From the NCBI GenBank assembly GCA_017523725.1, contig JAFWVY010000023.1, positions 1 through 64,000 on the forward strand: DNA of 64,000 nt, read 5' to 3'. Of this stretch, positions 1 to 64,000 are shown in pieces. The first letter of the stretch is position 1; every line of letters begins with the position of its first letter. Below the pieces are notes generated by a model. It had not been told where the DNA came from. It did no database searches and was given only the letters and a program-made list of their open reading frames with translations. Source of the stretch: Bacteroidales bacterium (GTDB lineage: Bacteria > Bacteroidota > Bacteroidia > Bacteroidales > UBA4181). A program made the position numbers and the translations under genes.

Positions 1-833
1 GGACCGGCAGCCATGTTGTCCGGATGCAGGGTACGGCCCGTGCCGCCGCCGGAAGCCACGGAGAAGTACTTCTTGCCGGCTTCCCAGCGTTCCTTCTTAT
101 AGGTGCCTGCCACCGGGTGCTGGAAACGGGTCGGGTTGGTGGAGTTGCCGGTGATGGATACATCGACGTTCTCCTTCCACATGATGGCCACGCCTTCGCG
201 GACGTCATCCGCGCCGTAGCAATTCACTTTGGCGCGTGGTCCGTTAGAGTAAGCCTTGGTGCGCACGACGCGCACTTCGCCCGTATAATAGTCGAACTGG
301 GTCTGCACATAGGTGAACCCGTTGATGCGGCTGATGATCATGGCGGCGTCCTTGCCGAGTCCGTTCAGAATGACGCGGAGCGGTTTCTTGCGGACCTTGT
401 TGGCCATTTCGGCAATCTTGATAGCGCCTTCGGCGGCGGCGAAAGACTCGTGGCCGGCCAGGAAGGCGAAGCATTCGGTTTCTTCGCGGAGCAGCCGGGC
501 TGCGAGATTGCCGTGCCCGAGACCCACCTTGCGGTCGTCGGCCACCGAACCCTTGATGCAGAAGGCCTGCAGGCCCTCGCCGATGGCTTCGGCCGCGTCA
601 GCCGCATTCTTGCAGCCTTTCTTGATGGCGATGGCGGCGCCTACCACGTAGGCCCACTTGGCGTTCTCAAAGCAGATGTTCTGTGTCTGCTCGCATTCCA
701 GATAGGGATCCAGCCCTTTTTCTTCGCAGATCTGGTTGGCCTCTTCGATGGAGGCGATGCCGTAAGCATTGAGCACTTTCTTGATGTTGTCAATACGACG
801 GTCCTGACTTTCGAATTTCACTTCACGTATCAT
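1..833 (-). CDS. GGGtGRT protein (C-terminus cut by window edge)
   Basis: Partial: 277 residues are visible and the C-terminus lies beyond the left edge. The family's name motif, GGGTGRT, is at residues 262-268. The family is usually encoded next to a NifU-like scaffold protein, as here: the scaffold gene lies directly upstream and 12 bp separate its stop from this start. The biochemical role is not established to my knowledge; an iron-sulfur or metal-related role is inferred only from the partner. Scattered Cys residues (36, 47, 54, 74, 92, 121, 205) are visible. The start at 833 is supported by a strong Shine-Dalgarno sequence at 841-847. Confidence 0.85.
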   Translation of the reverse strand, partial: MIREVKFESQDRRIDNIKKVLNAYGIASIEEANQICEEKGLDPYLECEQTQNICFENAKWAYVVGAAIAIKKGCKNAADAAEAIGEGLQAFCIKGSVADDRKVGLGHGNLAARLLREETECFAFLAGHESFAAAEGAIKIAEMANKVRKKPLRVILNGLGKDAAMIISRINGFTYVQTQFDYYTGEVRVVRTKAYSNGPRAKVNCYGADDVREGVAIMWKENVDVSITGNSTNPTRFQHPVAGTYKKERWEAGKKYFSVASGGGTGRTLHPDNMAAG

Positions 834-840
834 GGCTGGT

Positions 841-847
841 CCTCCTT
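841..847 (-). promoter_or_regulatory. Strong Shine-Dalgarno site overlapping upstream stop
   Basis: Read on the minus strand this is AAGGAGG, 7 nt before the ATG at 833. Its first bases overlap the TAA stop (846-848) of the upstream scaffold gene, which suggests translational coupling. Such complete Shine-Dalgarno sequences are uncommon in Bacteroidetes, where most genes here lack one. Confidence 0.7.
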
Positions 848-1547
848 ATTCTTGTCTTGGGTCAATAATCTTAACAGCGCCCTGTTCCTTGGTGAAGCGG
901 CCGTAGGTGGCGGTGGCTTTCCTGAGGGCTTCGTTGGCGTCGGTGCCTTTCTTGATGAGGTCCATCATCACGCCCAGGCGGACGAACTCATAGCCGCAGA
1001 CTTCGTCGTCCTCGTCGAGGGCGATGCGGTTGACGTATCCTTCGGCCATTTCGAGGTAGCGTACACCCTTGGCCTTGGTGGAGAACATCGTGCCGACCTG
1101 CGAGCGGAGACCTTTGCCCAGGTCTTCCAGTCCGGCGCCGATGACCAGGCCGCCTTCGGAGAAGGCCGACTGGGTCCGGCCGTAGACAATCTGCAGGAAC
1201 AGTTCGCGCATGGCCGTATTGATGGCGTCGCACACGAGGTCGGTGTTGAGGGCTTCCAGCAGGGTCTTGCCCGGCAGGATCTCGGCCGCCATCGCCGCGG
1301 AGTGCGTCATACCGGAGCAGCCGATGGTCTCGACCAACGCCTCTTCGATGATGCCGTCCTTGACGTTCAGCGAGAGTTTGCACGTTCCTTGTTGCGGGGC
1401 GCACCAGCCGATGCCGTGTGTCATACCCGATATGTCACTTATTTCTTTGGCTTTCACCCATTTGCCTTCTTCTGGAATGGGAGCCGGGCCATGGTGAGGG
1501 CCTTTTTTTACAACACACATGTGCTGTACTTCTTTGGAATAAATCAT
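846..1547 (-). CDS. NifU-like iron-sulfur cluster scaffold-type protein
   Basis: 233 residues. It resembles the NifU/IscU N-terminal scaffold fold: the segment around residues 76-86 (GCSGMTHSAAM) corresponds to the GC-x-x-(A/S) ligand loop of IscU-type proteins. Further Cys residues at 11, 49, 56 and 106 could serve as ligands. It forms a two-gene operon with the GGGtGRT protein downstream. The start at 1547 was chosen because a TATATTTG promoter element lies at 1585-1592, which rules out an upstream in-frame codon at 1622. A shorter start at 1520 is also possible. Role in cluster assembly is inferred from the family. Confidence 0.75.
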   Translation of the reverse strand: MIYSKEVQHMCVVKKGPHHGPAPIPEEGKWVKAKEISDISGMTHGIGWCAPQQGTCKLSLNVKDGIIEEALVETIGCSGMTHSAAMAAEILPGKTLLEALNTDLVCDAINTAMRELFLQIVYGRTQSAFSEGGLVIGAGLEDLGKGLRSQVGTMFSTKAKGVRYLEMAEGYVNRIALDEDDEVCGYEFVRLGVMMDLIKKGTDANEALRKATATYGRFTKEQGAVKIIDPRQE

Positions 1548-1584
1548 GGTTAACCTGATGTGTAATGGGTAATTTTCGAGTACG

Positions 1585-1592
1585 CAAATATA
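1585..1592 (-). promoter_or_regulatory. Bacteroidetes -7 element (TATATTTG) for the scaffold gene
   Basis: Matches the TAnnTTTG consensus, 37 bp upstream of the scaffold start at 1547. No clear -33 TTTG is seen at the expected spacing. Confidence 0.55.
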
Positions 1593-1675
1593 GGTGATAT
1601 ATCCGGAATCCGGCCTCTGCAAGGCTTTATTTTTTCAACGTGCCATGCGCGTGCGGGCTTGAAATGTAAAATGGT

Positions 1676-1683
1676 TACTTTTG
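1676..1683 (+). promoter_or_regulatory. Bacteroidetes -7 element (TACTTTTG) for the NUDIX gene
   Basis: Matches TAnnTTTG, 27 bp before the ATG at 1711. It is divergent from the element at 1585-1592. A TTG at 1681 inside this element is not a plausible start. Confidence 0.55.
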
Positions 1684-1710
1684 TACCGGTCCGTTGGAAG
1701 ACAAAGAGCC

Positions 1711-2223
1711 ATGAAAGACGATGCAGAGGAAGTGTTCCCGCTTGTGGACGAGACGGGGACGGTGACGGGAAAAGCGACGCGCGGCGAATGCCATGGCGGG
1801 TCGATGCGGCTGCATCCGGTGGTGCATCTGCATGTGTTTAACCCGCGCGGTGAGATATACCTTCAGAAACGTCCGGCGTGGAAGGATATTCAGCCGGGGA
1901 AATGGGATACGGCCGTGGGCGGGCATCTCAAGTACGGCGAAACACCCGATGCGGCTTTGCGGCGGGAGGCGTGTGAAGAGCTGGGCCTGAAGGAATTCGT
2001 TCCGCAGCCGATGGGAATGTATGTTTTCGAGAGTCTGCGGGAGCGGGAGCTGGTGTATGTCAACCGGACGGTTTACGACGGGCCCGTACGTCCGTCGGCC
2101 GGGGAACTGGACGGTGGCCGTTTCTGGACGGTCAGCGAGGTATGCGAGGCCGTGGGGAAGGGTATCCTGACGCCGAATTTCGAACAAGAATTCAGACGAT
2201 TCTTCCAAGAAATAAGAAACTGA
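1711..2223 (+). CDS. NUDIX hydrolase
   Basis: 170 residues from the ATG at 1711. A complete Nudix box is present at about residues 70-93: it begins GHLKYGE and ends with REACEELGL, fitting G-x5-E-x7-RE-x2-EE-x-G. The upstream QKRP and downstream architecture resemble the isopentenyl-diphosphate isomerase-like/YfcD branch of Nudix proteins. The substrate cannot be assigned; hydrolysis of a nucleoside-diphosphate-linked compound is the family default. The next gene, RidA, begins 30 bp downstream on the same strand, so the two may be co-transcribed. Confidence 0.85.
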   Translation: MKDDAEEVFPLVDETGTVTGKATRGECHGGSMRLHPVVHLHVFNPRGEIYLQKRPAWKDIQPGKWDTAVGGHLKYGETPDAALRREACEELGLKEFVPQPMGMYVFESLRERELVYVNRTVYDGPVRPSAGELDGGRFWTVSEVCEAVGKGILTPNFEQEFRRFFQEIRN

Positions 2224-2253
2224 ATACAAACAATATCTAAATGTTTGACAACT

Positions 2254-2631
2254 ATGAAGAAAGCCATTGTGACAGACAAGGCTCCGGCCGCGGTGGGGCC
2301 TTACAGCCAGGCGGTGGAAGCCGGCGGTTGGATATATCTGAGCGGACAACTGCCCATTCGGCCTGAAACGGGGACTTTCCCCGAGGGCATCGCTGCACAG
2401 ACGCGTCAGGCTCTGGCGAATCTGCGGGAGGTGCTCCGGCAGGCAGGGCTCGATATGGACAATGTTGTGAAAACCACGGTTATGCTGGCAGATATGGCCG
2501 ACTTTGCTGCGATGAACGAGGTCTATGCGGAGTTCTTCCGTGCACCCTGTCCGGCCCGCAGTGCATTCGCCGTGAAATCGGTGCCCAAGGGCGCGTTGGT
2601 GGAGATTGACGCTGTGGCGGTGCGCCCGTGA
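2254..2631 (+). CDS. ridA: RidA family protein (enamine/imine deaminase)
   Basis: 125 residues from the ATG at 2254, typical for the RidA/YjgF family. The N-terminal stretch with A-x-GPYSQA and the conserved PARSAFAV near residue 100 (the Arg contacts the substrate carboxylate in the family) are visible. RidA proteins hydrolyse reactive enamine/imine intermediates formed by PLP enzymes such as threonine dehydratase, as trimers in the cytoplasm. An in-frame TTG at 2245 is a weaker start. Confidence 0.85.
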   Translation: MKKAIVTDKAPAAVGPYSQAVEAGGWIYLSGQLPIRPETGTFPEGIAAQTRQALANLREVLRQAGLDMDNVVKTTVMLADMADFAAMNEVYAEFFRAPCPARSAFAVKSVPKGALVEIDAVAVRP

Positions 2632-2659
2632 CACAGGCGGATTGTTGCGACGGATGGTT

Positions 2660-2667
2660 TATCTTTG
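2660..2667 (+). promoter_or_regulatory. Bacteroidetes -7 element (TATCTTTG) for the glycosyltransferase
   Basis: Matches TAnnTTTG, 25 bp before the GTG start at 2692. Its presence argues against the upstream in-frame TTG at 2665. Confidence 0.55.
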
Positions 2668-2691
2668 CAGGCAAAGACCATAGGAATACAC

Positions 2692-4002
2692 GTGGACACG
2701 GGGAGGAAAATACTGGTGCTGACCTATTACTGGCCACCGTCCGGCGGGGCTGGCGTGCAACGTTGGCTCAAGATGACGAAGTATCTGCCGGAACATGGCA
2801 TGACTCCGGTGGTGGTGACGGTGTCGCCGGACCGGGTGGAGTATCCGGTGCTGGACGAGAGCCTGTGTGCCGAAGTGGACAGCCGTGTGCGCGTGTACCG
2901 GACCTCTTGTTTCAATCCTTACGGTTTCTACCGGCGTTTCACCGGCAGCAGGCAGTCGCCCTACGGCGGTTTCGCCAATGAAGGGGTGCCGTCGTTCCGG
3001 CAGAAAGTTGCGCGTTTCGTCCGCGGCAATTTCTTCCTTCCGGATGCCCGCCGGGGCTGGAACCGCTATGCCTGTCGCGAAGCCTTGCGGCTGATTGATG
3101 CCGAGGGCATCGACACGGTGGTCACGACGGGGCCGCCTATGTCCACCCACTTGATTGGCCTGCGTCTGAAACGTCACCGCCGTATCTGCTGGATTGCCGA
3201 TTTCAGGGATCCCTGGACGGATCTGTATTACAAGGATATGCTGTATCCAACGCGGCTGGCCCGGGCCATTGATGCCGCGATGGAGCGGCGGGTGCTGCTG
3301 GCTGCCGACCATGTGACAGCTGCCACGGCCGAAGTGAAGGATCTGCTGAAGGCCAAGTCGCCGCGGTTGACTGAGGAACATTTCTCGGTGGTAACCAATG
3401 GCTATGACCCGGCCGACATGACGGATACCGTCGTGCCGGACCCGGTGTTCACGATGGTCTATACCGGCACGTTGGCTGCGAATTATCCGCTTGGCACATT
3501 GCTGCAATGCCTTGAGGAGATGCCGGCCGACATGCCGGTGCATTTCCGGCTGGTGGGCAAGGTGGATGAGGTCTGGGCCGGAAAAATCCGCGAAATCTGC
3601 GGCCCGCGCTGTACGTTCGTGCCGTATGTGCCGCACCGGGAGTCTATCCGGGAAGTGAAAAAGGCGACTGTGGCGCTGCTGGTACTGCCTGCTGCGGCGG
3701 GGTATCAGGGGGCACTGCCGGGTAAGTTCTTCGAATACATGGGTGCCGGGGTACCGGTGCTGTGCCTGGGCAGCCCCGACGGGGCGGCGTCACGCATCCT
3801 GGCCGAAAGCGGCGCCGGGACCGGTGTCGCATACGACGATGCGGACGGCATCCGCCATTTCATTCAAAAACATTACACTTCTTTCCTTGCTGGTCAGCGT
3901 CCGGCGCGTCCGGCTGCGGTGGAGAACTTCGACCGTGACCGCATCGCGGAACGGTTCAGCCGGCTGGTAGCCGACTGCCGTGCCCGGTGTTTCGGGGCCT
4001 AA
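2692..4002 (+). CDS. GT-B fold glycosyltransferase (family 4-like)
   Basis: 436 residues. The N-terminus KILVLTYYWPPSGGAGVQRW is the typical donor-side opening of GT4-like glycosyltransferases that begin with a glycine-rich loop after the first strand. The C-terminal half has the family pattern: a strand-turn with YTGTL, a V/P-Y-V segment, and KFFEYMGAGVPVL, the nucleotide-sugar binding E-x7-E-like region. The start is GTG at 2692, preceded by AGGAA and lying downstream of the promoter element. The acceptor is unknown; a cell-surface polysaccharide or LPS role is inferred. Its stop codon overlaps that of the convergent M23 gene. Confidence 0.8.
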   Translation: MDTGRKILVLTYYWPPSGGAGVQRWLKMTKYLPEHGMTPVVVTVSPDRVEYPVLDESLCAEVDSRVRVYRTSCFNPYGFYRRFTGSRQSPYGGFANEGVPSFRQKVARFVRGNFFLPDARRGWNRYACREALRLIDAEGIDTVVTTGPPMSTHLIGLRLKRHRRICWIADFRDPWTDLYYKDMLYPTRLARAIDAAMERRVLLAADHVTAATAEVKDLLKAKSPRLTEEHFSVVTNGYDPADMTDTVVPDPVFTMVYTGTLAANYPLGTLLQCLEEMPADMPVHFRLVGKVDEVWAGKIREICGPRCTFVPYVPHRESIREVKKATVALLVLPAAAGYQGALPGKFFEYMGAGVPVLCLGSPDGAASRILAESGAGTGVAYDDADGIRHFIQKHYTSFLAGQRPARPAAVENFDRDRIAERFSRLVADCRARCFGA

Positions 4003-5297
4003 AGATCCGGCACTGTCTGCAGCATCTGCAACACCGAATCGCGGACGGCCTGGAATGCAACGAGACAACTGTCCGGGACGGGTTCCACGGGCGGTGATTC
4101 CATCGACAACGGATTGATAGGCGTGCCGTTGCGGTATACTCTGAAATCCAGATGCGGCCCGGTGGCCAGACCGGTGCTGCCGACGTATCCGATAACCTGT
4201 CCCTGCACCACGCGCGAGCCGACCGCGATACCGCTGCCGAAGCGTGAGAGATGCATGTAGGACGTGGTGTAGGTGGCGTTGTGCTTGATGGTGACATAAT
4301 TGCCTGCACCGTTGCGCTGATATGCCCGTTTGGTGACCACGCCGTCTCCGATGGACTGGACCGGCGTACCTGTCGGCGCAGCATAATCTACGCCGTGATG
4401 GGCTCTGTACACCTTGAGCACCGGATGGTATCTGCTGTTCGAGAAGGTGGAACTGATGCGGGAATACTTCAGCGGGGCTTTCAGGAAAGCCTTGCGCAGG
4501 CTCTGTCCGTTTTCGTCGAAGAATCTCCGGATGCTGTCGCCTCCGGTGAAAGGTATGGCGTAATAGTCTTTGCCGGCGTGCCGGAAACAGGCGCCGTAGA
4601 TCTGGCTGATGCCGATGGCCGTGCTGTCGAGCACAATCTCGTCGAACACGGCGCAGATGCTGTCTCCGGCCGCAATGCCGAAGAAATCTACCTGCCAGGC
4701 ATAAATCTCAGACAAAGCATCGCTCAGGGCAGGATTGAATCCCTGCCGGACAACGGTGAGCCACAGCGAACTGCCGATGGGTGCTGCAATGCGTCGGCGT
4801 TGCAGCGCGACGTCTTTTTCCTCTTCCGTGACGACCAGGCTGTCGGCCGTGAAATCATAGACGATGAAATGGGTGCGGTCGCGTTCGTACACCCAGTACT
4901 GCAGCTGGGCCGTGCTGTCCTGGGCGCGCATGGCCGTATAGGTCTGCCCCGCCCTCAGCCGGCGGACATCAAAAATGGCTGCAGACTGTTCTGCCAGGGC
5001 GTGGATTTCGGCGCTCGACAGACCATACCGGCTCAGGATGCCGGACATGCTTTCGCCAGGTTTTACCTGGTCCTGCTCCACGTCGAGCGACTGGATGCAG
5101 ATGCCGTACATGCGGGGGCATGCATAGGCATCGACCGGCGGAATGCTGTCGGTTTCGGTGTAGGCCGTGTCGGACATTTCATGCCGATGGCAGGCCGGTA
5201 TGGCCATCAGGAGCGCTGCACAGAGAATCGTACAGATGGGTTTCCCCATGAAACGAGGAAACGCCCGGCGGGCTCCTTCAGGATGGGTCTGGTTCAT
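3999..5297 (-). CDS. M23 family peptidase lipoprotein (LytM type)
   Basis: 432 residues. An N-terminal hydrophobic segment ends in AIPAC (Cys36), a lipobox, so it is likely an envelope lipoprotein. A LysM/OapA-like segment with VKPGESMSGIL follows, then an M23 domain in roughly the last 130 residues: HHGVDYAAPTGTPV carries the H-x3-D zinc ligands, and GPHLDF replaces the usual HxH, so the third ligand position is Asp. The family cuts peptide cross-links or stems in peptidoglycan. It is the last gene of the hddA-hddC operon, 10 bp after hddC. A second possible start is at 5249. Confidence 0.8.
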   Translation of the reverse strand: MNQTHPEGARRAFPRFMGKPICTILCAALLMAIPACHRHEMSDTAYTETDSIPPVDAYACPRMYGICIQSLDVEQDQVKPGESMSGILSRYGLSSAEIHALAEQSAAIFDVRRLRAGQTYTAMRAQDSTAQLQYWVYERDRTHFIVYDFTADSLVVTEEEKDVALQRRRIAAPIGSSLWLTVVRQGFNPALSDALSEIYAWQVDFFGIAAGDSICAVFDEIVLDSTAIGISQIYGACFRHAGKDYYAIPFTGGDSIRRFFDENGQSLRKAFLKAPLKYSRISSTFSNSRYHPVLKVYRAHHGVDYAAPTGTPVQSIGDGVVTKRAYQRNGAGNYVTIKHNATYTTSYMHLSRFGSGIAVGSRVVQGQVIGYVGSTGLATGPHLDFRVYRNGTPINPLSMESPPVEPVPDSCLVAFQAVRDSVLQMLQTVPDL

Positions 5298-5307
5298 GTC
5301 GGTCTGT

Positions 5308-6054
5308 TCAAGTGTTTGGAAATGTGGGCAGCAGACGGCACGCGGCGGCATAGTCCTCCGGGATGCCGATGTCTATGAAGAAACCGTCGTCCGGATATCC
5401 GGCGATGGCGCGGGGTGGCAGGACGGGCAGGACATCCTGCTCGAAGGAAAAGGATTCCGGCAAGTCCAGTGCCTCCATCAATTCGGTCAGTCGGCCTTTG
5501 TCAATCAGGTAGATGCCCCCGTTGATCAGGCATGCCCCGGTGGTTCGCGGTGATTTTTCGATGAAACGGCTCACGTAGAGGCCACGGCAGGCGACTGTGC
5601 CGTAGCGCCGGCCGTCTGCCATCGGCCGGAGAATCATGGTGACGGCGGCTCCGGTCTGTTGGTGCATTTGCTGCAGCCGGGCCAGGTCGGCGGCGTAAAA
5701 GGTGTCTCCGTTGCATACCAGGACATGCTGGCTGCGGACTTTCCGGAGGGCGTTCGCGATGCCGCCACCCGTGCCGAGCGGACGGCTCTCGACGGCATAG
5801 TCCAGTTCCATGTCGTCAAATTTGCGTCCGAAAAAGTTTTCAATGTCTGCATGCCGGTAGCCTGTGGCCAATATGCAGCGCCGGATGCCGGCTTCCGCCA
5901 GCCGGTGCAGCAGATAGCACAGGAAGGGTTTCCCGCCGATGTCGGCCATGGGTTTGGGCAGGTCGGCCACCACCGGCTGCAGCCGGGTGCCTTTGCCGCC
6001 GGCCAGCACAATGGCCTCGATGTCCCGGAGCGGCGCCTGAGCTATGCTTTCCAT
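5308..6054 (-). CDS. hddC: D-glycero-D-manno-heptose 1-phosphate guanylyltransferase
   Basis: 248 residues of sugar-nucleotidyltransferase fold. The signature GGKGTRLQPVVADLPKP (residues 19-35) holds the pyrophosphate-binding loop and catalytic Lys, and VCNGDTFY is the metal-binding Asp region. It overlaps the upstream GHMP kinase gene hddA by 13 bp. With that partner the likely reaction is GTP plus D-glycero-alpha-D-manno-heptose 1-phosphate to GDP-heptose. From sequence alone a general NDP-sugar pyrophosphorylase is possible; the kinase neighbour is the main reason for this name. Confidence 0.75.
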   Translation of the reverse strand: MESIAQAPLRDIEAIVLAGGKGTRLQPVVADLPKPMADIGGKPFLCYLLHRLAEAGIRRCILATGYRHADIENFFGRKFDDMELDYAVESRPLGTGGGIANALRKVRSQHVLVCNGDTFYAADLARLQQMHQQTGAAVTMILRPMADGRRYGTVACRGLYVSRFIEKSPRTTGACLINGGIYLIDKGRLTELMEALDLPESFSFEQDVLPVLPPRAIAGYPDDGFFIDIGIPEDYAAACRLLPTFPNT

Positions 6055-7064
6055 GTCAGAAGTCCGCTTTTGGTGAACTGGTAAGGCTGCACACTTCCAT
6101 TGAAAGGCTGCAGCGCCTCTATGACCCGGTATCTGGTTGTGCCCGGGCAGTAGAAGAAGATAAATCCGCCGCCGCCGGCACCTGAGATCTTGCCGCCCAG
6201 TGCTCCGGCTTTCAGTGCGGTGTCGTACAAGGCCTCGAACAGAGAGGTGGAAATGCCTTCGGCCATCTGGCGCTTGTATTCCCAGCCAGTGTTAAGGATT
6301 TCGCCCATCCGGTCCAGGTCGCCCTTGAGCAGCGCCTCCTTCATGAGGACGGCCTGGTCTTTCAGCCGGTGCATGGCCTCTATGGAACGCTGGTTCCGGT
6401 CGGCGACGTTGCGTTGCTGGTGTTTGATAATCTCCGAAGAGTTATGGGTAGTTTCGGTATAGAAAAGCACCAGGTTCTGCGCCAGTTCGTTGAGAATATT
6501 GTTGCGGATGCGCAGCGGATTGATGACGACGCGCTCATCGGCGAAGAATTCCATGAAGTTGAATCCGCCGAAGGTGGCGGCGTACTGGTCCTGTTTGCCG
6601 CCGGCCATCCCCATGTCTTTCCGTTCAATCAGGTAGGCCAGCCGGGCCAGGTCGTATTCGCCGAGCGGCAGCGAGAGCCATTCGGCGAAAGCGCCCAGGA
6701 CGGCCACTACGAGCGTGGAGGACGTGCCGAGACCGGAACCGGCCGGCGCATCGACGAACGAATGCAATTCGAAGGACAGGGCCTTGTGGGTGAAATCTTT
6801 CACGACGCGGTTGTAGATGGCGGCCAGCAGACCGATGCCTGTATCGGTAGGCAGTTCCGTGGTCGATTCGAACCGGTACTCCTCATGCCGGTCGTGCAGA
6901 TAAAACACAATCTGTCCGTTGTCGCGCGGCACGATGGTCGCATAGGCGTACAGGGTGATGGTGGCATTGAGGATGGCCCCCCCGTACAGGTCGCTGTAGG
7001 GAGAAACATCGGTGCCTCCTCCGGCCAGACCGATGCGTAAGGGAGCTTTGCTTCTGATAATCAT
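6042..7064 (-). CDS. hddA: D-glycero-D-manno-heptose 7-phosphate kinase (GHMP family)
   Basis: 340 residues of GHMP kinase. IRSKAPLRIGLAGGGTDVSP at the N-terminus is typical of the HddA/heptose-kinase branch, PAGSGLGTSS (107-116) is the ATP phosphate-binding motif, and GGKISGAGGGGF near the C-terminus is GHMP motif 3. The enzyme would phosphorylate heptose 7-phosphate at C1, feeding GDP-heptose synthesis with hddC. It is first in the operon hddA-hddC-M23 with a TATCTTTG element at 7103-7110. The start at 7064 fits this promoter; the frame stays open upstream without coding character. Confidence 0.8.
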   Translation of the reverse strand: MIIRSKAPLRIGLAGGGTDVSPYSDLYGGAILNATITLYAYATIVPRDNGQIVFYLHDRHEEYRFESTTELPTDTGIGLLAAIYNRVVKDFTHKALSFELHSFVDAPAGSGLGTSSTLVVAVLGAFAEWLSLPLGEYDLARLAYLIERKDMGMAGGKQDQYAATFGGFNFMEFFADERVVINPLRIRNNILNELAQNLVLFYTETTHNSSEIIKHQQRNVADRNQRSIEAMHRLKDQAVLMKEALLKGDLDRMGEILNTGWEYKRQMAEGISTSLFEALYDTALKAGALGGKISGAGGGGFIFFYCPGTTRYRVIEALQPFNGSVQPYQFTKSGLLTWKA

Positions 7065-7102
7065 ATTGATACGATTTATGGGAACAAAAGACCCGAATGC
7101 TT

Positions 7103-7110
7103 CAAAGATA
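7103..7110 (-). promoter_or_regulatory. Bacteroidetes -7 element (TATCTTTG) for hddA operon
   Basis: Matches TAnnTTTG, 38 bp upstream of the hddA start. Confidence 0.55.
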
Positions 7111-7168
7111 CGGGAGAAAATCGGTATTTCCGCAGTCTGCCGGTGAGAAAAATGCGGTTGGATGAGGT

Positions 7169-9274
7169 TTAGGAAATGCGTCCCCAATTGATGGTGGAGG
7201 CGCGGCGCAGGGCGAGTTGCTGCCGCAGCATGCGGTGCTCCTGCGTTTGCAACTCCGGGTCGGCATCCAGGATGTCCCGGGCGGTTTCGTAGGCGTATTG
7301 CAGGATGTGCTGGTCGGTCGAGAGGTCTGCAATCTGCAGGTCGGCCATCTTGCCGCTTTGGCGGGTGCCTTCGATCTCTCCCTGTCCGCGCAGCTGCAAG
7401 TCGGCTTCGGCGATGCGGAAACCATCGGTGGTCCCGACCATGGTTTTGAGCCGTTTCCGGCTGGTTTCGGACAGCTTGTACGCTGTCAGCAGAATGCAGA
7501 AAGACTGGGAGGCGCCACGTCCCACGCGCCCGCGCAGCTGGTGCATCTGCGACAGGCCGAAACGTTCCGCGCTTTCGATGACCATGACCGTGGCGTTGGG
7601 TACGTCCACCCCCACTTCGATGACCGTCGTGGCCACCAGAATCTGGATTTCGCCGTTCTTGAACAGCCGCATGACCGTGTCTTTCTCGTGCGGTTTCATA
7701 CGTCCGTGTACCATGGCCATGCTGTATTCCGTCTCTGGAAAGAAGTCGCGCAGGGTCATGAACCCGTGTTCGAGGTTTTCGTAGTCGAGTTTCTCGGATT
7801 CTTCGATGAGCGGATAGACATAATAAATCTGCCGTCCTTCGGCTATCTGCTTCTTCATGAAGTCGAAGACTTTGGTGCGGGCGGTGTCGAAGAAATGAAA
7901 CGTCTTGACCGGATGGCGTCCTGGCGGCAGTTCGTCGATGACGGACACGTCCAGGTCGCCGTACAGGGTCATGGCCAGCGTCCGCGGAATAGGGGTGGCG
8001 GTCATGACGAGGATGTGGGGCGGCCGCTCGTTCTTCTGCCACATTTCGGCCCGCTGTGCCACGCCGAAGCGGTGCTGTTCGTCGATGATGACCAGCCCGA
8101 GATTCCGGAAGCGCACGTTGTCTTCTATCAAAGCGTGGGTCCCGATGAGGATGTGGGTCGATCCGTCTGCGAGGTGTTCGAAAAGTGGTTTGCGGCGCGC
8201 CGCCGTGACACTGCCTGTGAGCAGTTCAACCTGGACCGGCAGCGGCGCAAGCATGCGTGTGAGGGTCTGGTAATGCTGCTGTGCCAGGATTTCGGTGGGA
8301 GCCATGATACAGGCCTGGAAACCGTTGCCGATGGCGATGAGCATGCAGAGCAGGGCGACCAGCGTCTTGCCGCTGCCGACATCGCCTTGCAGCAGGCGGT
8401 TCATCTGCCGTCCGCCCGCCATGTCGTTCCGGATTTCCCGGATGACGCGTTTCTGTGCATTGGTGAGCTCGAACGGCAGACAGGTGCGGTAGAAGGTGTG
8501 GAAAAGTTCTCCGACAGAGCTGAACCGGAATCCTTCGGTGTGCAGTTTCCGGGCCTGTTTGTTCTGCAGGATCTGCAGCTGCATGAAGAACAGCTCTTCG
8601 AATTTAAGCCGGTATTCTGCCTGGTGCAGCATGTCGGCGTCCTGCGGAAAGTGTATCTGCTGCAGCGCCTGATGCAGGCTGAGCAGGTGCAGCTGTCTGA
8701 CCATCTGCTGCGGCAGCACTTCGCCGATGGCATGCGGCAGACCCTGCCAGACGGTCCGGATCATTTTCCGGATGACTTTCGATCCGATGTAGTGTGCCTT
8801 GAGCCGTTCGGTGGTGCTGTACTGCGGTTCCAGTCCGGCCTGCATGACGTTCTGGCTGGTGGCCGGTTCCAGTTCCGGATGGACGAAGTTGATCCGGCTG
8901 CCGAATACGGAGGGTTTGCCGAAAAGGATGTAGTCCACGTCGGTCTTGAGGGTGCGCTCCATATACTTCACCCCTTTGAAGAAGACGACTTCCACGCTGC
9001 CGGTCTTGTCGGCAAATGTCACGGAAAGCCGCTCCTTCGGCGGCGCACCGATTTTTTTCCAGCCGGTGCATCTGCCCTTGAGCTGGATGTAGTGCTGCTC
9101 GTCCGGCACCAGTTCCTGCACGGTGTAGAATCGGGTACGGTCGATGTGCTTGTACGGGAAGAAAAACAGCAAGTCGCCGAAAGTGTGCAGGGACAGTTCC
9201 TTGCCGATCAGTTCGGCCCGTTTCGGTCCGATGCCCGGCAGAAATTTTATGTCGCGGCTGAGGTAGGCTTGCAT
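7169..9274 (-). CDS. recG: ATP-dependent DNA helicase RecG
   Basis: 701 residues, full length for RecG. The wedge/OB domain occupies about the first 250 residues. Helicase motifs follow: LLQGDVGSGKTLVAL (Walker A), IIDEQHRFGV (DEQH Walker B), MTATPIPRTLA (motif III), then QLRGRVGRG (motif VI) and the TRG region. It remodels stalled forks and Holliday junctions. It follows the ABC ATPase gene by 8 bp and appears to be the last gene of that transporter operon, an odd pairing with no evident functional link. Confidence 0.95.
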   Translation of the reverse strand: MQAYLSRDIKFLPGIGPKRAELIGKELSLHTFGDLLFFFPYKHIDRTRFYTVQELVPDEQHYIQLKGRCTGWKKIGAPPKERLSVTFADKTGSVEVVFFKGVKYMERTLKTDVDYILFGKPSVFGSRINFVHPELEPATSQNVMQAGLEPQYSTTERLKAHYIGSKVIRKMIRTVWQGLPHAIGEVLPQQMVRQLHLLSLHQALQQIHFPQDADMLHQAEYRLKFEELFFMQLQILQNKQARKLHTEGFRFSSVGELFHTFYRTCLPFELTNAQKRVIREIRNDMAGGRQMNRLLQGDVGSGKTLVALLCMLIAIGNGFQACIMAPTEILAQQHYQTLTRMLAPLPVQVELLTGSVTAARRKPLFEHLADGSTHILIGTHALIEDNVRFRNLGLVIIDEQHRFGVAQRAEMWQKNERPPHILVMTATPIPRTLAMTLYGDLDVSVIDELPPGRHPVKTFHFFDTARTKVFDFMKKQIAEGRQIYYVYPLIEESEKLDYENLEHGFMTLRDFFPETEYSMAMVHGRMKPHEKDTVMRLFKNGEIQILVATTVIEVGVDVPNATVMVIESAERFGLSQMHQLRGRVGRGASQSFCILLTAYKLSETSRKRLKTMVGTTDGFRIAEADLQLRGQGEIEGTRQSGKMADLQIADLSTDQHILQYAYETARDILDADPELQTQEHRMLRQQLALRRASTINWGRIS

Positions 9275-9282
9275 GGCACAGG

Positions 9283-10293
9283 TTATTGCGGACGGATGGT
9301 CTCGAACAGCTGGCTCAGGTCTTCCAGCGAAGCAACATCGAAGGTGCGGTCACGGAAAATCACCTGGCATCCGTCCGGGTCATGGGCGTCAGGCGTCAGG
9401 CGTAATGCCGCATTCTCCGGCTCGGATACGATACGGAATCCGTTGCGGACAGCCATGTGACAGATCCATAACCGGTTCGGGATTTCCATGGCGACAAAGG
9501 CCGTGGGCGCCTTGTCACGGATGACCGTGAATTGGCCTTGTGTGGCGTCAAAACGGATATCTCCGGTGGCGAAGAATCGGCCGAACTCGCCGGAGAGAAC
9601 CAGTTGCTCGGGGCTTCCGGTGACGAGTCCCGCCGTTTGTGAGAGCAGCCAGATGCGGTCGGCGTATTGCAGTGCCAGATCCGTATCGTGCGTGGAAAGC
9701 AGGATGGTCTTATGTTGTTGCATGGAGAGCCGGCGGAGCATCATCATCATGGCGATTCTGCTCGGCAGGTCGAGAAATGCCGTGGGCTCGTCCAAGAGAA
9801 TGATGGGGCATTCTTGGGCGATGGCCTTGGCAATCATGGCTTTCTGCCTTTCTCCGTCGCTGAGTGACGCCATCGGACGCCGGGCGAACGGCGTCAGGGA
9901 CATGGCATCCATCGCCTGTTCAACCAGCATACGGTCTTTTTCGCGCGGCGTGCCCCAGAAGTCGGTATGCGGATGCCGGCCCATCATAATCACGTCATAG
10001 ACCGTCACACCGCCGAACAGGTCGTTGTCGGTCATCACGACGGCAATCATGCGCGAGATTTCGCCATGCGACATGTTTTGCATGGGCCGTCCGCCGAGGC
10101 GGACTTCGCCGGCGAGTGGCTCCTGCAGCCGGCTGAGCGTGCGCATCAGGGTGGATTTGCCGGCTCCGTTCGGGCCGAGCAGACAGGTCAGCATGGCCGG
10201 CTGGAGTTCCAGGTTCAAGTCCCGGTGGAGGACTTTGTCTGCGTAGCCGATGCTCAGACCGTGTCCGGAGAGGGTGTTTTTTCTTTCTTCCAT
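9283..10293 (-). CDS. ABC transporter ATPase, FecCD/BtuCD importer type
   Basis: 336 residues. Walker A GPNGAGKST (40-48), signature SLSDGE (143-148), Walker B ILLDEP (165-170) and the switch His in STHD are all present, so it should be active. It forms a Fec/Btu-type importer with the permease (5 bp upstream) and the binding lipoprotein. About 80 residues after the usual end of the ATPase core form an extra C-terminal domain. The cargo (ferric siderophore, haem or cobalamin) cannot be told from sequence. Confidence 0.85.
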   Translation of the reverse strand: MEERKNTLSGHGLSIGYADKVLHRDLNLELQPAMLTCLLGPNGAGKSTLMRTLSRLQEPLAGEVRLGGRPMQNMSHGEISRMIAVVMTDNDLFGGVTVYDVIMMGRHPHTDFWGTPREKDRMLVEQAMDAMSLTPFARRPMASLSDGERQKAMIAKAIAQECPIILLDEPTAFLDLPSRIAMMMMLRRLSMQQHKTILLSTHDTDLALQYADRIWLLSQTAGLVTGSPEQLVLSGEFGRFFATGDIRFDATQGQFTVIRDKAPTAFVAMEIPNRLWICHMAVRNGFRIVSEPENAALRLTPDAHDPDGCQVIFRDRTFDVASLEDLSQLFETIRPQ

Positions 10294-10298
10294 GGCCG

Positions 10299-11336
10299 TC
10301 AGATATGCTGTCTGTGCAGGATGATATAAAGGACGACCGGTGCCCCGACGATGGGGGTGATGGTGTTGATGGGCAGGATGCTGCCGTTGGACGGGATGAG
10401 CGTGCACAGGTTGCATCCCAGCGAAATGACAGCGCCGGTGAGAATGACCAGCGGCATGAGTTGCCGGTGGTTGCTGCAGCGGGATAGCAGCCGGGCGATG
10501 TGGGGCACGGCCAGGCCGATGAAAGCAATCGGGCCGCAGAAGGCCGTGACCGTAGCGGTGAGCAGGCCGGTCACCGCCAGAATGGCGATGCGGACCCGTT
10601 TCAGACGTACGCCGAGGTTGACTGCGTAATTCTCACCCAGCAGCAGGGCGTTGAGCGGTTTGATGAGCAGCGTGGCACCGAGAAGTCCCAGCGCGATGGT
10701 GATGCAGAAAAACGGCAGCCGTTCGGCCACGACGCTGGTGTAATTGCCCATGCTCCAGAATACGAAGTGGCGGATATTGTCGCTGGAGGCATAGAAATTC
10801 AGCACGTAGATGACCGAAGAAGACAGATAGCCGATCATGATGCCGATGATGAGCAGCATGACATTGTTCCTCACGCGGGAAGAAAACCAGATGACGACGG
10901 CCATGACGGCCATAGAGCCGATGAAGGCGGCCAGAATGACAAACATGCTGCGGCTGACAGAGATGGAGAGAATCTGTCCCACCGAACCGCCGAAGCACAG
11001 CATGACGATGGCCACGCTCAGGCTGGCACCGGAGCTGATACCGAGGATGGATGGATCGGCCAGCGCATTGCGGAACAGGGTCTGCATCAGCAGGCCTGCC
11101 ACGGCCAGCGCGGCACCGGACACCGCGGCCGTGACGGCTTGTGGCACTCGGTAGGACAGTACGATATTCCGCCAGACTTCCGGGACGCCGTCCCGGCCGA
11201 GGATGATGTCGAAAACATCGGCGGCGGGGATGCGTACGGCGCCGATGAACAAGTTGCCCAGCAGCAGCGCAGGCAGCAGCAGGATGAGCAACAGTAACAT
11301 GCGGTAGAATGTCTTGTCGGGAGCCGTCTGTGTCAT
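10299..11336 (-). CDS. ABC transporter permease, FecCD family
   Basis: 345 residues, very hydrophobic, about ten membrane segments. Family motifs RVPQAVTAAVSGAALAVAG and NALADPSILGISSGA, with a C-terminal GLAVPHIARL, identify the FecCD/BtuC fold that forms the inner-membrane channel of iron-siderophore, haem or B12 importers. The ATG overlaps the TGA of the binding-protein gene by 4 bp, so the genes are translationally coupled. Confidence 0.9.
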   Translation of the reverse strand: MTQTAPDKTFYRMLLLLILLLPALLLGNLFIGAVRIPAADVFDIILGRDGVPEVWRNIVLSYRVPQAVTAAVSGAALAVAGLLMQTLFRNALADPSILGISSGASLSVAIVMLCFGGSVGQILSISVSRSMFVILAAFIGSMAVMAVVIWFSSRVRNNVMLLIIGIMIGYLSSSVIYVLNFYASSDNIRHFVFWSMGNYTSVVAERLPFFCITIALGLLGATLLIKPLNALLLGENYAVNLGVRLKRVRIAILAVTGLLTATVTAFCGPIAFIGLAVPHIARLLSRCSNHRQLMPLVILTGAVISLGCNLCTLIPSNGSILPINTITPIVGAPVVLYIILHRQHI

Positions 11337-12520
11337 TCTTCCATCATTTGAAAGTAAACCGGTTCGTAGCCGGGCAGCAACTCCGGATGGACCAGCTTGA
11401 CCAGGTCGGCCAGTACGATGTCGGGTTGCAGCAGTCCACGCTCGTAGTAAGGGCGCCGAGCCGTGTTGCACACGATGATGTGACGTTCGCGGTACGCCTT
11501 GAAGTAAGTGTAGGGCAGGTAATCCCGGGCGAGTTGACTGTAAGTGAGCTCGTCTCCGTCCATGTGGTATTTGATGACCCAGAAATCGCCTTCCCCCGCC
11601 TTGTTGTAAACCGTTTCGAACGAGAGCATCAGCGAACCGGTCGAGCGGTCTTCACGCCAGAGATAGTCCAGGCCGGCGTCCCGGAAGAAACGGCCCATGT
11701 AGCTGGAACCGCCGGGTACCGACCAGGTCTGTCCGTATTTCATTTCCGAAAAGACCGTGGGCCGCGAGGTGGCCGCGGCAGCCGCCTCGGAAATCTGTTG
11801 ATACCGTTTAGCGATGCCCCGGAAAAGGGTGTCTGCCTTGTCGGACAGGTCGTAGAAGGCCGCCAGGAACTTAATCCATTCGGCCCGTCCCAGCGGCGTG
11901 TTTTCCATATAGTTGACACATTGTACCAACGGAATGCCCGTCTGTTCTGCCGCGCCATAGTCGCTTCCTTCGAATGGGCTGACAATCAAGATGTCAGGAT
12001 GGCTCATCAGCAGCGGCTCCAGATTCATGTCGGCCGCCTGGCCCAGCGAAGCGATTTGTTTGAGCCGGATGCCTTCCTGGATGAGCGAGTCGGAGATGAA
12101 TTCGGGTTCTGCAACGGCCACGATGGTGCCGGCGACGTCAAGGGTCTGCAGCATACAGACATCGGTGCCGAACAGGCAGGCGGTCCGGGTGACGGGTATC
12201 TGGACAGGGATACCGGCGGGCAGGTGTCCGGGCAGCAGATTTTTGTCCCGGTACAGATAATAGCGGGCCAGTGTGTGCAGCGTGTCCCACGGGTCGCGGA
12301 CCGTGAGACAGGTATAACCTTCGTGCCGGACCATGGTGAATCCCGATGCATATTGTATTTCCGAACGGATTGAATCCCGGTCGTACGGCGAACCGGCGCC
12401 CGTGCCGTTCTGCGGCATCCGGCATCCTGTGCAGAGCAGGCTCAGCCACAATCCGGCCAGCAGGGTCAGGAAGCCCGGCCAGATATGTCGGTGGGAGACA
12501 GTATGCGGGGATTCATTCAT
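11333..12520 (-). CDS. ABC transporter substrate-binding lipoprotein (BtuF/FecB type)
   Basis: 395 residues. A hydrophobic N-terminus ends in SLLCTGC, a lipobox with Cys33. The rest has the class III periplasmic binding protein layout: a first lobe with SLGQAADMNLEPLL, the family's G-x(5)-N-x-E-x-L block, then HPDILIVSPFE, a long linker helix, and a second lobe. It delivers a metal-organic ligand to the FecCD permease. The start at 12520 fits a perfect promoter at 12529-12559. First gene of a four-gene unit ending in recG. Confidence 0.85.
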   Translation of the reverse strand: MNESPHTVSHRHIWPGFLTLLAGLWLSLLCTGCRMPQNGTGAGSPYDRDSIRSEIQYASGFTMVRHEGYTCLTVRDPWDTLHTLARYYLYRDKNLLPGHLPAGIPVQIPVTRTACLFGTDVCMLQTLDVAGTIVAVAEPEFISDSLIQEGIRLKQIASLGQAADMNLEPLLMSHPDILIVSPFEGSDYGAAEQTGIPLVQCVNYMENTPLGRAEWIKFLAAFYDLSDKADTLFRGIAKRYQQISEAAAAATSRPTVFSEMKYGQTWSVPGGSSYMGRFFRDAGLDYLWREDRSTGSLMLSFETVYNKAGEGDFWVIKYHMDGDELTYSQLARDYLPYTYFKAYRERHIIVCNTARRPYYERGLLQPDIVLADLVKLVHPELLPGYEPVYFQMMEE

Positions 12521-12528
12521 AGGATATG

Positions 12529-12559
12529 CAAAGATAAGTAATTCGTCAGCGTCGGCAAA
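12529..12559 (-). promoter_or_regulatory. Full Bacteroidetes promoter TTTG-N19-TATCTTTG
   Basis: On the minus strand TTTG is at 12556-12559, then 19 bp, then TATCTTTG at 12529-12536, exactly the consensus -33/-7 arrangement. The start codon begins at 12520, so the transcript leader would be only a few nucleotides. The element lies mostly inside the 3' end of the AddB-like gene. Confidence 0.75.
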
Positions 12560-15506
12560 TGACTTTGAAGGGACAGTATTCACAGCGTTTGCGATCCGTG
12601 GTCTGGTCGAACGGCTGGTCCGAGCAGAAAATCTCTTCGAGCTGCGGCTGCAGCAACGCATCGAAGGCCGTCTGCAGCGGGCGGAAATCGTCAACAGGAA
12701 TCCCGTCGCACATCAACCGGTAATCACAGTCGTCCTGAAACAATTCCCGCAGGCTGACAATGCCCGGGGTAATGGCGTAACTGTTCCGGTCCGGCTGCAC
12801 GGAAAGAATGCGGGCATAAAGCATCAACTGCCTGGCGGCTGCCAGGTCTTCGCCGCTGTCCCGGTCGAACAGATTCTCTAATGACTTGATTTGTTTTTTG
12901 ATACGTCCAGTCTTGTAGTCGAGGATACGCCATCGTCCTTCGTGCCAGTCCATGCGGTCGACGATGCCTCCGATCCGGACACCGATGCCGGGACGGGTTG
13001 CCAAGGGCGTGGCCGTCGACACCCAGCCTTCCAGCATGACAGGAGTGAACGCCCCCCAGCGTATCTCGGTCTCGAGCAACCGCCGCATGTACTTGAGCAG
13101 GACTCCGCTGACAATCTGCAGCTGTCCGCTCAACTGGCCGCCGGCGTGCGGGGTGTTCCGATAGAATTCCTCTTCGATGGTTTCCTGCAGGAGCCGTTTC
13201 AGATGGTCGCCGTCTTTGCGCAGAGCCTGCAGCCTGGCGTGGTCAATATGTCCGTAGTCCGTGCCCGACGGGACGGCGGGATCGCCCGGTCCGGCCTGTG
13301 CGCCGTAAAGTTTCTGCATGGTTTTGTGGAAGATGTTCCCGAAAAGGCGCGGATCGATTTCTTCTGCGGTTTTTTCGGGTTCCTTCATGCCCTTGAGATG
13401 TTGGAAGTAGAACTTGAGCCGGCATTGCATGTAGGTGTTGATGGCCGACGGAGAAAGCGTCGACCCTTTCGTCCGGTCGGTCAGAAAGCGAGACAGCAAC
13501 TGTTCTGTCTCATCCGACCGCTGTTGGCATATGACATGCTCCGGGGCGGCCTTGATCGTGAAAACGACCTGGTCTTCCTCCACATGGAAGGCCGGTTCGA
13601 ACTGCAGTTGGGTCAGGAAACGGCTCTTTTCGATGTTGGATGTGTCGTTGGTGAACCAGAGGCACCGGATGAATCCGGCCCGCTGCATCAACCGGTAGAA
13701 ACAGTAGGCATGCAGAGAATCTTGATGGTCTGCGTCCGAAAGTCCGAACGGCGCACGGAAACTGTAGGGAATAAGCGAGGCGATGGCACTGGCCGGCGGC
13801 ATGATGTTTTCGTTCATCGACAGGATGATGACATGGTCGAAATCCAGTGTGCGGGTTTCGAGCATGCCCATGATCTGCAGCCCCTGCAAGGGTTCGCCAC
13901 TGAACGGGATGCGCAGGCGGCGGGTGTACTGCCGGAAAAGCCGTGCAAAGGCGTCCCATGTCAGGCCCAGGTCGCCGGAGACGGTGTCGGTCAGCCGCTG
14001 CAGGGCGGTATAGGCCGTATAAAGATAGGTGACGGGGTAGAGGAACTCGGATGCGCCGGCCTCGTCATCGGCCTGTTTCATCAAGGCGGCCGTCGTCTGG
14101 GTCAAGTCTTTAAGATAGTCGGCGTACTGCTGGTCGCGGTGCACTTCGAAGAACGAAGTCAGCCATGGCTGCAGGACATCGGGCGGCAGCGGAAGTCCGG
14201 TCTTTCCGTCCAGATGCCTGACGAGCAGCTCGGTCAGTTGCTGTCTTGTCAAAAGGATGAGGTTCAGTCTGGTTATTTCGTCGATGGCGTCGTGCAACGC
14301 ATCGGCCGCGAACAGATGCAGGTAGGGATGCATCCAGAGGTCGCGGACCGCCTGATGGTGAAACAGCGGTTCCCCGTCGGCCTCCCGGCAGGTCCGTTGC
14401 AGCTGGAAAATGCTGTCGTACAGACTGCATACAGGAGTGGACGACAGCGCATATCCCATCGTGATGTTGATTTTGCCGATTTCCGGCGGGATGCACGAAA
14501 GCATCGGTTGCAGCATCTGCTCGTCGGGCAGGACGACGGCCGTCCGGCTCCAGTCCTGTCCGGCGGTCCGGGACAGTTCCTGCAGCAGCGTGCCTGCCAT
14601 GCGTGCCTGTCCGGTTTCGGACGGCACGGCAATGATGCGCCAGTCTTTGGGCTGCGTGAGATGGTCCGTGTCCAGGCGGGTCGGCATGGGGTAGCGCTGC
14701 AGGTATTTCAGCAGAAAGCGTCCCGCTTCGTGCGGCACCGTTTCGTCCCGGTTCATGTAATAATTGTCGTAATCCCAGAAAAACAGCGCTTTGCCTGCGT
14801 TTTTCAGAAAGTCGAAAAGCACCGTCTCGCTTTTCGTCAGCGCATGGAATCCGATGAAGACATAGCAGGGACGTGACAGCCGGTCGCCGCCTTCCCGCCC
14901 GATGCGTTCGGCTGCGGTCCTGTAGACCATGCCTTCGTATCCGTTTCCCTGCTGTGCCAGCCGTTCGCGGAAGGCCTGGTAAAGCGGCGCGAGCAACGGC
15001 CAGAGACCGGAGAAGTTTTTCTTGAGGTCTTTGTCCCCGGTCTGTTCGCCGAAAGAGGTCCAGAATTGCCTGACGGCCTCGATCTGGTTGGGCGTGAGAT
15101 ATGAGAAATCGTCAGCCAATGTGCCTAAGTCGGCCATGTTCCTGAAGAGGGCTCCGGCGGGCGCCAGTTGTTTGTCAATCTCGTTGAAGTCGTTCAGAAT
15201 CAGTTCTCCCAGGTGATAGAATTCATCGAAGGATTTACTGCTCCCGGTCAGGTCACGGAAGGTCCGATAGAGCGTGACGGCCGCCTGCAGCCGGTCTGTG
15301 ATACGCAGTTCCGCAAGGTCGGACATCAGACTGTCGATGGACCGGTATTCCGGAGCCCATATCGGTTGTCCCGTACATTGCGAGAGCCATTTGTTGAAGA
15401 ACAGTGAGGCGCGTTTGTTCGGGAAGACCAGGCAGAAATCCTGCAGTTCTGTCCCGTAGGTCTGCCATAAATATTGTGCAGTCTGCTGTAGAAAACCCTG
15501 TGGCAT
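12546..15506 (-). CDS. PD-(D/E)XK nuclease, AddB-like
   Basis: 985 residues. The N-terminus has a degenerate helicase-like motif (LVFPNKRASLFFNKW). A C-terminal RecB-family nuclease follows: GGIVDRMDW, then ILDYKTGR with the catalytic Asp and Lys. One Cys in MQCRLKFYF and three in CEYCPFKVIC form the AddB-type 4Fe-4S staple. AddB works with the AddA helicase-nuclease in double-strand break resection, but no AddA gene is next to it here. The start at 15506 (ATG) was chosen over an in-frame TTG at 15551, which lies next to the promoter element. Confidence 0.8.
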   Translation of the reverse strand: MPQGFLQQTAQYLWQTYGTELQDFCLVFPNKRASLFFNKWLSQCTGQPIWAPEYRSIDSLMSDLAELRITDRLQAAVTLYRTFRDLTGSSKSFDEFYHLGELILNDFNEIDKQLAPAGALFRNMADLGTLADDFSYLTPNQIEAVRQFWTSFGEQTGDKDLKKNFSGLWPLLAPLYQAFRERLAQQGNGYEGMVYRTAAERIGREGGDRLSRPCYVFIGFHALTKSETVLFDFLKNAGKALFFWDYDNYYMNRDETVPHEAGRFLLKYLQRYPMPTRLDTDHLTQPKDWRIIAVPSETGQARMAGTLLQELSRTAGQDWSRTAVVLPDEQMLQPMLSCIPPEIGKINITMGYALSSTPVCSLYDSIFQLQRTCREADGEPLFHHQAVRDLWMHPYLHLFAADALHDAIDEITRLNLILLTRQQLTELLVRHLDGKTGLPLPPDVLQPWLTSFFEVHRDQQYADYLKDLTQTTAALMKQADDEAGASEFLYPVTYLYTAYTALQRLTDTVSGDLGLTWDAFARLFRQYTRRLRIPFSGEPLQGLQIMGMLETRTLDFDHVIILSMNENIMPPASAIASLIPYSFRAPFGLSDADHQDSLHAYCFYRLMQRAGFIRCLWFTNDTSNIEKSRFLTQLQFEPAFHVEEDQVVFTIKAAPEHVICQQRSDETEQLLSRFLTDRTKGSTLSPSAINTYMQCRLKFYFQHLKGMKEPEKTAEEIDPRLFGNIFHKTMQKLYGAQAGPGDPAVPSGTDYGHIDHARLQALRKDGDHLKRLLQETIEEEFYRNTPHAGGQLSGQLQIVSGVLLKYMRRLLETEIRWGAFTPVMLEGWVSTATPLATRPGIGVRIGGIVDRMDWHEGRWRILDYKTGRIKKQIKSLENLFDRDSGEDLAAARQLMLYARILSVQPDRNSYAITPGIVSLRELFQDDCDYRLMCDGIPVDDFRPLQTAFDALLQPQLEEIFCSDQPFDQTTDRKRCEYCPFKVICRR

Positions 15507-15558
15507 GGTATGGAAATCGGATAGGTGTATTGTGGCCGGCCGCGGTGCCAATGCTTTG

Positions 15559-15566
15559 CAAAAGTA
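15559..15566 (-). promoter_or_regulatory. Bacteroidetes -7 element (TACTTTTG) for the AddB-like gene
   Basis: Matches TAnnTTTG, 52 bp upstream of the ATG at 15506. Confidence 0.5.
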
Positions 15567-15673
15567 AGATTTATGCGGGCTTTGGAAAACGCTTTTCCGA
15601 AGTTTTTACGGACCGTCCCCATTCTTTTTGACCGGCGTATCCCGGCCCGATGGTTTTCAAACGGCGAAAATGC

Positions 15674-15681
15674 TATATTTG
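15674..15681 (+). promoter_or_regulatory. Bacteroidetes -7 element (TATATTTG) for the HU-CCDC81/SPOR gene
   Basis: Matches TAnnTTTG, 24 bp before the ATG at 15706. It rules out the in-frame start codons at 15628 and 15670. Confidence 0.55.
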
Positions 15682-15705
15682 CATTCAAACAGCTTCTCAA
15701 CGGGT

Positions 15706-16998
15706 ATGGAGAATCTTGTCAGAGACATACGGGTGTCATTGGCCTCCGGCATGCGTGTCTGCTTGCCGGGTCTTGGCGTGTTCACCGTGGAACGCCGGCC
15801 GGCTTGCATGCGTTCCGGGACGGTCTATCCTCCCGAATCTTGTACGGTATTTTTGTCTGAACCTATTGAGAGCCAGTTAGATGAATCGACCTTGGCGGCC
15901 ACACCAGCCCAGTATGCTCTGGCACAGGAAATCCGTCGGCAGATGGCAGCCGGATCCTGTTTCCGGATTGCCGGCTGGGGAACGTTCGTCCGCGATGCGC
16001 AGACGGAGCGTTATGTGTTGGAGGACGCGCGGGAGGACTTGCTGTCCTTCCCGGTGGTTCAGCTTCCCGATGTGCAGGAAGAGGCGGAAGTGATGTTCGA
16101 ACCTGTTTTTGCCGGATCTTCGGAAGCGGAAATTCCTCTGTCGGAATCAGCTCGATCGGAATCAGCTCAATCGAACCCCGCACAGTCAGGACCCACTCAG
16201 TCGGAGCCAGCTCCTTCGGAGTCTGTCCCGGCGATACAGCCCCCATCGGAGTCATCCAGACCGGAGCCCCTTCGGCCCGTGGCCTCGTCGCCCGCATCGT
16301 CTCCGGTTGAAGATACGCCGACGGCCCCGGCCGGACCGGTACCGCCGCGCCGGTCTTTCGGACATGCTGATTCCATCCGGCGGCGCCGGAAACGCCGTAC
16401 GCAATGGCTGCTGCTGCCCGGTTTGTTACTGCTTCTGGCCTGCATGGCCGCCGTCGCCTATTTCGCCTATACGTATTTCAATTTGCCGGACCGGCCGGAG
16501 AGTCCAGTATCTGAAACGGCCGTTCTTCCCGCAGACAGTCCGTCACCGGTCGCTTCGGCGTCTGCGACGAAGTCCCCTGCCGCATTGCCTGATGTAACGG
16601 AATCAGAGGAGGCCTCTGTGGGACAGTCTGAGGAGCCGTCCGTGCCGTCGGACACGCCTGGTCTTGCGGCAGCGCCGGCCATATCCGCATCTCCGGTTCC
16701 GTCCGTTGCCGACAAACCACAGGAAACCGGCAGCAGCACACCCGACCTGACGGTTTATGAGCCGGAAAGCACGGCGCGGTACTATGTGGTGGTCGGCAGT
16801 CTGACTTCTGAGTCTCAGGCGGTGTCGCAGATACAGGCGATGTCGCGTGCCGGAGGCCATGCCTTGCGCATCGTCCGTTTCGATACGTCGCTCTACCGGC
16901 TGGTGGCCGGCAGCTGTGCAACCTATGCCGAGGCTTCTGCGTTGTTGGAGGAAGTCAGGGCCTATGCGCCGAAGGCGTGGATCTATCAGCGTCGGTAG
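15706..16998 (+). CDS. HU-CCDC81-like and SPOR domain membrane protein
   Basis: 430 residues. The first ~130 resemble the two HU-like CCDC81 domains of Bacteroidetes (GLGVFTVERRPA in the first, GWGTFVRD in the second). A Ser/Pro/Glu-rich linker made of six pentapeptide repeats follows, then a very basic patch (RRRRKRR) and a single membrane helix near residues 225-248. After another low-complexity linker, the last ~75 residues form a SPOR domain (YYVVVGSLTSESQA), which binds denuded septal peptidoglycan. Topology: HU domains inside, SPOR outside. A link between nucleoid and division site is plausible but inferred. Its 3' end overlaps trmB by 44 bp. Confidence 0.75.
   Translation: MENLVRDIRVSLASGMRVCLPGLGVFTVERRPACMRSGTVYPPESCTVFLSEPIESQLDESTLAATPAQYALAQEIRRQMAAGSCFRIAGWGTFVRDAQTERYVLEDAREDLLSFPVVQLPDVQEEAEVMFEPVFAGSSEAEIPLSESARSESAQSNPAQSGPTQSEPAPSESVPAIQPPSESSRPEPLRPVASSPASSPVEDTPTAPAGPVPPRRSFGHADSIRRRRKRRTQWLLLPGLLLLLACMAAVAYFAYTYFNLPDRPESPVSETAVLPADSPSPVASASATKSPAALPDVTESEEASVGQSEEPSVPSDTPGLAAAPAISASPVPSVADKPQETGSSTPDLTVYEPESTARYYVVVGSLTSESQAVSQIQAMSRAGGHALRIVRFDTSLYRLVAGSCATYAEASALLEEVRAYAPKAWIYQRR
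16141..16230 (+). repeat. Six tandem 15-bp units encoding a Ser-rich linker
   Basis: Units start at 16141, 16156, 16171, 16186, 16201 and 16216. The first two differ at one base (tcggaatcagctcga / tcggaatcagctcaa); later units diverge. They encode SESAR, SESAQ, SNPAQ, SGPTQ, SEPAP and SESVP inside the cytoplasmic linker of the HU-CCDC81/SPOR protein. Confidence 0.8.
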
Positions 16999-17707
16999 CA
17001 AAGACCGTCAGTTCGTCCGGCAGTTCGACGACTTCCTTGTTCAGTTTGAATTTCAGATATTTGATGGTAGCGCCCCGAGACGAGAACAACGTCTCGTAAT
17101 GGGTCTTGATGGATAAGAGGACCTCGTCGGTTATTCCGCTGTGGTACAGGTCATCGGTGTCGGCCAGCACTTCCAGCTGGTTGTACGAAACCAACCGGGA
17201 GGTGTAGGTGTAGAGCAAGGTGCTGTCGGTCTTCAGATGGACGATGCCGTCCGGTTTCAGGCAACGGAGATAGCGATTCAGGAAACGGGCCGATGTCAGC
17301 CGTTTGCCGATGCGTTTCTTTTGCGGCTGCGGATCGGGGAACGTAATCCAGATTTCGGAGACTTCTCCCGGAGCAAAGCAACGGTCCAGCATTTCGATGC
17401 GGGTGCGCAGGAATGCGGCGTTCGGAATCTGCCGGTTCAGCGCGTCGGTGGCGCCGACCCACATGCGTGCGCCCTTGATGTCAATGCCAATGAAATTCCG
17501 GTCGGCATACCGTTCGGCCAGCCCCACCGTGTATTCGCCTTTGCCGCAGCCCAACTCCAGCACCAGCGGACGGTCGTTATGGAAGACTTCGGAGTTCCAT
17601 CGGCCGCTCAACCGGTATGGCTGCGACAGAAGTTCGTCCAGTGTGGGTTGGAAGACATGCGGGTAAGTGGCCATTGCGGCGAAACGAGCCAGTTTGTGCT
17701 TTGCCAT
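16955..17707 (-). CDS. trmB: tRNA (guanine-N7-)-methyltransferase
   Basis: 250 residues, slightly longer than usual. LELGCGKGEYTVGLA is the SAM-binding motif, GIDIKGAR the motif II Asp, and ITFPDPQPQKK the family signature with catalytic Asp. TrmB makes m7G46 in the variable loop of tRNAs. The 3' end overlaps the convergent HU-CCDC81/SPOR gene by 44 bp. It is separated from the FKBP gene upstream by an intrinsic terminator. Confidence 0.95.
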   Translation of the reverse strand: MAKHKLARFAAMATYPHVFQPTLDELLSQPYRLSGRWNSEVFHNDRPLVLELGCGKGEYTVGLAERYADRNFIGIDIKGARMWVGATDALNRQIPNAAFLRTRIEMLDRCFAPGEVSEIWITFPDPQPQKKRIGKRLTSARFLNRYLRCLKPDGIVHLKTDSTLLYTYTSRLVSYNQLEVLADTDDLYHSGITDEVLLSIKTHYETLFSSRGATIKYLKFKLNKEVVELPDELTVFATDADRSTPSAHRP

Positions 17708-17746
17708 GAGCGGGATTGCAATCGGATGGGAAGGGAACCGGATGGT

Positions 17747-17781
17747 AAAAAAAAGGCTGACCAGACTTTCGGTCAGCCTTT
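17747..17781 (-). terminator. Intrinsic terminator after the FKBP lipoprotein gene
   Basis: Stem GGCTGACC/GGTCAGCC (17755-17762 with 17771-17778), 8-nt loop, followed on the minus strand by eight T residues (17747-17754). It lies 19 bp after the stop of the FKBP gene and just before trmB. Confidence 0.85.
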
Positions 17782-17799
17782 CGGGCCTTTGACAGGCGT

Positions 17800-18504
17800 T
17801 TATTTATCGTTGATGATGTCGAGCAGTTCGATCTCGAAAATCAGTGCATCGTTAGGTTGAATGCCGCTGCCGTTCGGCGCATTGACACCGTAGGCAAGAT
17901 TCGTCGGCAGGAAGACCTGCCATTTGGAACCGACCGGCATCAGCCGGATGGCTTCGTTGAAACCAGCAATCAGGCCGGGACCCAGCGTAAATTCGACGGG
18001 TTCGCCGCGTTCGACCGAGCTGTCAAACACATCGCCGTCGATGGTGGTGCCATGGTAATGGACCCGGACGGTCGCCAGGCTGTCGGGACGTGCACCGTTG
18101 CCTTCTTTCAGGATCTTGTACTGCAGGCCGCTTTCGGTCGTGACAACACCTTCCTTGGTCTTGTTTGCTTCGAGGAATGCAGTGCTTTTCTGCAGGTTGG
18201 CTTCAAACTTCTCGTTCTGGGCCTTGTACATATAGTCGTTCAGGAAAGAGAACAGCACCTCTTCCTGTACCGGCATTTCGGATTTGTTGTACGCCTCGCT
18301 GATGCCACGGGCGTAGGCGTCGATATTCATTTCGTTGAATCCCGGCGCGCCCTGCTTCATTTCCGTACCCTGAATGATGCCCAGGTAGTAGGCGGCCGTG
18401 TCGGCCTGCGTTTTGAGTGCCACATTGTAGTTGGGGGTGCTTCCGCATGAGTTCAGAGCCGTTACTCCGAGTAAGGCGATAAAAAGAGAACTTCTGATTT
18501 TCAT
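17800..18504 (-). CDS. FKBP-type peptidyl-prolyl isomerase lipoprotein
   Basis: 234 residues. The signal peptide ends in ALNSC, a lipobox, so it is likely membrane-anchored in the envelope. An FkpA-like N-terminal dimerisation domain follows (about 30-130), then an FKBP domain with VRVHYHGTTIDGDVFDSS and LAYGVNAP. It catalyses Xaa-Pro isomerisation and assists folding of exported proteins. It has its own -7 element at 18542 and a terminator downstream. A second FKBP gene lies directly upstream. Confidence 0.9.
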   Translation of the reverse strand: MKIRSSLFIALLGVTALNSCGSTPNYNVALKTQADTAAYYLGIIQGTEMKQGAPGFNEMNIDAYARGISEAYNKSEMPVQEEVLFSFLNDYMYKAQNEKFEANLQKSTAFLEANKTKEGVVTTESGLQYKILKEGNGARPDSLATVRVHYHGTTIDGDVFDSSVERGEPVEFTLGPGLIAGFNEAIRLMPVGSKWQVFLPTNLAYGVNAPNGSGIQPNDALIFEIELLDIINDK

Positions 18505-18541
18505 AGAAAAAATTTTATGATTAACTTTTAAAATTAGGCCG

Positions 18542-18549
18542 CAAATGTA
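18542..18549 (-). promoter_or_regulatory. Bacteroidetes -7 element (TACATTTG) for FKBP lipoprotein
   Basis: Matches TAnnTTTG, 37 bp upstream of the start at 18504, in the gap between the two FKBP genes. Confidence 0.55.
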
Positions 18550-18594
18550 ACAATAAATGGCGGATGATATGGTTAAAAACACATAAAAACGTGT

Positions 18595-19311
18595 TTAATC
18601 TTCTTCAAAATCAATGGACAGCAATTCCACCTGGCAAATGAGGGTGGAATTCGGTGCGATGAGATCCGTCGGAGGGTTGTCTCCGTAGGCCAGGTCGGAC
18701 GGGATGTAAACCATCCACGATGAGCCGACTTTCATCAGCTGCAGTGCCTCCGCCAGACCGGGGATGACATCCTCTATGTAGAGCTGTACAGGCGTTCCTT
18801 CCGCCGAAGCGCGTTCGAAGACGGTGCCGTCGATGAGGGTGCCGTAGAACTGGATGGTGACCAGGTCGGTAGCGGACGGATGCGGACCGGTGCCGTCGGT
18901 CAGGATCTGATACTGCAGCCCGCTGGGACGGACGATGACGCCGACCCTGCTCATGTTCTGCTCAAGGAAAGTCCGCCCGGCCTCCAGCGTCTCGGAGTCT
19001 TTCTTCTGCTGGCGTGACTGTGCGACGCGCTGCATGTAGTTTTTCGTGTCTTCTACGGAGAAGGTCGCCAGCGGCTGGTTCTGCATGCCCAGCCATATGG
19101 CATATGCAGCTACATCCAGATTGAGGTTTTCCAGTTCAGCGGTGCGGAGCGACTGCCCGAATGCGAGCCCCAGGCAGTAGCTGATGCTGTCAATCTCGTT
19201 GGCCATTGCAGGCATGTCTTCTGACGGGGTGACAACCGGCGTCACTTCTGCGCGGGCGACTGACAGCCCCGTGCAAAGCATGATGCACAGCAGTATTTGA
19301 GACAGGCGCAT
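18595..19311 (-). CDS. FKBP-type peptidyl-prolyl isomerase, exported
   Basis: 238 residues with a cleavable signal peptide ending near ARAEV and no lipobox. The layout matches its neighbour: an N-terminal helical domain, then an FKBP domain (VTIQFYGTLIDGTVFE and DLAYGDNP). Several conserved aromatic residues of the FKBP pocket are replaced, so catalytic strength is uncertain and a chaperone role is possible. The two genes are probably an old tandem duplication, each with its own promoter. Confidence 0.85.
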   Translation of the reverse strand: MRLSQILLCIMLCTGLSVARAEVTPVVTPSEDMPAMANEIDSISYCLGLAFGQSLRTAELENLNLDVAAYAIWLGMQNQPLATFSVEDTKNYMQRVAQSRQQKKDSETLEAGRTFLEQNMSRVGVIVRPSGLQYQILTDGTGPHPSATDLVTIQFYGTLIDGTVFERASAEGTPVQLYIEDVIPGLAEALQLMKVGSSWMVYIPSDLAYGDNPPTDLIAPNSTLICQVELLSIDFEED

Positions 19312-19337
19312 AAATCTGCAATTAAACGATTGAACGG

Positions 19338-19345
19338 CAAAGATA
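19338..19345 (-). promoter_or_regulatory. Bacteroidetes -7 element (TATCTTTG) for the exported FKBP
   Basis: Matches TAnnTTTG, 26 bp upstream of the start at 19311. Confidence 0.55.
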
Positions 19346-19402
19346 GCGATAATTGTTAAAAAATCTAAAAACGGGCATTTTTTTCTAAAAAGATAATTGT
19401 AT

Positions 19403-19410
19403 TATATTTG
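19403..19410 (+). promoter_or_regulatory. Bacteroidetes -7 element (TATATTTG) for the barrel protein
   Basis: Matches TAnnTTTG, 38 bp before the ATG at 19449. Divergent from the element at 19338-19345. Confidence 0.55.
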
Positions 19411-19448
19411 ACAATTCTAACTGATGACATCGGAACAGTTCTTCGTCC

Positions 19449-21308
19449 ATGGTTTTCGGATTGTTTTTTTTGCGTGACGTCTGTCGCCGGCTGTGCCCGG
19501 TGCGTCCGGCTGCATGCGGTATCCTGATGATGCTGACGGTCGTCTGTCTGCCGCTTCTGACAGCATCGTTGCGGGCCGCGCCATCCGATACCGGTAACAG
19601 CTGGTTCCGGCAGACTCTGCGGGAACTGATTTTCGTTGATGATACACCGTCGTCCCGGACGGACAGTATGAAAATGTTTTTCCAATCTGGCAATTCCGCC
19701 ATGTTGCGCATCTACGAGGGCCGCACCATTGCGTCCGTTTCTGTCGTCGATGCGGACGATGCTCTGTCTGCGACCGATTCTGCATCGCGGGAACCGTTTT
19801 ACAAGCGTTGGTCCCGCACCTCCGTCAATGCGCAGCATGTGATGAATTACCTGCTGTTCCGTGTCGGAGATGCGCTGAGTGTTTTTGCCGTGACCGACAG
19901 CGAGCGTCTGCTGCGTGCCCGTGAATACATCGAGGATGTCCGGATCGTGGTCCGTCCGTCTGAGTCGTTGCCCGGGCAGGTGGACGTGACGGTCATCGTC
20001 CGGGCGACGATTCCGTTCGCCGTGGAGCTCCGGGTACACAAGCTCAAGTCCGTTGGACTGGTATTCAGCAACAAGAATGTGTCGGGCCAGGGTCTGGATA
20101 TTTCCGCAGGCGTCTATCTGCAGCGGTCGTACAAGCAGCCCGTCGGCTATACGGCGCAGATCGGTTACGACAATTTCCGGCGGACGTTCATTGCGCCCAA
20201 GATTTTTTATTCTGACCGCAAGAATCTGGTCACATACGGTCTTTCGGTGACCCGCGATTTCGAGACACCCGAGATGAAATATGCCGGTCATCTGCTGATT
20301 AACTGGAATCTGCATACGATAACGGATTATTACGAGAATTTGCTGCTCGTGGAGGACGACGACGAACCGTTTGTGCTACATTACCAGAACCAGGATTTCT
20401 GGATTGCCCGTTCCATAGCGCTCAATCCGTCATTGCGTGCGCCGGATGCCCGCCGGAACGTCACCGTCGGTATCCGCAGCAGCGCATTGAACTATCTTCG
20501 CCGCGTGGAGGAATGGGGAGACCGTTTCTATTCCCTGCAGGACCAGCGCAGTGTTTTGTTTTCGTTGCATTACAGCCGTCAGGCGTATGTCACAGCCTCC
20601 CGTGTCTACAACTACGGCCGTACGGAGGATATCCCGAAAGGCTGGTCGTTTGAGCTGACGGGTGGCCGCAGTTTCGACGAACGTATGACCCGCAATTATT
20701 TCGGCGGCACCCTGTCTGCCGGCGGGGTGCTCCGGAAGGGTGGCTACGTGTATCTCAACACCGGCTTCGGCGGATTCGTGAGCGATGACAAGATGACGCA
20801 GGCCACGGCCGCGGCCTCGGTGCGGCATTTCTCCAGGTTGTATCCTCTGTGGGCCGGCGAAGGCCGGACGTTCCTTTCCGCCCATTATCGCCGGGCGCTC
20901 AAGACGGTCACGGATGACTACCTGACACTCAACCGGGCCGGAATAGAGGGCGTCCGCTCGGATTCCATCCGGGGCAAGCAGCGGCTGGTGCTGCAATGGG
21001 AGTCGGATTTCTTCACCCCGTGGCGCATTTGGGGCGCTCAGAGCGTACTGTTCGCCTTTGCCGATGTCGGATGGATTACGCAGCAGAACCAATCGCTTGT
21101 GGCGGGCCATACCTATGCCTCGGTGGGCCTCGGCCTGAGGATGCGGAACGAACGTCTGGTGTTCAGTACCGTGCAGTTCCGCTTTGCCTACCTCATCCGT
21201 CGGCCGGAGTATATTTCGTTCGAAATGTTCGACGTGTCGGACGACCGACGGCTCCGCATCCAGGGATTCGAGGCCAAGGCGCCCGAAATGATCTTGCTTA
21301 ATAATTAG
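19449..21308 (+). CDS. BamA/TamA-like outer membrane protein
   Basis: 619 residues. A signal-like hydrophobic stretch lies at about 23-43. Residues ~85-180 look like one or two POTRA-type modules (SERLLRAREYIEDVRIVV is a typical POTRA helix-strand pattern), and the remainder alternates as a beta-barrel with aromatic strand ends. This is the Omp85/surface-antigen layout, but shorter than BamA (about 800 residues with five POTRA modules). It may be a Bacteroidetes-specific outer-membrane insertion or secretion protein. No partner gene adjoins it. Its stop overlaps that of holA. Confidence 0.6.
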   Translation: MVFGLFFLRDVCRRLCPVRPAACGILMMLTVVCLPLLTASLRAAPSDTGNSWFRQTLRELIFVDDTPSSRTDSMKMFFQSGNSAMLRIYEGRTIASVSVVDADDALSATDSASREPFYKRWSRTSVNAQHVMNYLLFRVGDALSVFAVTDSERLLRAREYIEDVRIVVRPSESLPGQVDVTVIVRATIPFAVELRVHKLKSVGLVFSNKNVSGQGLDISAGVYLQRSYKQPVGYTAQIGYDNFRRTFIAPKIFYSDRKNLVTYGLSVTRDFETPEMKYAGHLLINWNLHTITDYYENLLLVEDDDEPFVLHYQNQDFWIARSIALNPSLRAPDARRNVTVGIRSSALNYLRRVEEWGDRFYSLQDQRSVLFSLHYSRQAYVTASRVYNYGRTEDIPKGWSFELTGGRSFDERMTRNYFGGTLSAGGVLRKGGYVYLNTGFGGFVSDDKMTQATAAASVRHFSRLYPLWAGEGRTFLSAHYRRALKTVTDDYLTLNRAGIEGVRSDSIRGKQRLVLQWESDFFTPWRIWGAQSVLFAFADVGWITQQNQSLVAGHTYASVGLGLRMRNERLVFSTVQFRFAYLIRRPEYISFEMFDVSDDRRLRIQGFEAKAPEMILLNN

Positions 21309-22312
21309 TGTAAAATCTTGTAGACTAATTCCTTGAGCATAGCATGGGACGATGCGGACAAGGTGCCCTCCGCACCTTTGGCCCGTGCATCGTATATATG
21401 CAGCAGGTGGATGATGTCGACCAGCCGGCGCGGGGAATAACGCCGGGCTGCTGTCTCGTATTCCCTCAGGAAATAGGGACTGACGCCCAGCAACGATGCC
21501 TGTTCGGCGGGAGGCCGTTGCCTGACGAAATGGAACCGGAGCAACTTGGCGAAATACGGGTACAGAATGGAGATGACCTTGACCATCGGATAGGCGTTCG
21601 GATTCGTCCCGAAATAGTCCACGATGCGGTTGGATTTGAGTACATCCTTCTCTGCCAACGCCTTCTGCAGCTCAAAGATGTTGTATTCTTTCGAGACGCC
21701 GATGTTTTTTTCCACTATTTCGGCCGTGATGTGTTTCGTGCCTTTCGGCAGGACGACTTCCAGTTTCTGGATTTCCCCTGCCAGTTTCTCCAGATCGGTT
21801 CCCACGCATTCGATCAGCATCATCAGCGCATCCGGTGTGATGCTGTATCCCTTGGCTGCGGCGTATTTCCGCGCCCATTCCGGGACCCGGTCGTCGTACA
21901 GCCGGGTCGAATCGAGAAAGACACCGCTCTTCGCCGCTGTCTTGTAGAGTTTCGTGCGTTTGTCGAATTTCTTCTTGTAGGCGATGACCAGGATGGTGCT
22001 TTCGAGCGGCGACTCCATGTAGTCGGCCAGCAAGTCCCATCCGGTGCGGACCTGCTGCGCTTCCTTGAGGATGATGACTTGCGGCGAAGTGAAAATCATG
22101 GGGAACTGCCGGGCGGCATGGACGACCTGTTCCATCTGCGTGTCGTTGCCGTAAAAGACCAGTTGGTTAAAGTCCCGGTCCTCTTTGGCGAGGACCTGCT
22201 GCTCAATGCAGCGGGTGACTTCGTCGATGAAGAAGGGCTCCTCGCCGGCCAGAAGATAGCACGGGGCGTACTTCCGCTGCGACAGGTCGTTCATGATGGC
22301 TTCGAAGGTCAT
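21305..22312 (-). CDS. holA: DNA polymerase III subunit delta
   Basis: 335 residues. N-terminal CYLLAGEEPFFIDEV is the HolA opening, a degenerate AAA+ P-loop region, and the KSGVFLDSTRLYDDRVPEW segment fits domain II. HolA opens the beta clamp within the clamp loader. The start at 22312 lies 19 bp after a TATCTTTG element; the in-frame TTG at 22333 is inside that element. The stop overlaps that of the convergent barrel gene. Confidence 0.85.
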   Translation of the reverse strand: MTFEAIMNDLSQRKYAPCYLLAGEEPFFIDEVTRCIEQQVLAKEDRDFNQLVFYGNDTQMEQVVHAARQFPMIFTSPQVIILKEAQQVRTGWDLLADYMESPLESTILVIAYKKKFDKRTKLYKTAAKSGVFLDSTRLYDDRVPEWARKYAAAKGYSITPDALMMLIECVGTDLEKLAGEIQKLEVVLPKGTKHITAEIVEKNIGVSKEYNIFELQKALAEKDVLKSNRIVDYFGTNPNAYPMVKVISILYPYFAKLLRFHFVRQRPPAEQASLLGVSPYFLREYETAARRYSPRRLVDIIHLLHIYDARAKGAEGTLSASSHAMLKELVYKILH

Positions 22313-22330
22313 ACGGTCGGGTCTTTCGGA

Positions 22331-22338
22331 CAAAGATA
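22331..22338 (-). promoter_or_regulatory. Bacteroidetes -7 element (TATCTTTG) for holA
   Basis: Matches TAnnTTTG, between the end of mfd (22351) and the holA start (22312). Confidence 0.55.
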
Positions 22339-22350
22339 GGCAAAAAGCGC

Positions 22351-25300
22351 CTACGCGGCACCTTGGATTCTGTCCAGTGTGCCGATGATCTCACGGATGC
22401 TGTTGACCGGGCTGATGGTCAGGACGAGACGTCCGTTGGTCTCTTTCATCCGGAAAAGGCGCGGATTCTGCTGTACGTAGGCAAGGATGCGGCCGAAGAC
22501 GGGACTCTGGTAATATGGGGACTGGCTGTCGCCGACAAAGTATGCGAGCAGTTTCCCGTTGCGCAGCGTAAGTTTCTCGAAACCGAGCCGTTTGGCCTTC
22601 CGGCGCAGCCGGACCACGTCAATCAGAGCTTCGGCCTGGGGCGGAACCGGCCCGAAGCGGTCGATGAGACCGCGCGTGAAAGTCTCCAGTGCTTTTTCGT
22701 CCTCGAGATTGTCCAGCTGCCGGTAGAGCCGGATGCGTTCCGATACGTTTTCGACGTAGCTTTCGGGCAGCATCATCTCGAGATCCGTGTCAATCTGGCA
22801 GTCTGTGACATAAAGTTTTTCTTCGTGCAATTCTCCGGCGAGGGTCTCCCGTTTCCGGTCCTGGTCGGTGAAGAACGTCGTGAAGTCCGGATCGTCACGG
22901 AGTTCGAGCAGGGCCTCGTCCAGAATCTGATGGTAGGTTTCGAACCCGACATCGGCGATGAACCCGCTTTGTTCGGCTCCCATCATGTTGCCAGCTCCGC
23001 GGATGTCCAGGTCCTGCATGGCGATGTTGAACCCGCTGCCCAGGTCGGAGAATTCCTCGATGGCGCGCAACCTGCGCCGCGCGTCCGGATTCAGGTCGTT
23101 GAGGGGCGGTGTGATGAGGTAGCAGAACGCCCGTTTGTTGGTCCGTCCCACGCGTCCGCGCATCTGGTGCAGGTCGCTGAGGCCGAAGTGCTGTGCTTCG
23201 TTGATGAAGATGGTGTTGACATTTGGGATGTCGAGCCCCGATTCGATGATGGACGTGGCCACCAGCACGTCGTAGTCGCCCGAGACGAAGTCCAGCATGA
23301 TTTTTTCCAGCGCCTTTCCGTCCATCTGCCCGTGGGCGCAGATGGTCTTGACATGCGGGCATATCCGCTCGATCATCTGCCCGATTTCGGCGAGGTTCTG
23401 GATCCGGTTGTTGATGAAGAAGACCTGGCCGCCGCGTGCCACTTCGTATTCCACGGCCTCGCGGATGATGTCCTGGTTGAAGGGAATCAACTCGGTCTGG
23501 ATAGGGTATCGGTTCGAGGGCGGCGTCATCAGAATCGAAAGGTCCCGGATGCCCAGCAGGGAGAACTGCAGGGTGCGCGGGATGGGGGTCGCCGACAGAG
23601 TCAGGGTGTCGACGTTGGTCCGCAATGTCTTCAATTTTTCTTTGGCCGCCACGCCGAATTTCTGTTCTTCATCGATGATGAGGAGGCCTAAATCCTTGAA
23701 CTTGAGATTCTTGTTAAGAATCTTATGCGTACCGACCAGGATGTCTATTTTGCCGTCGGCCACATCCTGCATGATTTCGCGGGTCTGCTGAGCCGTCTTG
23801 AGGCGGCTGAGCGATTCGACGCGTGCCGGGAAGTGGGCCAGCCGTTCCTTGAAGGTGGAAGCGTGCTGCATCGCCAGGATGGTCGTGGGCACCAGCACAG
23901 CCACTTGCTTACTGTCGCAGACGGCCTTGAAGGCCGCCCGAATGGCAATCTCGGTCTTGCCGAATCCCACATCGCCGCATACCAGGTGGTCCATGGGCAT
24001 GTCGGATTCCATGCCGTGCTTGACGGCCTGGGTCGCTTTCATCTGGTCGGGCGTATCCTCGTAGATGAACGACGCCTCCAGTTCTTCCTGCAGGAAATTG
24101 TCGGGCGAGAAAGCGAAACCTTTCTGCATTTTCCGCTTGGCATACAGGGCGATGAGTTCCTTGGCGATGTCCTTGACTTTGCGCTTGGTGCTTTGTTTGA
24201 GTGTCTGCCAGGCTGCCGACCCCAGCTTGTTGATTTTGGGACTCTCGCCTTCCTTGCCGCGGTATTTCGAAATTTTGTGCAGGTTGCTGATGTTGACGTA
24301 GAGCAGGTCGTTATCGCGGTAGACCAGCCGGATGCATTCCTGCTCCCGGCCGTTGACGTCGATTTTTTCCAGTCCCCCGAAAATGCCCACGCCATGGTCG
24401 ATGTGTACCACATAATCGCCCGGATGCAGTCCCTGCAGTTCCTGGATGGTCAGGCATTCGTCCTTGTGGTGCGTCTTGATCTGCTTGTATTTGTGATACC
24501 GGTCGAAAATCTGGTGGTCGGTGTACAGGCAGATGCGCAGGTCGTGGTCGGTGAACCCTTCGTGTACGATGGACGGGATGCGCTCGTAGGTCACCTGCAT
24601 GCCCGTGCCTTCGAAGATGTTGTCCAACCGGTCGAATTGTTTCGGGTTCTCACTGAGGATGCCGGTCCGGTAACCACGTTCGCTGTCGGCGGCGATGCGT
24701 TCGGCCATCAGGGCGAAGTTCTTCTGGAATACGGGCTGCGGCGCGGTGTTGAATGCGAAGACTTCGGCGTCTGCCGTGTACGGCGCCATGCCGAATTCTA
24801 CCTGCCGGAACGCCAGGCATTGTTTACGGAGCGTATCTTCCGGCACATAGCGGTCGCTTTTGTCCCATCGGATTTCCTCACCGTCCCCGTCCGTTATCTG
24901 TTCCGTCGCGTCCATGCTGCGTTTCCATATGTCGAACGTGCGTGTCAGGTCGTAGGTCCAGAAAGTCGCACCGGGCGAGACGGCGTCGAAGACACTGCTT
25001 CCGGACTGCTCCTGCAGGATCTTCTGCATATCGGGTACGATGCTGATTTCATCCAGCGGCTCGTCCGACAGCTGGGTGCTGATGTCGAAGGTCCGGATGG
25101 ATTCGACCTCGTCACCGAAGAAATCGATGCGGAAGGGACGGTAATGGGCGTAAGAGAATATGTCTACGATGCTGCCGCGGATGGCATACTGCCCCGGTTC
25201 GTACACGAAGTCGGTCAGTGTGAATTCGTAGGTGCCGAGCACTTCCCGGATGAAATCTATGGACAGGCGCTCGCCTTTTTTCAGGGTCAGGGAGTTCCGG

Positions 25301-25713
25301 CGCAGCCGTTCGCCTGTCAGGACCCGCTCCATCAGAGCTTCGGGACAGGTGATGACGGTCATCGCATCACCTTGCAGCAGGCGGGAAAGCACACGGGTCC
25401 GCAGGATGATGTTGCCTTCGTCGGGCCGGATCTGTGTGGCGGTGCGGCGGAAGGAGGACGGAAACAGGAAAAGGTTTTCCGAGGGACAGACATTGTTCAG
25501 GTCGTCGTGGAAATAAACGGCCTGTTCGTATTCCGGGAAGATGAACCAGTGGGTGCCTCCCACCTGTCGGATGAGGCTGCACGCCAGCAAAGCGGCAGCA
25601 CTGCCGCTCAGTCCCTTGAGACATACCGGCCGTCGGTCCGGGGCCTGTAACCGGGCTGCAAGCGGCTGGAACAGCGGATGTGCCGAATAAATCCCGGCAA
25701 GAGGTTCAATCAT
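22351..25713 (-). CDS. mfd: Transcription-repair coupling factor
   Basis: 1120 residues, full length. The order matches Mfd: an N-terminal UvrB-like region, an RNA polymerase-interacting domain with GDYVVHIDHGVGIF, an SF2 motor with GDVGFGKTEIAIRAAF (Walker A) and IIDEEQKFGV (Walker B), QMRGRVGR (motif VI), and a C-terminal TRCF domain. Mfd removes stalled RNA polymerase and recruits UvrA. It starts 2 bp after the glgB stop and is probably the last gene of a GNAT-glgB-mfd unit. Confidence 0.95.
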   Translation of the reverse strand: MIEPLAGIYSAHPLFQPLAARLQAPDRRPVCLKGLSGSAAALLACSLIRQVGGTHWFIFPEYEQAVYFHDDLNNVCPSENLFLFPSSFRRTATQIRPDEGNIILRTRVLSRLLQGDAMTVITCPEALMERVLTGERLRRNSLTLKKGERLSIDFIREVLGTYEFTLTDFVYEPGQYAIRGSIVDIFSYAHYRPFRIDFFGDEVESIRTFDISTQLSDEPLDEISIVPDMQKILQEQSGSSVFDAVSPGATFWTYDLTRTFDIWKRSMDATEQITDGDGEEIRWDKSDRYVPEDTLRKQCLAFRQVEFGMAPYTADAEVFAFNTAPQPVFQKNFALMAERIAADSERGYRTGILSENPKQFDRLDNIFEGTGMQVTYERIPSIVHEGFTDHDLRICLYTDHQIFDRYHKYKQIKTHHKDECLTIQELQGLHPGDYVVHIDHGVGIFGGLEKIDVNGREQECIRLVYRDNDLLYVNISNLHKISKYRGKEGESPKINKLGSAAWQTLKQSTKRKVKDIAKELIALYAKRKMQKGFAFSPDNFLQEELEASFIYEDTPDQMKATQAVKHGMESDMPMDHLVCGDVGFGKTEIAIRAAFKAVCDSKQVAVLVPTTILAMQHASTFKERLAHFPARVESLSRLKTAQQTREIMQDVADGKIDILVGTHKILNKNLKFKDLGLLIIDEEQKFGVAAKEKLKTLRTNVDTLTLSATPIPRTLQFSLLGIRDLSILMTPPSNRYPIQTELIPFNQDIIREAVEYEVARGGQVFFINNRIQNLAEIGQMIERICPHVKTICAHGQMDGKALEKIMLDFVSGDYDVLVATSIIESGLDIPNVNTIFINEAQHFGLSDLHQMRGRVGRTNKRAFCYLITPPLNDLNPDARRRLRAIEEFSDLGSGFNIAMQDLDIRGAGNMMGAEQSGFIADVGFETYHQILDEALLELRDDPDFTTFFTDQDRKRETLAGELHEEKLYVTDCQIDTDLEMMLPESYVENVSERIRLYRQLDNLEDEKALETFTRGLIDRFGPVPPQAEALIDVVRLRRKAKRLGFEKLTLRNGKLLAYFVGDSQSPYYQSPVFGRILAYVQQNPRLFRMKETNGRLVLTISPVNSIREIIGTLDRIQGAA

Positions 25714-25715
25714 GG

Positions 25716-27749
25716 TCAGTCTTCTGAGTCGAAAAGCGACGGCGTAGGTATTTTCTCAAGTACCAGCGCGCAGCGGGCCGGCAGATACAGGTGCAGCGTA
25801 TGCTGCTGCATGTGCTGTCCGGGCTGGTCGTCCGTCGTATAGTACATCCGGCCGTCTTCGATGCGGTCGAATCCGCCGAAATCCGGGCTGTCTGTATGCA
25901 GAATCACTTTGTATTTGCCTGATTCCACCTGGAATCTGTAGTCGGAGAACGACTGGGTCGGATTGAAATTGAAACAGTACAGCAGGCTGCCCCGCCGATA
26001 GACCAGGACCTGTGCCGCTTCGTTCTCGTGGACGCAGATCGGACGCGATGCGAAGGTGTCGGGACGGGCGCCCACTTTCTTCAGCATGGCGCGGTCGAAA
26101 GCGGCCAGGAAACGGTATTTGAGTTTCGGGTTCTGCACCAGGCTCCACTGGCGTCGGGCGTAGAGATAGGACCAGCCGTTACCTTCGCGCGGGAAGTCGA
26201 TCCATTCGGGATGCCCGAACTCGTTGCCCATGAAGGCCAGGTAGCCGTTGCCGGCAGTTGACAGCGTGATGAGCCGGATCATCTTGTGCAGCGCGATGCC
26301 GCGGTCGACAATGAGACTGTCGTCACCGATCTGCATGTGCGTGTACATCTCCTTGTCGATAAGCCTGAATATGATGGTCTTGTCGCCGACGAGCGCTTGG
26401 TCGTGCGACTCGACGTAACCGATGGTCTGCTCGTCTTCGCGTTTGCGGCACAACTCGTAGAAGATGTTGCCCACGTCCCAGTTTTCGTCGGGCGTCTCCT
26501 TGATGATGCGGATCCAGTAATCGGGTGTGCCCATCGCCAGCCGGTAGTCGAAACCGATGCCGCCTTTGTCGATGGGGGTCGCCATGCCGGGCATACCGCT
26601 CACTTCTTCGGCGATGGTGATGGCGCGCGGGGACGTCTGATGTATCAGCCGGTTGGCCAGCATCAGGTAGGTGATGGCGTCGTTGTCTTCCTGCCCGTCG
26701 AAGTACTTGGCGTATTCGTTGAAATCGACAGAAAGGCCGTGGTGCAGATACAGCATGCTGGTCACTCCGTCGAACCTGAATCCGTCGAAATGGAATTCTT
26801 CCAGCCAGTACCTGCAGTTGGACAGCAGGAAATGAAGCACCTGGTTCTTGCCGTAATCGAAACAGAGCGAGTCCCATGCCGGATGGTTGCGGCGTCCTTC
26901 GTCTGCGTGGAAGTACTGATACGGCGTGCCGTCGAACAGGTTGAGCCCCTCCAGCACATTCTTGACCGAATGCGAATGCACCAGGTCCATGATGACAGCC
27001 AGCCCGTTTTCATGGGCGGTGTCAATCAGCGATTTGAGGTCGTCCGGCGTGCCGAAGCGCGAAGAGACGGCGAAGAAATTGGAGACATGGTATCCAAAGG
27101 ATCCGTAATACGGATGCTCCTGGATGGCCATGAGCTGGATGGTGTTGTAGCCGGCTTGCCTGACGTAGGGAACGACCGTGTCGCGGAATTCGGCGAAGGT
27201 CCCGACACGCAGGGCTTCGGTAGCCATGCCCACATGGGCCTCGTAGATGAGCGGCGCTTCGTCCTTGCGCGTGAAATTCCGGATGTGCCACCGATAGGGT
27301 TCTTCGGGCGCCCAGACCTGGGCGGCGAACTGCTTGGTCCGGTCGTCCTGCACGGTACGGTTGGCGTAGGCCGGCAGCCGTTCTCCCTCGCCGCCTTTCC
27401 ACCGGATCAGCAGTTTGTACAGGTCGCCGTGCATCATCCGTGATTCCGGCAGGTTAATTTCCCAGCAGCCGTTGCCGATGGGTTGCATGGCATACGACGG
27501 CAGTTCCTTCCAACCGGAGAAATCTCCGATCAGATGGATGGAGGTGGCGTTGGGGGCCCATTCACGGAATACCCATCCGTCCGGCGTGCGATGCAGTCCG
27601 AAATACAGATGTCCCGCTGCGAAGTCGTGGAGCGACTGTCCGCCGGTCAGGTTGTGCTCTTTCCGGTCGGCCTGGATCTTCCGGTCGGCAATCTGGGCCT
27701 CGAACGGCTTCAGCCACGGATCCTGCTTGACGATATAGGGCGTTTCCAT
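25716..27749 (-). CDS. glgB: 1,4-alpha-glucan branching enzyme (GH13, eukaryote-like)
   Basis: 677 residues: CBM48 at about 45-145, then the GH13 barrel. Catalytic residues are Asp327 in FDGFRFDGVT, Glu381 in AEEVSG and the Asp of ESHDQ. The text around these sites (VSNFFAVSSRFGTPDDL, DGVTSMLYLHHG, ESHDQALVGDK, MGNEFGHPEWIDFPREGN) follows the eukaryotic branching-enzyme pattern more than the E. coli one; this branch is known in Bacteroidetes. It makes alpha-1,6 branches in glycogen. It follows the GNAT gene by 18 bp. Confidence 0.9.
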   Translation of the reverse strand: METPYIVKQDPWLKPFEAQIADRKIQADRKEHNLTGGQSLHDFAAGHLYFGLHRTPDGWVFREWAPNATSIHLIGDFSGWKELPSYAMQPIGNGCWEINLPESRMMHGDLYKLLIRWKGGEGERLPAYANRTVQDDRTKQFAAQVWAPEEPYRWHIRNFTRKDEAPLIYEAHVGMATEALRVGTFAEFRDTVVPYVRQAGYNTIQLMAIQEHPYYGSFGYHVSNFFAVSSRFGTPDDLKSLIDTAHENGLAVIMDLVHSHSVKNVLEGLNLFDGTPYQYFHADEGRRNHPAWDSLCFDYGKNQVLHFLLSNCRYWLEEFHFDGFRFDGVTSMLYLHHGLSVDFNEYAKYFDGQEDNDAITYLMLANRLIHQTSPRAITIAEEVSGMPGMATPIDKGGIGFDYRLAMGTPDYWIRIIKETPDENWDVGNIFYELCRKREDEQTIGYVESHDQALVGDKTIIFRLIDKEMYTHMQIGDDSLIVDRGIALHKMIRLITLSTAGNGYLAFMGNEFGHPEWIDFPREGNGWSYLYARRQWSLVQNPKLKYRFLAAFDRAMLKKVGARPDTFASRPICVHENEAAQVLVYRRGSLLYCFNFNPTQSFSDYRFQVESGKYKVILHTDSPDFGGFDRIEDGRMYYTTDDQPGQHMQQHTLHLYLPARCALVLEKIPTPSLFDSED

Positions 27750-27767
27750 GTGTCGTGCCGTATAAAA

Positions 27768-29111
27768 TTACTGCGCGGTCTCCCCGGTTGTTTCCGCCGT
27801 CTTCGCCGTCTCCGTCGTTTCCGGCGGAGGTGCCGGGAGCGTCGGTCCTGCCGTATCCGCCGGACTTGCCGGGATGTCCGGACCTTTATCCGCGGCGATG
27901 CCGGGCTGACCGGCCTGGCGGTCAGGGAGTGTCATGTTGACTTTGGCCGGCCGGATGAGCGGTTTGCTCCGGTCGAACAGGAACCGGTAGGTGACATGGG
28001 TCTTGTAGGTGCGTCCGCCGATGCGTTCCACCATCTTCATCATGACCGGATTAAAGTCTCCAATCCAGTTCAGTTCCATTTCCGTGTAAGGGCAGTCCTT
28101 GCGGTAAGCCGCTTCCCGTGCGAATTTCAGCACCATGCCGCCTTCCAGTCCTTTGCCGTGATATTCCGGAATGACACCGAAGATGACCCCGATGATTTTC
28201 TTGACGGATTTCCGTACCTTGAGGTGATACATCAGTTTGAGCTGTGCCCATTTGCCGAATTTCCCGTTCAGGTGCTTGACGGCCTGGTTGAGGTCAGGGA
28301 TGTTGACGAAGAGCCCCACCGGCCGGCCATTGTGGTAGGCGAACCAGATCAAACGTTCGTCCATGATGGGTTTCATCGTCTCGAACATGCCGCGGACAAT
28401 CTCCGTGGTCATGGTCTTGTTGCCGGTGAAGCCGGTCCAGGTTTGGTTATAGACCGCCTTGAAATCTTCGATGTACTTGTCGATGTGTTTCTTCCGGATG
28501 TGCTCGAAAGTGTACGACGGATCCTGGAAGATGCGTTCTGCCTTGCGGTAGATGACCGGAGCCAGGCCACCGGTGTCGATGTACCGGTGGTAGGTGTACT
28601 GGTTGATGTAGTTCTGGAAACCGTAGGCCTCGAACAGTTGTCTGTAATAGGGGAAGTGGTAGTACATTTCGAAGGTCGGCTCGATGTCGTAGCCTTCGAC
28701 CAGCAGGCCCCACCAGCTGTTGCGTTCTCCGAAGTTTATCGGTCCGTCCATGGCTTGCATACCCTTGCTCATCAGCCAGTTCTTGCAGGCGTCGAACAGC
28801 ATGTTGGCCGCCAGCTGGTCGTTCTCACATTCAAAGAATCCCAGCCCGCCCGTCGGCTGTTCGTTGTGGTTCGCCGATCCGTAATCGATGAAGGCGGCCA
28901 CGCGTCCTATGACTTGCTTGCGCTCGTTCTTGAGAATCCAGCGGATGCATACGCCGTCGCGGAAGGCGGCGTTCTTCTGCGGGTCGAATACGTTTTCGAT
29001 GCTCTGGTCGAGCGGACGGATCCACTCTTTGACGTCTTTGTACAGACGCACAGGCAACATCAGAAATGCCTTCCTGTCTTTTCTCGAGACAACTTCGGTA
29101 AGCGTATACAT
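27768..29111 (-). CDS. GNAT-type acyltransferase (tandem GNAT fold), function unknown
   Basis: 447 residues. The layout is that of large Bacteroidetes GNAT-like proteins: an N-terminal segment with KAFLMLPVRLYK, a mid region GPINFGERNSWWGLLVEGYD, and a C-terminal GNAT core with IPEYHGKGLEGGMVL. Substrate unknown. The last ~45 residues are Pro/Thr/Glu-rich and low complexity (TETAKTAETTGE). First gene of the GNAT-glgB-mfd unit, with a -7 element at 29136. The start at 29111 was chosen because the longer frame runs into tssF and through the promoter. Confidence 0.7.
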   Translation of the reverse strand: MYTLTEVVSRKDRKAFLMLPVRLYKDVKEWIRPLDQSIENVFDPQKNAAFRDGVCIRWILKNERKQVIGRVAAFIDYGSANHNEQPTGGLGFFECENDQLAANMLFDACKNWLMSKGMQAMDGPINFGERNSWWGLLVEGYDIEPTFEMYYHFPYYRQLFEAYGFQNYINQYTYHRYIDTGGLAPVIYRKAERIFQDPSYTFEHIRKKHIDKYIEDFKAVYNQTWTGFTGNKTMTTEIVRGMFETMKPIMDERLIWFAYHNGRPVGLFVNIPDLNQAVKHLNGKFGKWAQLKLMYHLKVRKSVKKIIGVIFGVIPEYHGKGLEGGMVLKFAREAAYRKDCPYTEMELNWIGDFNPVMMKMVERIGGRTYKTHVTYRFLFDRSKPLIRPAKVNMTLPDRQAGQPGIAADKGPDIPASPADTAGPTLPAPPPETTETAKTAETTGETAQ

Positions 29112-29135
29112 GGTACGGAAGAATGATGATTCAGG

Positions 29136-29143
29136 CAAAGATA
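29136..29143 (-). promoter_or_regulatory. Bacteroidetes -7 element (TATCTTTG) for GNAT-glgB-mfd
   Basis: Matches TAnnTTTG, 25 bp upstream of the start at 29111. It lies in the 49-bp gap after tssF; no terminator is seen there, so T6SS transcription could read through. Confidence 0.55.
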
Positions 29144-29160
29144 CTTTTTTTGCACGTATC

Positions 29161-30909
29161 TCAGCAGCTGATGAATTCGAACTCAAAAGTGGCCACCGAG
29201 GCGGACCGGATATTTGCCATTTTTTGTAACTGACTGATCAGTACGGGCATATCTTCGCGACCATCCACGACATTCTTGTCCAGCGAGAGGGTGACACGTT
29301 CCGTCAGATGCTTCCGCTCAAGTTCGGTCCGGACCGTCATGTCCTTGAGGGTATCGCGCCGGAATCCGGCCTGGGTGAAGAACCGGATGCAGAACTGCTT
29401 GAGATCGGCTTTCGTGACGATGCGGTCGTTGGTCTGCATATAGTAGCGGGCCAGCATCTTTTTTTCTTCCGGATCTGTCACCTCGTCCTTCCCGCCGGTC
29501 GGCTTCATCAGCAACCGTGTGGTCTTCTTGTCCAGGTCGCGCGGCGGATTGACGGCCGAAAGCAGGTCTATGTCATTGGCGTAAGCGCCGTCCGTGAAGA
29601 GTGCGGAAAGCCGGATCGGGTCGGCGGATGTCGTGGCGGCGTTTTGTTTCAGAATGGCGTAGATGCCCGATTGCGGTACATTCTCGTCTTTAATGATCGT
29701 CAGAATGTCCTTCAGCACGACATCAAGCCGGCGGATCTTGTCGGCGTTCTGCATCTGGTGAATCTTCTGGAACGCATAGAAGTCGGATTCGTAGCGTTTG
29801 GCCAGTTCGCTGGCCAGCCGGATCAGCTCGTCAGGGTTGAACCTTTCGCAACCGAAGCGGCGGACGTAGAATTTGTCTGCATCCTCGGGAGAAAGTTCTT
29901 CATCGGACACCAGGTTCATGAAGAAATCGTGGTGGTTGTTTTCGGGGGTCTTGCCTGTCAGCAGCCGCAGCCCGCTGTTTTCCTCGGCTTCGAAATTGAC
30001 TTCGTTGGCCAGTTTGACAATGGGCTCCCTGGGAGAGAGCGTAAAATCTTTCCGGATCACGTTGACGGCCGGGAAACAATTGATTATCAAACTTCTTGCA
30101 TCAAAATTGAAGGGCTGGACCATGTCGGAGAACTCGAAGACGAGGTTGATGGCGTCCGACGTGATGGGCCGGTCGAAACTGCCGTCCACCATGAAATAAT
30201 TGATGTTGCGCGAGGTCCACAGGTCAAACCATTGCGTCCGATATCCGAAGAGCAGGCTGTTGTTCAGGAAGGCGTTGGCGTTCGAGAACCAGGAACAGAG
30301 CGGGAACCTTTCGAATTCCCACGGCTTGATGAGGTTCACCTTCTCGTTGCTCCAGTACACGTTCAGGTCGCTGAACCGTACGCCGTCAATGAAGAAACCG
30401 AGGTTGCCGAGGTCGGCTTTCGGATCGGTGAACCGCAGGTTGACGTTCCATTTGTCGGATGCAATCTTGGTGACACTGTTGACGGTCGCCCCGATGATTT
30501 TGGTGTCGAACATCGGTTGGAACGGGAACAGTTCCTTGAGACGCAGGGACTCCCGCTTGACGAGGAAGGTCGATTCTTCGTTGACGTAGCACGGGGACGG
30601 GTCGCCGGCCTGCTTGCCGGTGGCGATGATGGTGAAGGACGGCACCGCCTGGGTCAGGTGATACGGCATGACCAGCTGCTCCAACGTGTCCATCATGCCG
30701 TTCTCGAGCTGCGCCATATCGCGTTTCACGCCGTTTATCTGGTAAACGAACGCCGAAATCAGGATGCCGAGCAGCGGATCCTTCTCGATACCATAGAACG
30801 GCGCGTTCGGGTTGTTGCTGTCCCATTTGCCCTCGCTTTTCCAGAGTTGCAGCACTTTTTCCATCAGGGAATTCACCTGCCGCTGAATATCGTATTCTTC
30901 GTTTGTCAT
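29161..30909 (-). CDS. tssF: T6SS baseplate protein TssF
   Basis: 582 residues, the size of TssF. The N-terminus (residues 30-90: DPLLGILISAFVYQINGV, then LEQLVMPYHLTQAVPSF) follows the TssF pattern in which a helical start precedes a P-x(5)-P-S segment. With TssG and TssK it forms the baseplate wedge on which the tail tube and sheath assemble, on the cytoplasmic face of the inner membrane. It is the last gene of the T6SS run, 12 bp after tssE. Sequence is diverged from proteobacterial TssF. Confidence 0.8.
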   Translation of the reverse strand: MTNEEYDIQRQVNSLMEKVLQLWKSEGKWDSNNPNAPFYGIEKDPLLGILISAFVYQINGVKRDMAQLENGMMDTLEQLVMPYHLTQAVPSFTIIATGKQAGDPSPCYVNEESTFLVKRESLRLKELFPFQPMFDTKIIGATVNSVTKIASDKWNVNLRFTDPKADLGNLGFFIDGVRFSDLNVYWSNEKVNLIKPWEFERFPLCSWFSNANAFLNNSLLFGYRTQWFDLWTSRNINYFMVDGSFDRPITSDAINLVFEFSDMVQPFNFDARSLIINCFPAVNVIRKDFTLSPREPIVKLANEVNFEAEENSGLRLLTGKTPENNHHDFFMNLVSDEELSPEDADKFYVRRFGCERFNPDELIRLASELAKRYESDFYAFQKIHQMQNADKIRRLDVVLKDILTIIKDENVPQSGIYAILKQNAATTSADPIRLSALFTDGAYANDIDLLSAVNPPRDLDKKTTRLLMKPTGGKDEVTDPEEKKMLARYYMQTNDRIVTKADLKQFCIRFFTQAGFRRDTLKDMTVRTELERKHLTERVTLSLDKNVVDGREDMPVLISQLQKMANIRSASVATFEFEFISC

Positions 30910-30921
30910 AATCGTTTGTTT

Positions 30922-31401
30922 TTACCAGACCACGGTGTTGAATTCGTAATAATAGAACGCATGGGTCTCATCGTTGATCTTGCCTGAAACCGTAATGTGG
31001 ATGATTTTTCCGCGCGACTGGAAATCCATGGAGACCGATACGTCCTTCAGCCGTTTCTCATAACGCTCGATGGTGTGCTTGAGTTCGGTGGCGAAAGTGT
31101 CGCTGGTCCGGCTGTCCCCGATGATCTTCTTGTCGTACAGCGGATTCTTGATGTCGAAAAGCTGCGTGTTTTCTTTGGGATTCAGTTTGTTCTGCACAGT
31201 TTCGAAGAATTTGGCCCGTTCGACGCTGAAGCTTTCGAAGCGGAAGTCCTCCAAGGCGAACCCGAAGTCGGGATCGGCAATGCAGCAGAACTTGTTGGAC
31301 GCGATGAGCATGTCGAGAAAGGCATCGATAGACTGTTTGGTCTTGTCGTTGCCGGATTCGACCATCGGGTAGGATATCCTGAACGGATGCTTGATGAACA
31401 T
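30922..31401 (-). CDS. tssE: T6SS baseplate protein TssE (gp25-like)
   Basis: 159 residues, the usual TssE size. The C-terminal half has the gp25 pattern IERYEKRLKDVSVSMDFQSR, where a helix with R-x-E-x-R-L leads into strands. TssE joins the baseplate to the first sheath ring. It sits between tssK (18 bp upstream) and tssF. No signal peptide. Confidence 0.8.
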   Translation of the reverse strand: MFIKHPFRISYPMVESGNDKTKQSIDAFLDMLIASNKFCCIADPDFGFALEDFRFESFSVERAKFFETVQNKLNPKENTQLFDIKNPLYDKKIIGDSRTSDTFATELKHTIERYEKRLKDVSVSMDFQSRGKIIHITVSGKINDETHAFYYYEFNTVVW

Positions 31402-31419
31402 GGCGTACGGGTCTGAGGG

Positions 31420-32286
31420 TTAGATGGTCGGACAGAATATCTCTTCGACCGGTTCCGGTTCGGGCACTTCGGCCGGCTTGGGTTTCAGGTCGTCCATGGC
31501 TGTAAGCGTTTCGCCGATGAATCCGATGAATTGACGCAGGAAAGGCTCGATGTCAAGCAGGTTGTATTCCGGCAGGTCGGCACTCCGTTCGAAAACAGGA
31601 TAGCTGAGCACGGTGGCGAGTTTGCTGCAGCGGGAGGCCAGCATGCGCGGTGAATCGTCCGCCCGGAAGTCCAGCAACTGTCCGGCGATGAGTCGCACCA
31701 GCAGCTTGTCCTCCAGTTTCTGGAAACTTTCGTGCTCCAGGATCTTCTGGATCTGCTGCTTGATCTGGTCCACTTTTTCCATCAGGATGAGGGAACTCCG
31801 CGCCGACACGACCGGCAGGATGAAGTCTTCGTCAACGGCACGTCCGTTCGCGTTTTTCAACTTCAGCAGCGGTACGGCGTCGTGAATTTCGTCCAGCGTC
31901 CGGCAGTCGAACACATATTCGTATGCGATGTGCGGGATGCCGCCGCGGTCGTACGATCTGGTCTTGTCACCGATGGAAACCGTGAGATACAGCACGTCAT
32001 CCTTCCGGTCCGGGATGGGCACGGACAGATTCTCCTCGGACTGCGCAATGACAACCTGGCCGGAGGGCAGCATCAGGGTGCATTCGATTTCCCTGATCTG
32101 GATATCCTTGTTCGAAAGGTCATAATTCAGGACGAACTTGCTTTGCGGAACGACCCCGAACACCTGGGTCGCCAGAATCTTGCGAAGTATCATGCGGTGT
32201 TCGCCCAGGTCGTTCTCCATGTCAATGAACGTCTGCGGCGTGATTTCCATGCCGGCATGCCAGTCGATTCTTATGTCTGTATTCAT
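31420..32286 (-). CDS. tssK: T6SS baseplate protein TssK, short form
   Basis: 288 residues. The start IRIDWHAGMEITPQTFIDME matches the TssK opening W-x-E/A-GM-x(2)-P/TPQ-H/T-F. TssK adapts the baseplate to the membrane complex. Proteobacterial TssK is about 440 residues with a phage receptor-binding-like C-terminal domain. Here the last residues (PKPAEVPEPEPVEE) are a low-complexity tail and that C-terminal domain seems missing, so contact with the envelope complex must differ. It lies 4 bp after tssG. Confidence 0.75.
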   Translation of the reverse strand: MNTDIRIDWHAGMEITPQTFIDMENDLGEHRMILRKILATQVFGVVPQSKFVLNYDLSNKDIQIREIECTLMLPSGQVVIAQSEENLSVPIPDRKDDVLYLTVSIGDKTRSYDRGGIPHIAYEYVFDCRTLDEIHDAVPLLKLKNANGRAVDEDFILPVVSARSSLILMEKVDQIKQQIQKILEHESFQKLEDKLLVRLIAGQLLDFRADDSPRMLASRCSKLATVLSYPVFERSADLPEYNLLDIEPFLRQFIGFIGETLTAMDDLKPKPAEVPEPEPVEEIFCPTI

Positions 32287-32290
32287 TTTC

Positions 32291-33064
32291 TTACAGTTGT
32301 GTATTATAATCTAGTACAAGGGGTGCGGTATCGGAGAGGATGAAGGCCTGCTGGAAGTCCTTGATGGCAAAGGTCATCGAGATGGGAACCGGCAGGAACC
32401 ATTCTTGCAGGAACTCAAAGAAGGGCCCGAGCAGGGCCATGAATTCCTGGTGCGTTTTCTGGAGGAGGCCCCGTTTGTTGATGACGAAACGGATGTCAAC
32501 GGGCGAAGTATGCTCCCATGTCACCGGACAGCGGAACACGTGCGAGAGCAGGTCGGAAATAAGCCGGATGTCGCCCCGGATCTTGGTCACATGCAGCAGC
32601 ATGGGCGCGAACCGCCGGATATACACATTGGGTTCGTTCTCCAGGTCGAAGTCGAAGAATTTCTTCAGCATGTTGCAGACGCTCTGCCGGACGGCTTCCG
32701 AGGCCGTCTTCTCAATCTGCAGGGACAGGTTGAAGATGGCCGTGTCGAAGGGCATGAAATAGCTCTTGATGGTCTGCTCCTCTTCCATGATTTCATTGAC
32801 GCGCGCCGTGAACTCGCGGCCGCTCTTCTGCCGCAGCTCCTGTTCATCGAAGAACAGTTTTTCGGGCAGCACCCGGTAGATGCCGTTGCGCGAGGTGAGA
32901 ATCTGCCTGGCGCCCGGATCGCAGCGTTGCAGGTCGTTCACGTAGTTTCTGCGGAAGAAACTGTCGTGATGGACCGTCCATTCGTCCACGTCCGGATAGT
33001 ACTGCGCAAGCAGGGTTTCCGCCCGCAGGTCTTCCATGTCCACATATTTGTCAACAACAATCAT
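32291..33064 (-). CDS. tssG: T6SS baseplate protein TssG
   Basis: 257 residues. Overall layout and position (between the other baseplate genes) fit TssG: an all-alpha/beta protein with HVTKIRGDIRLISDLLSHVF in the middle and LVLDYNTQL at the C-terminus. Two TssG copies clamp one TssF in the wedge. It begins 2 bp after the E1-like gene. Sequence similarity is weak by eye, so gene order carries much of the call. Confidence 0.65.
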   Translation of the reverse strand: MIVVDKYVDMEDLRAETLLAQYYPDVDEWTVHHDSFFRRNYVNDLQRCDPGARQILTSRNGIYRVLPEKLFFDEQELRQKSGREFTARVNEIMEEEQTIKSYFMPFDTAIFNLSLQIEKTASEAVRQSVCNMLKKFFDFDLENEPNVYIRRFAPMLLHVTKIRGDIRLISDLLSHVFRCPVTWEHTSPVDIRFVINKRGLLQKTHQEFMALLGPFFEFLQEWFLPVPISMTFAIKDFQQAFILSDTAPLVLDYNTQL

Positions 33065-33066
33065 TT

Positions 33067-34284
33067 TCAGACCTTTTCTTGGTTAATAAAAGGATAGCGT
33101 CCGGCATCACCCGTCAACTCGATATGGTACAGACCATGTTCGGTCGTCACCTCGATCACATCGTAGTAAGGAATTCCTATTTCTCTTAAAGTCAGACGTT
33201 TGTATGGGAAATTCCGGTCGATGTTCTCATAGGTGTTCTGGTTGAGTTCGGTGCGCGGCCTGGTGTAAAGATCGTAATTTTGGTCGATATAATCCGGAAT
33301 TTTCGATTCCGGCAGCATCGGCGTGAACTTCTGGTTGTCGTTCTTGGAGACAATGATGTCCACAAACTTGTCGTTCCGGAGGTTGATTTCCACTTCGTTG
33401 ACATTCAGGCAACGCCGAATCTGCGAGAAGGCGTCGGAGATGCGTGTGTCGGCACTGAGGCTGGACATCTGGAAAACATCGTTCCAGCATTCGTGCGAGG
33501 GACAATCTTCGTCGAAAGAGCGGCTGTCGTATACGGCGATGCGGTTGTGCATGCCCTCGTAATGCAGCCATTTACCGGTCAGCGGCGTGAAAAGGCCGGA
33601 GTCCACTTCTTTCTTGTGAAGCAGTTTCATGGCTTCCTGCACCTCTATGGCGCCGATGATCGAGGCGATGACCGGTGTGGTCGGCGTGCGGCCGGCCTGT
33701 TCGTTGCGCTGGGCCACGCCCGCACAGGACAATTGCTGCGAGATATGTTGTTTGGCGTGTTCAGTCAGGCTGCATTCATAGCAGTTTTCGTTCTGCCTGA
33801 AGATGCGTACGTTGCCCGTCAGATTCTCGATGCCGCCGTCGATCCACGGCACGTTGGCCCGCATGCACAGCCGGTTCAGCTGCAGCCGTGCCAGCCGGCT
33901 GTCCAGACAACCGATGACGACATCCATTTTGCGGTAGAGCCCCAGTCCGACTTCGGAGGCCAGATGGCCGCAAACGCACTGTACGTTGATTTGCGGGTTG
34001 ATCTCCCGGATTCTTTCTGCAGCGACTTCGGCTTTGTACAGACCTTTGTCTGCATCTTCCGGGCGGAACAGGATGGAACGCGTGAGATTGGAGAACTCAA
34101 TGGTATCGAAATCGACGATATAGATGTTGCCAACCCCGAACAAGGCCAGATTCTTCAGTGCTTCGTTGCCAAGTGCACCGGCACCGACCACCATGACACG
34201 GGCCTGCCGTACCGTCTCGTTCTTGTACCACGAGAGCAGGTCGAAGACTTCTTTGCCCCAGGTTTGCAGTGTCCCGTTTTCCAT
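33067..34284 (-). CDS. E1-like ubiquitin-activating enzyme (ThiF fold, UBA3-like)
   Basis: 405 residues. The ThiF adenylation domain has GAGALG (34-39), IVDFDTIEFSNLTRS (Asp58, Asp60, Arg69) and Lys84. C168-x2-C171 and C261-x4-C266 are candidate zinc ligands. Cys187 in QQLSCAGVA falls 16 residues after Cys171, where human UBA3 has its catalytic Cys 14 residues after the same pair. TTPVIASIIGAIEVQEAMKL (202-221) is the UBA2/UBA3-type helix. About 100 C-terminal residues look like a beta-grasp ubiquitin-fold domain (KRLTLREIGIPYYDVIEVT), which in eukaryotic E1s binds the E2. Expected role: adenylate and thioester-link the ubiquitin-like protein at 42027-42341. Cytoplasmic; set between tssG and the outer-membrane protein gene. 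Confidence 0.85.
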   Translation of the reverse strand: MENGTLQTWGKEVFDLLSWYKNETVRQARVMVVGAGALGNEALKNLALFGVGNIYIVDFDTIEFSNLTRSILFRPEDADKGLYKAEVAAERIREINPQINVQCVCGHLASEVGLGLYRKMDVVIGCLDSRLARLQLNRLCMRANVPWIDGGIENLTGNVRIFRQNENCYECSLTEHAKQHISQQLSCAGVAQRNEQAGRTPTTPVIASIIGAIEVQEAMKLLHKKEVDSGLFTPLTGKWLHYEGMHNRIAVYDSRSFDEDCPSHECWNDVFQMSSLSADTRISDAFSQIRRCLNVNEVEINLRNDKFVDIIVSKNDNQKFTPMLPESKIPDYIDQNYDLYTRPRTELNQNTYENIDRNFPYKRLTLREIGIPYYDVIEVTTEHGLYHIELTGDAGRYPFINQEKV

Positions 34285-34289
34285 GGCTG

Positions 34290-35456
34290 TTATTTAAGTG
34301 TATAGACCAGGCCGATTTCAATGGTCGGCAGGAAAGTCCTGAGACCGTCCCAGGCACTGTCCGCCGTGTAACCTGTCGCATCTTCGACCGGTTTATGGTC
34401 GATCATCGGTGTTACGGCATATTCACACCGGATGCCGGCTTTGAACAGCAGACTCGATGCGTAGCGCACCGGCCGCAGGCAGCCGGCGGGGATGTAGGTG
34501 CCGAATGCGGCGTGTGCCCACAGGGCGAAAGAACGTGCTTCGGGTTCCGCTGCAACGGTCTCCATATTGACTGGCAGGACGACCCTTCCGGGGGTCTCCT
34601 CGCCATGGGGTGAGACAATCCGATAGTCGGAACTGAGGCAGATCGACGGTGTGACGCCGAATTTGCCGTAAACCGTGATTCGGCTGGACGAAGGCTGGCC
34701 GAAGCAGCATTGTACGGGGAAGTCCAGATATTTGACGGTCATTTTTTCCTTGACACGGTTCAGTGTCTGGTTGTTGTCAAACCAGAAGAACGTGTTTTCG
34801 TCCGGTGGCGCCAGTACGGATATGGCCCGCCAGCCGACGCCGGCTTCCATGGAGAAGGGGAAGTTCAGGCCCCACCGGCCGGTGCCGAAATACAGCGCAG
34901 CCTGTGTGAACCATCTGAAATCCTTGACGGTCATGTCTTCGTTGTCCCGGTCGTAGAGTACCGGTCCGGCGGCCGCGGTGACACCGATGACCGGCGTCCT
35001 GGCGGGCAGGCCGATGAAGAAAGACATGTCCCCGTTCCTGCCGCCCGTCACAGCCTCCTGCGGCCTGTCCTGCCGGGCGGCGCGGTCTAACTGCAGGTTG
35101 TGAAGCGTCATGTTCAGGGCTGTGATGGTATTGTTCAGCGAATCAATCTGGATTTCCTTCTGCATGTACTTTTCGCTCAGCGCTTCGGCTTCGGCCGAGG
35201 CCTGCGTCAGCGTGTCGATCAGCCGGTCCCGCCTGGCGACAGCTGCTTCGAGCGTTTTAATCTGCGCCTGGAGTTCGTCGACGACCTGGTATTTGACATT
35301 TTCCATGTAGTCTTCGACCGTCCCCTTGTAATAGTCCACTTTCAGTTCCTTCCCGTCTTTCGTCCTGCCGTGGATGCTTTGCATCTGCGACTGGGCGCAG
35401 ACCTCGACGGCCATGCAGCACAGGCTCAGCGTAATCAGAAAACAGACGTGTTTCAT
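34290..35456 (-). CDS. Outer-membrane beta-barrel-like protein with coiled coil (T6SS-linked)
   Basis: 388 residues. A signal peptide ends near EVCAQS. Residues ~30-130 are a coiled coil (VDELQAQIKTLEAAVARRD and following heptads), then an alternating barrel-like region to the C-terminus, which ends in IEIGLVYTLK, a typical barrel last strand. It may span the outer membrane, with the coiled coil reaching into the periplasm, and so stand in for TssJ-type envelope anchoring. This role is inferred from the operon position only; no named family is recognised. Gene follows the RING/FHA gene by 20 bp. Confidence 0.6.
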   Translation of the reverse strand: MKHVCFLITLSLCCMAVEVCAQSQMQSIHGRTKDGKELKVDYYKGTVEDYMENVKYQVVDELQAQIKTLEAAVARRDRLIDTLTQASAEAEALSEKYMQKEIQIDSLNNTITALNMTLHNLQLDRAARQDRPQEAVTGGRNGDMSFFIGLPARTPVIGVTAAAGPVLYDRDNEDMTVKDFRWFTQAALYFGTGRWGLNFPFSMEAGVGWRAISVLAPPDENTFFWFDNNQTLNRVKEKMTVKYLDFPVQCCFGQPSSSRITVYGKFGVTPSICLSSDYRIVSPHGEETPGRVVLPVNMETVAAEPEARSFALWAHAAFGTYIPAGCLRPVRYASSLLFKAGIRCEYAVTPMIDHKPVEDATGYTADSAWDGLRTFLPTIEIGLVYTLK

Positions 35457-35476
35457 AACGGAGTCCAAGGTATGCG

Positions 35477-37792
35477 CTATTTGTCTTTTTCGATATAGGT
35501 GAAGGTGGTTGCGCCAATGGTGAAGGCGTCGCCGTGCGACAGCCGGACGACCGAACCTTCTTCCAGCGTCTGGCCGTTGTCGTTCATCACGGTGCCGCCT
35601 GCCAGCGCCTTCGCGAAGGGCAGGTCGTTCTCGATATAGAGTTCCAGTTGCTTTGCCGCGATGTTCTCGCTTTTGTCCCATGTCATGGCGATGACGCAGT
35701 CTGGCGAACTGCCGATCGTGACATGGTGTGCGCCACCGATGGCGTTCATCCATTTGTAGATGGCGATGTCACGTTCTTTGGTGGAACCTTCGACATGGAG
35801 GAAATAATTTTCGGATGCATACTGGACGATGGCGATGATGGCACCGAGCAATGCGGCGTACAGCATAAAACCGTAGACGCCTATGATGTCTTTTTTGATC
35901 AGATAGATAACTGCAAAGGTCAATGCCGCGGCAATCAGGCTTCCAAGCACAGCCTTGCCGGTGGATATCTCCGACTTGACGGCAAGCAGCCAGGTGACGG
36001 CGATGCCGAAGAGCAGCCACGGCACCCAGTCGAGCCACAGGCAGTTGCCCACCTTACCAACGGCGATGATGGCGATGGAACCGATCAGGAAGGCCAGGAA
36101 ACCCATCACGGCGTTGCCGACGGACCGTCCCAGGATTTGCAGAATGCGTCCAACGGTTTTTTTGCGGAACTCTGACAGGAAGCTGAATACCAGTGTGGTG
36201 AAGAAACCCAGCAGCGCGCCTCCCCACAGGAGAGGTGTGATCTTTCCGGCATAGGCAGCTACCTGATCCCGTTGGAACAGGGTCGTGATTTTGCCGATCA
36301 GTCCGTCAAACAGATGGCAGGGCAGAATCAGTTGCAGAACCATCCATGCCAACAGACCGGCGACGAGGCCGCACAGCATCCATTTGGTGAAGTTCGGCGC
36401 GTTCTTGCGGTCGGCCAGATTTTTTTTGTTATAATAATAAATGCCTTCCTTACAGTTGTTTATGCCATATTCCGGGCATCGGTTCTGGTTCTCCTCCCAG
36501 CATTCGATGTGCACGGTATGCTGGCACTTGGTGACGATGACGTCGCCGTCCTCGAAGTCTCCCTTGCAGTAATAGCACTGCTGCAGCACATGGTCTTTCT
36601 GGGCGCGCGACTTGTTGTAGGTCTTGACATGGCGGAGCCGGAACAGCCGGTAGAGGAGGAACGGCAGCAGGAACTGCAGGATGAGGTAAAGGACGGCCAG
36701 GCAGACGAGACCGGCAATCAGACCCTGCAGCAGGTCCGGACGGCCGGCAGCTGCTGCATCTCCGGGAAGGACGACCAGCGGCGCCAGCACAGATCCCAGC
36801 GCATAGGGCATGTCTCCGGTCGCGTTGTACTTGTCGGCTTTCAGCCGCAGGTCCGATGTCTGTCCGTTATAGGTGGTCTTTTCCCGGATGGAATACACCA
36901 GCCGGTAGTCCATGGCGACCGAATCGACGCTGCCGGCAAAAACGGCGGTGAGGGAATCGGCCGAAAAACTCGGGTAGATTTTTCCTTCGTCGGCGCGGTG
37001 GCAGATGAACAGCATCTCATTCTGCATCTCCTGGTCGAGCCGTTCGCCGAAATAGACGCAGTAAATGGCTTTCAGCTGTTCGGGGATGGTGGTGTAATCG
37101 TTGTTCGCGAATTTGAGTTTCGCATCGTAAAAAGAAGCATCGGTGTACTGGTCGATGTCACCGGTAAAGATGAAGAAATATTTGTCGGACAGGCTGTCGG
37201 TGGCCAGTTCGGCGTTGAATCCGACATCGGGCAGATACCGATTTTTTGGCGGCACATTGTTGATTTCCTGAATTTTGGAGATAAGAGCCGAATAAATGGA
37301 CAACTGCTCGTAGGCCTGCGTGGTCATGGCGTCGCTCTTGACGTAATTCTCGATGCTTTCGCCGGGATAGACCCGTTCGGTCGGAGAGATTTCGTCACCG
37401 ATGGCCGCGATGTAGATTTTGGCGGTTTTCGGCAGAGCACTGGCGAATGCCACAATCGATTCTCTGAGCGCCAGATAGTTGGCGAGCGATATGTTGGCAC
37501 TTTTGTCGGCCAGTATGAGGATGTCTATGTTGCGTGAGAAGTCACTGCGCCGACTGATGTCAAGCAGACTGTCGATGCTGAGCGGCGTCTCGGTGCCGGC
37601 GGTCAGTTCTGTGCAGACCAGGTCTCCGATTTCGAGGTCTGGGATGAACTGCTTCTGTCCATTCCGCATGAACTTGAAATCCACGCTGCGGCGGGCGCCG
37701 TTCCCCCGGGCATTGCCGAATTCGATGCTTGTCTGGGCCTGCGTGGCGAGCACCATGCAGCAGAATAGAAACAATAAGCTAATTCTTTTCAT
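35477..37792 (-). CDS. VWA-like / RING-H2-like / polytopic membrane / FHA protein, E3 candidate
   Basis: 771 residues. Signal peptide (1-20). A periplasmic VWA-like domain (~88-300) has ILADKSAN (degenerate MIDAS, Asp96-x-Ser98-x-Asn100) and FFIFTGDID. TM1 lies at ~354-381, followed by a basic stretch that places the next part inside. A RING-H2-like finger follows: Cys406, Cys409, Cys423, His425, His428, Cys431, Cys439, Cys447 (C3H2C3), with CQHTVHIEC and a Pro after Cys439. The last pair spacing is x7 rather than x2. Six more helices follow (~471-658), then a cytoplasmic FHA-like domain (685-768: VTIGSSPDC, HGDAFTIGATTF). With E1, E2, JAMM and Ubl genes alongside, an E3 ligase role is the best guess. 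A TssN/TssR-like structural role is also possible. Confidence 0.75.
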   Translation of the reverse strand: MKRISLLFLFCCMVLATQAQTSIEFGNARGNGARRSVDFKFMRNGQKQFIPDLEIGDLVCTELTAGTETPLSIDSLLDISRRSDFSRNIDILILADKSANISLANYLALRESIVAFASALPKTAKIYIAAIGDEISPTERVYPGESIENYVKSDAMTTQAYEQLSIYSALISKIQEINNVPPKNRYLPDVGFNAELATDSLSDKYFFIFTGDIDQYTDASFYDAKLKFANNDYTTIPEQLKAIYCVYFGERLDQEMQNEMLFICHRADEGKIYPSFSADSLTAVFAGSVDSVAMDYRLVYSIREKTTYNGQTSDLRLKADKYNATGDMPYALGSVLAPLVVLPGDAAAAGRPDLLQGLIAGLVCLAVLYLILQFLLPFLLYRLFRLRHVKTYNKSRAQKDHVLQQCYYCKGDFEDGDVIVTKCQHTVHIECWEENQNRCPEYGINNCKEGIYYYNKKNLADRKNAPNFTKWMLCGLVAGLLAWMVLQLILPCHLFDGLIGKITTLFQRDQVAAYAGKITPLLWGGALLGFFTTLVFSFLSEFRKKTVGRILQILGRSVGNAVMGFLAFLIGSIAIIAVGKVGNCLWLDWVPWLLFGIAVTWLLAVKSEISTGKAVLGSLIAAALTFAVIYLIKKDIIGVYGFMLYAALLGAIIAIVQYASENYFLHVEGSTKERDIAIYKWMNAIGGAHHVTIGSSPDCVIAMTWDKSENIAAKQLELYIENDLPFAKALAGGTVMNDNGQTLEEGSVVRLSHGDAFTIGATTFTYIEKDK

Positions 37793-37793
37793 A

Positions 37794-39428
37794 TCAATTT
37801 CTTTTTCTCCTTAACCATTCTTTCATTTGATTCATTGTCACGACCGCCTTCACGCCGTCTTCGGGAGGAATGCAGATATCCAACTCTTCATCCGTCCGGT
37901 ACACGACGTAGAACAATTTGCCGCTGAGCTGCGAAGCATAGGCAGTCGCAATGGCGTCGGTTCCAGCCGTGGTATGGACGACCAGGCATCCGACGGTGTC
38001 ACCGTTGCTGTATGGCAGGCAGTTCTCTACGAAAAGCGTCCGGGAAATCTTGTGTCCGCTGAAATAGCCGATGACGCCTTCAGATGAGTTGTATATGAGG
38101 TCGTTGATTTGATTGATTGCTTTTCCGGAAAGACTGATGCCGCACAAGTTCCCGCTTTCGACGGGAATCTTCATGTAGTGCGGATTTTCGGCGCTCTGTT
38201 CATCGTCTGCGGTGACAGGCTGCCGGTTTCGTTCGCGTTCGGCCTGCCGCGCCTGTTTGTACATTTCCTCGAAGGAGAACCACTTCCTGACATCGTCCTT
38301 GTTGTTCATCCGTCCGTCCGTCTGCGGCGTGAAACAACCCAGCTGGAGCTCCATGCTGTTGGTGTCGATGACCAGGGCGATCAGCCGGTTGGCAAATTCG
38401 GTATAGACCAGTTGGCGCTGGACGATCAGATCCTGGTTCGACAGGAAGAGGCCCAGTCCGGGATGGGAGTGGATCCAGCCGGTAAGCACATAGTCCCTGC
38501 CGGTTTTCGAGGCCAGGCTGTTGATGAGCGAACCCATGCTGACGCCGATTTTCTTTCCGAAGTTGAGGCTGTATTCGCCGAAATCGGCGTCGTCGCCGGG
38601 CTCTACCATGTATTCCACGCTGATGTCAAAGCGGTCCTGGCTTCCTTCGGCGTAATCCCAGCAACCGACCAGGTAACATCCCGTTTCGTTGGTCCGTTCG
38701 CCGTTCTCCAGCGAACGGTTGAAAAACGAATAGACTTTCTTGACAAGGTCGATGCTGAAATACATCCGGTTGATGCCCGTGTTTTCAAAGACTTCGTTCA
38801 AATCGAACGTCAGGTATTCTTCCGGATGGGACAATACATGCTGCAGACCTTTGGCGTAATGTTCCGACGTGTCTTCGATGACGGTGAAAACATCGTCATC
38901 CGTCTGTTTTTTCCGGAACCAGAATCTCTGTCCGGTTTTCTTTTTCCGTACCATGAGCACCAATATGGCAATGGCGCAAAGCAACAATGCAATGATGATG
39001 TTCTGCATAGTGACGAAACCCTTTCCTTCCTTGCCGGGCGTTCCGGCAGCGGCCGGGTCTTCTTCGGGTGATGTGCTATTGTCCGTCCCGGCCGGCTTGA
39101 GCCGGACGGCGATGCAAAGCTGGTGCTCCGCGTCGTTGAACGTGCAGTCGAGGAAGATTTCGCCGTTGCGGTCGGACAGCCGTTCGATGGGGAAGGTATA
39201 GGTGCCCGGCATGAAGAGGCACGTGCTGTCCTGGTTCCATGCAAAAGCTTCGCAGACCGGGGCGCATCCGCTGATGGCGGCTCTTGAGAATCCCAGCCTT
39301 CCGGACGGTACGCTGATGGTCAACGTCCGGCCGTCATAGGTCGCAGTCGGCCCCTCGGCGCGGCATATGGCCGGCAGCAGCAGAGAGACTGCCAGAACAA
39401 CCGATATGATGCATGAGCGGTGTTTCAT
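37794..39428 (-). CDS. Membrane-anchored JAB/JAMM isopeptidase
   Basis: 544 residues. A signal peptide (1-24), a periplasmic domain of about 115 residues and a single helix (142-160) followed by RKKK place the rest in the cytoplasm. The JAMM metalloprotease motif is complete: Glu248 in NETG, His320, His322, Ser330 and Asp333 in HSHPGLGLFLSNQD (H-x-H-x7-S-x2-D). A second, motif-less MPN-like region follows (~410-530, with GVIGYFSGHKI). JAMM enzymes cleave isopeptide bonds or mature ubiquitin-like proteins; here it would remove or process the Ubl. It ends 1 bp before the RING/FHA gene. Confidence 0.88.
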   Translation of the reverse strand: MKHRSCIISVVLAVSLLLPAICRAEGPTATYDGRTLTISVPSGRLGFSRAAISGCAPVCEAFAWNQDSTCLFMPGTYTFPIERLSDRNGEIFLDCTFNDAEHQLCIAVRLKPAGTDNSTSPEEDPAAAGTPGKEGKGFVTMQNIIIALLLCAIAILVLMVRKKKTGQRFWFRKKQTDDDVFTVIEDTSEHYAKGLQHVLSHPEEYLTFDLNEVFENTGINRMYFSIDLVKKVYSFFNRSLENGERTNETGCYLVGCWDYAEGSQDRFDISVEYMVEPGDDADFGEYSLNFGKKIGVSMGSLINSLASKTGRDYVLTGWIHSHPGLGLFLSNQDLIVQRQLVYTEFANRLIALVIDTNSMELQLGCFTPQTDGRMNNKDDVRKWFSFEEMYKQARQAERERNRQPVTADDEQSAENPHYMKIPVESGNLCGISLSGKAINQINDLIYNSSEGVIGYFSGHKISRTLFVENCLPYSNGDTVGCLVVHTTAGTDAIATAYASQLSGKLFYVVYRTDEELDICIPPEDGVKAVVTMNQMKEWLRRKRN

Positions 39429-39440
39429 GTCCGGCGCCGG

Positions 39441-40196
39441 TTAGATGGAAGGCAGTTCCTCCTGGGGTTGCTGGGTTGTCTGGGCCTTTTTGAGCTGTTT
39501 CTTGATTTTCAGTTTCTGCATGACCATGTTGAACGCGATGAACACCATGGCGGCTGCCGTGATAATCTTGAAAATCATGTCGCTGAGCGATTTGCTGATG
39601 ATGTCGGTGGTCGAGATGCGTGTGTAGGTCTCCTTGACGGCATTCCATGTGGCGGTCAGGGCCTCGTTGTCATCGAAGATCTGCCGGTTGCTGTTGTATT
39701 CCACAGTTGCTTCGCTGTTGAAATATTCTTCGGCTTCTTTCTTGACGAGCTTCAGCGAATCGATGCGCTTGTTGGCGACATAGCGCTCGGCCTGTTGCTG
39801 CATGACCTGCAGCCGCGCCAGATAGGTGTCGAACTTTCCGGAGAGCTTGTCGATAACCTCCTGCTGTGCCCTGGCGGCCTTCAGCTCCTCAATGTGTTTC
39901 CCGATCTGCTGGTACAGGTCGGTGTAGTTCACATAGATTTGATGGAGGTTCTTCTGGTAGCGGATGATCTCGCTGTAGTCGCTGTAACACGATTCCACCA
40001 GCTTGATGTGCGCCTTGTAGGTATTTTCGTACCGGTCTGCGTCTTCGGCTGTGACAATCTTGTTGTTCAGTTCGACAAGCTCTTTGTAATATCCTTCCAG
40101 TTCGGCTTTGACGTACTCATCCTGGGCCCGGCTGACGGCAGGCAGGGCTGTAAGCAGTACGGCAAGAAGACAGGCGGTACCCAGTATTTTTTTCAT
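39441..40196 (-). CDS. Periplasmic coiled-coil protein with C-terminal membrane helix (T6SS-linked)
   Basis: 251 residues. A signal peptide ends near VSRAQ. Long helical, coiled-coil-prone periplasmic part (~25-200), then one membrane helix (~208-226, MIFKIITAAAMVFIAFNMV) and a short basic cytoplasmic tail with KKQLKKAQ. Type I topology suits a strut between inner membrane and periplasm. The layout recalls Bacteroidetes TssO/TssP membrane-complex proteins, but I cannot confirm homology. Its neighbours are the 397-residue exported protein and the JAMM gene, 12 bp away on each side. Confidence 0.6.
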   Translation of the reverse strand: MKKILGTACLLAVLLTALPAVSRAQDEYVKAELEGYYKELVELNNKIVTAEDADRYENTYKAHIKLVESCYSDYSEIIRYQKNLHQIYVNYTDLYQQIGKHIEELKAARAQQEVIDKLSGKFDTYLARLQVMQQQAERYVANKRIDSLKLVKKEAEEYFNSEATVEYNSNRQIFDDNEALTATWNAVKETYTRISTTDIISKSLSDMIFKIITAAAMVFIAFNMVMQKLKIKKQLKKAQTTQQPQEELPSI

Positions 40197-40208
40197 GCGT
40201 CGGAACGT

Positions 40209-41402
40209 TTATTTGATGAGTTTCTTGGCGGTTTCGTAATTGTTGAGAATCTTGGAATCCAACCGGCTGGCGCACGATTGCGACAATCCTCTGATGGTGG
40301 CGTCGGTGGCGCTGACGAGGCTGTCGAAGGCCGCTTTCTGCGAGGCCTTGGTGGCTTCGTCCCGGGCGGAGATCCAGTCGTTGGCCAGGCCGTTGAGCCG
40401 GCTCGTGGCTGCTCTGATCTCGGAGTTCAACGCGGCGGGATCGCACGGTGCCGGAGCTTCGGCGGCGGCGCCACCGCCGGCCGAGGTGTCGTAGGCCTTG
40501 ATCCGGTCCATGCAGCTCATCAGGTCGTCATAGGCATACTGCAGTTCTTCGCAGCCGCTGTTGTCGAAACGGCGGGCGTCGATCTTGGAGAATTGCTCAA
40601 CCAGCAGTTCCTTGCATTTTGCCAGCAGTGCGCGGCCCGATTTCTGGAGTTCTTCCATCTTGGCTTCACCGGCGGCGAAAACCGACAGATATTCCTTGGC
40701 AATGACCAGCAGCTGCTCGTTCTCCTTGCAGGTGTCGATGGTCAGATTGATCTCAATCTCAATGTCGGAGCCGATGTAATTCAATACTTTGCCTTTAATC
40801 ATCGGCATGGGGTTCTTGAGGATGACATACACCTTCTTGGCCCCTTCCTCCAGCTTGAAAGATATTTCCATCTCCGATTTCCCGTCCAGCGGAAGAATCT
40901 GACGGTCGATGGGTTTGGACAGTTTCATCGGCGAGGTCAGTTCGCATCCGTCGTAATTGCAGCCGCGGGCGTCTGCAAACGTCTCGACGGAGGAGTCGTA
41001 CAGGTTGAGGAAACTGATCTGTTCGTTGAACGTCGCGGTGGATTTGAAGGCACCGCCCCGTTTCTTGAAATAATCCTTGAAATCTTCAATTTTGATTTTG
41101 TTCTGCGGCAGCCACACGAATTCGTTGGCCCCGGCCGCGGCTTTCGCCGGCTGTGCTTTCTTGCCTTTCCCGGCCGGTTCTTCCGGTTTCGGGGCGCTCA
41201 GTTTGAACGTCATGACGCGGTCGGTCTTGCTGAACTGTGCCGTGAGTTCCAGGTCGACCGAAGGGATGCGGTCGTTGTAGCCCTTGACGGTGATGGTCTG
41301 CGTAACAGGCTGGTCCGGTTCGAGGTTGAAGGTGTAAGCGGATTCCGCGAATGCCATGAAGGGCATCGCGGCCAATACTGCGGTTGCTAATTTCTTGATC
41401 AT
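40209..41402 (-). CDS. Exported protein of unknown function (T6SS-linked)
   Basis: 397 residues with a signal peptide ending at MAFAES and no other membrane segment, so probably periplasmic. The N-terminal half is beta-rich; a low-complexity patch (GKGKKAQPAKAAAGA) sits near residue 80. The C-terminal ~170 residues are helical with several Cys and a Gly/Ala/Pro-rich insert. No family recognised. Lying 8 bp after the E2-like gene and 12 bp before the coiled-coil membrane protein, it probably belongs to the envelope part of the secretion machine. Confidence 0.6.
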   Translation of the reverse strand: MIKKLATAVLAAMPFMAFAESAYTFNLEPDQPVTQTITVKGYNDRIPSVDLELTAQFSKTDRVMTFKLSAPKPEEPAGKGKKAQPAKAAAGANEFVWLPQNKIKIEDFKDYFKKRGGAFKSTATFNEQISFLNLYDSSVETFADARGCNYDGCELTSPMKLSKPIDRQILPLDGKSEMEISFKLEEGAKKVYVILKNPMPMIKGKVLNYIGSDIEIEINLTIDTCKENEQLLVIAKEYLSVFAAGEAKMEELQKSGRALLAKCKELLVEQFSKIDARRFDNSGCEELQYAYDDLMSCMDRIKAYDTSAGGGAAAEAPAPCDPAALNSEIRAATSRLNGLANDWISARDEATKASQKAAFDSLVSATDATIRGLSQSCASRLDSKILNNYETAKKLIK

Positions 41403-41410
41403 GATATTGT

Positions 41411-42007
41411 TTAGTTTAGATTGTTTCTGAGTTCTTTAATCCATCCGTTGGGCTCGGCCTGCTCCAGCACCCATTCGGCCACTTTCAGGTCTTCCGGGAA
41501 TGGCGGTGTATTCTGTGCGTGGTATTTCTCGTATTTCAGATACAGCATCACGCGGTCGACATACCAGGCCAGGTCGGTGAACGTGCCGCAGGCCGGCGTG
41601 TTCAGACACACATGGCCGGCAAAGTCGCCGTAATACCGGATGTTCGGATGCCACGGATGCGGAATCTCCCGTCCGTCCCCGTCGGTCGTCAGAAACCGGA
41701 ATTCCAGTTTGCTGTCGATGGCGGGATAGTTGTTCGGAATTTGGATGACCATGCGGAATTCGTCTCCGAAAACCGGCCGGTTCCATCCGTCTCCGTCTGC
41801 AGGAAGGACGCCGCAGAACGAGTGCACCTTGAAAACGACCTCGTACATGGTGGGGAGATGGTCGGCATTGCGGCGCCTGACGGTATAGGCAATGTCCGGT
41901 TCGTCCCTGAACCTTGCGTCCATGGCGGTCCACTCATACATCAGCCTGCGGTTCTTGCCCGTGAAGCGGATGTTTCTATACCGGTCTATTTCCTGGTGCG
42001 GATCCAT
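41411..42007 (-). CDS. E2-like ubiquitin-conjugating enzyme
   Basis: 198 residues, UBC fold. The N-terminal helix (RRLMYEWTAMDARF) is followed by strands, including FRMVIQIPNNYPAIDSKLEF, which parallels the F-x-I-x-F-P-x2-YP-x(3)-P core of E2s. Then comes His120-Pro121-Asn122, the HPN motif that builds the oxyanion hole, and Cys134 in GHVCLNT, corresponding to the catalytic Cys of ICLD in canonical E2s. The HPN-to-Cys distance is four residues longer than usual. It would carry the Ubl, encoded 19 bp upstream, as a thioester. Cytoplasmic; start at 42007. Confidence 0.88.
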   Translation of the reverse strand: MDPHQEIDRYRNIRFTGKNRRLMYEWTAMDARFRDEPDIAYTVRRRNADHLPTMYEVVFKVHSFCGVLPADGDGWNRPVFGDEFRMVIQIPNNYPAIDSKLEFRFLTTDGDGREIPHPWHPNIRYYGDFAGHVCLNTPACGTFTDLAWYVDRVMLYLKYEKYHAQNTPPFPEDLKVAEWVLEQAEPNGWIKELRNNLN

Positions 42008-42026
42008 GACGGTGGAATCTTTTTTT

Positions 42027-42341
42027 TTATCCGGCAATCGGATCCGAAATGATTTCGAGTGTCTCTCCCGGCTTGACATTGTAGTCGAGCAGCGATTTCC
42101 TGGATCTGCCGACCCTGGGCTGCAGGATGATGTCACGTCCGGTGGCTTCGTCCTTTTTGCCGAAGAAATACTCCGTCGGCACATAGTCCACCATCTCGGG
42201 CATGTCGAAAATCCGGGTGCCGGTGTTGTCAGCGGCTTTCCGCAGATTGCTCATCAGCGTCTCAAGTTCGGTGTTCGGATCGGTCACCTTGAATTTGATG
42301 GTTTTGTTCTTGTACCTTAAAAATACGAAAAAATCGTCCAT
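42027..42341 (-). CDS. Ubiquitin-like protein with C-terminal Gly
   Basis: 104 residues. A beta-grasp layout: FFVFLRYKNKTIKFKV is the first hairpin, then a helix, then the end LLDYNVKPGETLEIISDPIAG (positions 84-104). The last 21 residues align without gaps to ubiquitin 56-76: LxDYN, then TL, two hydrophobic strand residues, and a final Gly at the Gly76 position. Gly75 is Ala here. No residues follow the Gly, so no processing is needed before E1 adenylation. About 25 extra residues lie between helix and last strands. The E2 gene follows by 19 bp. YukD-like relatives are possible. Confidence 0.82.
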   Translation of the reverse strand: MDDFFVFLRYKNKTIKFKVTDPNTELETLMSNLRKAADNTGTRIFDMPEMVDYVPTEYFFGKKDEATGRDIILQPRVGRSRKSLLDYNVKPGETLEIISDPIAG

Positions 42342-42361
42342 TTCTGTTTGTTTTATGTTTG

Positions 42362-42943
42362 CTATTTCAAATCTTTCAATATTTCGAATTCCTCGCCCGA
42401 CAACTCGCCGAGATCGTGGCAGCACATGGCAATCAAAGCGGTCTTGACGGCTTCCGAGGTCCGGTCCTGCCGTGCATCCGCCCGACGGCCCCACGCGTCT
42501 GGCCTTCCGTTTCCATTCTCGGTGCCGGCTTTCTGTTCGTTCAGCGCGTCCGCGACGGACATGTCGTTCTGGAACCCGAGCGAGGCCATGATTTTCAGTT
42601 TCATCCGGCTGTCGAAGATGCTGGGACTTGCCTGCCGTCCGGCGATGAGGTTGTCCAGCCAATGCCAGGACTCCGTCTGCCGTAACCGGGTCATCACCTG
42701 CCGCTGCAGTTCCCGGTAAAAACTTTCGTCGAATTGTTCCGGACGGTCGTCGTGAGCGTTGATACGCGACATGTAACGGGTCTGCAATACAGCATCGTAG
42801 GCCCTTGAGATAACTTTCTGTATGTTGATACGGAAGTTGACCTGGGACCATGTGGGAATGCCGAAATCCTCCTTCAGCCGCATCGGTGAGACGTGCGGAA
42901 GATACTCGAAAAAGCGGTCTTTTGTATTGATGACTCTTCTCAT
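42362..42943 (-). CDS. Unknown T6SS-linked cytoplasmic protein
   Basis: 193 residues, no signal peptide or membrane segment. The N-terminal two thirds look all-helical, with FGIPTWSQVNFRINIQKVIS and a Trp pair (SWHWLDNL); a polar low-complexity stretch (TENGNGRPDAWGRRADARQD) precedes a C-terminal helix pair with two adjacent Cys. No family recognised. It lies 20 bp before the Ubl gene and 7 bp after the 169-residue gene. It could be a target or cofactor of the conjugation system, a TssA-like adaptor or an immunity protein; nothing in the sequence decides. Confidence 0.55.
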   Translation of the reverse strand: MRRVINTKDRFFEYLPHVSPMRLKEDFGIPTWSQVNFRINIQKVISRAYDAVLQTRYMSRINAHDDRPEQFDESFYRELQRQVMTRLRQTESWHWLDNLIAGRQASPSIFDSRMKLKIMASLGFQNDMSVADALNEQKAGTENGNGRPDAWGRRADARQDRTSEAVKTALIAMCCHDLGELSGEEFEILKDLK

Positions 42944-42950
42944 GCCGGTC

Positions 42951-43460
42951 TTATTTCTCCATCATTATTACTTCTTTTTCACGTTTCAGCAGGACGCCTG
43001 TCGTCGCATCAAAATGCACGGTTTCGAGGATCTTCGGAGCGGGGCAAAGCGTGAAACGCCATTCGGCGATGCCTTCGCGCGTTTTGCCGCGGCCGATGGA
43101 TGTCACTTCCTGCAGGGAAATCTTTTCTTCTCTCAATCGCTGTGCCATCTGGTCCCATGACACCGGAAAATCTGCATCTGTGTCATGTTCTGCGACAATT
43201 CCGCCGAATTCGTCATATTCTTTCCATACACCGATGCGGGTGCCTCCTTTTTTCAGGAAATGTCCCTCTTCCTTCAAGGTCAGCGTGCTGGGATAATACG
43301 AACGTCCCCGGCAGACCATGTCCGGGAAGGCTGGAATGTTGTAGGTCACGTATTCTTCATCGTATTCCAGCATCTTAACGGTTTCCCCGTCCTCCCTGCG
43401 CAGCACGGCGGCACCGTTGTCGTAATGTTCCTCGAAGAAATATAAGTCGAACTTTTCCAT
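42951..43460 (-). CDS. Unknown protein after the metallopeptidase effector
   Basis: 169 residues, no signal peptide. Mixed alpha/beta, acidic, with beta-rich text such as VLLKREKEVIMMEK at the end and GIVAEHDTDADFPVSWDQM in the middle. No family recognised. It begins 12 bp after the metallopeptidase stop. That position suits an immunity protein or effector chaperone, but an effector acting in the periplasm would normally need an exported immunity protein, which this is not. Confidence 0.55.
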   Translation of the reverse strand: MEKFDLYFFEEHYDNGAAVLRREDGETVKMLEYDEEYVTYNIPAFPDMVCRGRSYYPSTLTLKEEGHFLKKGGTRIGVWKEYDEFGGIVAEHDTDADFPVSWDQMAQRLREEKISLQEVTSIGRGKTREGIAEWRFTLCPAPKILETVHFDATTGVLLKREKEVIMMEK

Positions 43461-43472
43461 GGTACTGCCGGG

Positions 43473-45860
43473 TTAATACATTTTATTCCAGATGGCCTGC
43501 GCCTTGGTACGCATGATATTCCACTGGGCCGGTCCCAGCGAATAGATACGGCTGGAGTAGTCCATCGCGTTGGTGGTGGTTTTATATTTGAATGTGAATG
43601 GACTTTCGTTATGGAAACTGTGACGCAGATTCAACTGGTGCAACAGTTCATGGCCGAGAACCTCCCTCGTACTCCAGTCCTTGCTGCTGGTTTCGATGGA
43701 TTTTTTGAACAATATAATGGTAGGCGGATCGGCTAAACTCGCACCGGAAGCCAGCTTGCATAATTCGTCCACGATGAATACGCGGATGAACGATTTGTTG
43801 ATATTCAGAGGTTCGAGATGTTTTTCCAGCACTTCGTTCAGTGTCGTTTCGTTTTCGTCATCTAAATATAGTCTGCCGATGTTGTTATTCTCATCGAGAA
43901 ACGGCTGGATGAGCGACCTCGGGATGTTCATGGATATTTTCTGTTCCTTTGCGATGATACCGGCCTGTGACAGCAACTGGTAATGCCGGTCTCTTTCCGG
44001 CGACCAACCCTCCTGCATGGAGGTGTTATATGCATCTTCGCTGTCATCCACGCCGTTGCCGAGGCCGCTGGTGACACTGACCAGCAGGATGTGAACCGGG
44101 ATGGGGGGCCACACACGGAGTTCAAGCAGTCCGACCCAGGTGCCCTTTTCGTTTTTGGCGACAATGTATTCCGTTGTGTTGCACTGGCCTGTGACCCGGA
44201 TGTTTAGACGGTTCTTCTTGGGCGAGGTGACTTTTTCCGGATCAACCTTTATGTTCTCCGAGGTGGGGGTGAAGGTGATCTTGTCGAAATCACCGTGGTA
44301 GAGCATCTGGACATCCGCCTCGTCGTAGATGGTCGTGAAGAAGCGTTTTCGCTCGTTCTTGCTGCCGAATTGCGCCATGCCCAGTACCGGGATGGGATAG
44401 CCCATGAACTTGCCTCTGCCGCTGTCGTACACCCGGATGCGTCGGTTGACGAGATAGTCCTCACAGTACAGATGCAGCACTCCGTCATCGCACGGTTTGT
44501 CGACTTTCATCACCTTGTCCTCATAGATGCCGTAAGTGGGCAGTTCTTTTTCGCCGGCTTCCGTAACGGTCAGCGGTTCTTCTACAATCTTTCCGGCCGG
44601 CGTCATTTCTATGAAGAATCCGGCGGCCCGTTTGTTCAGGATGGGACTGTTCAAGAGTTCGTAGGCGTTGATGTCCTTGTTCTCGAGGAAATCATCGTAG
44701 ATGCCCCATTTGTGTTTCTTGTTCTGGTCCTTGATGACAGAGTATCCGTAATATTCGGATGCATACCTTTCGGCCTGCAACTTTTCGTTCTTGATTTCGC
44801 TGTTGAACGTGCTGTCTCCCCACTGACGGGCTTTGGCCGATTCCCATTTGCCGGTCTTCTGGTTGACACCGAGCAGGAAGTACGGGCGGAATTTTTTACT
44901 CAGGATGCTGAGATATTCGTTCTTGTCTTTCTCCTTCGTGGCGCGGTCGTATTTGTCGAGTGTCATGTCGAACTGCAGCTTCTCGATTTCCTTGCGGAAT
45001 TCATAAACTTTCAGTTTCTCGAGTTTCCCGTTGTAGTAGCTGAAAGTAAATCGTTGACCATACAGGTCGGCTGAGACGATCTTCTTCGTGGCGTATTCTA
45101 CGGAGCCCTTAGTATAGGTGTTGTCCAGACCATGGATGGTGGCTGGCGAGGCCAGTTTCTTCTCGTCCATGAGACCGATTTTGTCCCAGAAAGCATTCAC
45201 CATACCTCTTGTCAAAACGTACTTCTTCCGGACATCTTCGTTGATTTCGGCTTTCTGGGTGAAAGACTCTCCGGCCGACCATTCCCATTGTCTCCTGGGC
45301 GCTTCGACCTCACTCAGTACATAGACTTCTTCTTCTTTTGACAGGGTTATTTCGCGCAGGGTCGTATTCTCATACTTGATGACGACTTTCATTGAGATGC
45401 CCCGGACGTCCCTTTTGAAAGTCACCGTCTTGGTCTTCAGAGATACATCCACATCGTAATGCAGCGCCTTGTATGCCCCACCATCCTTGACCACGGGGAC
45501 CTTCACGCCATTCCGCAGGATGTAGTATCGGCAGAAATAACAGGGATCCTGCTCGATGTCCTTGACGAAATTTTTATCGAAATCATCGGCTTCAATGCCG
45601 TTTTCCTTGCCGTCCCAGTTGCAGTACATTTTGACCGATGGACTGGCGCACATGTATTTGCCGATGTTGGTGTCGAAGTTGTCGGCGTTCTCGTTGTCTT
45701 CGCGCTTGTCGTCGTAGTCGCCCATCATGCGGAACCAGTCGAAGCCGTACTCCCCTTTCCAGTCCGGTATGGGACGGAACTGGACGAGGCAGAACTTGCC
45801 GTTCTCCTGCTGCTCGTTCTGTTGCTGCTGCTTGCGTTGGTCGGATCCTATTCCTGCCAT
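43473..45860 (-). CDS. Metzincin-type metallopeptidase, probable T6SS effector
   Basis: 795 residues. The C-terminal zinc motif HELLHQLNLRH (737-747) fits the metzincin HExxHxxxxxH pattern with Asn in place of the usual Gly, and NAMDYS (764-769) gives the Met-turn. No signal peptide. The N-terminus, after a Gln-rich start, has FRPIPDWKGEYGFDWFRMMGD (28-48), which may be a delivery domain for loading on the spike. The gene follows vgrG and the PAAR-like gene with small gaps, the usual place for cargo. Expected action: proteolysis in the target cell; substrate unknown. Confidence 0.7.
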   Translation of the reverse strand: MAGIGSDQRKQQQQNEQQENGKFCLVQFRPIPDWKGEYGFDWFRMMGDYDDKREDNENADNFDTNIGKYMCASPSVKMYCNWDGKENGIEADDFDKNFVKDIEQDPCYFCRYYILRNGVKVPVVKDGGAYKALHYDVDVSLKTKTVTFKRDVRGISMKVVIKYENTTLREITLSKEEEVYVLSEVEAPRRQWEWSAGESFTQKAEINEDVRKKYVLTRGMVNAFWDKIGLMDEKKLASPATIHGLDNTYTKGSVEYATKKIVSADLYGQRFTFSYYNGKLEKLKVYEFRKEIEKLQFDMTLDKYDRATKEKDKNEYLSILSKKFRPYFLLGVNQKTGKWESAKARQWGDSTFNSEIKNEKLQAERYASEYYGYSVIKDQNKKHKWGIYDDFLENKDINAYELLNSPILNKRAAGFFIEMTPAGKIVEEPLTVTEAGEKELPTYGIYEDKVMKVDKPCDDGVLHLYCEDYLVNRRIRVYDSGRGKFMGYPIPVLGMAQFGSKNERKRFFTTIYDEADVQMLYHGDFDKITFTPTSENIKVDPEKVTSPKKNRLNIRVTGQCNTTEYIVAKNEKGTWVGLLELRVWPPIPVHILLVSVTSGLGNGVDDSEDAYNTSMQEGWSPERDRHYQLLSQAGIIAKEQKISMNIPRSLIQPFLDENNNIGRLYLDDENETTLNEVLEKHLEPLNINKSFIRVFIVDELCKLASGASLADPPTIILFKKSIETSSKDWSTREVLGHELLHQLNLRHSFHNESPFTFKYKTTTNAMDYSSRIYSLGPAQWNIMRTKAQAIWNKMY

Positions 45861-45863
45861 GAC

Positions 45864-46985
45864 TTAACAGTTAAAACTGCAAATTTCTGTCTCTTCGCAA
45901 CCGATGGCCTCACAGTCGTTGGTCAAGGCCTCGTAAACTGCCTGCGACAGCTTGTCGGCATCGTACCGGAGACAGTCTCCGGGATTGGTGATATAGAGGT
46001 ATTCGATGACAATGGCCCGGTCGCCGAGCGCATTGTCATTGCTCACAAACGGATGCGATATCGAACGTCTTACGCCGTTGCACTTGAGTCCGGTCGCGGC
46101 GGCAATCCGGCGGCTGATGCGGCAGGCGGCGCGCAGTGTTTCTTTCTGCTCCGGATCCAGCCGGAAGGGATAGCTGCTGCCGCGGTTGAAAATCTTACGG
46201 TCGTCCTTGCCGTCCACGCTGCGGACGATGGTGTGCACGCCCGTGCTGTAGCCGTCCGCCGCACGGTAGGATGTGCAGGTTTCACCGGTGGCCTCCATGG
46301 TGCACATCTCTCCCTGATGGGGGCAGTCCGGGGCGGTGCAACTCTTGATGTCGAGGAAACGGCACGGTGCCGCGCTGATTTCGTGTGCGATGAAATAGAG
46401 TGCGTCCTGATTTTCCGGCGCGCCGTATTTCAGCCGGAGGTCGCGGCACGGCTTGCCGGGCTGTCGGCACATGACATAAGCCCTTTCGTGGTGCGGACAG
46501 TCGCCACGTTCGCCGTTCCCGGCCTCGCAGGTGAGCGGTGCCTTGTTCAGCTGGGTGAATTTTCCGCAGATATGGTTTTCGTCCCGGAAGGAGCATGCAT
46601 ATTTTTTATCTCGCAATGCGGGTGTGCCGTGTCCGGCGGACAGGTCACGGTTGAGGGCACAGGTCTCGTCGCACCGTCCGATGTCCCCGACCGCAGCTTG
46701 TCTCGCAAGCTGGCCGGAAACCTTCTGACATGCAGGCATCTTGAGCGGAAAAACCTGTATGCGGGCATTCTCATCGTTGCATTGTGCGATGAACCGGGCT
46801 CCGATTTTCTTGGCGAGGTCTTCCTGTCTCAACCGGATGTCCGGGTTTGCACCGGTGACGGTGACGCTCCTCTCCGGACAAAAGAGAATATCGCACGCCA
46901 TGCACCCGGCGAGGGAAGTCTCCGGATAGCTCTCGGCGCTGACGACCGTGATGGCAGGCTGATATTTCTTGTGTTCCCAGTCCAT
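45864..46985 (-). CDS. Cysteine-rich protein with amidase_3-like motifs, probable T6SS effector
   Basis: 373 residues with about 25 Cys. Motifs in the order of N-acetylmuramoyl-L-alanine amidases (amidase_3) can be made out: His119 in SAGHG, Glu135 sixteen residues later, His201 in ALYFIAHEISAAP (compare DLFISIHANA), TGVHTIV (compare GVETYY), and Glu328 in AIVIEYLYITNP (compare VLVELGFITNP). Two CPH-x(5-8)-C-x(6-8)-C repeats (163-180, 221-237) lie around the third motif. No signal peptide. Placed between the PAAR-like tip and the metallopeptidase, it is a good candidate for a peptidoglycan-cleaving effector. Homology is by eye only. Confidence 0.5.
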   Translation of the reverse strand: MDWEHKKYQPAITVVSAESYPETSLAGCMACDILFCPERSVTVTGANPDIRLRQEDLAKKIGARFIAQCNDENARIQVFPLKMPACQKVSGQLARQAAVGDIGRCDETCALNRDLSAGHGTPALRDKKYACSFRDENHICGKFTQLNKAPLTCEAGNGERGDCPHHERAYVMCRQPGKPCRDLRLKYGAPENQDALYFIAHEISAAPCRFLDIKSCTAPDCPHQGEMCTMEATGETCTSYRAADGYSTGVHTIVRSVDGKDDRKIFNRGSSYPFRLDPEQKETLRAACRISRRIAAATGLKCNGVRRSISHPFVSNDNALGDRAIVIEYLYITNPGDCLRYDADKLSQAVYEALTNDCEAIGCEETEICSFNC

Positions 46986-46986
46986 G

Positions 46987-47418
46987 TTACGAAACGATTT
47001 CTATGATGCCGCCAAAGGCGCAGTTCAGTTTGCAGGTATTGAGCAGCGCCGGCTGGTTCTCGATAAGCAGGTCGGTTTTGGGCGGAGCCCATGGTGCGGG
47101 GATGACCGGGGTGCAAGGCATCGGTGTCAGGGTGCCCAGATTGGCCGCCGTGGCCGCTGCCACCTGCGGGTTGGCCATCGACTGGCACATGCCGAACGGC
47201 GGGATGTTAACCATGGGTTCCTTGTCCATGATATTGCCCATCGGCACGCCGCCTATCTGGACGGTACGCGAGGGCAGCACCACCAGCGAGGAGGGCGCCA
47301 TGCCGAAACTGCACTTCATGTTTACGCCGCTGCCTACGAATTTCTGGACAACGGGTGTGCGCGGTATGTCGGGGCCTTGCTCCAGCGCCTGCTTGATTTC
47401 GAGAAAGAAACTAGACAT
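46987..47418 (-). CDS. DUF4280 PAAR-like spike tip protein
   Basis: 143 residues. The family text is clear: VNIPPFGMCQSMANPQVAAA, then TPMPCTPVI, and ENQPALLNTCKLNCAFGGII at the end. DUF4280 proteins are PAAR-like and are thought to cap the VgrG spike and hold cargo. Four Cys could bind metal at the tip. It begins 5 bp after vgrG and is followed 1 bp later by the Cys-rich gene, which supports joint loading of cargo. Confidence 0.85.
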   Translation of the reverse strand: MSSFFLEIKQALEQGPDIPRTPVVQKFVGSGVNMKCSFGMAPSSLVVLPSRTVQIGGVPMGNIMDKEPMVNIPPFGMCQSMANPQVAAATAANLGTLTPMPCTPVIPAPWAPPKTDLLIENQPALLNTCKLNCAFGGIIEIVS

Positions 47419-47423
47419 GTGCG

Positions 47424-49769
47424 TCAGTTGATTTTGGTGAGCTTAGAGTTGATGTCCAGTCCCATGCCGCCTTCGATGGAACCTTTGCCGGTACTTTCCG
47501 TTTCCAGGGTGTAGGTTTTCTTGCCTTTCAGGATAAGGTCGCCATCGGTTGCCATGCCGCATTTTTCCTTGGCACTGATCGCCGCATATTTGTTGCTGAC
47601 GAGGTAGACTCCCTTCTCGTTGCTGGGAAGTTGGCCCAGAAGGAGTGCACCTGTCGGTTCGCTGTTTCCGTCATAGCCTGACGGCGAAACCTGTAATACC
47701 GCCTTGTCGCGGACAAGATGCAGATGGCTGCCGTCCCCGGTGAAAGATCCGTTTTCGTCCATGGGGCCGGCACCGACGAAGAAGTCGTCTTGTACACGGA
47801 TATCGGCTTTCTGGTGGATGCGGGAGTTGACGTTGGCGAAGTCCTGGTAGAATTCCATCGTATCTTCTGAAATCGACTGCTTCGCTTTGAACTGGATGGC
47901 GTTGCCTGCGTCCAGCACGATGTCTTGTTCCGCCTTCAGTTCGATGTTGCCTTTGGACTCGAGGCGGATGACCTGGTCGTCGGTGGACAGCGTGATACTG
48001 TAGTTCTTCGTGTTGTTGTCGTATATCTTTATGTATCCGCCCTTTTCGGTGTCGTGGATCTCGACCGTATGACCGTTGCGGGTCCGAAAGGCCTTGCATT
48101 CGTTGTTCTTGTTGGTGCCGCCTTCGTATTCGTCCCAGCCTTCTGCGTTCTCGTTGTAGGTCCCTTTGTCTTCCACCCAGGTTTCCGGCGGGTTCTGGGC
48201 CGCCGAATTACGGACGGAACCCATGACAAACGGAGCTTCCGCGTTGCCGTGGTAGAAACCGACCATCACCAGGTCGCCGATTTCCGGGATAAAGTAGCAT
48301 CCGGTGGAATCCATACCTACATAAGGCTGCAGCACGTGGATGAACGGCGTATTCCATTCGGTGTTGGCAACGGGGCCGAACTGTTTGTCGCCCACTTCCT
48401 GCCACAGCAGTCGCACGCGGACACGTCCCAGTTTCTCCGGATCGACGTTGTCGGTGACCACGCCGATCTGCGGCTGACTCCTGGGATAGGTGTCCATGTC
48501 GCCGTACATCGGGACGCCGTTCGCATCGCGGGCCGGATAGGGCGGGTAGGTGGATTTGGCCGCCATGGCTTTGAACCGGCAGCGGACGACGTCCGCGTTA
48601 CGCCGTATCCTTTCGTCCCTGGCGCCCCATTCGTAATCCAGGTCGATAATCCTGAGCGGTTCATGGTCGACGTTCTCGCCGGTGGTCGTCTCGTCCACGA
48701 TGACGATGGTGCTGCCGAGGCGCAGTTTGCCGCACTTGGTTTCGCCCGAGCAGAGCATCATGCCGGCTTTCAGGCAGTTGTGATTGACGGCGGTGGCCAC
48801 GTTGGGCGTCCGGTCATCTTCCTGGTTCTCGGGCAGGTTCACGTCGGCCGATTCGGTGTCGCTGATGACGACACTGCCCTTGCCGAAGAAGTCGGCGGAG
48901 ACTTCGTAGGTGGAGTCCGCCATGGCGTGGATGGATTCTGTCTTGGCCTGCGCGCACTGCGCTTCATCGGTTTCTCCGACAATCTCCATGCTGGTCCATC
49001 CGGTAGCGAAACTCATGTCACTCAGGAGAACACCTTTGTGCTGGGCCAGTTGCAGGTCGTAGCAGTAGCTTTCGATGCCCGCCTGGTTGTACAGCCGGAT
49101 GGGATCGCCTTCGTCCGGCATCTGGCCGAATATGACCTTGCCGCCCTCCGAATAGAAGAACTCTCCGTAGCGTTTGGCCATGCGGACGATGAAATCGTAG
49201 GTGCTCTCGTTGTACCGGACGTTGTAGCCCGAGGCGTGCGATGCGGTCTCCCGTGTCTTGACCTCGGCGTCGAGCAGCGGGTTGCCGTCGGCATCCTTGA
49301 ATTTCGCCAGCCGGTCCTTGATGAGTTCGTCCAGCGGATAGAACTCATAGACTTCGCAGCCGGGGTGGTCTTTCATCACGCAGTCGGGACTGAAGGCGGT
49401 GCAGATGATGCGCCAGGCCGTGTTGCCGATGTGCTGGAACTGCACTTTCGTGATGAATCCGACGAAGAAATCCGGATTTTCATCGGTGATTTCTTCGCCG
49501 TTCTCATCGGTGTAGGCGGTTGAGATGGCGCAGTGAACCTTTTTCCCCAGCAATTCCTGACGGAGGGAGAATGAAATGTCGTCGTTGGATTTCGTCAGCA
49601 TGTAATCCCCCAGGTTGTTCTGCAGGAAGAACACGAAACTGTTGGGTTGCAGCAATTTTTTCCTCAGATGGAAGTAGGTGCAGTCGAGTCCGCTTCCTAT
49701 GTCTTCGATGGATTTGTCATTGATTTTCAATGACAAATCGACCAATCGGAATCCTGTGGCTGGTCTCAT
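47424..49769 (-). CDS. tssI: T6SS spike protein VgrG
   Basis: 781 residues. The gp27-like part fills about the first 420. The gp5 OB-fold follows, with IGVVTDNVDPEKLGRVRVRL (437-456) and then TPFIHVLQPYVGMDSTGCYF and PEIGDLVMVGFYHGN, the classic VgrG block. A beta-helix needle with ITLSTDDQVIRLESKGNIEL and its neighbouring repeats ends the protein. No extra enzymatic C-terminal domain is seen. It forms the trimeric spike that carries effectors, and lies 12 bp after the second Hcp gene. Confidence 0.92.
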   Translation of the reverse strand: MRPATGFRLVDLSLKINDKSIEDIGSGLDCTYFHLRKKLLQPNSFVFFLQNNLGDYMLTKSNDDISFSLRQELLGKKVHCAISTAYTDENGEEITDENPDFFVGFITKVQFQHIGNTAWRIICTAFSPDCVMKDHPGCEVYEFYPLDELIKDRLAKFKDADGNPLLDAEVKTRETASHASGYNVRYNESTYDFIVRMAKRYGEFFYSEGGKVIFGQMPDEGDPIRLYNQAGIESYCYDLQLAQHKGVLLSDMSFATGWTSMEIVGETDEAQCAQAKTESIHAMADSTYEVSADFFGKGSVVISDTESADVNLPENQEDDRTPNVATAVNHNCLKAGMMLCSGETKCGKLRLGSTIVIVDETTTGENVDHEPLRIIDLDYEWGARDERIRRNADVVRCRFKAMAAKSTYPPYPARDANGVPMYGDMDTYPRSQPQIGVVTDNVDPEKLGRVRVRLLWQEVGDKQFGPVANTEWNTPFIHVLQPYVGMDSTGCYFIPEIGDLVMVGFYHGNAEAPFVMGSVRNSAAQNPPETWVEDKGTYNENAEGWDEYEGGTNKNNECKAFRTRNGHTVEIHDTEKGGYIKIYDNNTKNYSITLSTDDQVIRLESKGNIELKAEQDIVLDAGNAIQFKAKQSISEDTMEFYQDFANVNSRIHQKADIRVQDDFFVGAGPMDENGSFTGDGSHLHLVRDKAVLQVSPSGYDGNSEPTGALLLGQLPSNEKGVYLVSNKYAAISAKEKCGMATDGDLILKGKKTYTLETESTGKGSIEGGMGLDINSKLTKIN

Positions 49770-49781
49770 GGCTAGATTAGG

Positions 49782-50288
49782 TTAGAATTCTGTGTTTGCA
49801 CGTCTCCGGAGGGTTTCCAGATATGAATCCAGAGCAGCGGCGTCTTTCCGGAAGTCGGCACTGCTCGGCAGCAGTTGCAAGGCCAGCTTTGAGGCACCGT
49901 CGGCACAAGGCATGAACATGCCGGGCTGAATGGTGATGCGGGCACACATCTGGGAGGTGGTGGTGCTGTTGAAGTATTCCCTGATGTCGATGCAGTAGGC
50001 GTGCGAGAAGGAATAGACCTTCGATTCGGGGAACGGACTGCATCTCCACCGACTGCTTTCCGAGTCGAATACCGCAAAACCGTCGTGTGGCAGACACGAG
50101 GAGAGCCATTCATACATGGCCGGGATGCCACCGGGGGGCGTGACAATGTCGAAAATGAGCTGCGCTCCTTTCAACCGCGAGTTCGGACGTCCCAGCTCGT
50201 CTGTATCCACATACATTTCGTACTCGAATTCCAGAATCCGGTAGGTGTTGATTCCGTGAATGCTCAATTCTCCTGAAACTGCTGCCAT
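49782..50288 (-). CDS. tssD: Second Hcp-like tube protein
   Basis: 168 residues. It keeps the Hcp layout seen in the neighbouring Hcp: an N-terminal strand pair, CLPHDGFAVFDSESSRW where the other has a loop, and FSHAYCIDIREYFNSTTTSQ aligning with FTDAYCVDFVELWEDKMGHY. A C-terminal helical extension of about 40 residues is absent from the other Hcp. It may be a tube-end adaptor between Hcp and VgrG, a specialised cargo-carrying Hcp, or a sheath-tube initiator. The start at 50288 is the first ATG after the hairpin at 50302-50336. Confidence 0.7.
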   Translation of the reverse strand: MAAVSGELSIHGINTYRILEFEYEMYVDTDELGRPNSRLKGAQLIFDIVTPPGGIPAMYEWLSSCLPHDGFAVFDSESSRWRCSPFPESKVYSFSHAYCIDIREYFNSTTTSQMCARITIQPGMFMPCADGASKLALQLLPSSADFRKDAAALDSYLETLRRRANTEF

Positions 50289-50301
50289 GGTTTTTCGATT
50301 G

Positions 50302-50336
50302 AAAAAGAGCAAAGGCAAAATGAATTGCCTTCGCTC
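50302..50336 (-). terminator. Hairpin with T-run after hcp (partial terminator or processing site)
   Basis: On the minus strand GAGCGAAGGCA pairs with TGCCTTTGCTC across an 8-nt loop (50307-50317 with 50326-50336, one mismatch), followed by five T residues (50302-50306). It lies between the main hcp and the next T6SS gene. It probably lowers downstream expression or protects the 3' end of hcp mRNA, giving the large excess of tube subunit. Confidence 0.7.
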
Positions 50337-50351
50337 TTCAGGATTGACAAA

Positions 50352-50744
50352 TTATGCCCACTCGTTCGTGTAGGTGACGGAGCCGTTGGTGATTTCCCTG
50401 CAAGAGAGGACAATCTCCTCGTAGTGGCCCATCTTGTCTTCCCACAGTTCGACGAAGTCGACGCAGTAAGCATCCGTGAAGGAGATTTTCTTCATCAGAT
50501 TGCCGCTCTTGGTTTCGTTGAAGACGATAGCGCCGTTCTTTGCCAGATTCGGGGCGATCATCCAGTTCAGCAGATCCGGATTGCCGTCGTTCAAGGCTTT
50601 CACGCGGATCGTAATCTTGCCGCCGCGCGGGATGCCGGACATCTGGCCTTCGACGTCGGTCGCCTGGTTGAAGGAATAGGTAACCATCATGACCTCGCGT
50701 TCGGCGAGACCGTCAACTTGTAATGAAACAGGTGTTGTTGCCAT
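50352..50744 (-). CDS. tssD: T6SS tube protein Hcp
   Basis: 130 residues, typical of Bacteroidetes Hcp. No signal peptide. Family-like features are the N-terminal strand VSLQVDGLAEREVMMVTYSF, the conserved RGGKITIRVKAL and the FTDAYCVDFVELWEDK strand region. Hexameric rings stack to form the tube expelled by sheath contraction. It follows tssC by 40 bp and is followed by the hairpin at 50302-50336, consistent with high expression. Confidence 0.88.
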   Translation of the reverse strand: MATTPVSLQVDGLAEREVMMVTYSFNQATDVEGQMSGIPRGGKITIRVKALNDGNPDLLNWMIAPNLAKNGAIVFNETKSGNLMKKISFTDAYCVDFVELWEDKMGHYEEIVLSCREITNGSVTYTNEWA

Positions 50745-50784
50745 AATTGTAAATGTTTAAAGGTTTTTGAAAAAAAATTTGAAA

Positions 50785-52161
50785 TTATTCGAGTGCAGTG
50801 TCGGCAGCCATGTTGTCCTTGTCGGCCTCGAGCTTGATGACGAAGTTCTTGGCGGCGAAGAACGGGGTGATGGAAATGTCGACGGTGATGTTCTTGGTCT
50901 TCGGATCCTGCTTGGGTTCGCCCAGTTTGTAACGCTGGAAGAAGTTCTGGTATCCCTGGTACTGGTTGAGGAATCCCTGAATCTTGTCTTTCAGTTTCTG
51001 GGGCGATTTGTACGGATCCCAGTTCTCGAGGGCCACTTCGTGGACATAGTTCATCAGGACTTTCTTGATCCAGTCGAACACGCGGACGATGGGATATTCC
51101 ATCATGGCATCCAGGTCGCCGTTGTACAGGGTGTTGTTGTTGAAAGCCATGACGCGTCCTTCAGAGAATACCATCGGAACCACATGGTCGTCCATCAGCG
51201 AGGCGATTTCCGATTTCATCAGATCGAGTTTCACACCCTTCACGTCGGACAGCGTACCAAACTTCTTGCCGGCACGGCCCTGGGATATCGGGGTGTTCTC
51301 GTCGTACATCATACCGGCGAGCGCACCGGCGGGCGAAATGAAGAAAGCGTCTTCGTCCTGTTCGTCATAGCTGAGTTTCTCCGATTCGCGGCCCACAATC
51401 CAGTTGCAGGCCATGACCACGTTCTGCAGGGCGGCGTCGCTGTCCACGAACCCCTTGGTGACTTCCTTCAGGTCGTCCAGCGAGTTCTCGTCCTCGAGCG
51501 CCGTGTCGGTCACGAGCATGACTTTGTATTTGTGCGCCATCTTGGCCCAGCGGAGCAGGTCCACCCTGTCTTTGAAGACACCGCCCGGGATGACCACGAA
51601 ACTGTAGCTGTCTTTCAGGCTCAGACGGTCGAACGCGTGCTTCAGCAGGTCGTCGACCTGTCCCTGGAAGCTCGAATCGCTGTCGGTGATAGCTTCTTTG
51701 TCCACATTGACAATCTTGAGTTTCTCCACCTTTTCCGAACCGGAGTTCTTGAAGAAGGCGTCCAGCGCGCGGTAGGAGCGCTCCAGATTCTTGGAGGCGT
51801 CGAGGGCGTCGGTGATGCCTTGCGTCAGAATCTTCAGGTATTTGGCTTCTTTCTGCTTGCAACTGTCAACCAGCTCGGTAGAGGCGGTCTTGTCTTCCGA
51901 CAGAATGTCCAGCCATGCGCGCAGTTCGGTGGCCAGGGCTTTGCGTTTGGCTTCCTTGCGGCTGTCGTTCAGGAACGACTCCTTCAGTGCCTTCTTGGCC
52001 GGATTCATGTCTTCTGCCGTCGGGATGATGCCCTTGATGACGGAGAAACCGCCGAACCGGGATAGCAGGTCGCTGACGTCTTTCTTCTGCTGTACTTGCT
52101 GCTCTTGCTGTTGCTGCTGTTCCGCAGCCTTTTGCATCTGTGTGGCTCTGATATCTTCCAT
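50785..52161 (-). CDS. tssC: T6SS sheath large subunit TssC
   Basis: 458 residues, the usual TssC size. After a Gln-rich N-terminal stretch the protein shows the TssC layout, with YSFVVIPGGVFKDRVDLLRW in the first half, VMACNWIVGRE, and KKVLMNYVHEVALENWDPYK near the C-terminus. It pairs with TssB to build the contractile sheath. The tssB gene lies 9 bp upstream. Start at 52161. Confidence 0.85.
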   Translation of the reverse strand: MEDIRATQMQKAAEQQQQQEQQVQQKKDVSDLLSRFGGFSVIKGIIPTAEDMNPAKKALKESFLNDSRKEAKRKALATELRAWLDILSEDKTASTELVDSCKQKEAKYLKILTQGITDALDASKNLERSYRALDAFFKNSGSEKVEKLKIVNVDKEAITDSDSSFQGQVDDLLKHAFDRLSLKDSYSFVVIPGGVFKDRVDLLRWAKMAHKYKVMLVTDTALEDENSLDDLKEVTKGFVDSDAALQNVVMACNWIVGRESEKLSYDEQDEDAFFISPAGALAGMMYDENTPISQGRAGKKFGTLSDVKGVKLDLMKSEIASLMDDHVVPMVFSEGRVMAFNNNTLYNGDLDAMMEYPIVRVFDWIKKVLMNYVHEVALENWDPYKSPQKLKDKIQGFLNQYQGYQNFFQRYKLGEPKQDPKTKNITVDISITPFFAAKNFVIKLEADKDNMAADTALE

Positions 52162-52170
52162 AGTGTATGA

Positions 52171-52623
52171 TTAACTGAGTTCGTTTAACAAATATTCCAG
52201 ATAGTCTTTGAGTTCTTCCTTGCTGCCGGCGTCTTTCAGGATCTCGCGCAGCTTCTTGTTCTGCTCGATCTGCTTTCTCACCTTGGCGTAGCTGTCCATG
52301 CTGGCTTTCTTGTCCGAAAGGAATTCGCTGTTGGCCACCAGGTTGCCTTTGCCGCCATTCGCTTCGAAGTCCTTGATGCTGTTGAAGTACAGCGTCTCGG
52401 AAATAGATCCGCCGTCTTCGTCGGTGAAGTCGACTTCTACGTTGGGTTTGAAGTGCTGGAAGACATCGTCAAGCGTCTTGGCGTCTTCGAATAGTTCGGG
52501 GTCTTCGCCCTGCGCGTCCGATGTGTACTGGTCGATCATCAGCGTCTTGTTGGTGTCCAGTGCACTTACATTGCTGCCGGATTCCTCGTCTATCGCTTTG
52601 GAAATAAAGTTTTTTTCTTCCAT
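52171..52623 (-). CDS. tssB: T6SS sheath small subunit TssB
   Basis: 150 residues, slightly short. The segment FQHFKPNVEVDFTDEDGGSI, then LYFNSIKDFE, is the TssB hallmark (F-x-P in the strand that interlocks with TssC), and the C-terminal helix begins QIEQNKKLREILKD. The N-terminal ~55 residues are acidic and lack clear structure. It sits 41 bp after clpV and 9 bp before tssC. Confidence 0.82.
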   Translation of the reverse strand: MEEKNFISKAIDEESGSNVSALDTNKTLMIDQYTSDAQGEDPELFEDAKTLDDVFQHFKPNVEVDFTDEDGGSISETLYFNSIKDFEANGGKGNLVANSEFLSDKKASMDSYAKVRKQIEQNKKLREILKDAGSKEELKDYLEYLLNELS

Positions 52624-52664
52624 ATCTGTGATATTTAAATGTTTATAAATTATTGGTTATCTGC

Positions 52665-55160
52665 TTAATTGAGGAAATTCTCGATGCGGTTTCCGTTCAC
52701 CTCGAACGACACGGTGCCGTCCGTGCATTTCACTTCGACCGTGTCGCCGGCTTTCATTTTGCCGGAGATGATGAGTTTCGACATCGGCCGGCGGAGTTCC
52801 TTGCGGATGATGCCGATGATGGGACGCGCGCCGAACTGCGGACTGAAGCCCATCATGGCGATCGCCTTCTTGGTCTCGTCGTCGATCTTGAGCGTGATGT
52901 TCTGCTCGTCGAGCAGTTTGACCAGGCCCTTGAGGTGGATGCCGAAGATCATGGTGACGATCTGCTCCGTGATCGGCGAGAACGGCACGATTTCGGTGAG
53001 GCGGCCCAGGAATTCGGGACGGAAGAAGTCCTGCATGATGTTCTGCAGGTCGCTGTTCTTCGGGATGACCCCCTTGCCGAACGAATCGACGATGAACTTG
53101 CTGCCGATGTTGGAGGTGAACAGGATCAAGGCATTGGAGAAATCGCCGACGCGTCCCAGACGGTCGTGCAGCTTGCCTTCGTCCAGAATCTGCAGGAAGA
53201 GGTCGAACACCGACTTGTGGGCCTTTTCGATTTCGTCGAACAATACCACCGAATACGGTTTCTGACGGATCTTGTTGACCAGCAGGCCGCCCTCCTCGTA
53301 GCCGACGTATCCTGGAGGCGCGCCGTACAGTAGAGCCACGGAGTGCTCTTCCTTGAACTCCGACATGTCGAAGCGGATCAGTGCCGATTCGTCCTGGAAC
53401 AGGAATTCTGCCAGGGCCTTGGAAAGCTCGGTCTTGCCGGTTCCCGTCGGGCCGAGGAAGAAGAACGACCCCATCGGCTGGCCTTTCTTGTTCAGGCCGG
53501 AACGCGATTCGTAAATGGTGTCGAGAATGATCTTGACCGCATGGTCCTGGCCGACGACGCGGCGTTTGAGAATCTGCTCGGCATTGACCAGACGCTCCCG
53601 TTCCTTCGACTGGACCTTGCCCATCGGGATGCCGGTCTGCTTGGCGACGACCGCGAACAGGTCGGCTTCGCGGAGCGCGGTGCGCTTGCCGGCCGCCAGC
53701 CCTTTCAGCTTGCTGATGATGCCGCCGAGATAGTCGAGCCGTTTTTCGACGCTGTCTATCTTGGCGAAGTCGGTGTCGTCGTCCAGCTGTGCGATGAGCA
53801 GTACGTTGATCTTGTTGAATATTTCATAATGCAGCCAGTTGAGTTCCATCATCATCCGCTGGTTGTCGAAGCCTTCGGGATTGGCCTTCAGCTGGTTGAG
53901 TTTCTGCTCCACCGCGGCGACGTCATTGGCCGACACATCGTTCATCGTACGGACCAGCGCCATGGTGCGGTCGATGAGGTCGAACACCGAATCCGGCATG
54001 GCTTTTTCGGTGAGGTAGCGCTTGGCCAGCCGGATGGCTTCCGAGATGACGTTGTCGTCCACCGTGATGCCGTGGTGCTGTTCGAAGGTCGAAACCGCCC
54101 CCTGGACGATGCGGAAACAGGTGTCTGCATCGGGTTCGTCAATCTGTATTTTCTCGAACTTCCGGACCAGTTCCTTGTCGGTCTCGATGTTCTTGGTGAA
54201 TCCGTCGACCGTTGCGGTGGCCATGAGCAGAAGCTCGCCCTTGTTGAGTTCCTGCTTGAGGATGTCGCCGGTGCCGTAGAGCGCCCCCTGCTTGTCCATC
54301 ATCTTGTCCAGGCCCTCGATGACCAGTACCGTGTTGCCCATCGCGTTCAGTTCGCTGAGGACGCTTTTGAGCCGGTCTTCGGTCTCCATCTTGTTGACAG
54401 CGCCGCCGGACAGCGCGGCCAGGTCGAGTTCGTACACCACGGCCTGCTGCAGGAACGAAGGTACCGCACCGTAAAGCAGCCGGTTGACGAATCCGTTGAT
54501 CAGGGAGGTCTTGCCCACGCCGGATTCGCCGACGATCAGCAGGTTGGATTTGGTCTTGCGGCCGAGAATCTCGAAGAACGAAGCGATTTCGCGTTCGAAT
54601 CCGATGACGGGCGTGGTCTTGCCGGAGGCAACCAGTTCGTTCTTGTCGATGCAGTATTTCGACAGCGTTTTCTTGGCGTTGGCCGTCATCTTGACAGGTT
54701 TGGGCGCGCCCGGTGCGGACGGTGCGGCTTCGGCCGCCACGACGTCGATGACTTCGGACGGGGAGAGCGGCAGGGTCTTCAGCTGGTTGACGCTGAATCC
54801 GGCACCCGGCGTGACCAATGCGGCCAGCAGTATCTTGTTGTCGATTTCGTCGGCACCCATTTTCTGCCGCAACGAATCGGCTTCGTCAAAAACGAGCCAT
54901 GAGGCCTCGTTCGGAGCTACGTCGCTCATCGGGCGGGAGGCTTTGGGCGTCATGGCGATTTCGCAGTCGGCCCATTCCAGCAGATAGTAATAGTCCTTGT
55001 CCAGGTCGGTTTCGATGAACGGGACAAGACCCATGTCCTTTTGCAGCAACGCCTTGAAAAGATGGCACGGATAAATCGCGTCGTTGGCGTTTTCGATGGC
55101 GAAACGCGCGGCTATCCGGAATAGCTCGTCAAACTGTTCCAAAAGTTGTTTTCTGTTCAT
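52665..55160 (-). CDS. clpV: T6SS sheath-recycling ATPase ClpV (TssH)
   Basis: 831 residues, AAA+ ClpB family. An N-terminal domain (1-145) is followed by NBD1 with Walker A GESGVGKT (211-218), a coiled middle domain, and NBD2 with GPTGTGKTEL and SALIRFDMSEFKEEHSVA. It unfolds contracted TssB/C sheath for reuse. First gene of the T6SS run. The start at 55160 (ATG) was chosen over an in-frame TTG at 55202, which gives a non-family extension. Confidence 0.92.
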   Translation of the reverse strand: MNRKQLLEQFDELFRIAARFAIENANDAIYPCHLFKALLQKDMGLVPFIETDLDKDYYYLLEWADCEIAMTPKASRPMSDVAPNEASWLVFDEADSLRQKMGADEIDNKILLAALVTPGAGFSVNQLKTLPLSPSEVIDVVAAEAAPSAPGAPKPVKMTANAKKTLSKYCIDKNELVASGKTTPVIGFEREIASFFEILGRKTKSNLLIVGESGVGKTSLINGFVNRLLYGAVPSFLQQAVVYELDLAALSGGAVNKMETEDRLKSVLSELNAMGNTVLVIEGLDKMMDKQGALYGTGDILKQELNKGELLLMATATVDGFTKNIETDKELVRKFEKIQIDEPDADTCFRIVQGAVSTFEQHHGITVDDNVISEAIRLAKRYLTEKAMPDSVFDLIDRTMALVRTMNDVSANDVAAVEQKLNQLKANPEGFDNQRMMMELNWLHYEIFNKINVLLIAQLDDDTDFAKIDSVEKRLDYLGGIISKLKGLAAGKRTALREADLFAVVAKQTGIPMGKVQSKERERLVNAEQILKRRVVGQDHAVKIILDTIYESRSGLNKKGQPMGSFFFLGPTGTGKTELSKALAEFLFQDESALIRFDMSEFKEEHSVALLYGAPPGYVGYEEGGLLVNKIRQKPYSVVLFDEIEKAHKSVFDLFLQILDEGKLHDRLGRVGDFSNALILFTSNIGSKFIVDSFGKGVIPKNSDLQNIMQDFFRPEFLGRLTEIVPFSPITEQIVTMIFGIHLKGLVKLLDEQNITLKIDDETKKAIAMMGFSPQFGARPIIGIIRKELRRPMSKLIISGKMKAGDTVEVKCTDGTVSFEVNGNRIENFLN

Positions 55161-55409
55161 AACGTGGTTATTTTCTCGGTAAATGTCAGTTTCATGCCTC
55201 AAACAAACGCTTCTTCCCGTTTTCCCGTGCCGCCCGTCAGTCTTTCCAAGATGGAATAACCTTCAGGAAATCATGAAAATACGGGATGATACTACATAAT
55301 TCTCTTAAATTACAAAAGAAGCGAAAAAAAATGAGTATAGCAAATTTTTATGTAATGGAAGCAATTTTTTGCCTATTTTCGCAGTCCAAACCCATAAAAC
55401 TTGAAAAAG
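55161..55409. other. Intergenic region between clpV and the exported coiled-coil gene
   Basis: About 250 bp, AT-rich in its right half, separating divergent genes. It must hold the promoter of the T6SS run, yet no TAnnTTTG is found on the minus strand here. On the plus strand TATTTTCG at about 55374-55381 is a one-base variant of the -7 element for the gene at 55410. No RNA gene or repeat is seen. Confidence 0.5.
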
Positions 55410-56033
55410 ATGAAAATGAGAATTCTGACAGCGGTGCTTGTCTGTTCGATATTCGGCGCCGTTTCGGCCAGCGCTCAGCAGGCCCGTGAATCAAGTGAAA
55501 CGCTCAACAAGGTGCTCCGCCCTGCGGTATCGATAGTAGTGAACGGCGACAGGGCCGTGACTCAGACCTCGGTATATAACTATCTGCGGAAGGAAGGCGT
55601 TCCGGTCAGCAAAGGCAAGATCATGAAGGCTGAAGCGACCATGTTCAACAGGCTGTCGCCGCAGTATCTGAACGTTTACGCCCTGGTGCAGACGGTAGAC
55701 AAGAAACTGCAGACGCAGAAGGTGAGCATTCTGCTTTCCACCGGTGCCGGCGACGATGCGCCGTTTATTTCGCCGAACACGGACAAAGAGACGGTGGACA
55801 AGCTCAAGGATCTGCTTGAGAATTCGTTCGTGCCGTTCCATAACGATTTTGTCAAGGAAACCAACATCGGCAACCAGGAGAAGGTGATTGCCGCTTCGAA
55901 CAAGAAACTGAAATCGCTGGAGAAGGAACTGGATCGCCTGAATTCATCTGTCGAAAAGACGAAATCGCTGATTGAGAAACAACGTCAGACGATTGCACAG
56001 CAGGAGGAAGCTCTCAAGGATTTGAAGAAATAA
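55410..56033 (+). CDS. Exported coiled-coil protein of unknown function
   Basis: 207 residues with a signal peptide ending at SASAQQ. The middle is mixed alpha/beta with SILLSTGAGDDAPFISP; the last ~55 residues form a strong coiled coil (KSLEKELDRLNSSVEKTKS and following heptads). The family is not recognised; similar small exported coiled-coil proteins are common in Bacteroidetes. It is transcribed away from the T6SS run and ends at a strong terminator, so a link to T6SS is not supported. Confidence 0.75.
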   Translation: MKMRILTAVLVCSIFGAVSASAQQARESSETLNKVLRPAVSIVVNGDRAVTQTSVYNYLRKEGVPVSKGKIMKAEATMFNRLSPQYLNVYALVQTVDKKLQTQKVSILLSTGAGDDAPFISPNTDKETVDKLKDLLENSFVPFHNDFVKETNIGNQEKVIAASNKKLKSLEKELDRLNSSVEKTKSLIEKQRQTIAQQEEALKDLKK

Positions 56034-56054
56034 GTCGTTCACCGACAGTGTTGA

Positions 56055-56084
56055 AAGCAGCCGCAATCCGGCTGCTTTTTTTTT
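56055..56084 (+). terminator. Intrinsic terminator
   Basis: AGCAGCCG pairs with CGGCTGCT around a short CAATC loop, followed by nine T residues, 22 bp after the stop at 56033. Confidence 0.88.
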
Positions 56085-56104
56085 GCATCTGCGTTGCGGG
56101 ACCG

Positions 56105-57094
56105 TCAGGAGAGCAGGGCTTTCACGATGTCTTCTACATCCAGTGTCTCCATGCAGGCGAAGTGTTTGCGCGGACATTGCTCATACCCGATCTTGGAGCA
56201 TGGCCTGCAGGGCAGGTCGCGGCCGATGCACACGCTGCCTTCGGCCGGCCGGTACGGATACATGCCGAAGGCGGGCACGGTGTTGCCCCAGACCGAGACG
56301 ATGCGTTTCCGGAATGCGGCGGCGATGTGCATGAGCCCGGTGTCGTGGGCCAGGACGGCACGTGCCTGCCGGACAAGCGAGGCCGACTGGCTCAGGTTGT
56401 ATTTTCCGGCTGCGTTGATGACGGGGCAGCCGCGCGGATTCAGTCCGTCCCGGGTCACGGCGGAGCGTGCGATGTACTCGCCGGTTTCGGCGTCTTCCTT
56501 TCCGCCCAGCAGGATTACGGGGTAGGGCAGTTGCTCGCAGATTTCGACGAGTTTGGCTTTCGGCAGCCGTTTGGTGGCATGCTGGGCGCCCAGCACGACC
56601 GCGATATAGCCGAGCGGCAGGTCGGGCGGAGTCACCTCATCCTCCGGCGCGATGAAATAGTCCAGTCCCCCGCCGTCGTCGGTGACGCCGAAACGCTTGA
56701 CAGTGGCCATGTAACGGTCGACGATGTGCACGTCCGGCAACAGGTTGAGTCCGAATTTTACGTACAGCCATTTGCGCAGGTCGAGTTTGTTGAAACTGAC
56801 GGACCGGACCGGCCAGAGCCGGCATTTGAGCCGCAGGGAGCGCAGGCTGTGGTGCAGGTCGATGATGTAGTCGAAACGTTCGGCCTTCAAGGCTTCGACC
56901 GTTGTGCCGAAGTCGTCGGAAAGCAGGTGCAGACGGTCGATATATGGATTGTTTTCCAGTATTTTACGGTAGGAAGGCTTGGTCAGGTAATGCACTTCGG
57001 CTCCGCGCACCTGCTGCTTCAGGCAGCGGACCACCGGCGTGGTGAGGACGATGTCGCCGATGGAACTGAACCGGATGATCAGGAATTTGCTCAC
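56105..57094 (-). CDS. Heptosyltransferase-like glycosyltransferase, family 9
   Basis: 329 residues. The N-terminus KFLIIRFSSIGDIVLTTPVV is the GT9 signature, DYIIDLHHSLRS follows, and the C-terminal half has VLAHDTGLMHIAAA and SVWGNTVP, the ADP/GDP-heptose site. It probably adds heptose to the LPS core, which fits the hddA/hddC genes at 5308-7064. The last 50 residues have four Cys (CIGRDLPCRPCSKIGYEQC). It follows atpC by 17 bp. Confidence 0.85.
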   Translation of the reverse strand: MSKFLIIRFSSIGDIVLTTPVVRCLKQQVRGAEVHYLTKPSYRKILENNPYIDRLHLLSDDFGTTVEALKAERFDYIIDLHHSLRSLRLKCRLWPVRSVSFNKLDLRKWLYVKFGLNLLPDVHIVDRYMATVKRFGVTDDGGGLDYFIAPEDEVTPPDLPLGYIAVVLGAQHATKRLPKAKLVEICEQLPYPVILLGGKEDAETGEYIARSAVTRDGLNPRGCPVINAAGKYNLSQSASLVRQARAVLAHDTGLMHIAAAFRKRIVSVWGNTVPAFGMYPYRPAEGSVCIGRDLPCRPCSKIGYEQCPRKHFACMETLDVEDIVKALLS

Positions 57095-57111
57095 GTCTGG
57101 TGAAGGTTGGG

Positions 57112-57363
57112 TCAGGCGGGTTCCGCCGTTTCGGTGAGCAGGGCCAACCGGTTGTGCGAAACTTCGATGACGCCGCCGGAGATCTTGAAAACCAGCGTTT
57201 CGCCGCTTTCCTGCCGGACTTGTATGACACCGGGCGTCAGTGTGGAAATGATGGGCGCATGATTGTGCAGCACCTCGAACGAGCCTTTGGTTCCCGGGAC
57301 CCGGACGCCGGACGTTTCGCCCGACCAGCAGTTGCCTTCCGGTGTGATGATGTCGAGATGCAT
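57112..57363 (-). CDS. atpC: ATP synthase F1 epsilon subunit (short form)
   Basis: 83 residues with only the beta-barrel domain: LDIITPEGNCWSGE, PGTKGSFEVLHNHAPIISTL and GVIEVSHNRLALL follow the family pattern. The C-terminal helical hairpin of longer epsilon subunits is missing, as is common in Bacteroidetes, so inhibition by that hairpin is not possible. It is 4 bp after atpD. Confidence 0.92.
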   Translation of the reverse strand: MHLDIITPEGNCWSGETSGVRVPGTKGSFEVLHNHAPIISTLTPGVIQVRQESGETLVFKISGGVIEVSHNRLALLTETAEPA

Positions 57364-57367
57364 GGTG

Positions 57368-58909
<1,542 letters not shown>

Positions 58910-58939
58910 CAAAAAAAGTCGGAAGTCTCTTTTTTTTCT

Positions 58940-58947
58940 TTACTTTG
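58940..58947 (+). promoter_or_regulatory. Variant -7 element (TTACTTTG) for the SPOR gene
   Basis: TTACTTTGCG, one base shorter than TAnnTTTG between TA and TTTG, 25 bp before the ATG at 58973. The same 10-mer occurs before topA at 62774. Confidence 0.4.
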
Positions 58948-58972
58948 CGGTATCGTTTCTGAAAAAACTGTC

Positions 58973-59497
58973 ATGATGAAAAGGATTGCGGCAGGATTTG
59001 CCTGCTGGTTATGCTGTCTGGCGGTACTGACCGCGCAGGAATCCGCACCGGTATACTATTATTCGCCGGTGCCGGTGGCGGCTGACTCGTTGTCCACGCC
59101 GGAGCTTTTCCGGACGTTCGCCGAACACGCTTCCGGCGGCGGCGCTGTCACCGTCGTGCAGGACAGCAAGGTCGAACGGCTGCTGGACGCCTATCGTCAG
59201 CGCTATGACGAAGCAACCATTCCCGGTTACAGAATCCGCATTTTTTCCGCGGCCGGCAATACGGCCCGGCGCCAGGCGCTCGATGCCATGAAGACTTTTT
59301 CCGAATCCTATCCCGACATCGTGCCGTATCTCAGTTACGACGAGCCGTATTTCAAAATCTATGTGGGCGATTTCCGGATCAAGAGCGATGCCCTGCGCTT
59401 TCAGAAACAGATTGCACCGGACTATCCCCATGCCTTTATCTCGGCTGACAATATCCGTGTCAGGGCGGACCGGGAGAACTTGATTCTCCAGCCATGA
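58973..59497 (+). CDS. Exported SPOR domain protein
   Basis: 174 residues. A signal peptide ends near VLTAQE. The last ~85 residues form a SPOR domain (YRIRIFSAAGNTARRQALDA, then PYFKIYVGDFRIKSDALRF), which binds septal glycan strands in the periplasm. The gene overlaps ung by 4 bp (ATGA), so the two are translationally coupled, without evident functional link. Confidence 0.85.
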   Translation: MMKRIAAGFACWLCCLAVLTAQESAPVYYYSPVPVAADSLSTPELFRTFAEHASGGGAVTVVQDSKVERLLDAYRQRYDEATIPGYRIRIFSAAGNTARRQALDAMKTFSESYPDIVPYLSYDEPYFKIYVGDFRIKSDALRFQKQIAPDYPHAFISADNIRVRADRENLILQP

Positions 59498-60207
59498 CCG
59501 CCGGTGTATCGCCGGTACGGCCCCAGATAGATGCTTCGTGGCTCCGGCTGCTCGCATCCGAATTTTCCGCACCTTATTTTGCGGATCTCAAGGCTTTTCT
59601 GATTGAGGAGAAACGCCACTACCGGGTATATCCTCCGGGCAAGTGGATATTCAACGCGTTCAATGCCACGCCGGTGGACAAGGTCCGTGCCGTAATCCTC
59701 GGGCAGGATCCCTATCATGGCGAGGGACAGGCGCACGGACTCTGCTTCTCGGTACAGGACGGCGTCAGACAGCCGCCGTCGCTCGTCAATATCTTCAAGG
59801 AGCTGCATGACGACCTGGGCTGTCCGATTCCTTCGAACGGCAACCTGCAGTGCTGGGCCGACCAGGGCGTGCTGCTGCTGAATGCGACCCTGACGGTCCG
59901 GGCCGATCAGGCCGCCTCACATCAGGGGAAAGGATGGGAGACATTTACGGACTGCGCCATCCGGCGGCTTTCCGAAGAACGTGATCATATTGTTTTTCTG
60001 CTGTGGGGAAACTACGCCCGGGCCAAGAAGAAACTCATCGATCCGACCCGCCACCTCATCCTGGAAGCTGCCCATCCATCGCCGCTGTCAGCCTACAACG
60101 GATTTTTCGGATGCCGTCATTTTTCCCGCGCCAACGCCTGGCTGCGCGAGCACGGCATTCCGGAGATTGACTGGACTGTCCGCGATTCTCAGAAATCCTC
60201 CTCGTAG
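59494..60207 (+). CDS. ung: Uracil-DNA glycosylase
   Basis: 237 residues. GQDPYHG (70-76, catalytic Asp72) and HPSPLSAY (leucine-loop motif) identify family 1 UDG. It excises uracil from DNA to start base excision repair. Its 3' end overlaps the convergent penicillin-binding protein gene by 19 bp. Confidence 0.97.
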   Translation: MTAGVSPVRPQIDASWLRLLASEFSAPYFADLKAFLIEEKRHYRVYPPGKWIFNAFNATPVDKVRAVILGQDPYHGEGQAHGLCFSVQDGVRQPPSLVNIFKELHDDLGCPIPSNGNLQCWADQGVLLLNATLTVRADQAASHQGKGWETFTDCAIRRLSEERDHIVFLLWGNYARAKKKLIDPTRHLILEAAHPSPLSAYNGFFGCRHFSRANAWLREHGIPEIDWTVRDSQKSSS

Positions 60208-62537
60208 CGGCTGCCGCCTGTCTGGACAGCGGGCTGCGGGGCGTCCACCTCGCAGTCGATGCCGGTCATGTCGGCCGGCCGGTCGAACGGTCCCTGGCTG
60301 ATGCCGAGCCGCTTGTCGGCATACACTTTCTTCATGTACAACGCCCAGATGGGTAATGCCTCTTCCGCGGCCTGGCCGCGTGACATGGCGTCAAAGTGGA
60401 TGGAGCGCTCTTCGCCGCCGACCCATACGCCGCTCACGAGCGTGGGGGTGATGCCCATGAACCAGCCGTCCGAATGCTCGTTGGTCGTGCCGGTCTTTCC
60501 GCCGATTTCATTGGTGAAATTGTAGCGCAGCCTGAGCCGCACCGCCGTGCCGCCGTCCACGACGCCCTGCAGCAGGTTGACCATCATGTAGGCGGTCCTT
60601 TCGCTGATGACTTCTTCCGTGCGGGGCAGATAGGAGGGCATCAGGGCATTGCCGTTTTTGTCTTCGATGCGCGTTACGAAAACAGGTTCGGTATAGACCC
60701 CCTTGTTGGCGAATACGCAGTAGGCGGTCACCATCTCCGCCACGGAGATGTCGGACGTGCCGTAGACAATCGAAGGTACGGGGTCGATGTAACTGGTGAT
60801 GCCCATCTTGTGCGCCATGTCGGCCACCGCTTTGGGGGTCACCTGCTTGATGATCCACGCCGAGATGTTGTTTTCGGATTTCGCCAGACCCCATTTGAGT
60901 GTCACGCGTTTGCCGATGTCTTCGGAGTTGCCGGAGCTGCGCGGTGTCCAGGGCTTGCCGTTGTCGATGAAAGTCTGAGGGATGTTGAGCACTTCGTAGC
61001 ACGGCGTCAGTTCTTTCTTGTCCTGCAGCGCCAGTGTATAAAGGAACGGTTTGAACGTCGAGCCGACCTGCCGTTTCTGCACGGTGACGGCGTCCCACTT
61101 GAAATGCTTGAAATCGATGCCGCCGACGTAGGCCTTGACATGGCCGGTCCGGGGATCCATGGACATCATGCCCGACCTCAGATAGTGCTTGTAGTACAAG
61201 ATAGAGTCGTAGGGCGTCATAATGGTGTCGAACTCGCCGTCCCACGAGAACATGCCTTCCATTTCGACCGGTTCTTTGAAAGCCTGCATGATCTTGGCGT
61301 CGGACATGCCGTTGCGGCGCATGTTGGTATAGCGGATGCTCTGCCGGATGGATTCGCGCATGATGGTGTCGATGCGACCCATGGTCAGGTCGTTGGAGAA
61401 GGGCGCCTTGCGGGAATTCTTCTTTTCCTTGAAGAAGTTGGCCTGCAGGTACTTCATGTGTTCCGCCACCGCTTCCTCGGCATATTGCTGCATCCGCGAA
61501 TCCAGCGTGGTGTAGATTTTCAGCCCGTCACGGTACAGATTGTACGGCGTTCCGTCCGGTTTGAAATTTTTGTTGCACCAGCCGTACAGCGGGTTGGTGA
61601 ACCATTTGACGGAGTCTTCCCGGTAACTGTCGGGATTGGCGTAACGGCTGCGGACCGGCTTGGTACGGCTCATGGTCAGCCGCAGGAATTCCCGGAAGTA
61701 CGTACCCGTGCCTGTCAGGTGGTCCTGCACCTGGACCTGCAGGGTGATGGGGAGTGCCGAGATGGAATCCAGTTCGGCGCGGGTGAGATATCCGTGCTCT
61801 TTCATCTTTTCCAGCACACCGTTGCGCCGGACGAGCGAGCGCTCAGGATTGCGTACCGGGCTGTAGCGGGTCGGTCCTTTGAGCAGACCGATGAGCAGGG
61901 CGGCTTCTTCCACCCTGAGCGAGTCTGGCGTCTTGTTGAAGAAAGTCCTGGCGGCCGTCTTGATGCCGTAGGCCTCGTGGCCGAAGGGCACGGTGTTGAG
62001 GTACCACGTCAGGATTTCGTCCTTGGTATAGTTGCGTTCCAGTTTGACGGCGGTGACCCATTCGCGCAGCTTGTCGATGGTCAGCTGCCGGTACCGCTGG
62101 AAGGACGAGGTGTAGCGCGTCGTGTCGCGCGGAAAGAGGTTCTTGGCCAGCTGCTGGGTGATGGTACTGCCTCCGCCTTCGCCGCTCTGCCGCATCAGCA
62201 GGGTCTTGACGGCGACACGCACCAGCCCGATGCCGTCGATGCCGGCATGTTCATAGAATCGGTGGTCCTCCCGGGCGATGAGTGCCTGTATGGCGTAGGG
62301 CGAGATTTCTTCGAAAGAAACGGGGTTCCGGTTTTCGATGTAGAAGGTGGCCAGCAGTTGCCCGTCTGCCGAGAATACTTCGGAAGCCTGGTTGCGCTTG
62401 GGGTTTTCCAGCTCCTCAAAGGTCGGCATGAAACCCAGTCTGCCATGGGCTATGGCACTGAAGAGCAGATAGCTGCCGCCCAGTGCGAGCAACAGCAGCC
62501 CCCAGCAGCACAGCACGAAAATCTTTGTCTTTGTCAT
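60189..62537 (-). CDS. mrcA: Class A penicillin-binding protein (PBP1a type)
   Basis: 782 residues. One N-terminal membrane helix (5-28), then the GT51 glycosyltransferase with catalytic Glu90 in REDHRFYEHAGIDG and GGGSTITQQLAKNLF. The transpeptidase follows, with GSTFKPF (Ser near residue 493), SENN and KTGTTNEH. It polymerises and cross-links peptidoglycan. The start at 62537 was chosen over a weaker upstream codon that lies next to the -7 element at 62581. Confidence 0.93.
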   Translation of the reverse strand: MTKTKIFVLCCWGLLLLALGGSYLLFSAIAHGRLGFMPTFEELENPKRNQASEVFSADGQLLATFYIENRNPVSFEEISPYAIQALIAREDHRFYEHAGIDGIGLVRVAVKTLLMRQSGEGGGSTITQQLAKNLFPRDTTRYTSSFQRYRQLTIDKLREWVTAVKLERNYTKDEILTWYLNTVPFGHEAYGIKTAARTFFNKTPDSLRVEEAALLIGLLKGPTRYSPVRNPERSLVRRNGVLEKMKEHGYLTRAELDSISALPITLQVQVQDHLTGTGTYFREFLRLTMSRTKPVRSRYANPDSYREDSVKWFTNPLYGWCNKNFKPDGTPYNLYRDGLKIYTTLDSRMQQYAEEAVAEHMKYLQANFFKEKKNSRKAPFSNDLTMGRIDTIMRESIRQSIRYTNMRRNGMSDAKIMQAFKEPVEMEGMFSWDGEFDTIMTPYDSILYYKHYLRSGMMSMDPRTGHVKAYVGGIDFKHFKWDAVTVQKRQVGSTFKPFLYTLALQDKKELTPCYEVLNIPQTFIDNGKPWTPRSSGNSEDIGKRVTLKWGLAKSENNISAWIIKQVTPKAVADMAHKMGITSYIDPVPSIVYGTSDISVAEMVTAYCVFANKGVYTEPVFVTRIEDKNGNALMPSYLPRTEEVISERTAYMMVNLLQGVVDGGTAVRLRLRYNFTNEIGGKTGTTNEHSDGWFMGITPTLVSGVWVGGEERSIHFDAMSRGQAAEEALPIWALYMKKVYADKRLGISQGPFDRPADMTGIDCEVDAPQPAVQTGGSRYEEDF

Positions 62538-62580
62538 ATGACTGAATGGCGTCCGGTGTGTCACGCGGACGTGTGAACTG

Positions 62581-62588
62581 CAAAAATA
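62581..62588 (-). promoter_or_regulatory. Bacteroidetes -7 element (TATTTTTG) for mrcA
   Basis: Matches TAnnTTTG, 43 bp upstream of the mrcA start. Confidence 0.5.
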
Positions 62589-62773
62589 CAAATTTCTTGC
62601 ATAGCAATGCAGTCCGGCGGGAACGGGTCGGAATTGATGCAGAAGGGCATTGAGAATAGAAGACGTGTGTGCCGTCTTGTCAGCATGTTATAAATCAGTA
62701 TTTTACATATCAGATTCGGGCCGTTTTGCGAAGTTTTTTCAGGCGTCGCTCCGCTTTTCTGAATAAAAATGTA

Positions 62774-62781
62774 TTACTTTG
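62774..62781 (+). promoter_or_regulatory. Variant -7 element (TTACTTTG) for topA
   Basis: TTACTTTGCG, identical to the element before the SPOR gene at 58940. It lies about 107 bp before the topA start. Confidence 0.4.
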
Positions 62782-62888
62782 CGCCCTCCATTGGAAAGGG
62801 GACGGGTGGTGTATACCAATCCCGGACCAAACGGACGGGGGAAACCGCTTCCTTTTGTCCAAATAATTCAAAGTCAGATATACAGGGG

Positions 62889-64000
62889 ATGAAATCGAAT
62901 TTAGTCATCGTAGAGTCGCCGGCCAAGGCCAAAACCATAGAGAAATTTCTGGGGGACGGATATGAGGTAACGTCCAGTTTCGGGCACATACGCGATCTGG
63001 ACAAGAAAACCATCAGCGTGGACATCGACGACCATTTCCGTCCCCTCTACATCGTGCCGGACGACAAGAAAAGTCTGGTTTCCGAACTGAAAAAGAAAGT
63101 GACGCAGGCTGAGACGGTCTGGCTGGCTTCCGATGAGGACCGCGAGGGAGAGGCCATCGCATGGCATCTGTCGGAAGTCCTCAAATTGAAAAAGGACCAT
63201 ACGCGGCGCATTGTTTTCAACGAAATTACGAAGGATGCCATCCTGCGCGCCATTGCCGAGCCGCGCGACATCGACATCAATCTGGTCAACGCCCAGCAGG
63301 CCCGCCGTGTGCTGGACCGGCTGGTCGGTTTCGAACTGTCGCCGGTGCTCTGGAAGAAAGTGAAACCGGCGCTGTCTGCGGGCCGTGTGCAGAGCGTGGC
63401 TGTGCGTCTGCTGGTGGAGCGCGAACGCGAAATCCGGAATTTTGTCCCCACTTCATCCTACCGGGTGCTGGGACGTTTTGACGTGCCCGGGCAGAAGAAT
63501 GCCCTGACGGCCGAACTGCAGGCCCGGCTGGACACGCCCGACAAAGTCCGGGATTTCTTCATGCGCTGCCGTCCTGCGGTCTATACCGTCGGCGATATCG
63601 TGACCAAACCGTCCAGGAAATCGCCTGCGCCGCCGTTCACCACATCGACGCTGCAGCAGGAAGCTTCACGCAAGCTCGGCCTGTCGGTGTCACAGACCAT
63701 GTCAGTGGCCCAGCGGCTGTACGAGGCGGGAAAAATCACCTACATGCGTACCGATTCGGTCAATCTGTCCGACCTGGCGCTGAACATGGCCCGAAAGGTT
63801 GTGGCGTCCGAATTCGGTGAGGCGTATGTCTGCCCGCGCCGCTACAAGACCAAGACCAAGGGGGCGCAGGAAGCGCACGAAGCCATCCGGCCCACCTATC
63901 TGGACAAGCGCGAGATCAGCGGAACGGCCGTCGAAAAGAAACTTTACGACCTGATATGGAAGCGGACCGTCGCTTCGCAGATGAGCGACGCCCAGATAGA
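62889..64000 (+). CDS. topA: DNA topoisomerase I (C-terminus cut by window edge)
   Basis: About 370 residues are visible. NLVIVESPAKAKTIEKFLG opens the Toprim domain, SDEDREGEAIAWHL (81-94) holds the acidic metal-binding triad, and ITYMRTDS carries the catalytic Tyr285. Relaxes negative supercoils by a type IA mechanism. The start has AGGGG upstream at 62883-62887. The gene runs off the right edge. Confidence 0.96.
   Translation, partial: MKSNLVIVESPAKAKTIEKFLGDGYEVTSSFGHIRDLDKKTISVDIDDHFRPLYIVPDDKKSLVSELKKKVTQAETVWLASDEDREGEAIAWHLSEVLKLKKDHTRRIVFNEITKDAILRAIAEPRDIDINLVNAQQARRVLDRLVGFELSPVLWKKVKPALSAGRVQSVAVRLLVEREREIRNFVPTSSYRVLGRFDVPGQKNALTAELQARLDTPDKVRDFFMRCRPAVYTVGDIVTKPSRKSPAPPFTTSTLQQEASRKLGLSVSQTMSVAQRLYEAGKITYMRTDSVNLSDLALNMARKVVASEFGEAYVCPRRYKTKTKGAQEAHEAIRPTYLDKREISGTAVEKKLYDLIWKRTVASQMSDAQI

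What the first reader, a model, noticed from the sequence alone, without database searches (positions are those of the whole stretch)
41411..42007. Canonical-style E2 with HPN motif and longer HPN-Cys loop
His120-Pro121-Asn122 and Cys134 in the VCLN context match the eukaryotic E2 active site much more closely than most bacterial E2-like proteins, but the loop is four residues longer than usual. A second Cys (Cys140) lies close by. The Asn of HPN is the oxyanion-hole residue needed for isopeptide transfer, so Lys-directed conjugation is expected.
Basis: partly seen in the sequence, partly recalled or inferred. Interest (0 to 1): 0.8.

Follow-up and report, generated by a model that had tools for sequence, protein, structure and literature searches.

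The report
Ubiquitin-type cascade in bacterial injection operon
A gut-type bacterium carries what looks like a complete ubiquitin-like protein-tagging pathway inside the operon for its contractile toxin-injection machine, and relatives keep this pathway next to such machines, so bacteria may use a ubiquitin-style switch to build or fire a molecular syringe.

Summary
It encodes a 198-aa protein with the eukaryotic E2 fold. H120-P121-N122 and C134 are invariant in 13 aligned sequences (this one and 12 relatives) and present in two more distant ones. The Asn-to-Cys spacing is always 12, against the canonical 8. C140 is not conserved (3 of 13), so C134 is the catalytic candidate.

The E2 is one part of a cassette: a ubiquitin-fold protein with an invariant C-terminal Gly, an E1, a membrane VWA–RING–FHA protein and a membrane JAMM protease. 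The cassette sits, with gaps of 20 bp or less, inside a type VI secretion (T6SS) operon between the VgrG/PAAR and baseplate genes. Related T6SS loci use two gene orders yet keep the cassette inside. No cassette genome searched has TssN, the usual Bacteroidales membrane hub. In two relatives without TssC the cassette shares a contig with an extracellular contractile injection system.

Best reading: reversible ubiquitin-like tagging at the inner membrane that controls assembly or firing of the machine. Sequence supports the cascade strongly; target and function are inferred. Novelty: new variant of a known kind.

The parts
41411..42007 (-). E2-like conjugating enzyme, 198 aa; HPN codons 41642-41650, Cys134 codon 41606-41608
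42027..42341 (-). Ubiquitin-like modifier (Ubl), 104 aa, ending ...DPIAG; the last Gly is invariant in 15 aligned sequences; ubiquitin/EccD-type beta-grasp fold
33067..34284 (-). E1-like activating enzyme, 405 aa: ThiF adenylation domain, conserved CxxC/CxxH probable Zn site, conserved Cys187 as catalytic candidate, C-terminal extension (UFD-like by position)
35477..37792 (-). Membrane protein: signal peptide, periplasmic VWA-like region, TM, RING finger (about 404-447), several TMs, C-terminal FHA; probable E3
   Evidence: each domain hit is below its Pfam cut-off, but the residues are conserved
37794..39428 (-). Membrane-anchored JAB/JAMM metalloprotease, 544 aa; E248, H320, H322, S330, D333 invariant; probable Ubl processing/deconjugation enzyme
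40209..41402 (-). Conserved cassette protein, 397 aa, probably exported; no known family
39441..40196 (-). Conserved cassette protein, 251 aa, signal peptide and C-terminal TM; no known family
34290..35456 (-). Exported protein, 388 aa from the more likely start at 35456; outer-membrane-barrel-like by appearance only
32291..33064 (-). T6SS baseplate protein, TssG by position and homology to other T6SS loci
31420..32286 (-). TssK baseplate subunit
   Evidence: (TIGR03353, 9.2e-9, below cut-off)
30922..31401 (-). TssE (gp25-like)
   Evidence: PF04965, 8.9e-9
29161..30909 (-). TssF (weak family hit, consistent position)
47424..49769 (-). VgrG spike
46987..47418 (-). PAAR-like (DUF4280)
50352..50744 (-). 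Hcp/TssD tube protein (a second copy lies at 49782-50318)
50785..52161 (-). TssC sheath
   Evidence: 3.5e-105
52171..52623 (-). TssB sheath
52665..55202 (-). ClpV/TssH ATPase

Best explanation
The protein is the E2 of a complete ubiquitin-like conjugation cascade that is built into a TssN-lacking Bacteroidales T6SS. Proposed order: the E1 adenylates the C-terminal Gly of the Ubl and carries it on Cys187; the Ubl passes to Cys134 of the E2; the membrane-anchored RING-FHA protein recruits the E2~Ubl at the cytoplasmic face of the inner membrane; the Ubl is attached, probably to Lys with Asn122 stabilising the oxyanion, to a component of the injection machine or its membrane complex; the membrane JAMM protease trims Ubl precursors where needed and removes the tag. 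Net effect: a reversible switch for assembly, docking or firing, analogous to the kinase/FHA/phosphatase control of other T6SSs. Shown by sequence or model: the gene set, the operon embedding, conserved catalytic residues, folds of the E2 and Ubl, linkage to contractile injection systems. Inferred: the chemistry, the substrate, the control function.
For: Gaps of 1-20 bp from VgrG through the cassette to TssF, including E1 to TssG 2 bp. Two gene orders (E1 upstream of TssG in both; Ubl-E2 either upstream of E1 or directly after TssF), with the cassette still inside the T6SS locus. Catalytic residues conserved in E1, E2 and JAMM, RING ligands conserved in T6SS members. Ubl reaches (A/P)G in all 15; three carry tails after that Gly (L004, L014, L043), all from genomes with the JAMM gene; the six JAMM-less genomes (G782-G787) have exact -PG ends. 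In 393 Bacteroidales genomes no E2 genome has TssN, and none of nine further cassette genomes has it. Cassette and baseplate protein distances co-vary (Mantel r 0.54-0.92, p at most 0.034). The Ubl fold matches the EccD5 ubiquitin-like domain (Z 10.7), the fold reported for the TssN cytoplasmic domain (PMC10781749). T6SS loci with neither TssN nor the cassette carry Ser/Thr kinases with FHA, two of three also PP2C. TssC-less cassette genomes G456 and G550 have an extracellular contractile injection system on the same contig.
Against: No biochemistry and no known substrate. The JAMM gene is absent from six genomes, so reversal is not universal. The RING in G456/G550 has lost its Zn ligands. In G016 the cassette lies next to SrfB/SrfC-type genes and the sheath is on another contig. 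Distance correlation is also expected from simple co-inheritance. The E2-TssN exclusion is suggestive only (P = 0.088 in the unselected sample). No significant sequence homology between Ubl and TssN.
Confidence: 0.55

Rival explanations
1. The cascade tags or loads the cargo (effectors, Hcp/VgrG/PAAR proteins) rather than controlling the machine, for example as a sorting or self-protection mark.
For: The cassette lies next to PAAR, VgrG and effector-like genes in T6SS loci, and next to PAAR and eCIS_core cargo proteins in G456/G550.
Against: E3 and JAMM proteins are membrane anchored, and the tightest junctions are with baseplate genes TssG/TssF. Neighbouring effector genes vary between loci while the cassette is constant.
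Confidence: 0.2
2. The cassette is an anti-phage or stress conjugation system of the Bil/Bub/CBASS type that merely sits in T6SS loci.
For: Bacterial Ubl pathways with E1, E2 and JAB are known in defence (PMC10097602; Bil/Bub as cited in PMC13373217). The E1 hits PADLOC E1-E2 models. An nSTAND1 NTPase neighbours the cassette in G456.
Against: PADLOC hits cover only the generic adenylation domain. The E2 lacks the BilB CEHH motif and has HPN. Two gene orders keep it inside T6SS operons. No relatives found in phage, plasmid or viral collections.
Confidence: 0.12
3. The Ubl works as a non-covalent scaffold, a free version of the TssN/EccD docking domain, and the E1/E2 have lost or changed activity.
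For: Fold match of the Ubl to the EccD5 ubiquitin-like domain and absence of TssN.
Against: Invariant Ubl C-terminal Gly, HPN/Cys134 of the E2, conserved Cys187 of the E1 and the JAMM residues are hard to explain without catalysis.
Confidence: 0.08

Closest known systems
Eukaryotic class I E2 enzymes, nearest UBE2K/E2-25K
   Same: Same UBC fold (Z 13.0, 141 residues), HPN, G-x-[IV]-C-[LI]-[ND] active-site signature, profile E 4.8e-6
   Different: About 20% identity; Asn-Cys loop 12 residues (8 in most E2s, 9 in UBE2K); Pfam UQ_con score below its cut-off
Bil (BilABCD) bacterial ISG15-like conjugation systems
   Same: Ubl, E1, E2 and JAB/JAMM in one operon
   Different: BilB uses a CEHH motif without HPN and BilA has two Ubl domains (PMC11354881); here HPN, a single Ubl domain, a RING protein and a T6SS operon
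Bub pathways and type II CBASS Cap2
   Same: E1/E2-based conjugation
   Different: The E1 is far closer to UBA2/UBA1/UBA3 (1e-24) than to Citrobacter BubCD (3.7e-7); E1 and E2 are separate genes; no cGAS-like gene recognised in the operon
Prokaryotic RING/E2/E1/YukD-like Ubl systems predicted by Burroughs, Iyer and Aravind 2011 (recalled; PMC5938088 not held)
   Same: As recalled: bacterial E2s with the oxyanion-hole configuration, E1s with a UFD, RING and JAB partners, YukD-like Ubls
   Different: Cannot check whether these loci, or any link to T6SS/eCIS, were listed there
Bacteroidota T6SSiii with the TssNQOPR membrane complex (PMC10781749)
   Same: Same sheath, tube and baseplate families; VWA-like domain in a periplasmic component; ubiquitin-like fold (there inside TssN)
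   Different: TssN not found in this genome or other cassette genomes; a conjugation cascade is present instead
Threonine-phosphorylation control of T6SS (PpkA/PppA/Fha; e.g. PMC3953482, PMC6082577)
   Same: Reversible covalent modification plus FHA at the membrane (proposed analogy)
   Different: Ubl conjugation genes instead of kinase and phosphatase

Membership tests
E2 ubiquitin-conjugating enzymes (UBC fold) | UBC fold | tested here: met
   AF2 pLDDT 88.9; VIA Z 13.0 to UBE2K; Foldseek 78 matches at E<=0.001, the 50 listed are E2s
E2 ubiquitin-conjugating enzymes (UBC fold) | Catalytic Cys and upstream HPN Asn | tested here: met
   C134, H120, P121, N122 invariant in 13 aligned sequences
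E2 ubiquitin-conjugating enzymes (UBC fold) | Canonical Asn-to-Cys spacing of 8 | tested here: not met
   12 in all relatives; a common trait rather than an absolute requirement, UBE2K has 9
E2 ubiquitin-conjugating enzymes (UBC fold) | Pfam UQ_con curated cut-off | tested here: not met
   16.5 bits against 27
E2 ubiquitin-conjugating enzymes (UBC fold) | Forms an E2~Ubl thioester and transfers it | not testable with these tools
   needs a biochemical assay
Bil system E2 (BilB) | CEHH motif: Cys, +6 Glu, +8 His, +13 His | tested here: not met
   P0001 has C134 with C140, T142 and A147 at those offsets (motif from PMC11354881)
Ubiquitin-like modifiers activated by an E1 | Beta-grasp fold with exposed C-terminal Gly | tested here: met
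JAMM/JAB proteases | E...HxHPx(6)Sx2D | tested here: met
   E248, H320, H322, S330, D333 invariant; PF01398 22.9 bits, just over cut-off 22.5
RING E3 ligases | Eight Zn ligands in a C3H2C3 pattern | tested here: met
   Conserved in T6SS-linked members; the last Cys pair is spaced more widely than in canonical RINGs; lost in L042/L043; Pfam hits below cut-off
RING E3 ligases | Stimulates transfer from the E2 | not testable with these tools
   needs an assay
T6SSiii with TssNQOPR membrane complex | TssN present | tested here: not met
   PF17555 absent from G000 while ringing over cut-off in 8 genomes of the order
T6SS | Sheath, tube, spike, ATPase, TssK/TssE baseplate genes | tested here: met
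Burroughs 2011 RING/E2/YukD-like operon class | Listed members and genomic contexts | not testable with these tools
   paper not held

The most novel reading that the evidence does not exclude
In this branch of contractile injection systems a ubiquitin-like conjugation cascade is part of the machine itself: covalent, reversible attachment of a TssN/EccD-like ubiquitin fold to a membrane component replaces the fixed TssN hub as the dock for the baseplate. This would be a bacterial nanomachine assembled by ubiquitin-type chemistry.
Probability: 0.25. Interest if true: 0.92.

Novelty: new variant of a known kind. Interest (0 to 1): 0.74.

Why it matters
The bacterial E1–E2–Ubl pathways whose function is reported are anti-phage systems. 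A canonical HPN E2 with its own RING protein and JAMM protease, co-inherited with T6SS baseplate genes and also linked to an extracellular contractile injection system, would be a bacterial ubiquitin-like pathway serving an injection machine. It would also bear on how Bacteroidales T6SSs without TssN work, and on why EccD- or TssN-like ubiquitin folds recur in secretion systems. It makes a direct test possible: does a T6SS need ubiquitin-type conjugation to fire?

Tried and rejected
(1) Cys140 as a second or alternative active site: rejected, Cys in only 3 of 13. (2) ThiS/MoaD-type sulfur carrier pathway: rejected as the main reading because of the dedicated HPN E2, RING and JAMM, and an E1 slightly nearer UBA2 than MoeB. 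(3) Sequence homology of the Ubl to the TssN C-terminal domain, of the VWA protein to TssN, and of p251/p397 to TssO/P/Q: hhalign gave nothing convincing (best E 0.01 over a hydrophobic stretch). The TssR query in that script was an 81-aa wrong-strand ORF (L054|3|248|+), so TssR was in effect not tested. The TssN replacement idea rests on fold and presence/absence only. (4) Phage or plasmid carriage: none found. (5) Strict T6SS-only association: rejected, because G456, G550 and G016 have the cassette without TssC; their sheath and other eCIS genes were then found. (6) G572 E2-like protein (E 3.3e-9, Asn-Cys spacing 10, no sheath found): a different and shorter system, set aside. (7) Papers on bacterial Ubl pathways (PMC5938088, PMC12885553, PMC11476048, PMC12145246) are not held. 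(8) Literature searches for a T6SS or eCIS link to E1/E2 cascades gave nothing relevant; only open-licence papers were searched. (9) Active-site geometry in the model could not be measured: no coordinates are returned.

Full report
OBSERVATION. The interval 41411-42007 holds an ORF on the minus strand; the plus strand has a stop in that frame. The motif is unique in the six-frame translation of the window and appears in 2 of 20,000 shuffles of the protein. Pfam sees UQ_con only weakly (16.5 bits, cut-off 27), but a profile of the family matches UBE2K in the PDB at E 4.8e-6. The AlphaFold2 model (pLDDT 88.9) is an E2 fold: the listed Foldseek hits are E2s, and VIA-align gives UBE2K at Z 13.0, rmsd 3.6 Å, 141 aligned residues.

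CONSERVATION. Nine relatives came from the genome collection, four from a search of the order and two more distant ones from the phylum. In 13 aligned sequences (this one and 12 relatives) H120, P121, N122 and C134 are invariant, as are E172-D173, near the acidic loop of canonical E2s (register uncertain); C140 is Cys in 3 of 13. The Asn-to-Cys distance is 12 in every member, including the G456/G550 proteins, so the long loop is a stable family trait. The E2 is better conserved than the neighbouring TssG (about 57% against 32% identity to L003; distances).

THE CASCADE. The gene just upstream (42341→42027; gap 19 bp) encodes a 104-aa protein ending DPIAG. In all 15 aligned sequences the chain reaches a Gly preceded by Ala or Pro, and three carry extra residues after it (L004 AK, L014 YLVV, L043 GK). 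Its model (pLDDT 87.6) has the ubiquitin fold: EccD5 ubiquitin-like domain Z 10.7, ubiquitin 1ubq Z 9.4. The E1 (34284→33067) has a ThiF domain (4e-54), is nearest to SUMO E1 UBA2 in the PDB (1e-24, against 3.7e-7 for bacterial BubCD), and conserves C187 plus C168xxC171 and C261xxH264. The JAB protein conserves the full JAMM set. The 771-aa protein has a signal peptide, a VWA-like region, a RING-type C3H2C3 motif, several TM segments and an FHA domain. The family hits for RING and FHA are below cut-off, so these labels rest on conserved residues.

SETTING. The cassette is embedded in one minus-strand gene series: VgrG, PAAR-like, four variable genes, Ubl, E2, p397, p251, JAMM, VWA-RING-FHA, p388, E1, TssG, TssK, TssE, TssF, with every gap 1-20 bp. 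Sheath, tube and ClpV genes lie upstream. L002-L004 share this order. L006-L009 have another: E1-TssG-TssK-TssE-TssF-Ubl-E2-...-VWA-RING. Rearrangement that keeps the cassette inside the T6SS operon argues against a passive passenger. The six genomes around L005-L010 lack the JAMM gene genome-wide and have Ubls that need no trimming.

DISTRIBUTION. Among 393 Bacteroidales genomes, 5 have the E2, 17 have TssC and 8 have TssN over cut-off; none has both E2 and TssN. Nine further cassette genomes also lack TssN. Six TssN-positive loci carry no cassette genes. In the unselected sample the exclusion alone is only P = 0.088, so it is suggestive. Three T6SS genomes with neither TssN nor the cassette (G247, G258, G331) have Ser/Thr kinase and FHA genes in the locus, and two also PP2C, which fits the idea that these T6SSs rely on some covalent control. 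Three cassette genomes lack TssC. In G456 and G550 (one genus) the cassette shares a contig with an eCIS: sheath, gp25, VgrG-like spike and PAAR in both, tube and tape-measure proteins identified in G456, eCIS_core cargo in both. In G016 an eCIS lies on another contig and the cassette is beside SrfB/SrfC-type genes. Such sheaths occur in 55 of 365 Bacteroidia genomes, so presence alone is weak; the physical linkage is the stronger evidence.

MECHANISM. Shown: the genes, folds, conserved active sites and context. Inferred: E1 activates the Ubl; E2 Cys134 accepts it; the membrane RING protein directs it; JAMM trims or removes it. Because the E3 candidate and the protease are anchored in the inner membrane and their genes are joined to the baseplate genes, the most likely target is the injection machine (0.55). 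The cargo (0.2), an unrelated defence role (0.12) and a non-catalytic scaffold (0.08) are the rivals. TssN docks TssK and its cytoplasmic domain resembles the EccD ubiquitin-like domain (PMC10781749). The free Ubl here matches the same EccD domain, and TssN is missing. That suggests, without proving, that a conjugated Ubl takes over docking. No sequence homology supports it.

KNOWN OR NEW. Bacterial Ubl conjugation is known (CBASS Cap2, PMC10097602; Bil and Bub, cited in PMC11354881 and PMC13373217). Bacterial E2s with an HPN-type oxyanion hole together with RING and YukD-like Ubls were, from memory, predicted in 2011 (Burroughs et al., not held). I found no paper linking such a cascade to T6SS or eCIS in the searched library, which lacks most subscription papers. 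I therefore rate it a new variant of a known kind, with a context that would be new if not already listed there.

Noticed in passing
window 43473-45860 (-): 795-aa protein of the VgrG/PAAR-linked variable block with a C-terminal HELLHQLNLRH metzincin-like motif; no Pfam family above cut-off. Possibly a T6SS effector.
   Followed up: no
window 45864-46985 (-): 373-aa Cys-rich protein after the PAAR-like gene with a weak Amidase_3 match (E 0.019); possible cell-wall effector.
   Followed up: no
L035:3181-6884 (G016 contig C685): A second JAB gene and a Ubl-like domain fused to a larger protein lie about 20 kb from the G016 cassette, beside an array of repeated paralogous proteins.
   Followed up: partly
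L042:12846-15227 and L043:12824-15172: The RING of the eCIS-linked cassette has lost its Zn ligands and reads DPITQ...VVKCK, resembling a U-box by eye.
   Followed up: partly
L019:11382-18540 (G016): SrfB (PF07520, 1e-213) and Virul_Fac/SrfC-type (PF10139, 2e-139) genes downstream of the cassette.
   Followed up: partly
L044:9693-11875 (G572): A shorter E2-JAB-E1-like gene trio elsewhere in the phylum, E2 motif HPNVRKSSPNDIC (spacing 10), no sheath gene found in the genome; looks like a separate Ubl system.
   Followed up: no
L027, L030, L031: Bacteroidales T6SS loci without TssN or the cassette carry Ser/Thr kinase and FHA genes (two also PP2C and an FHA-trypsin-like protein).
   Followed up: partly
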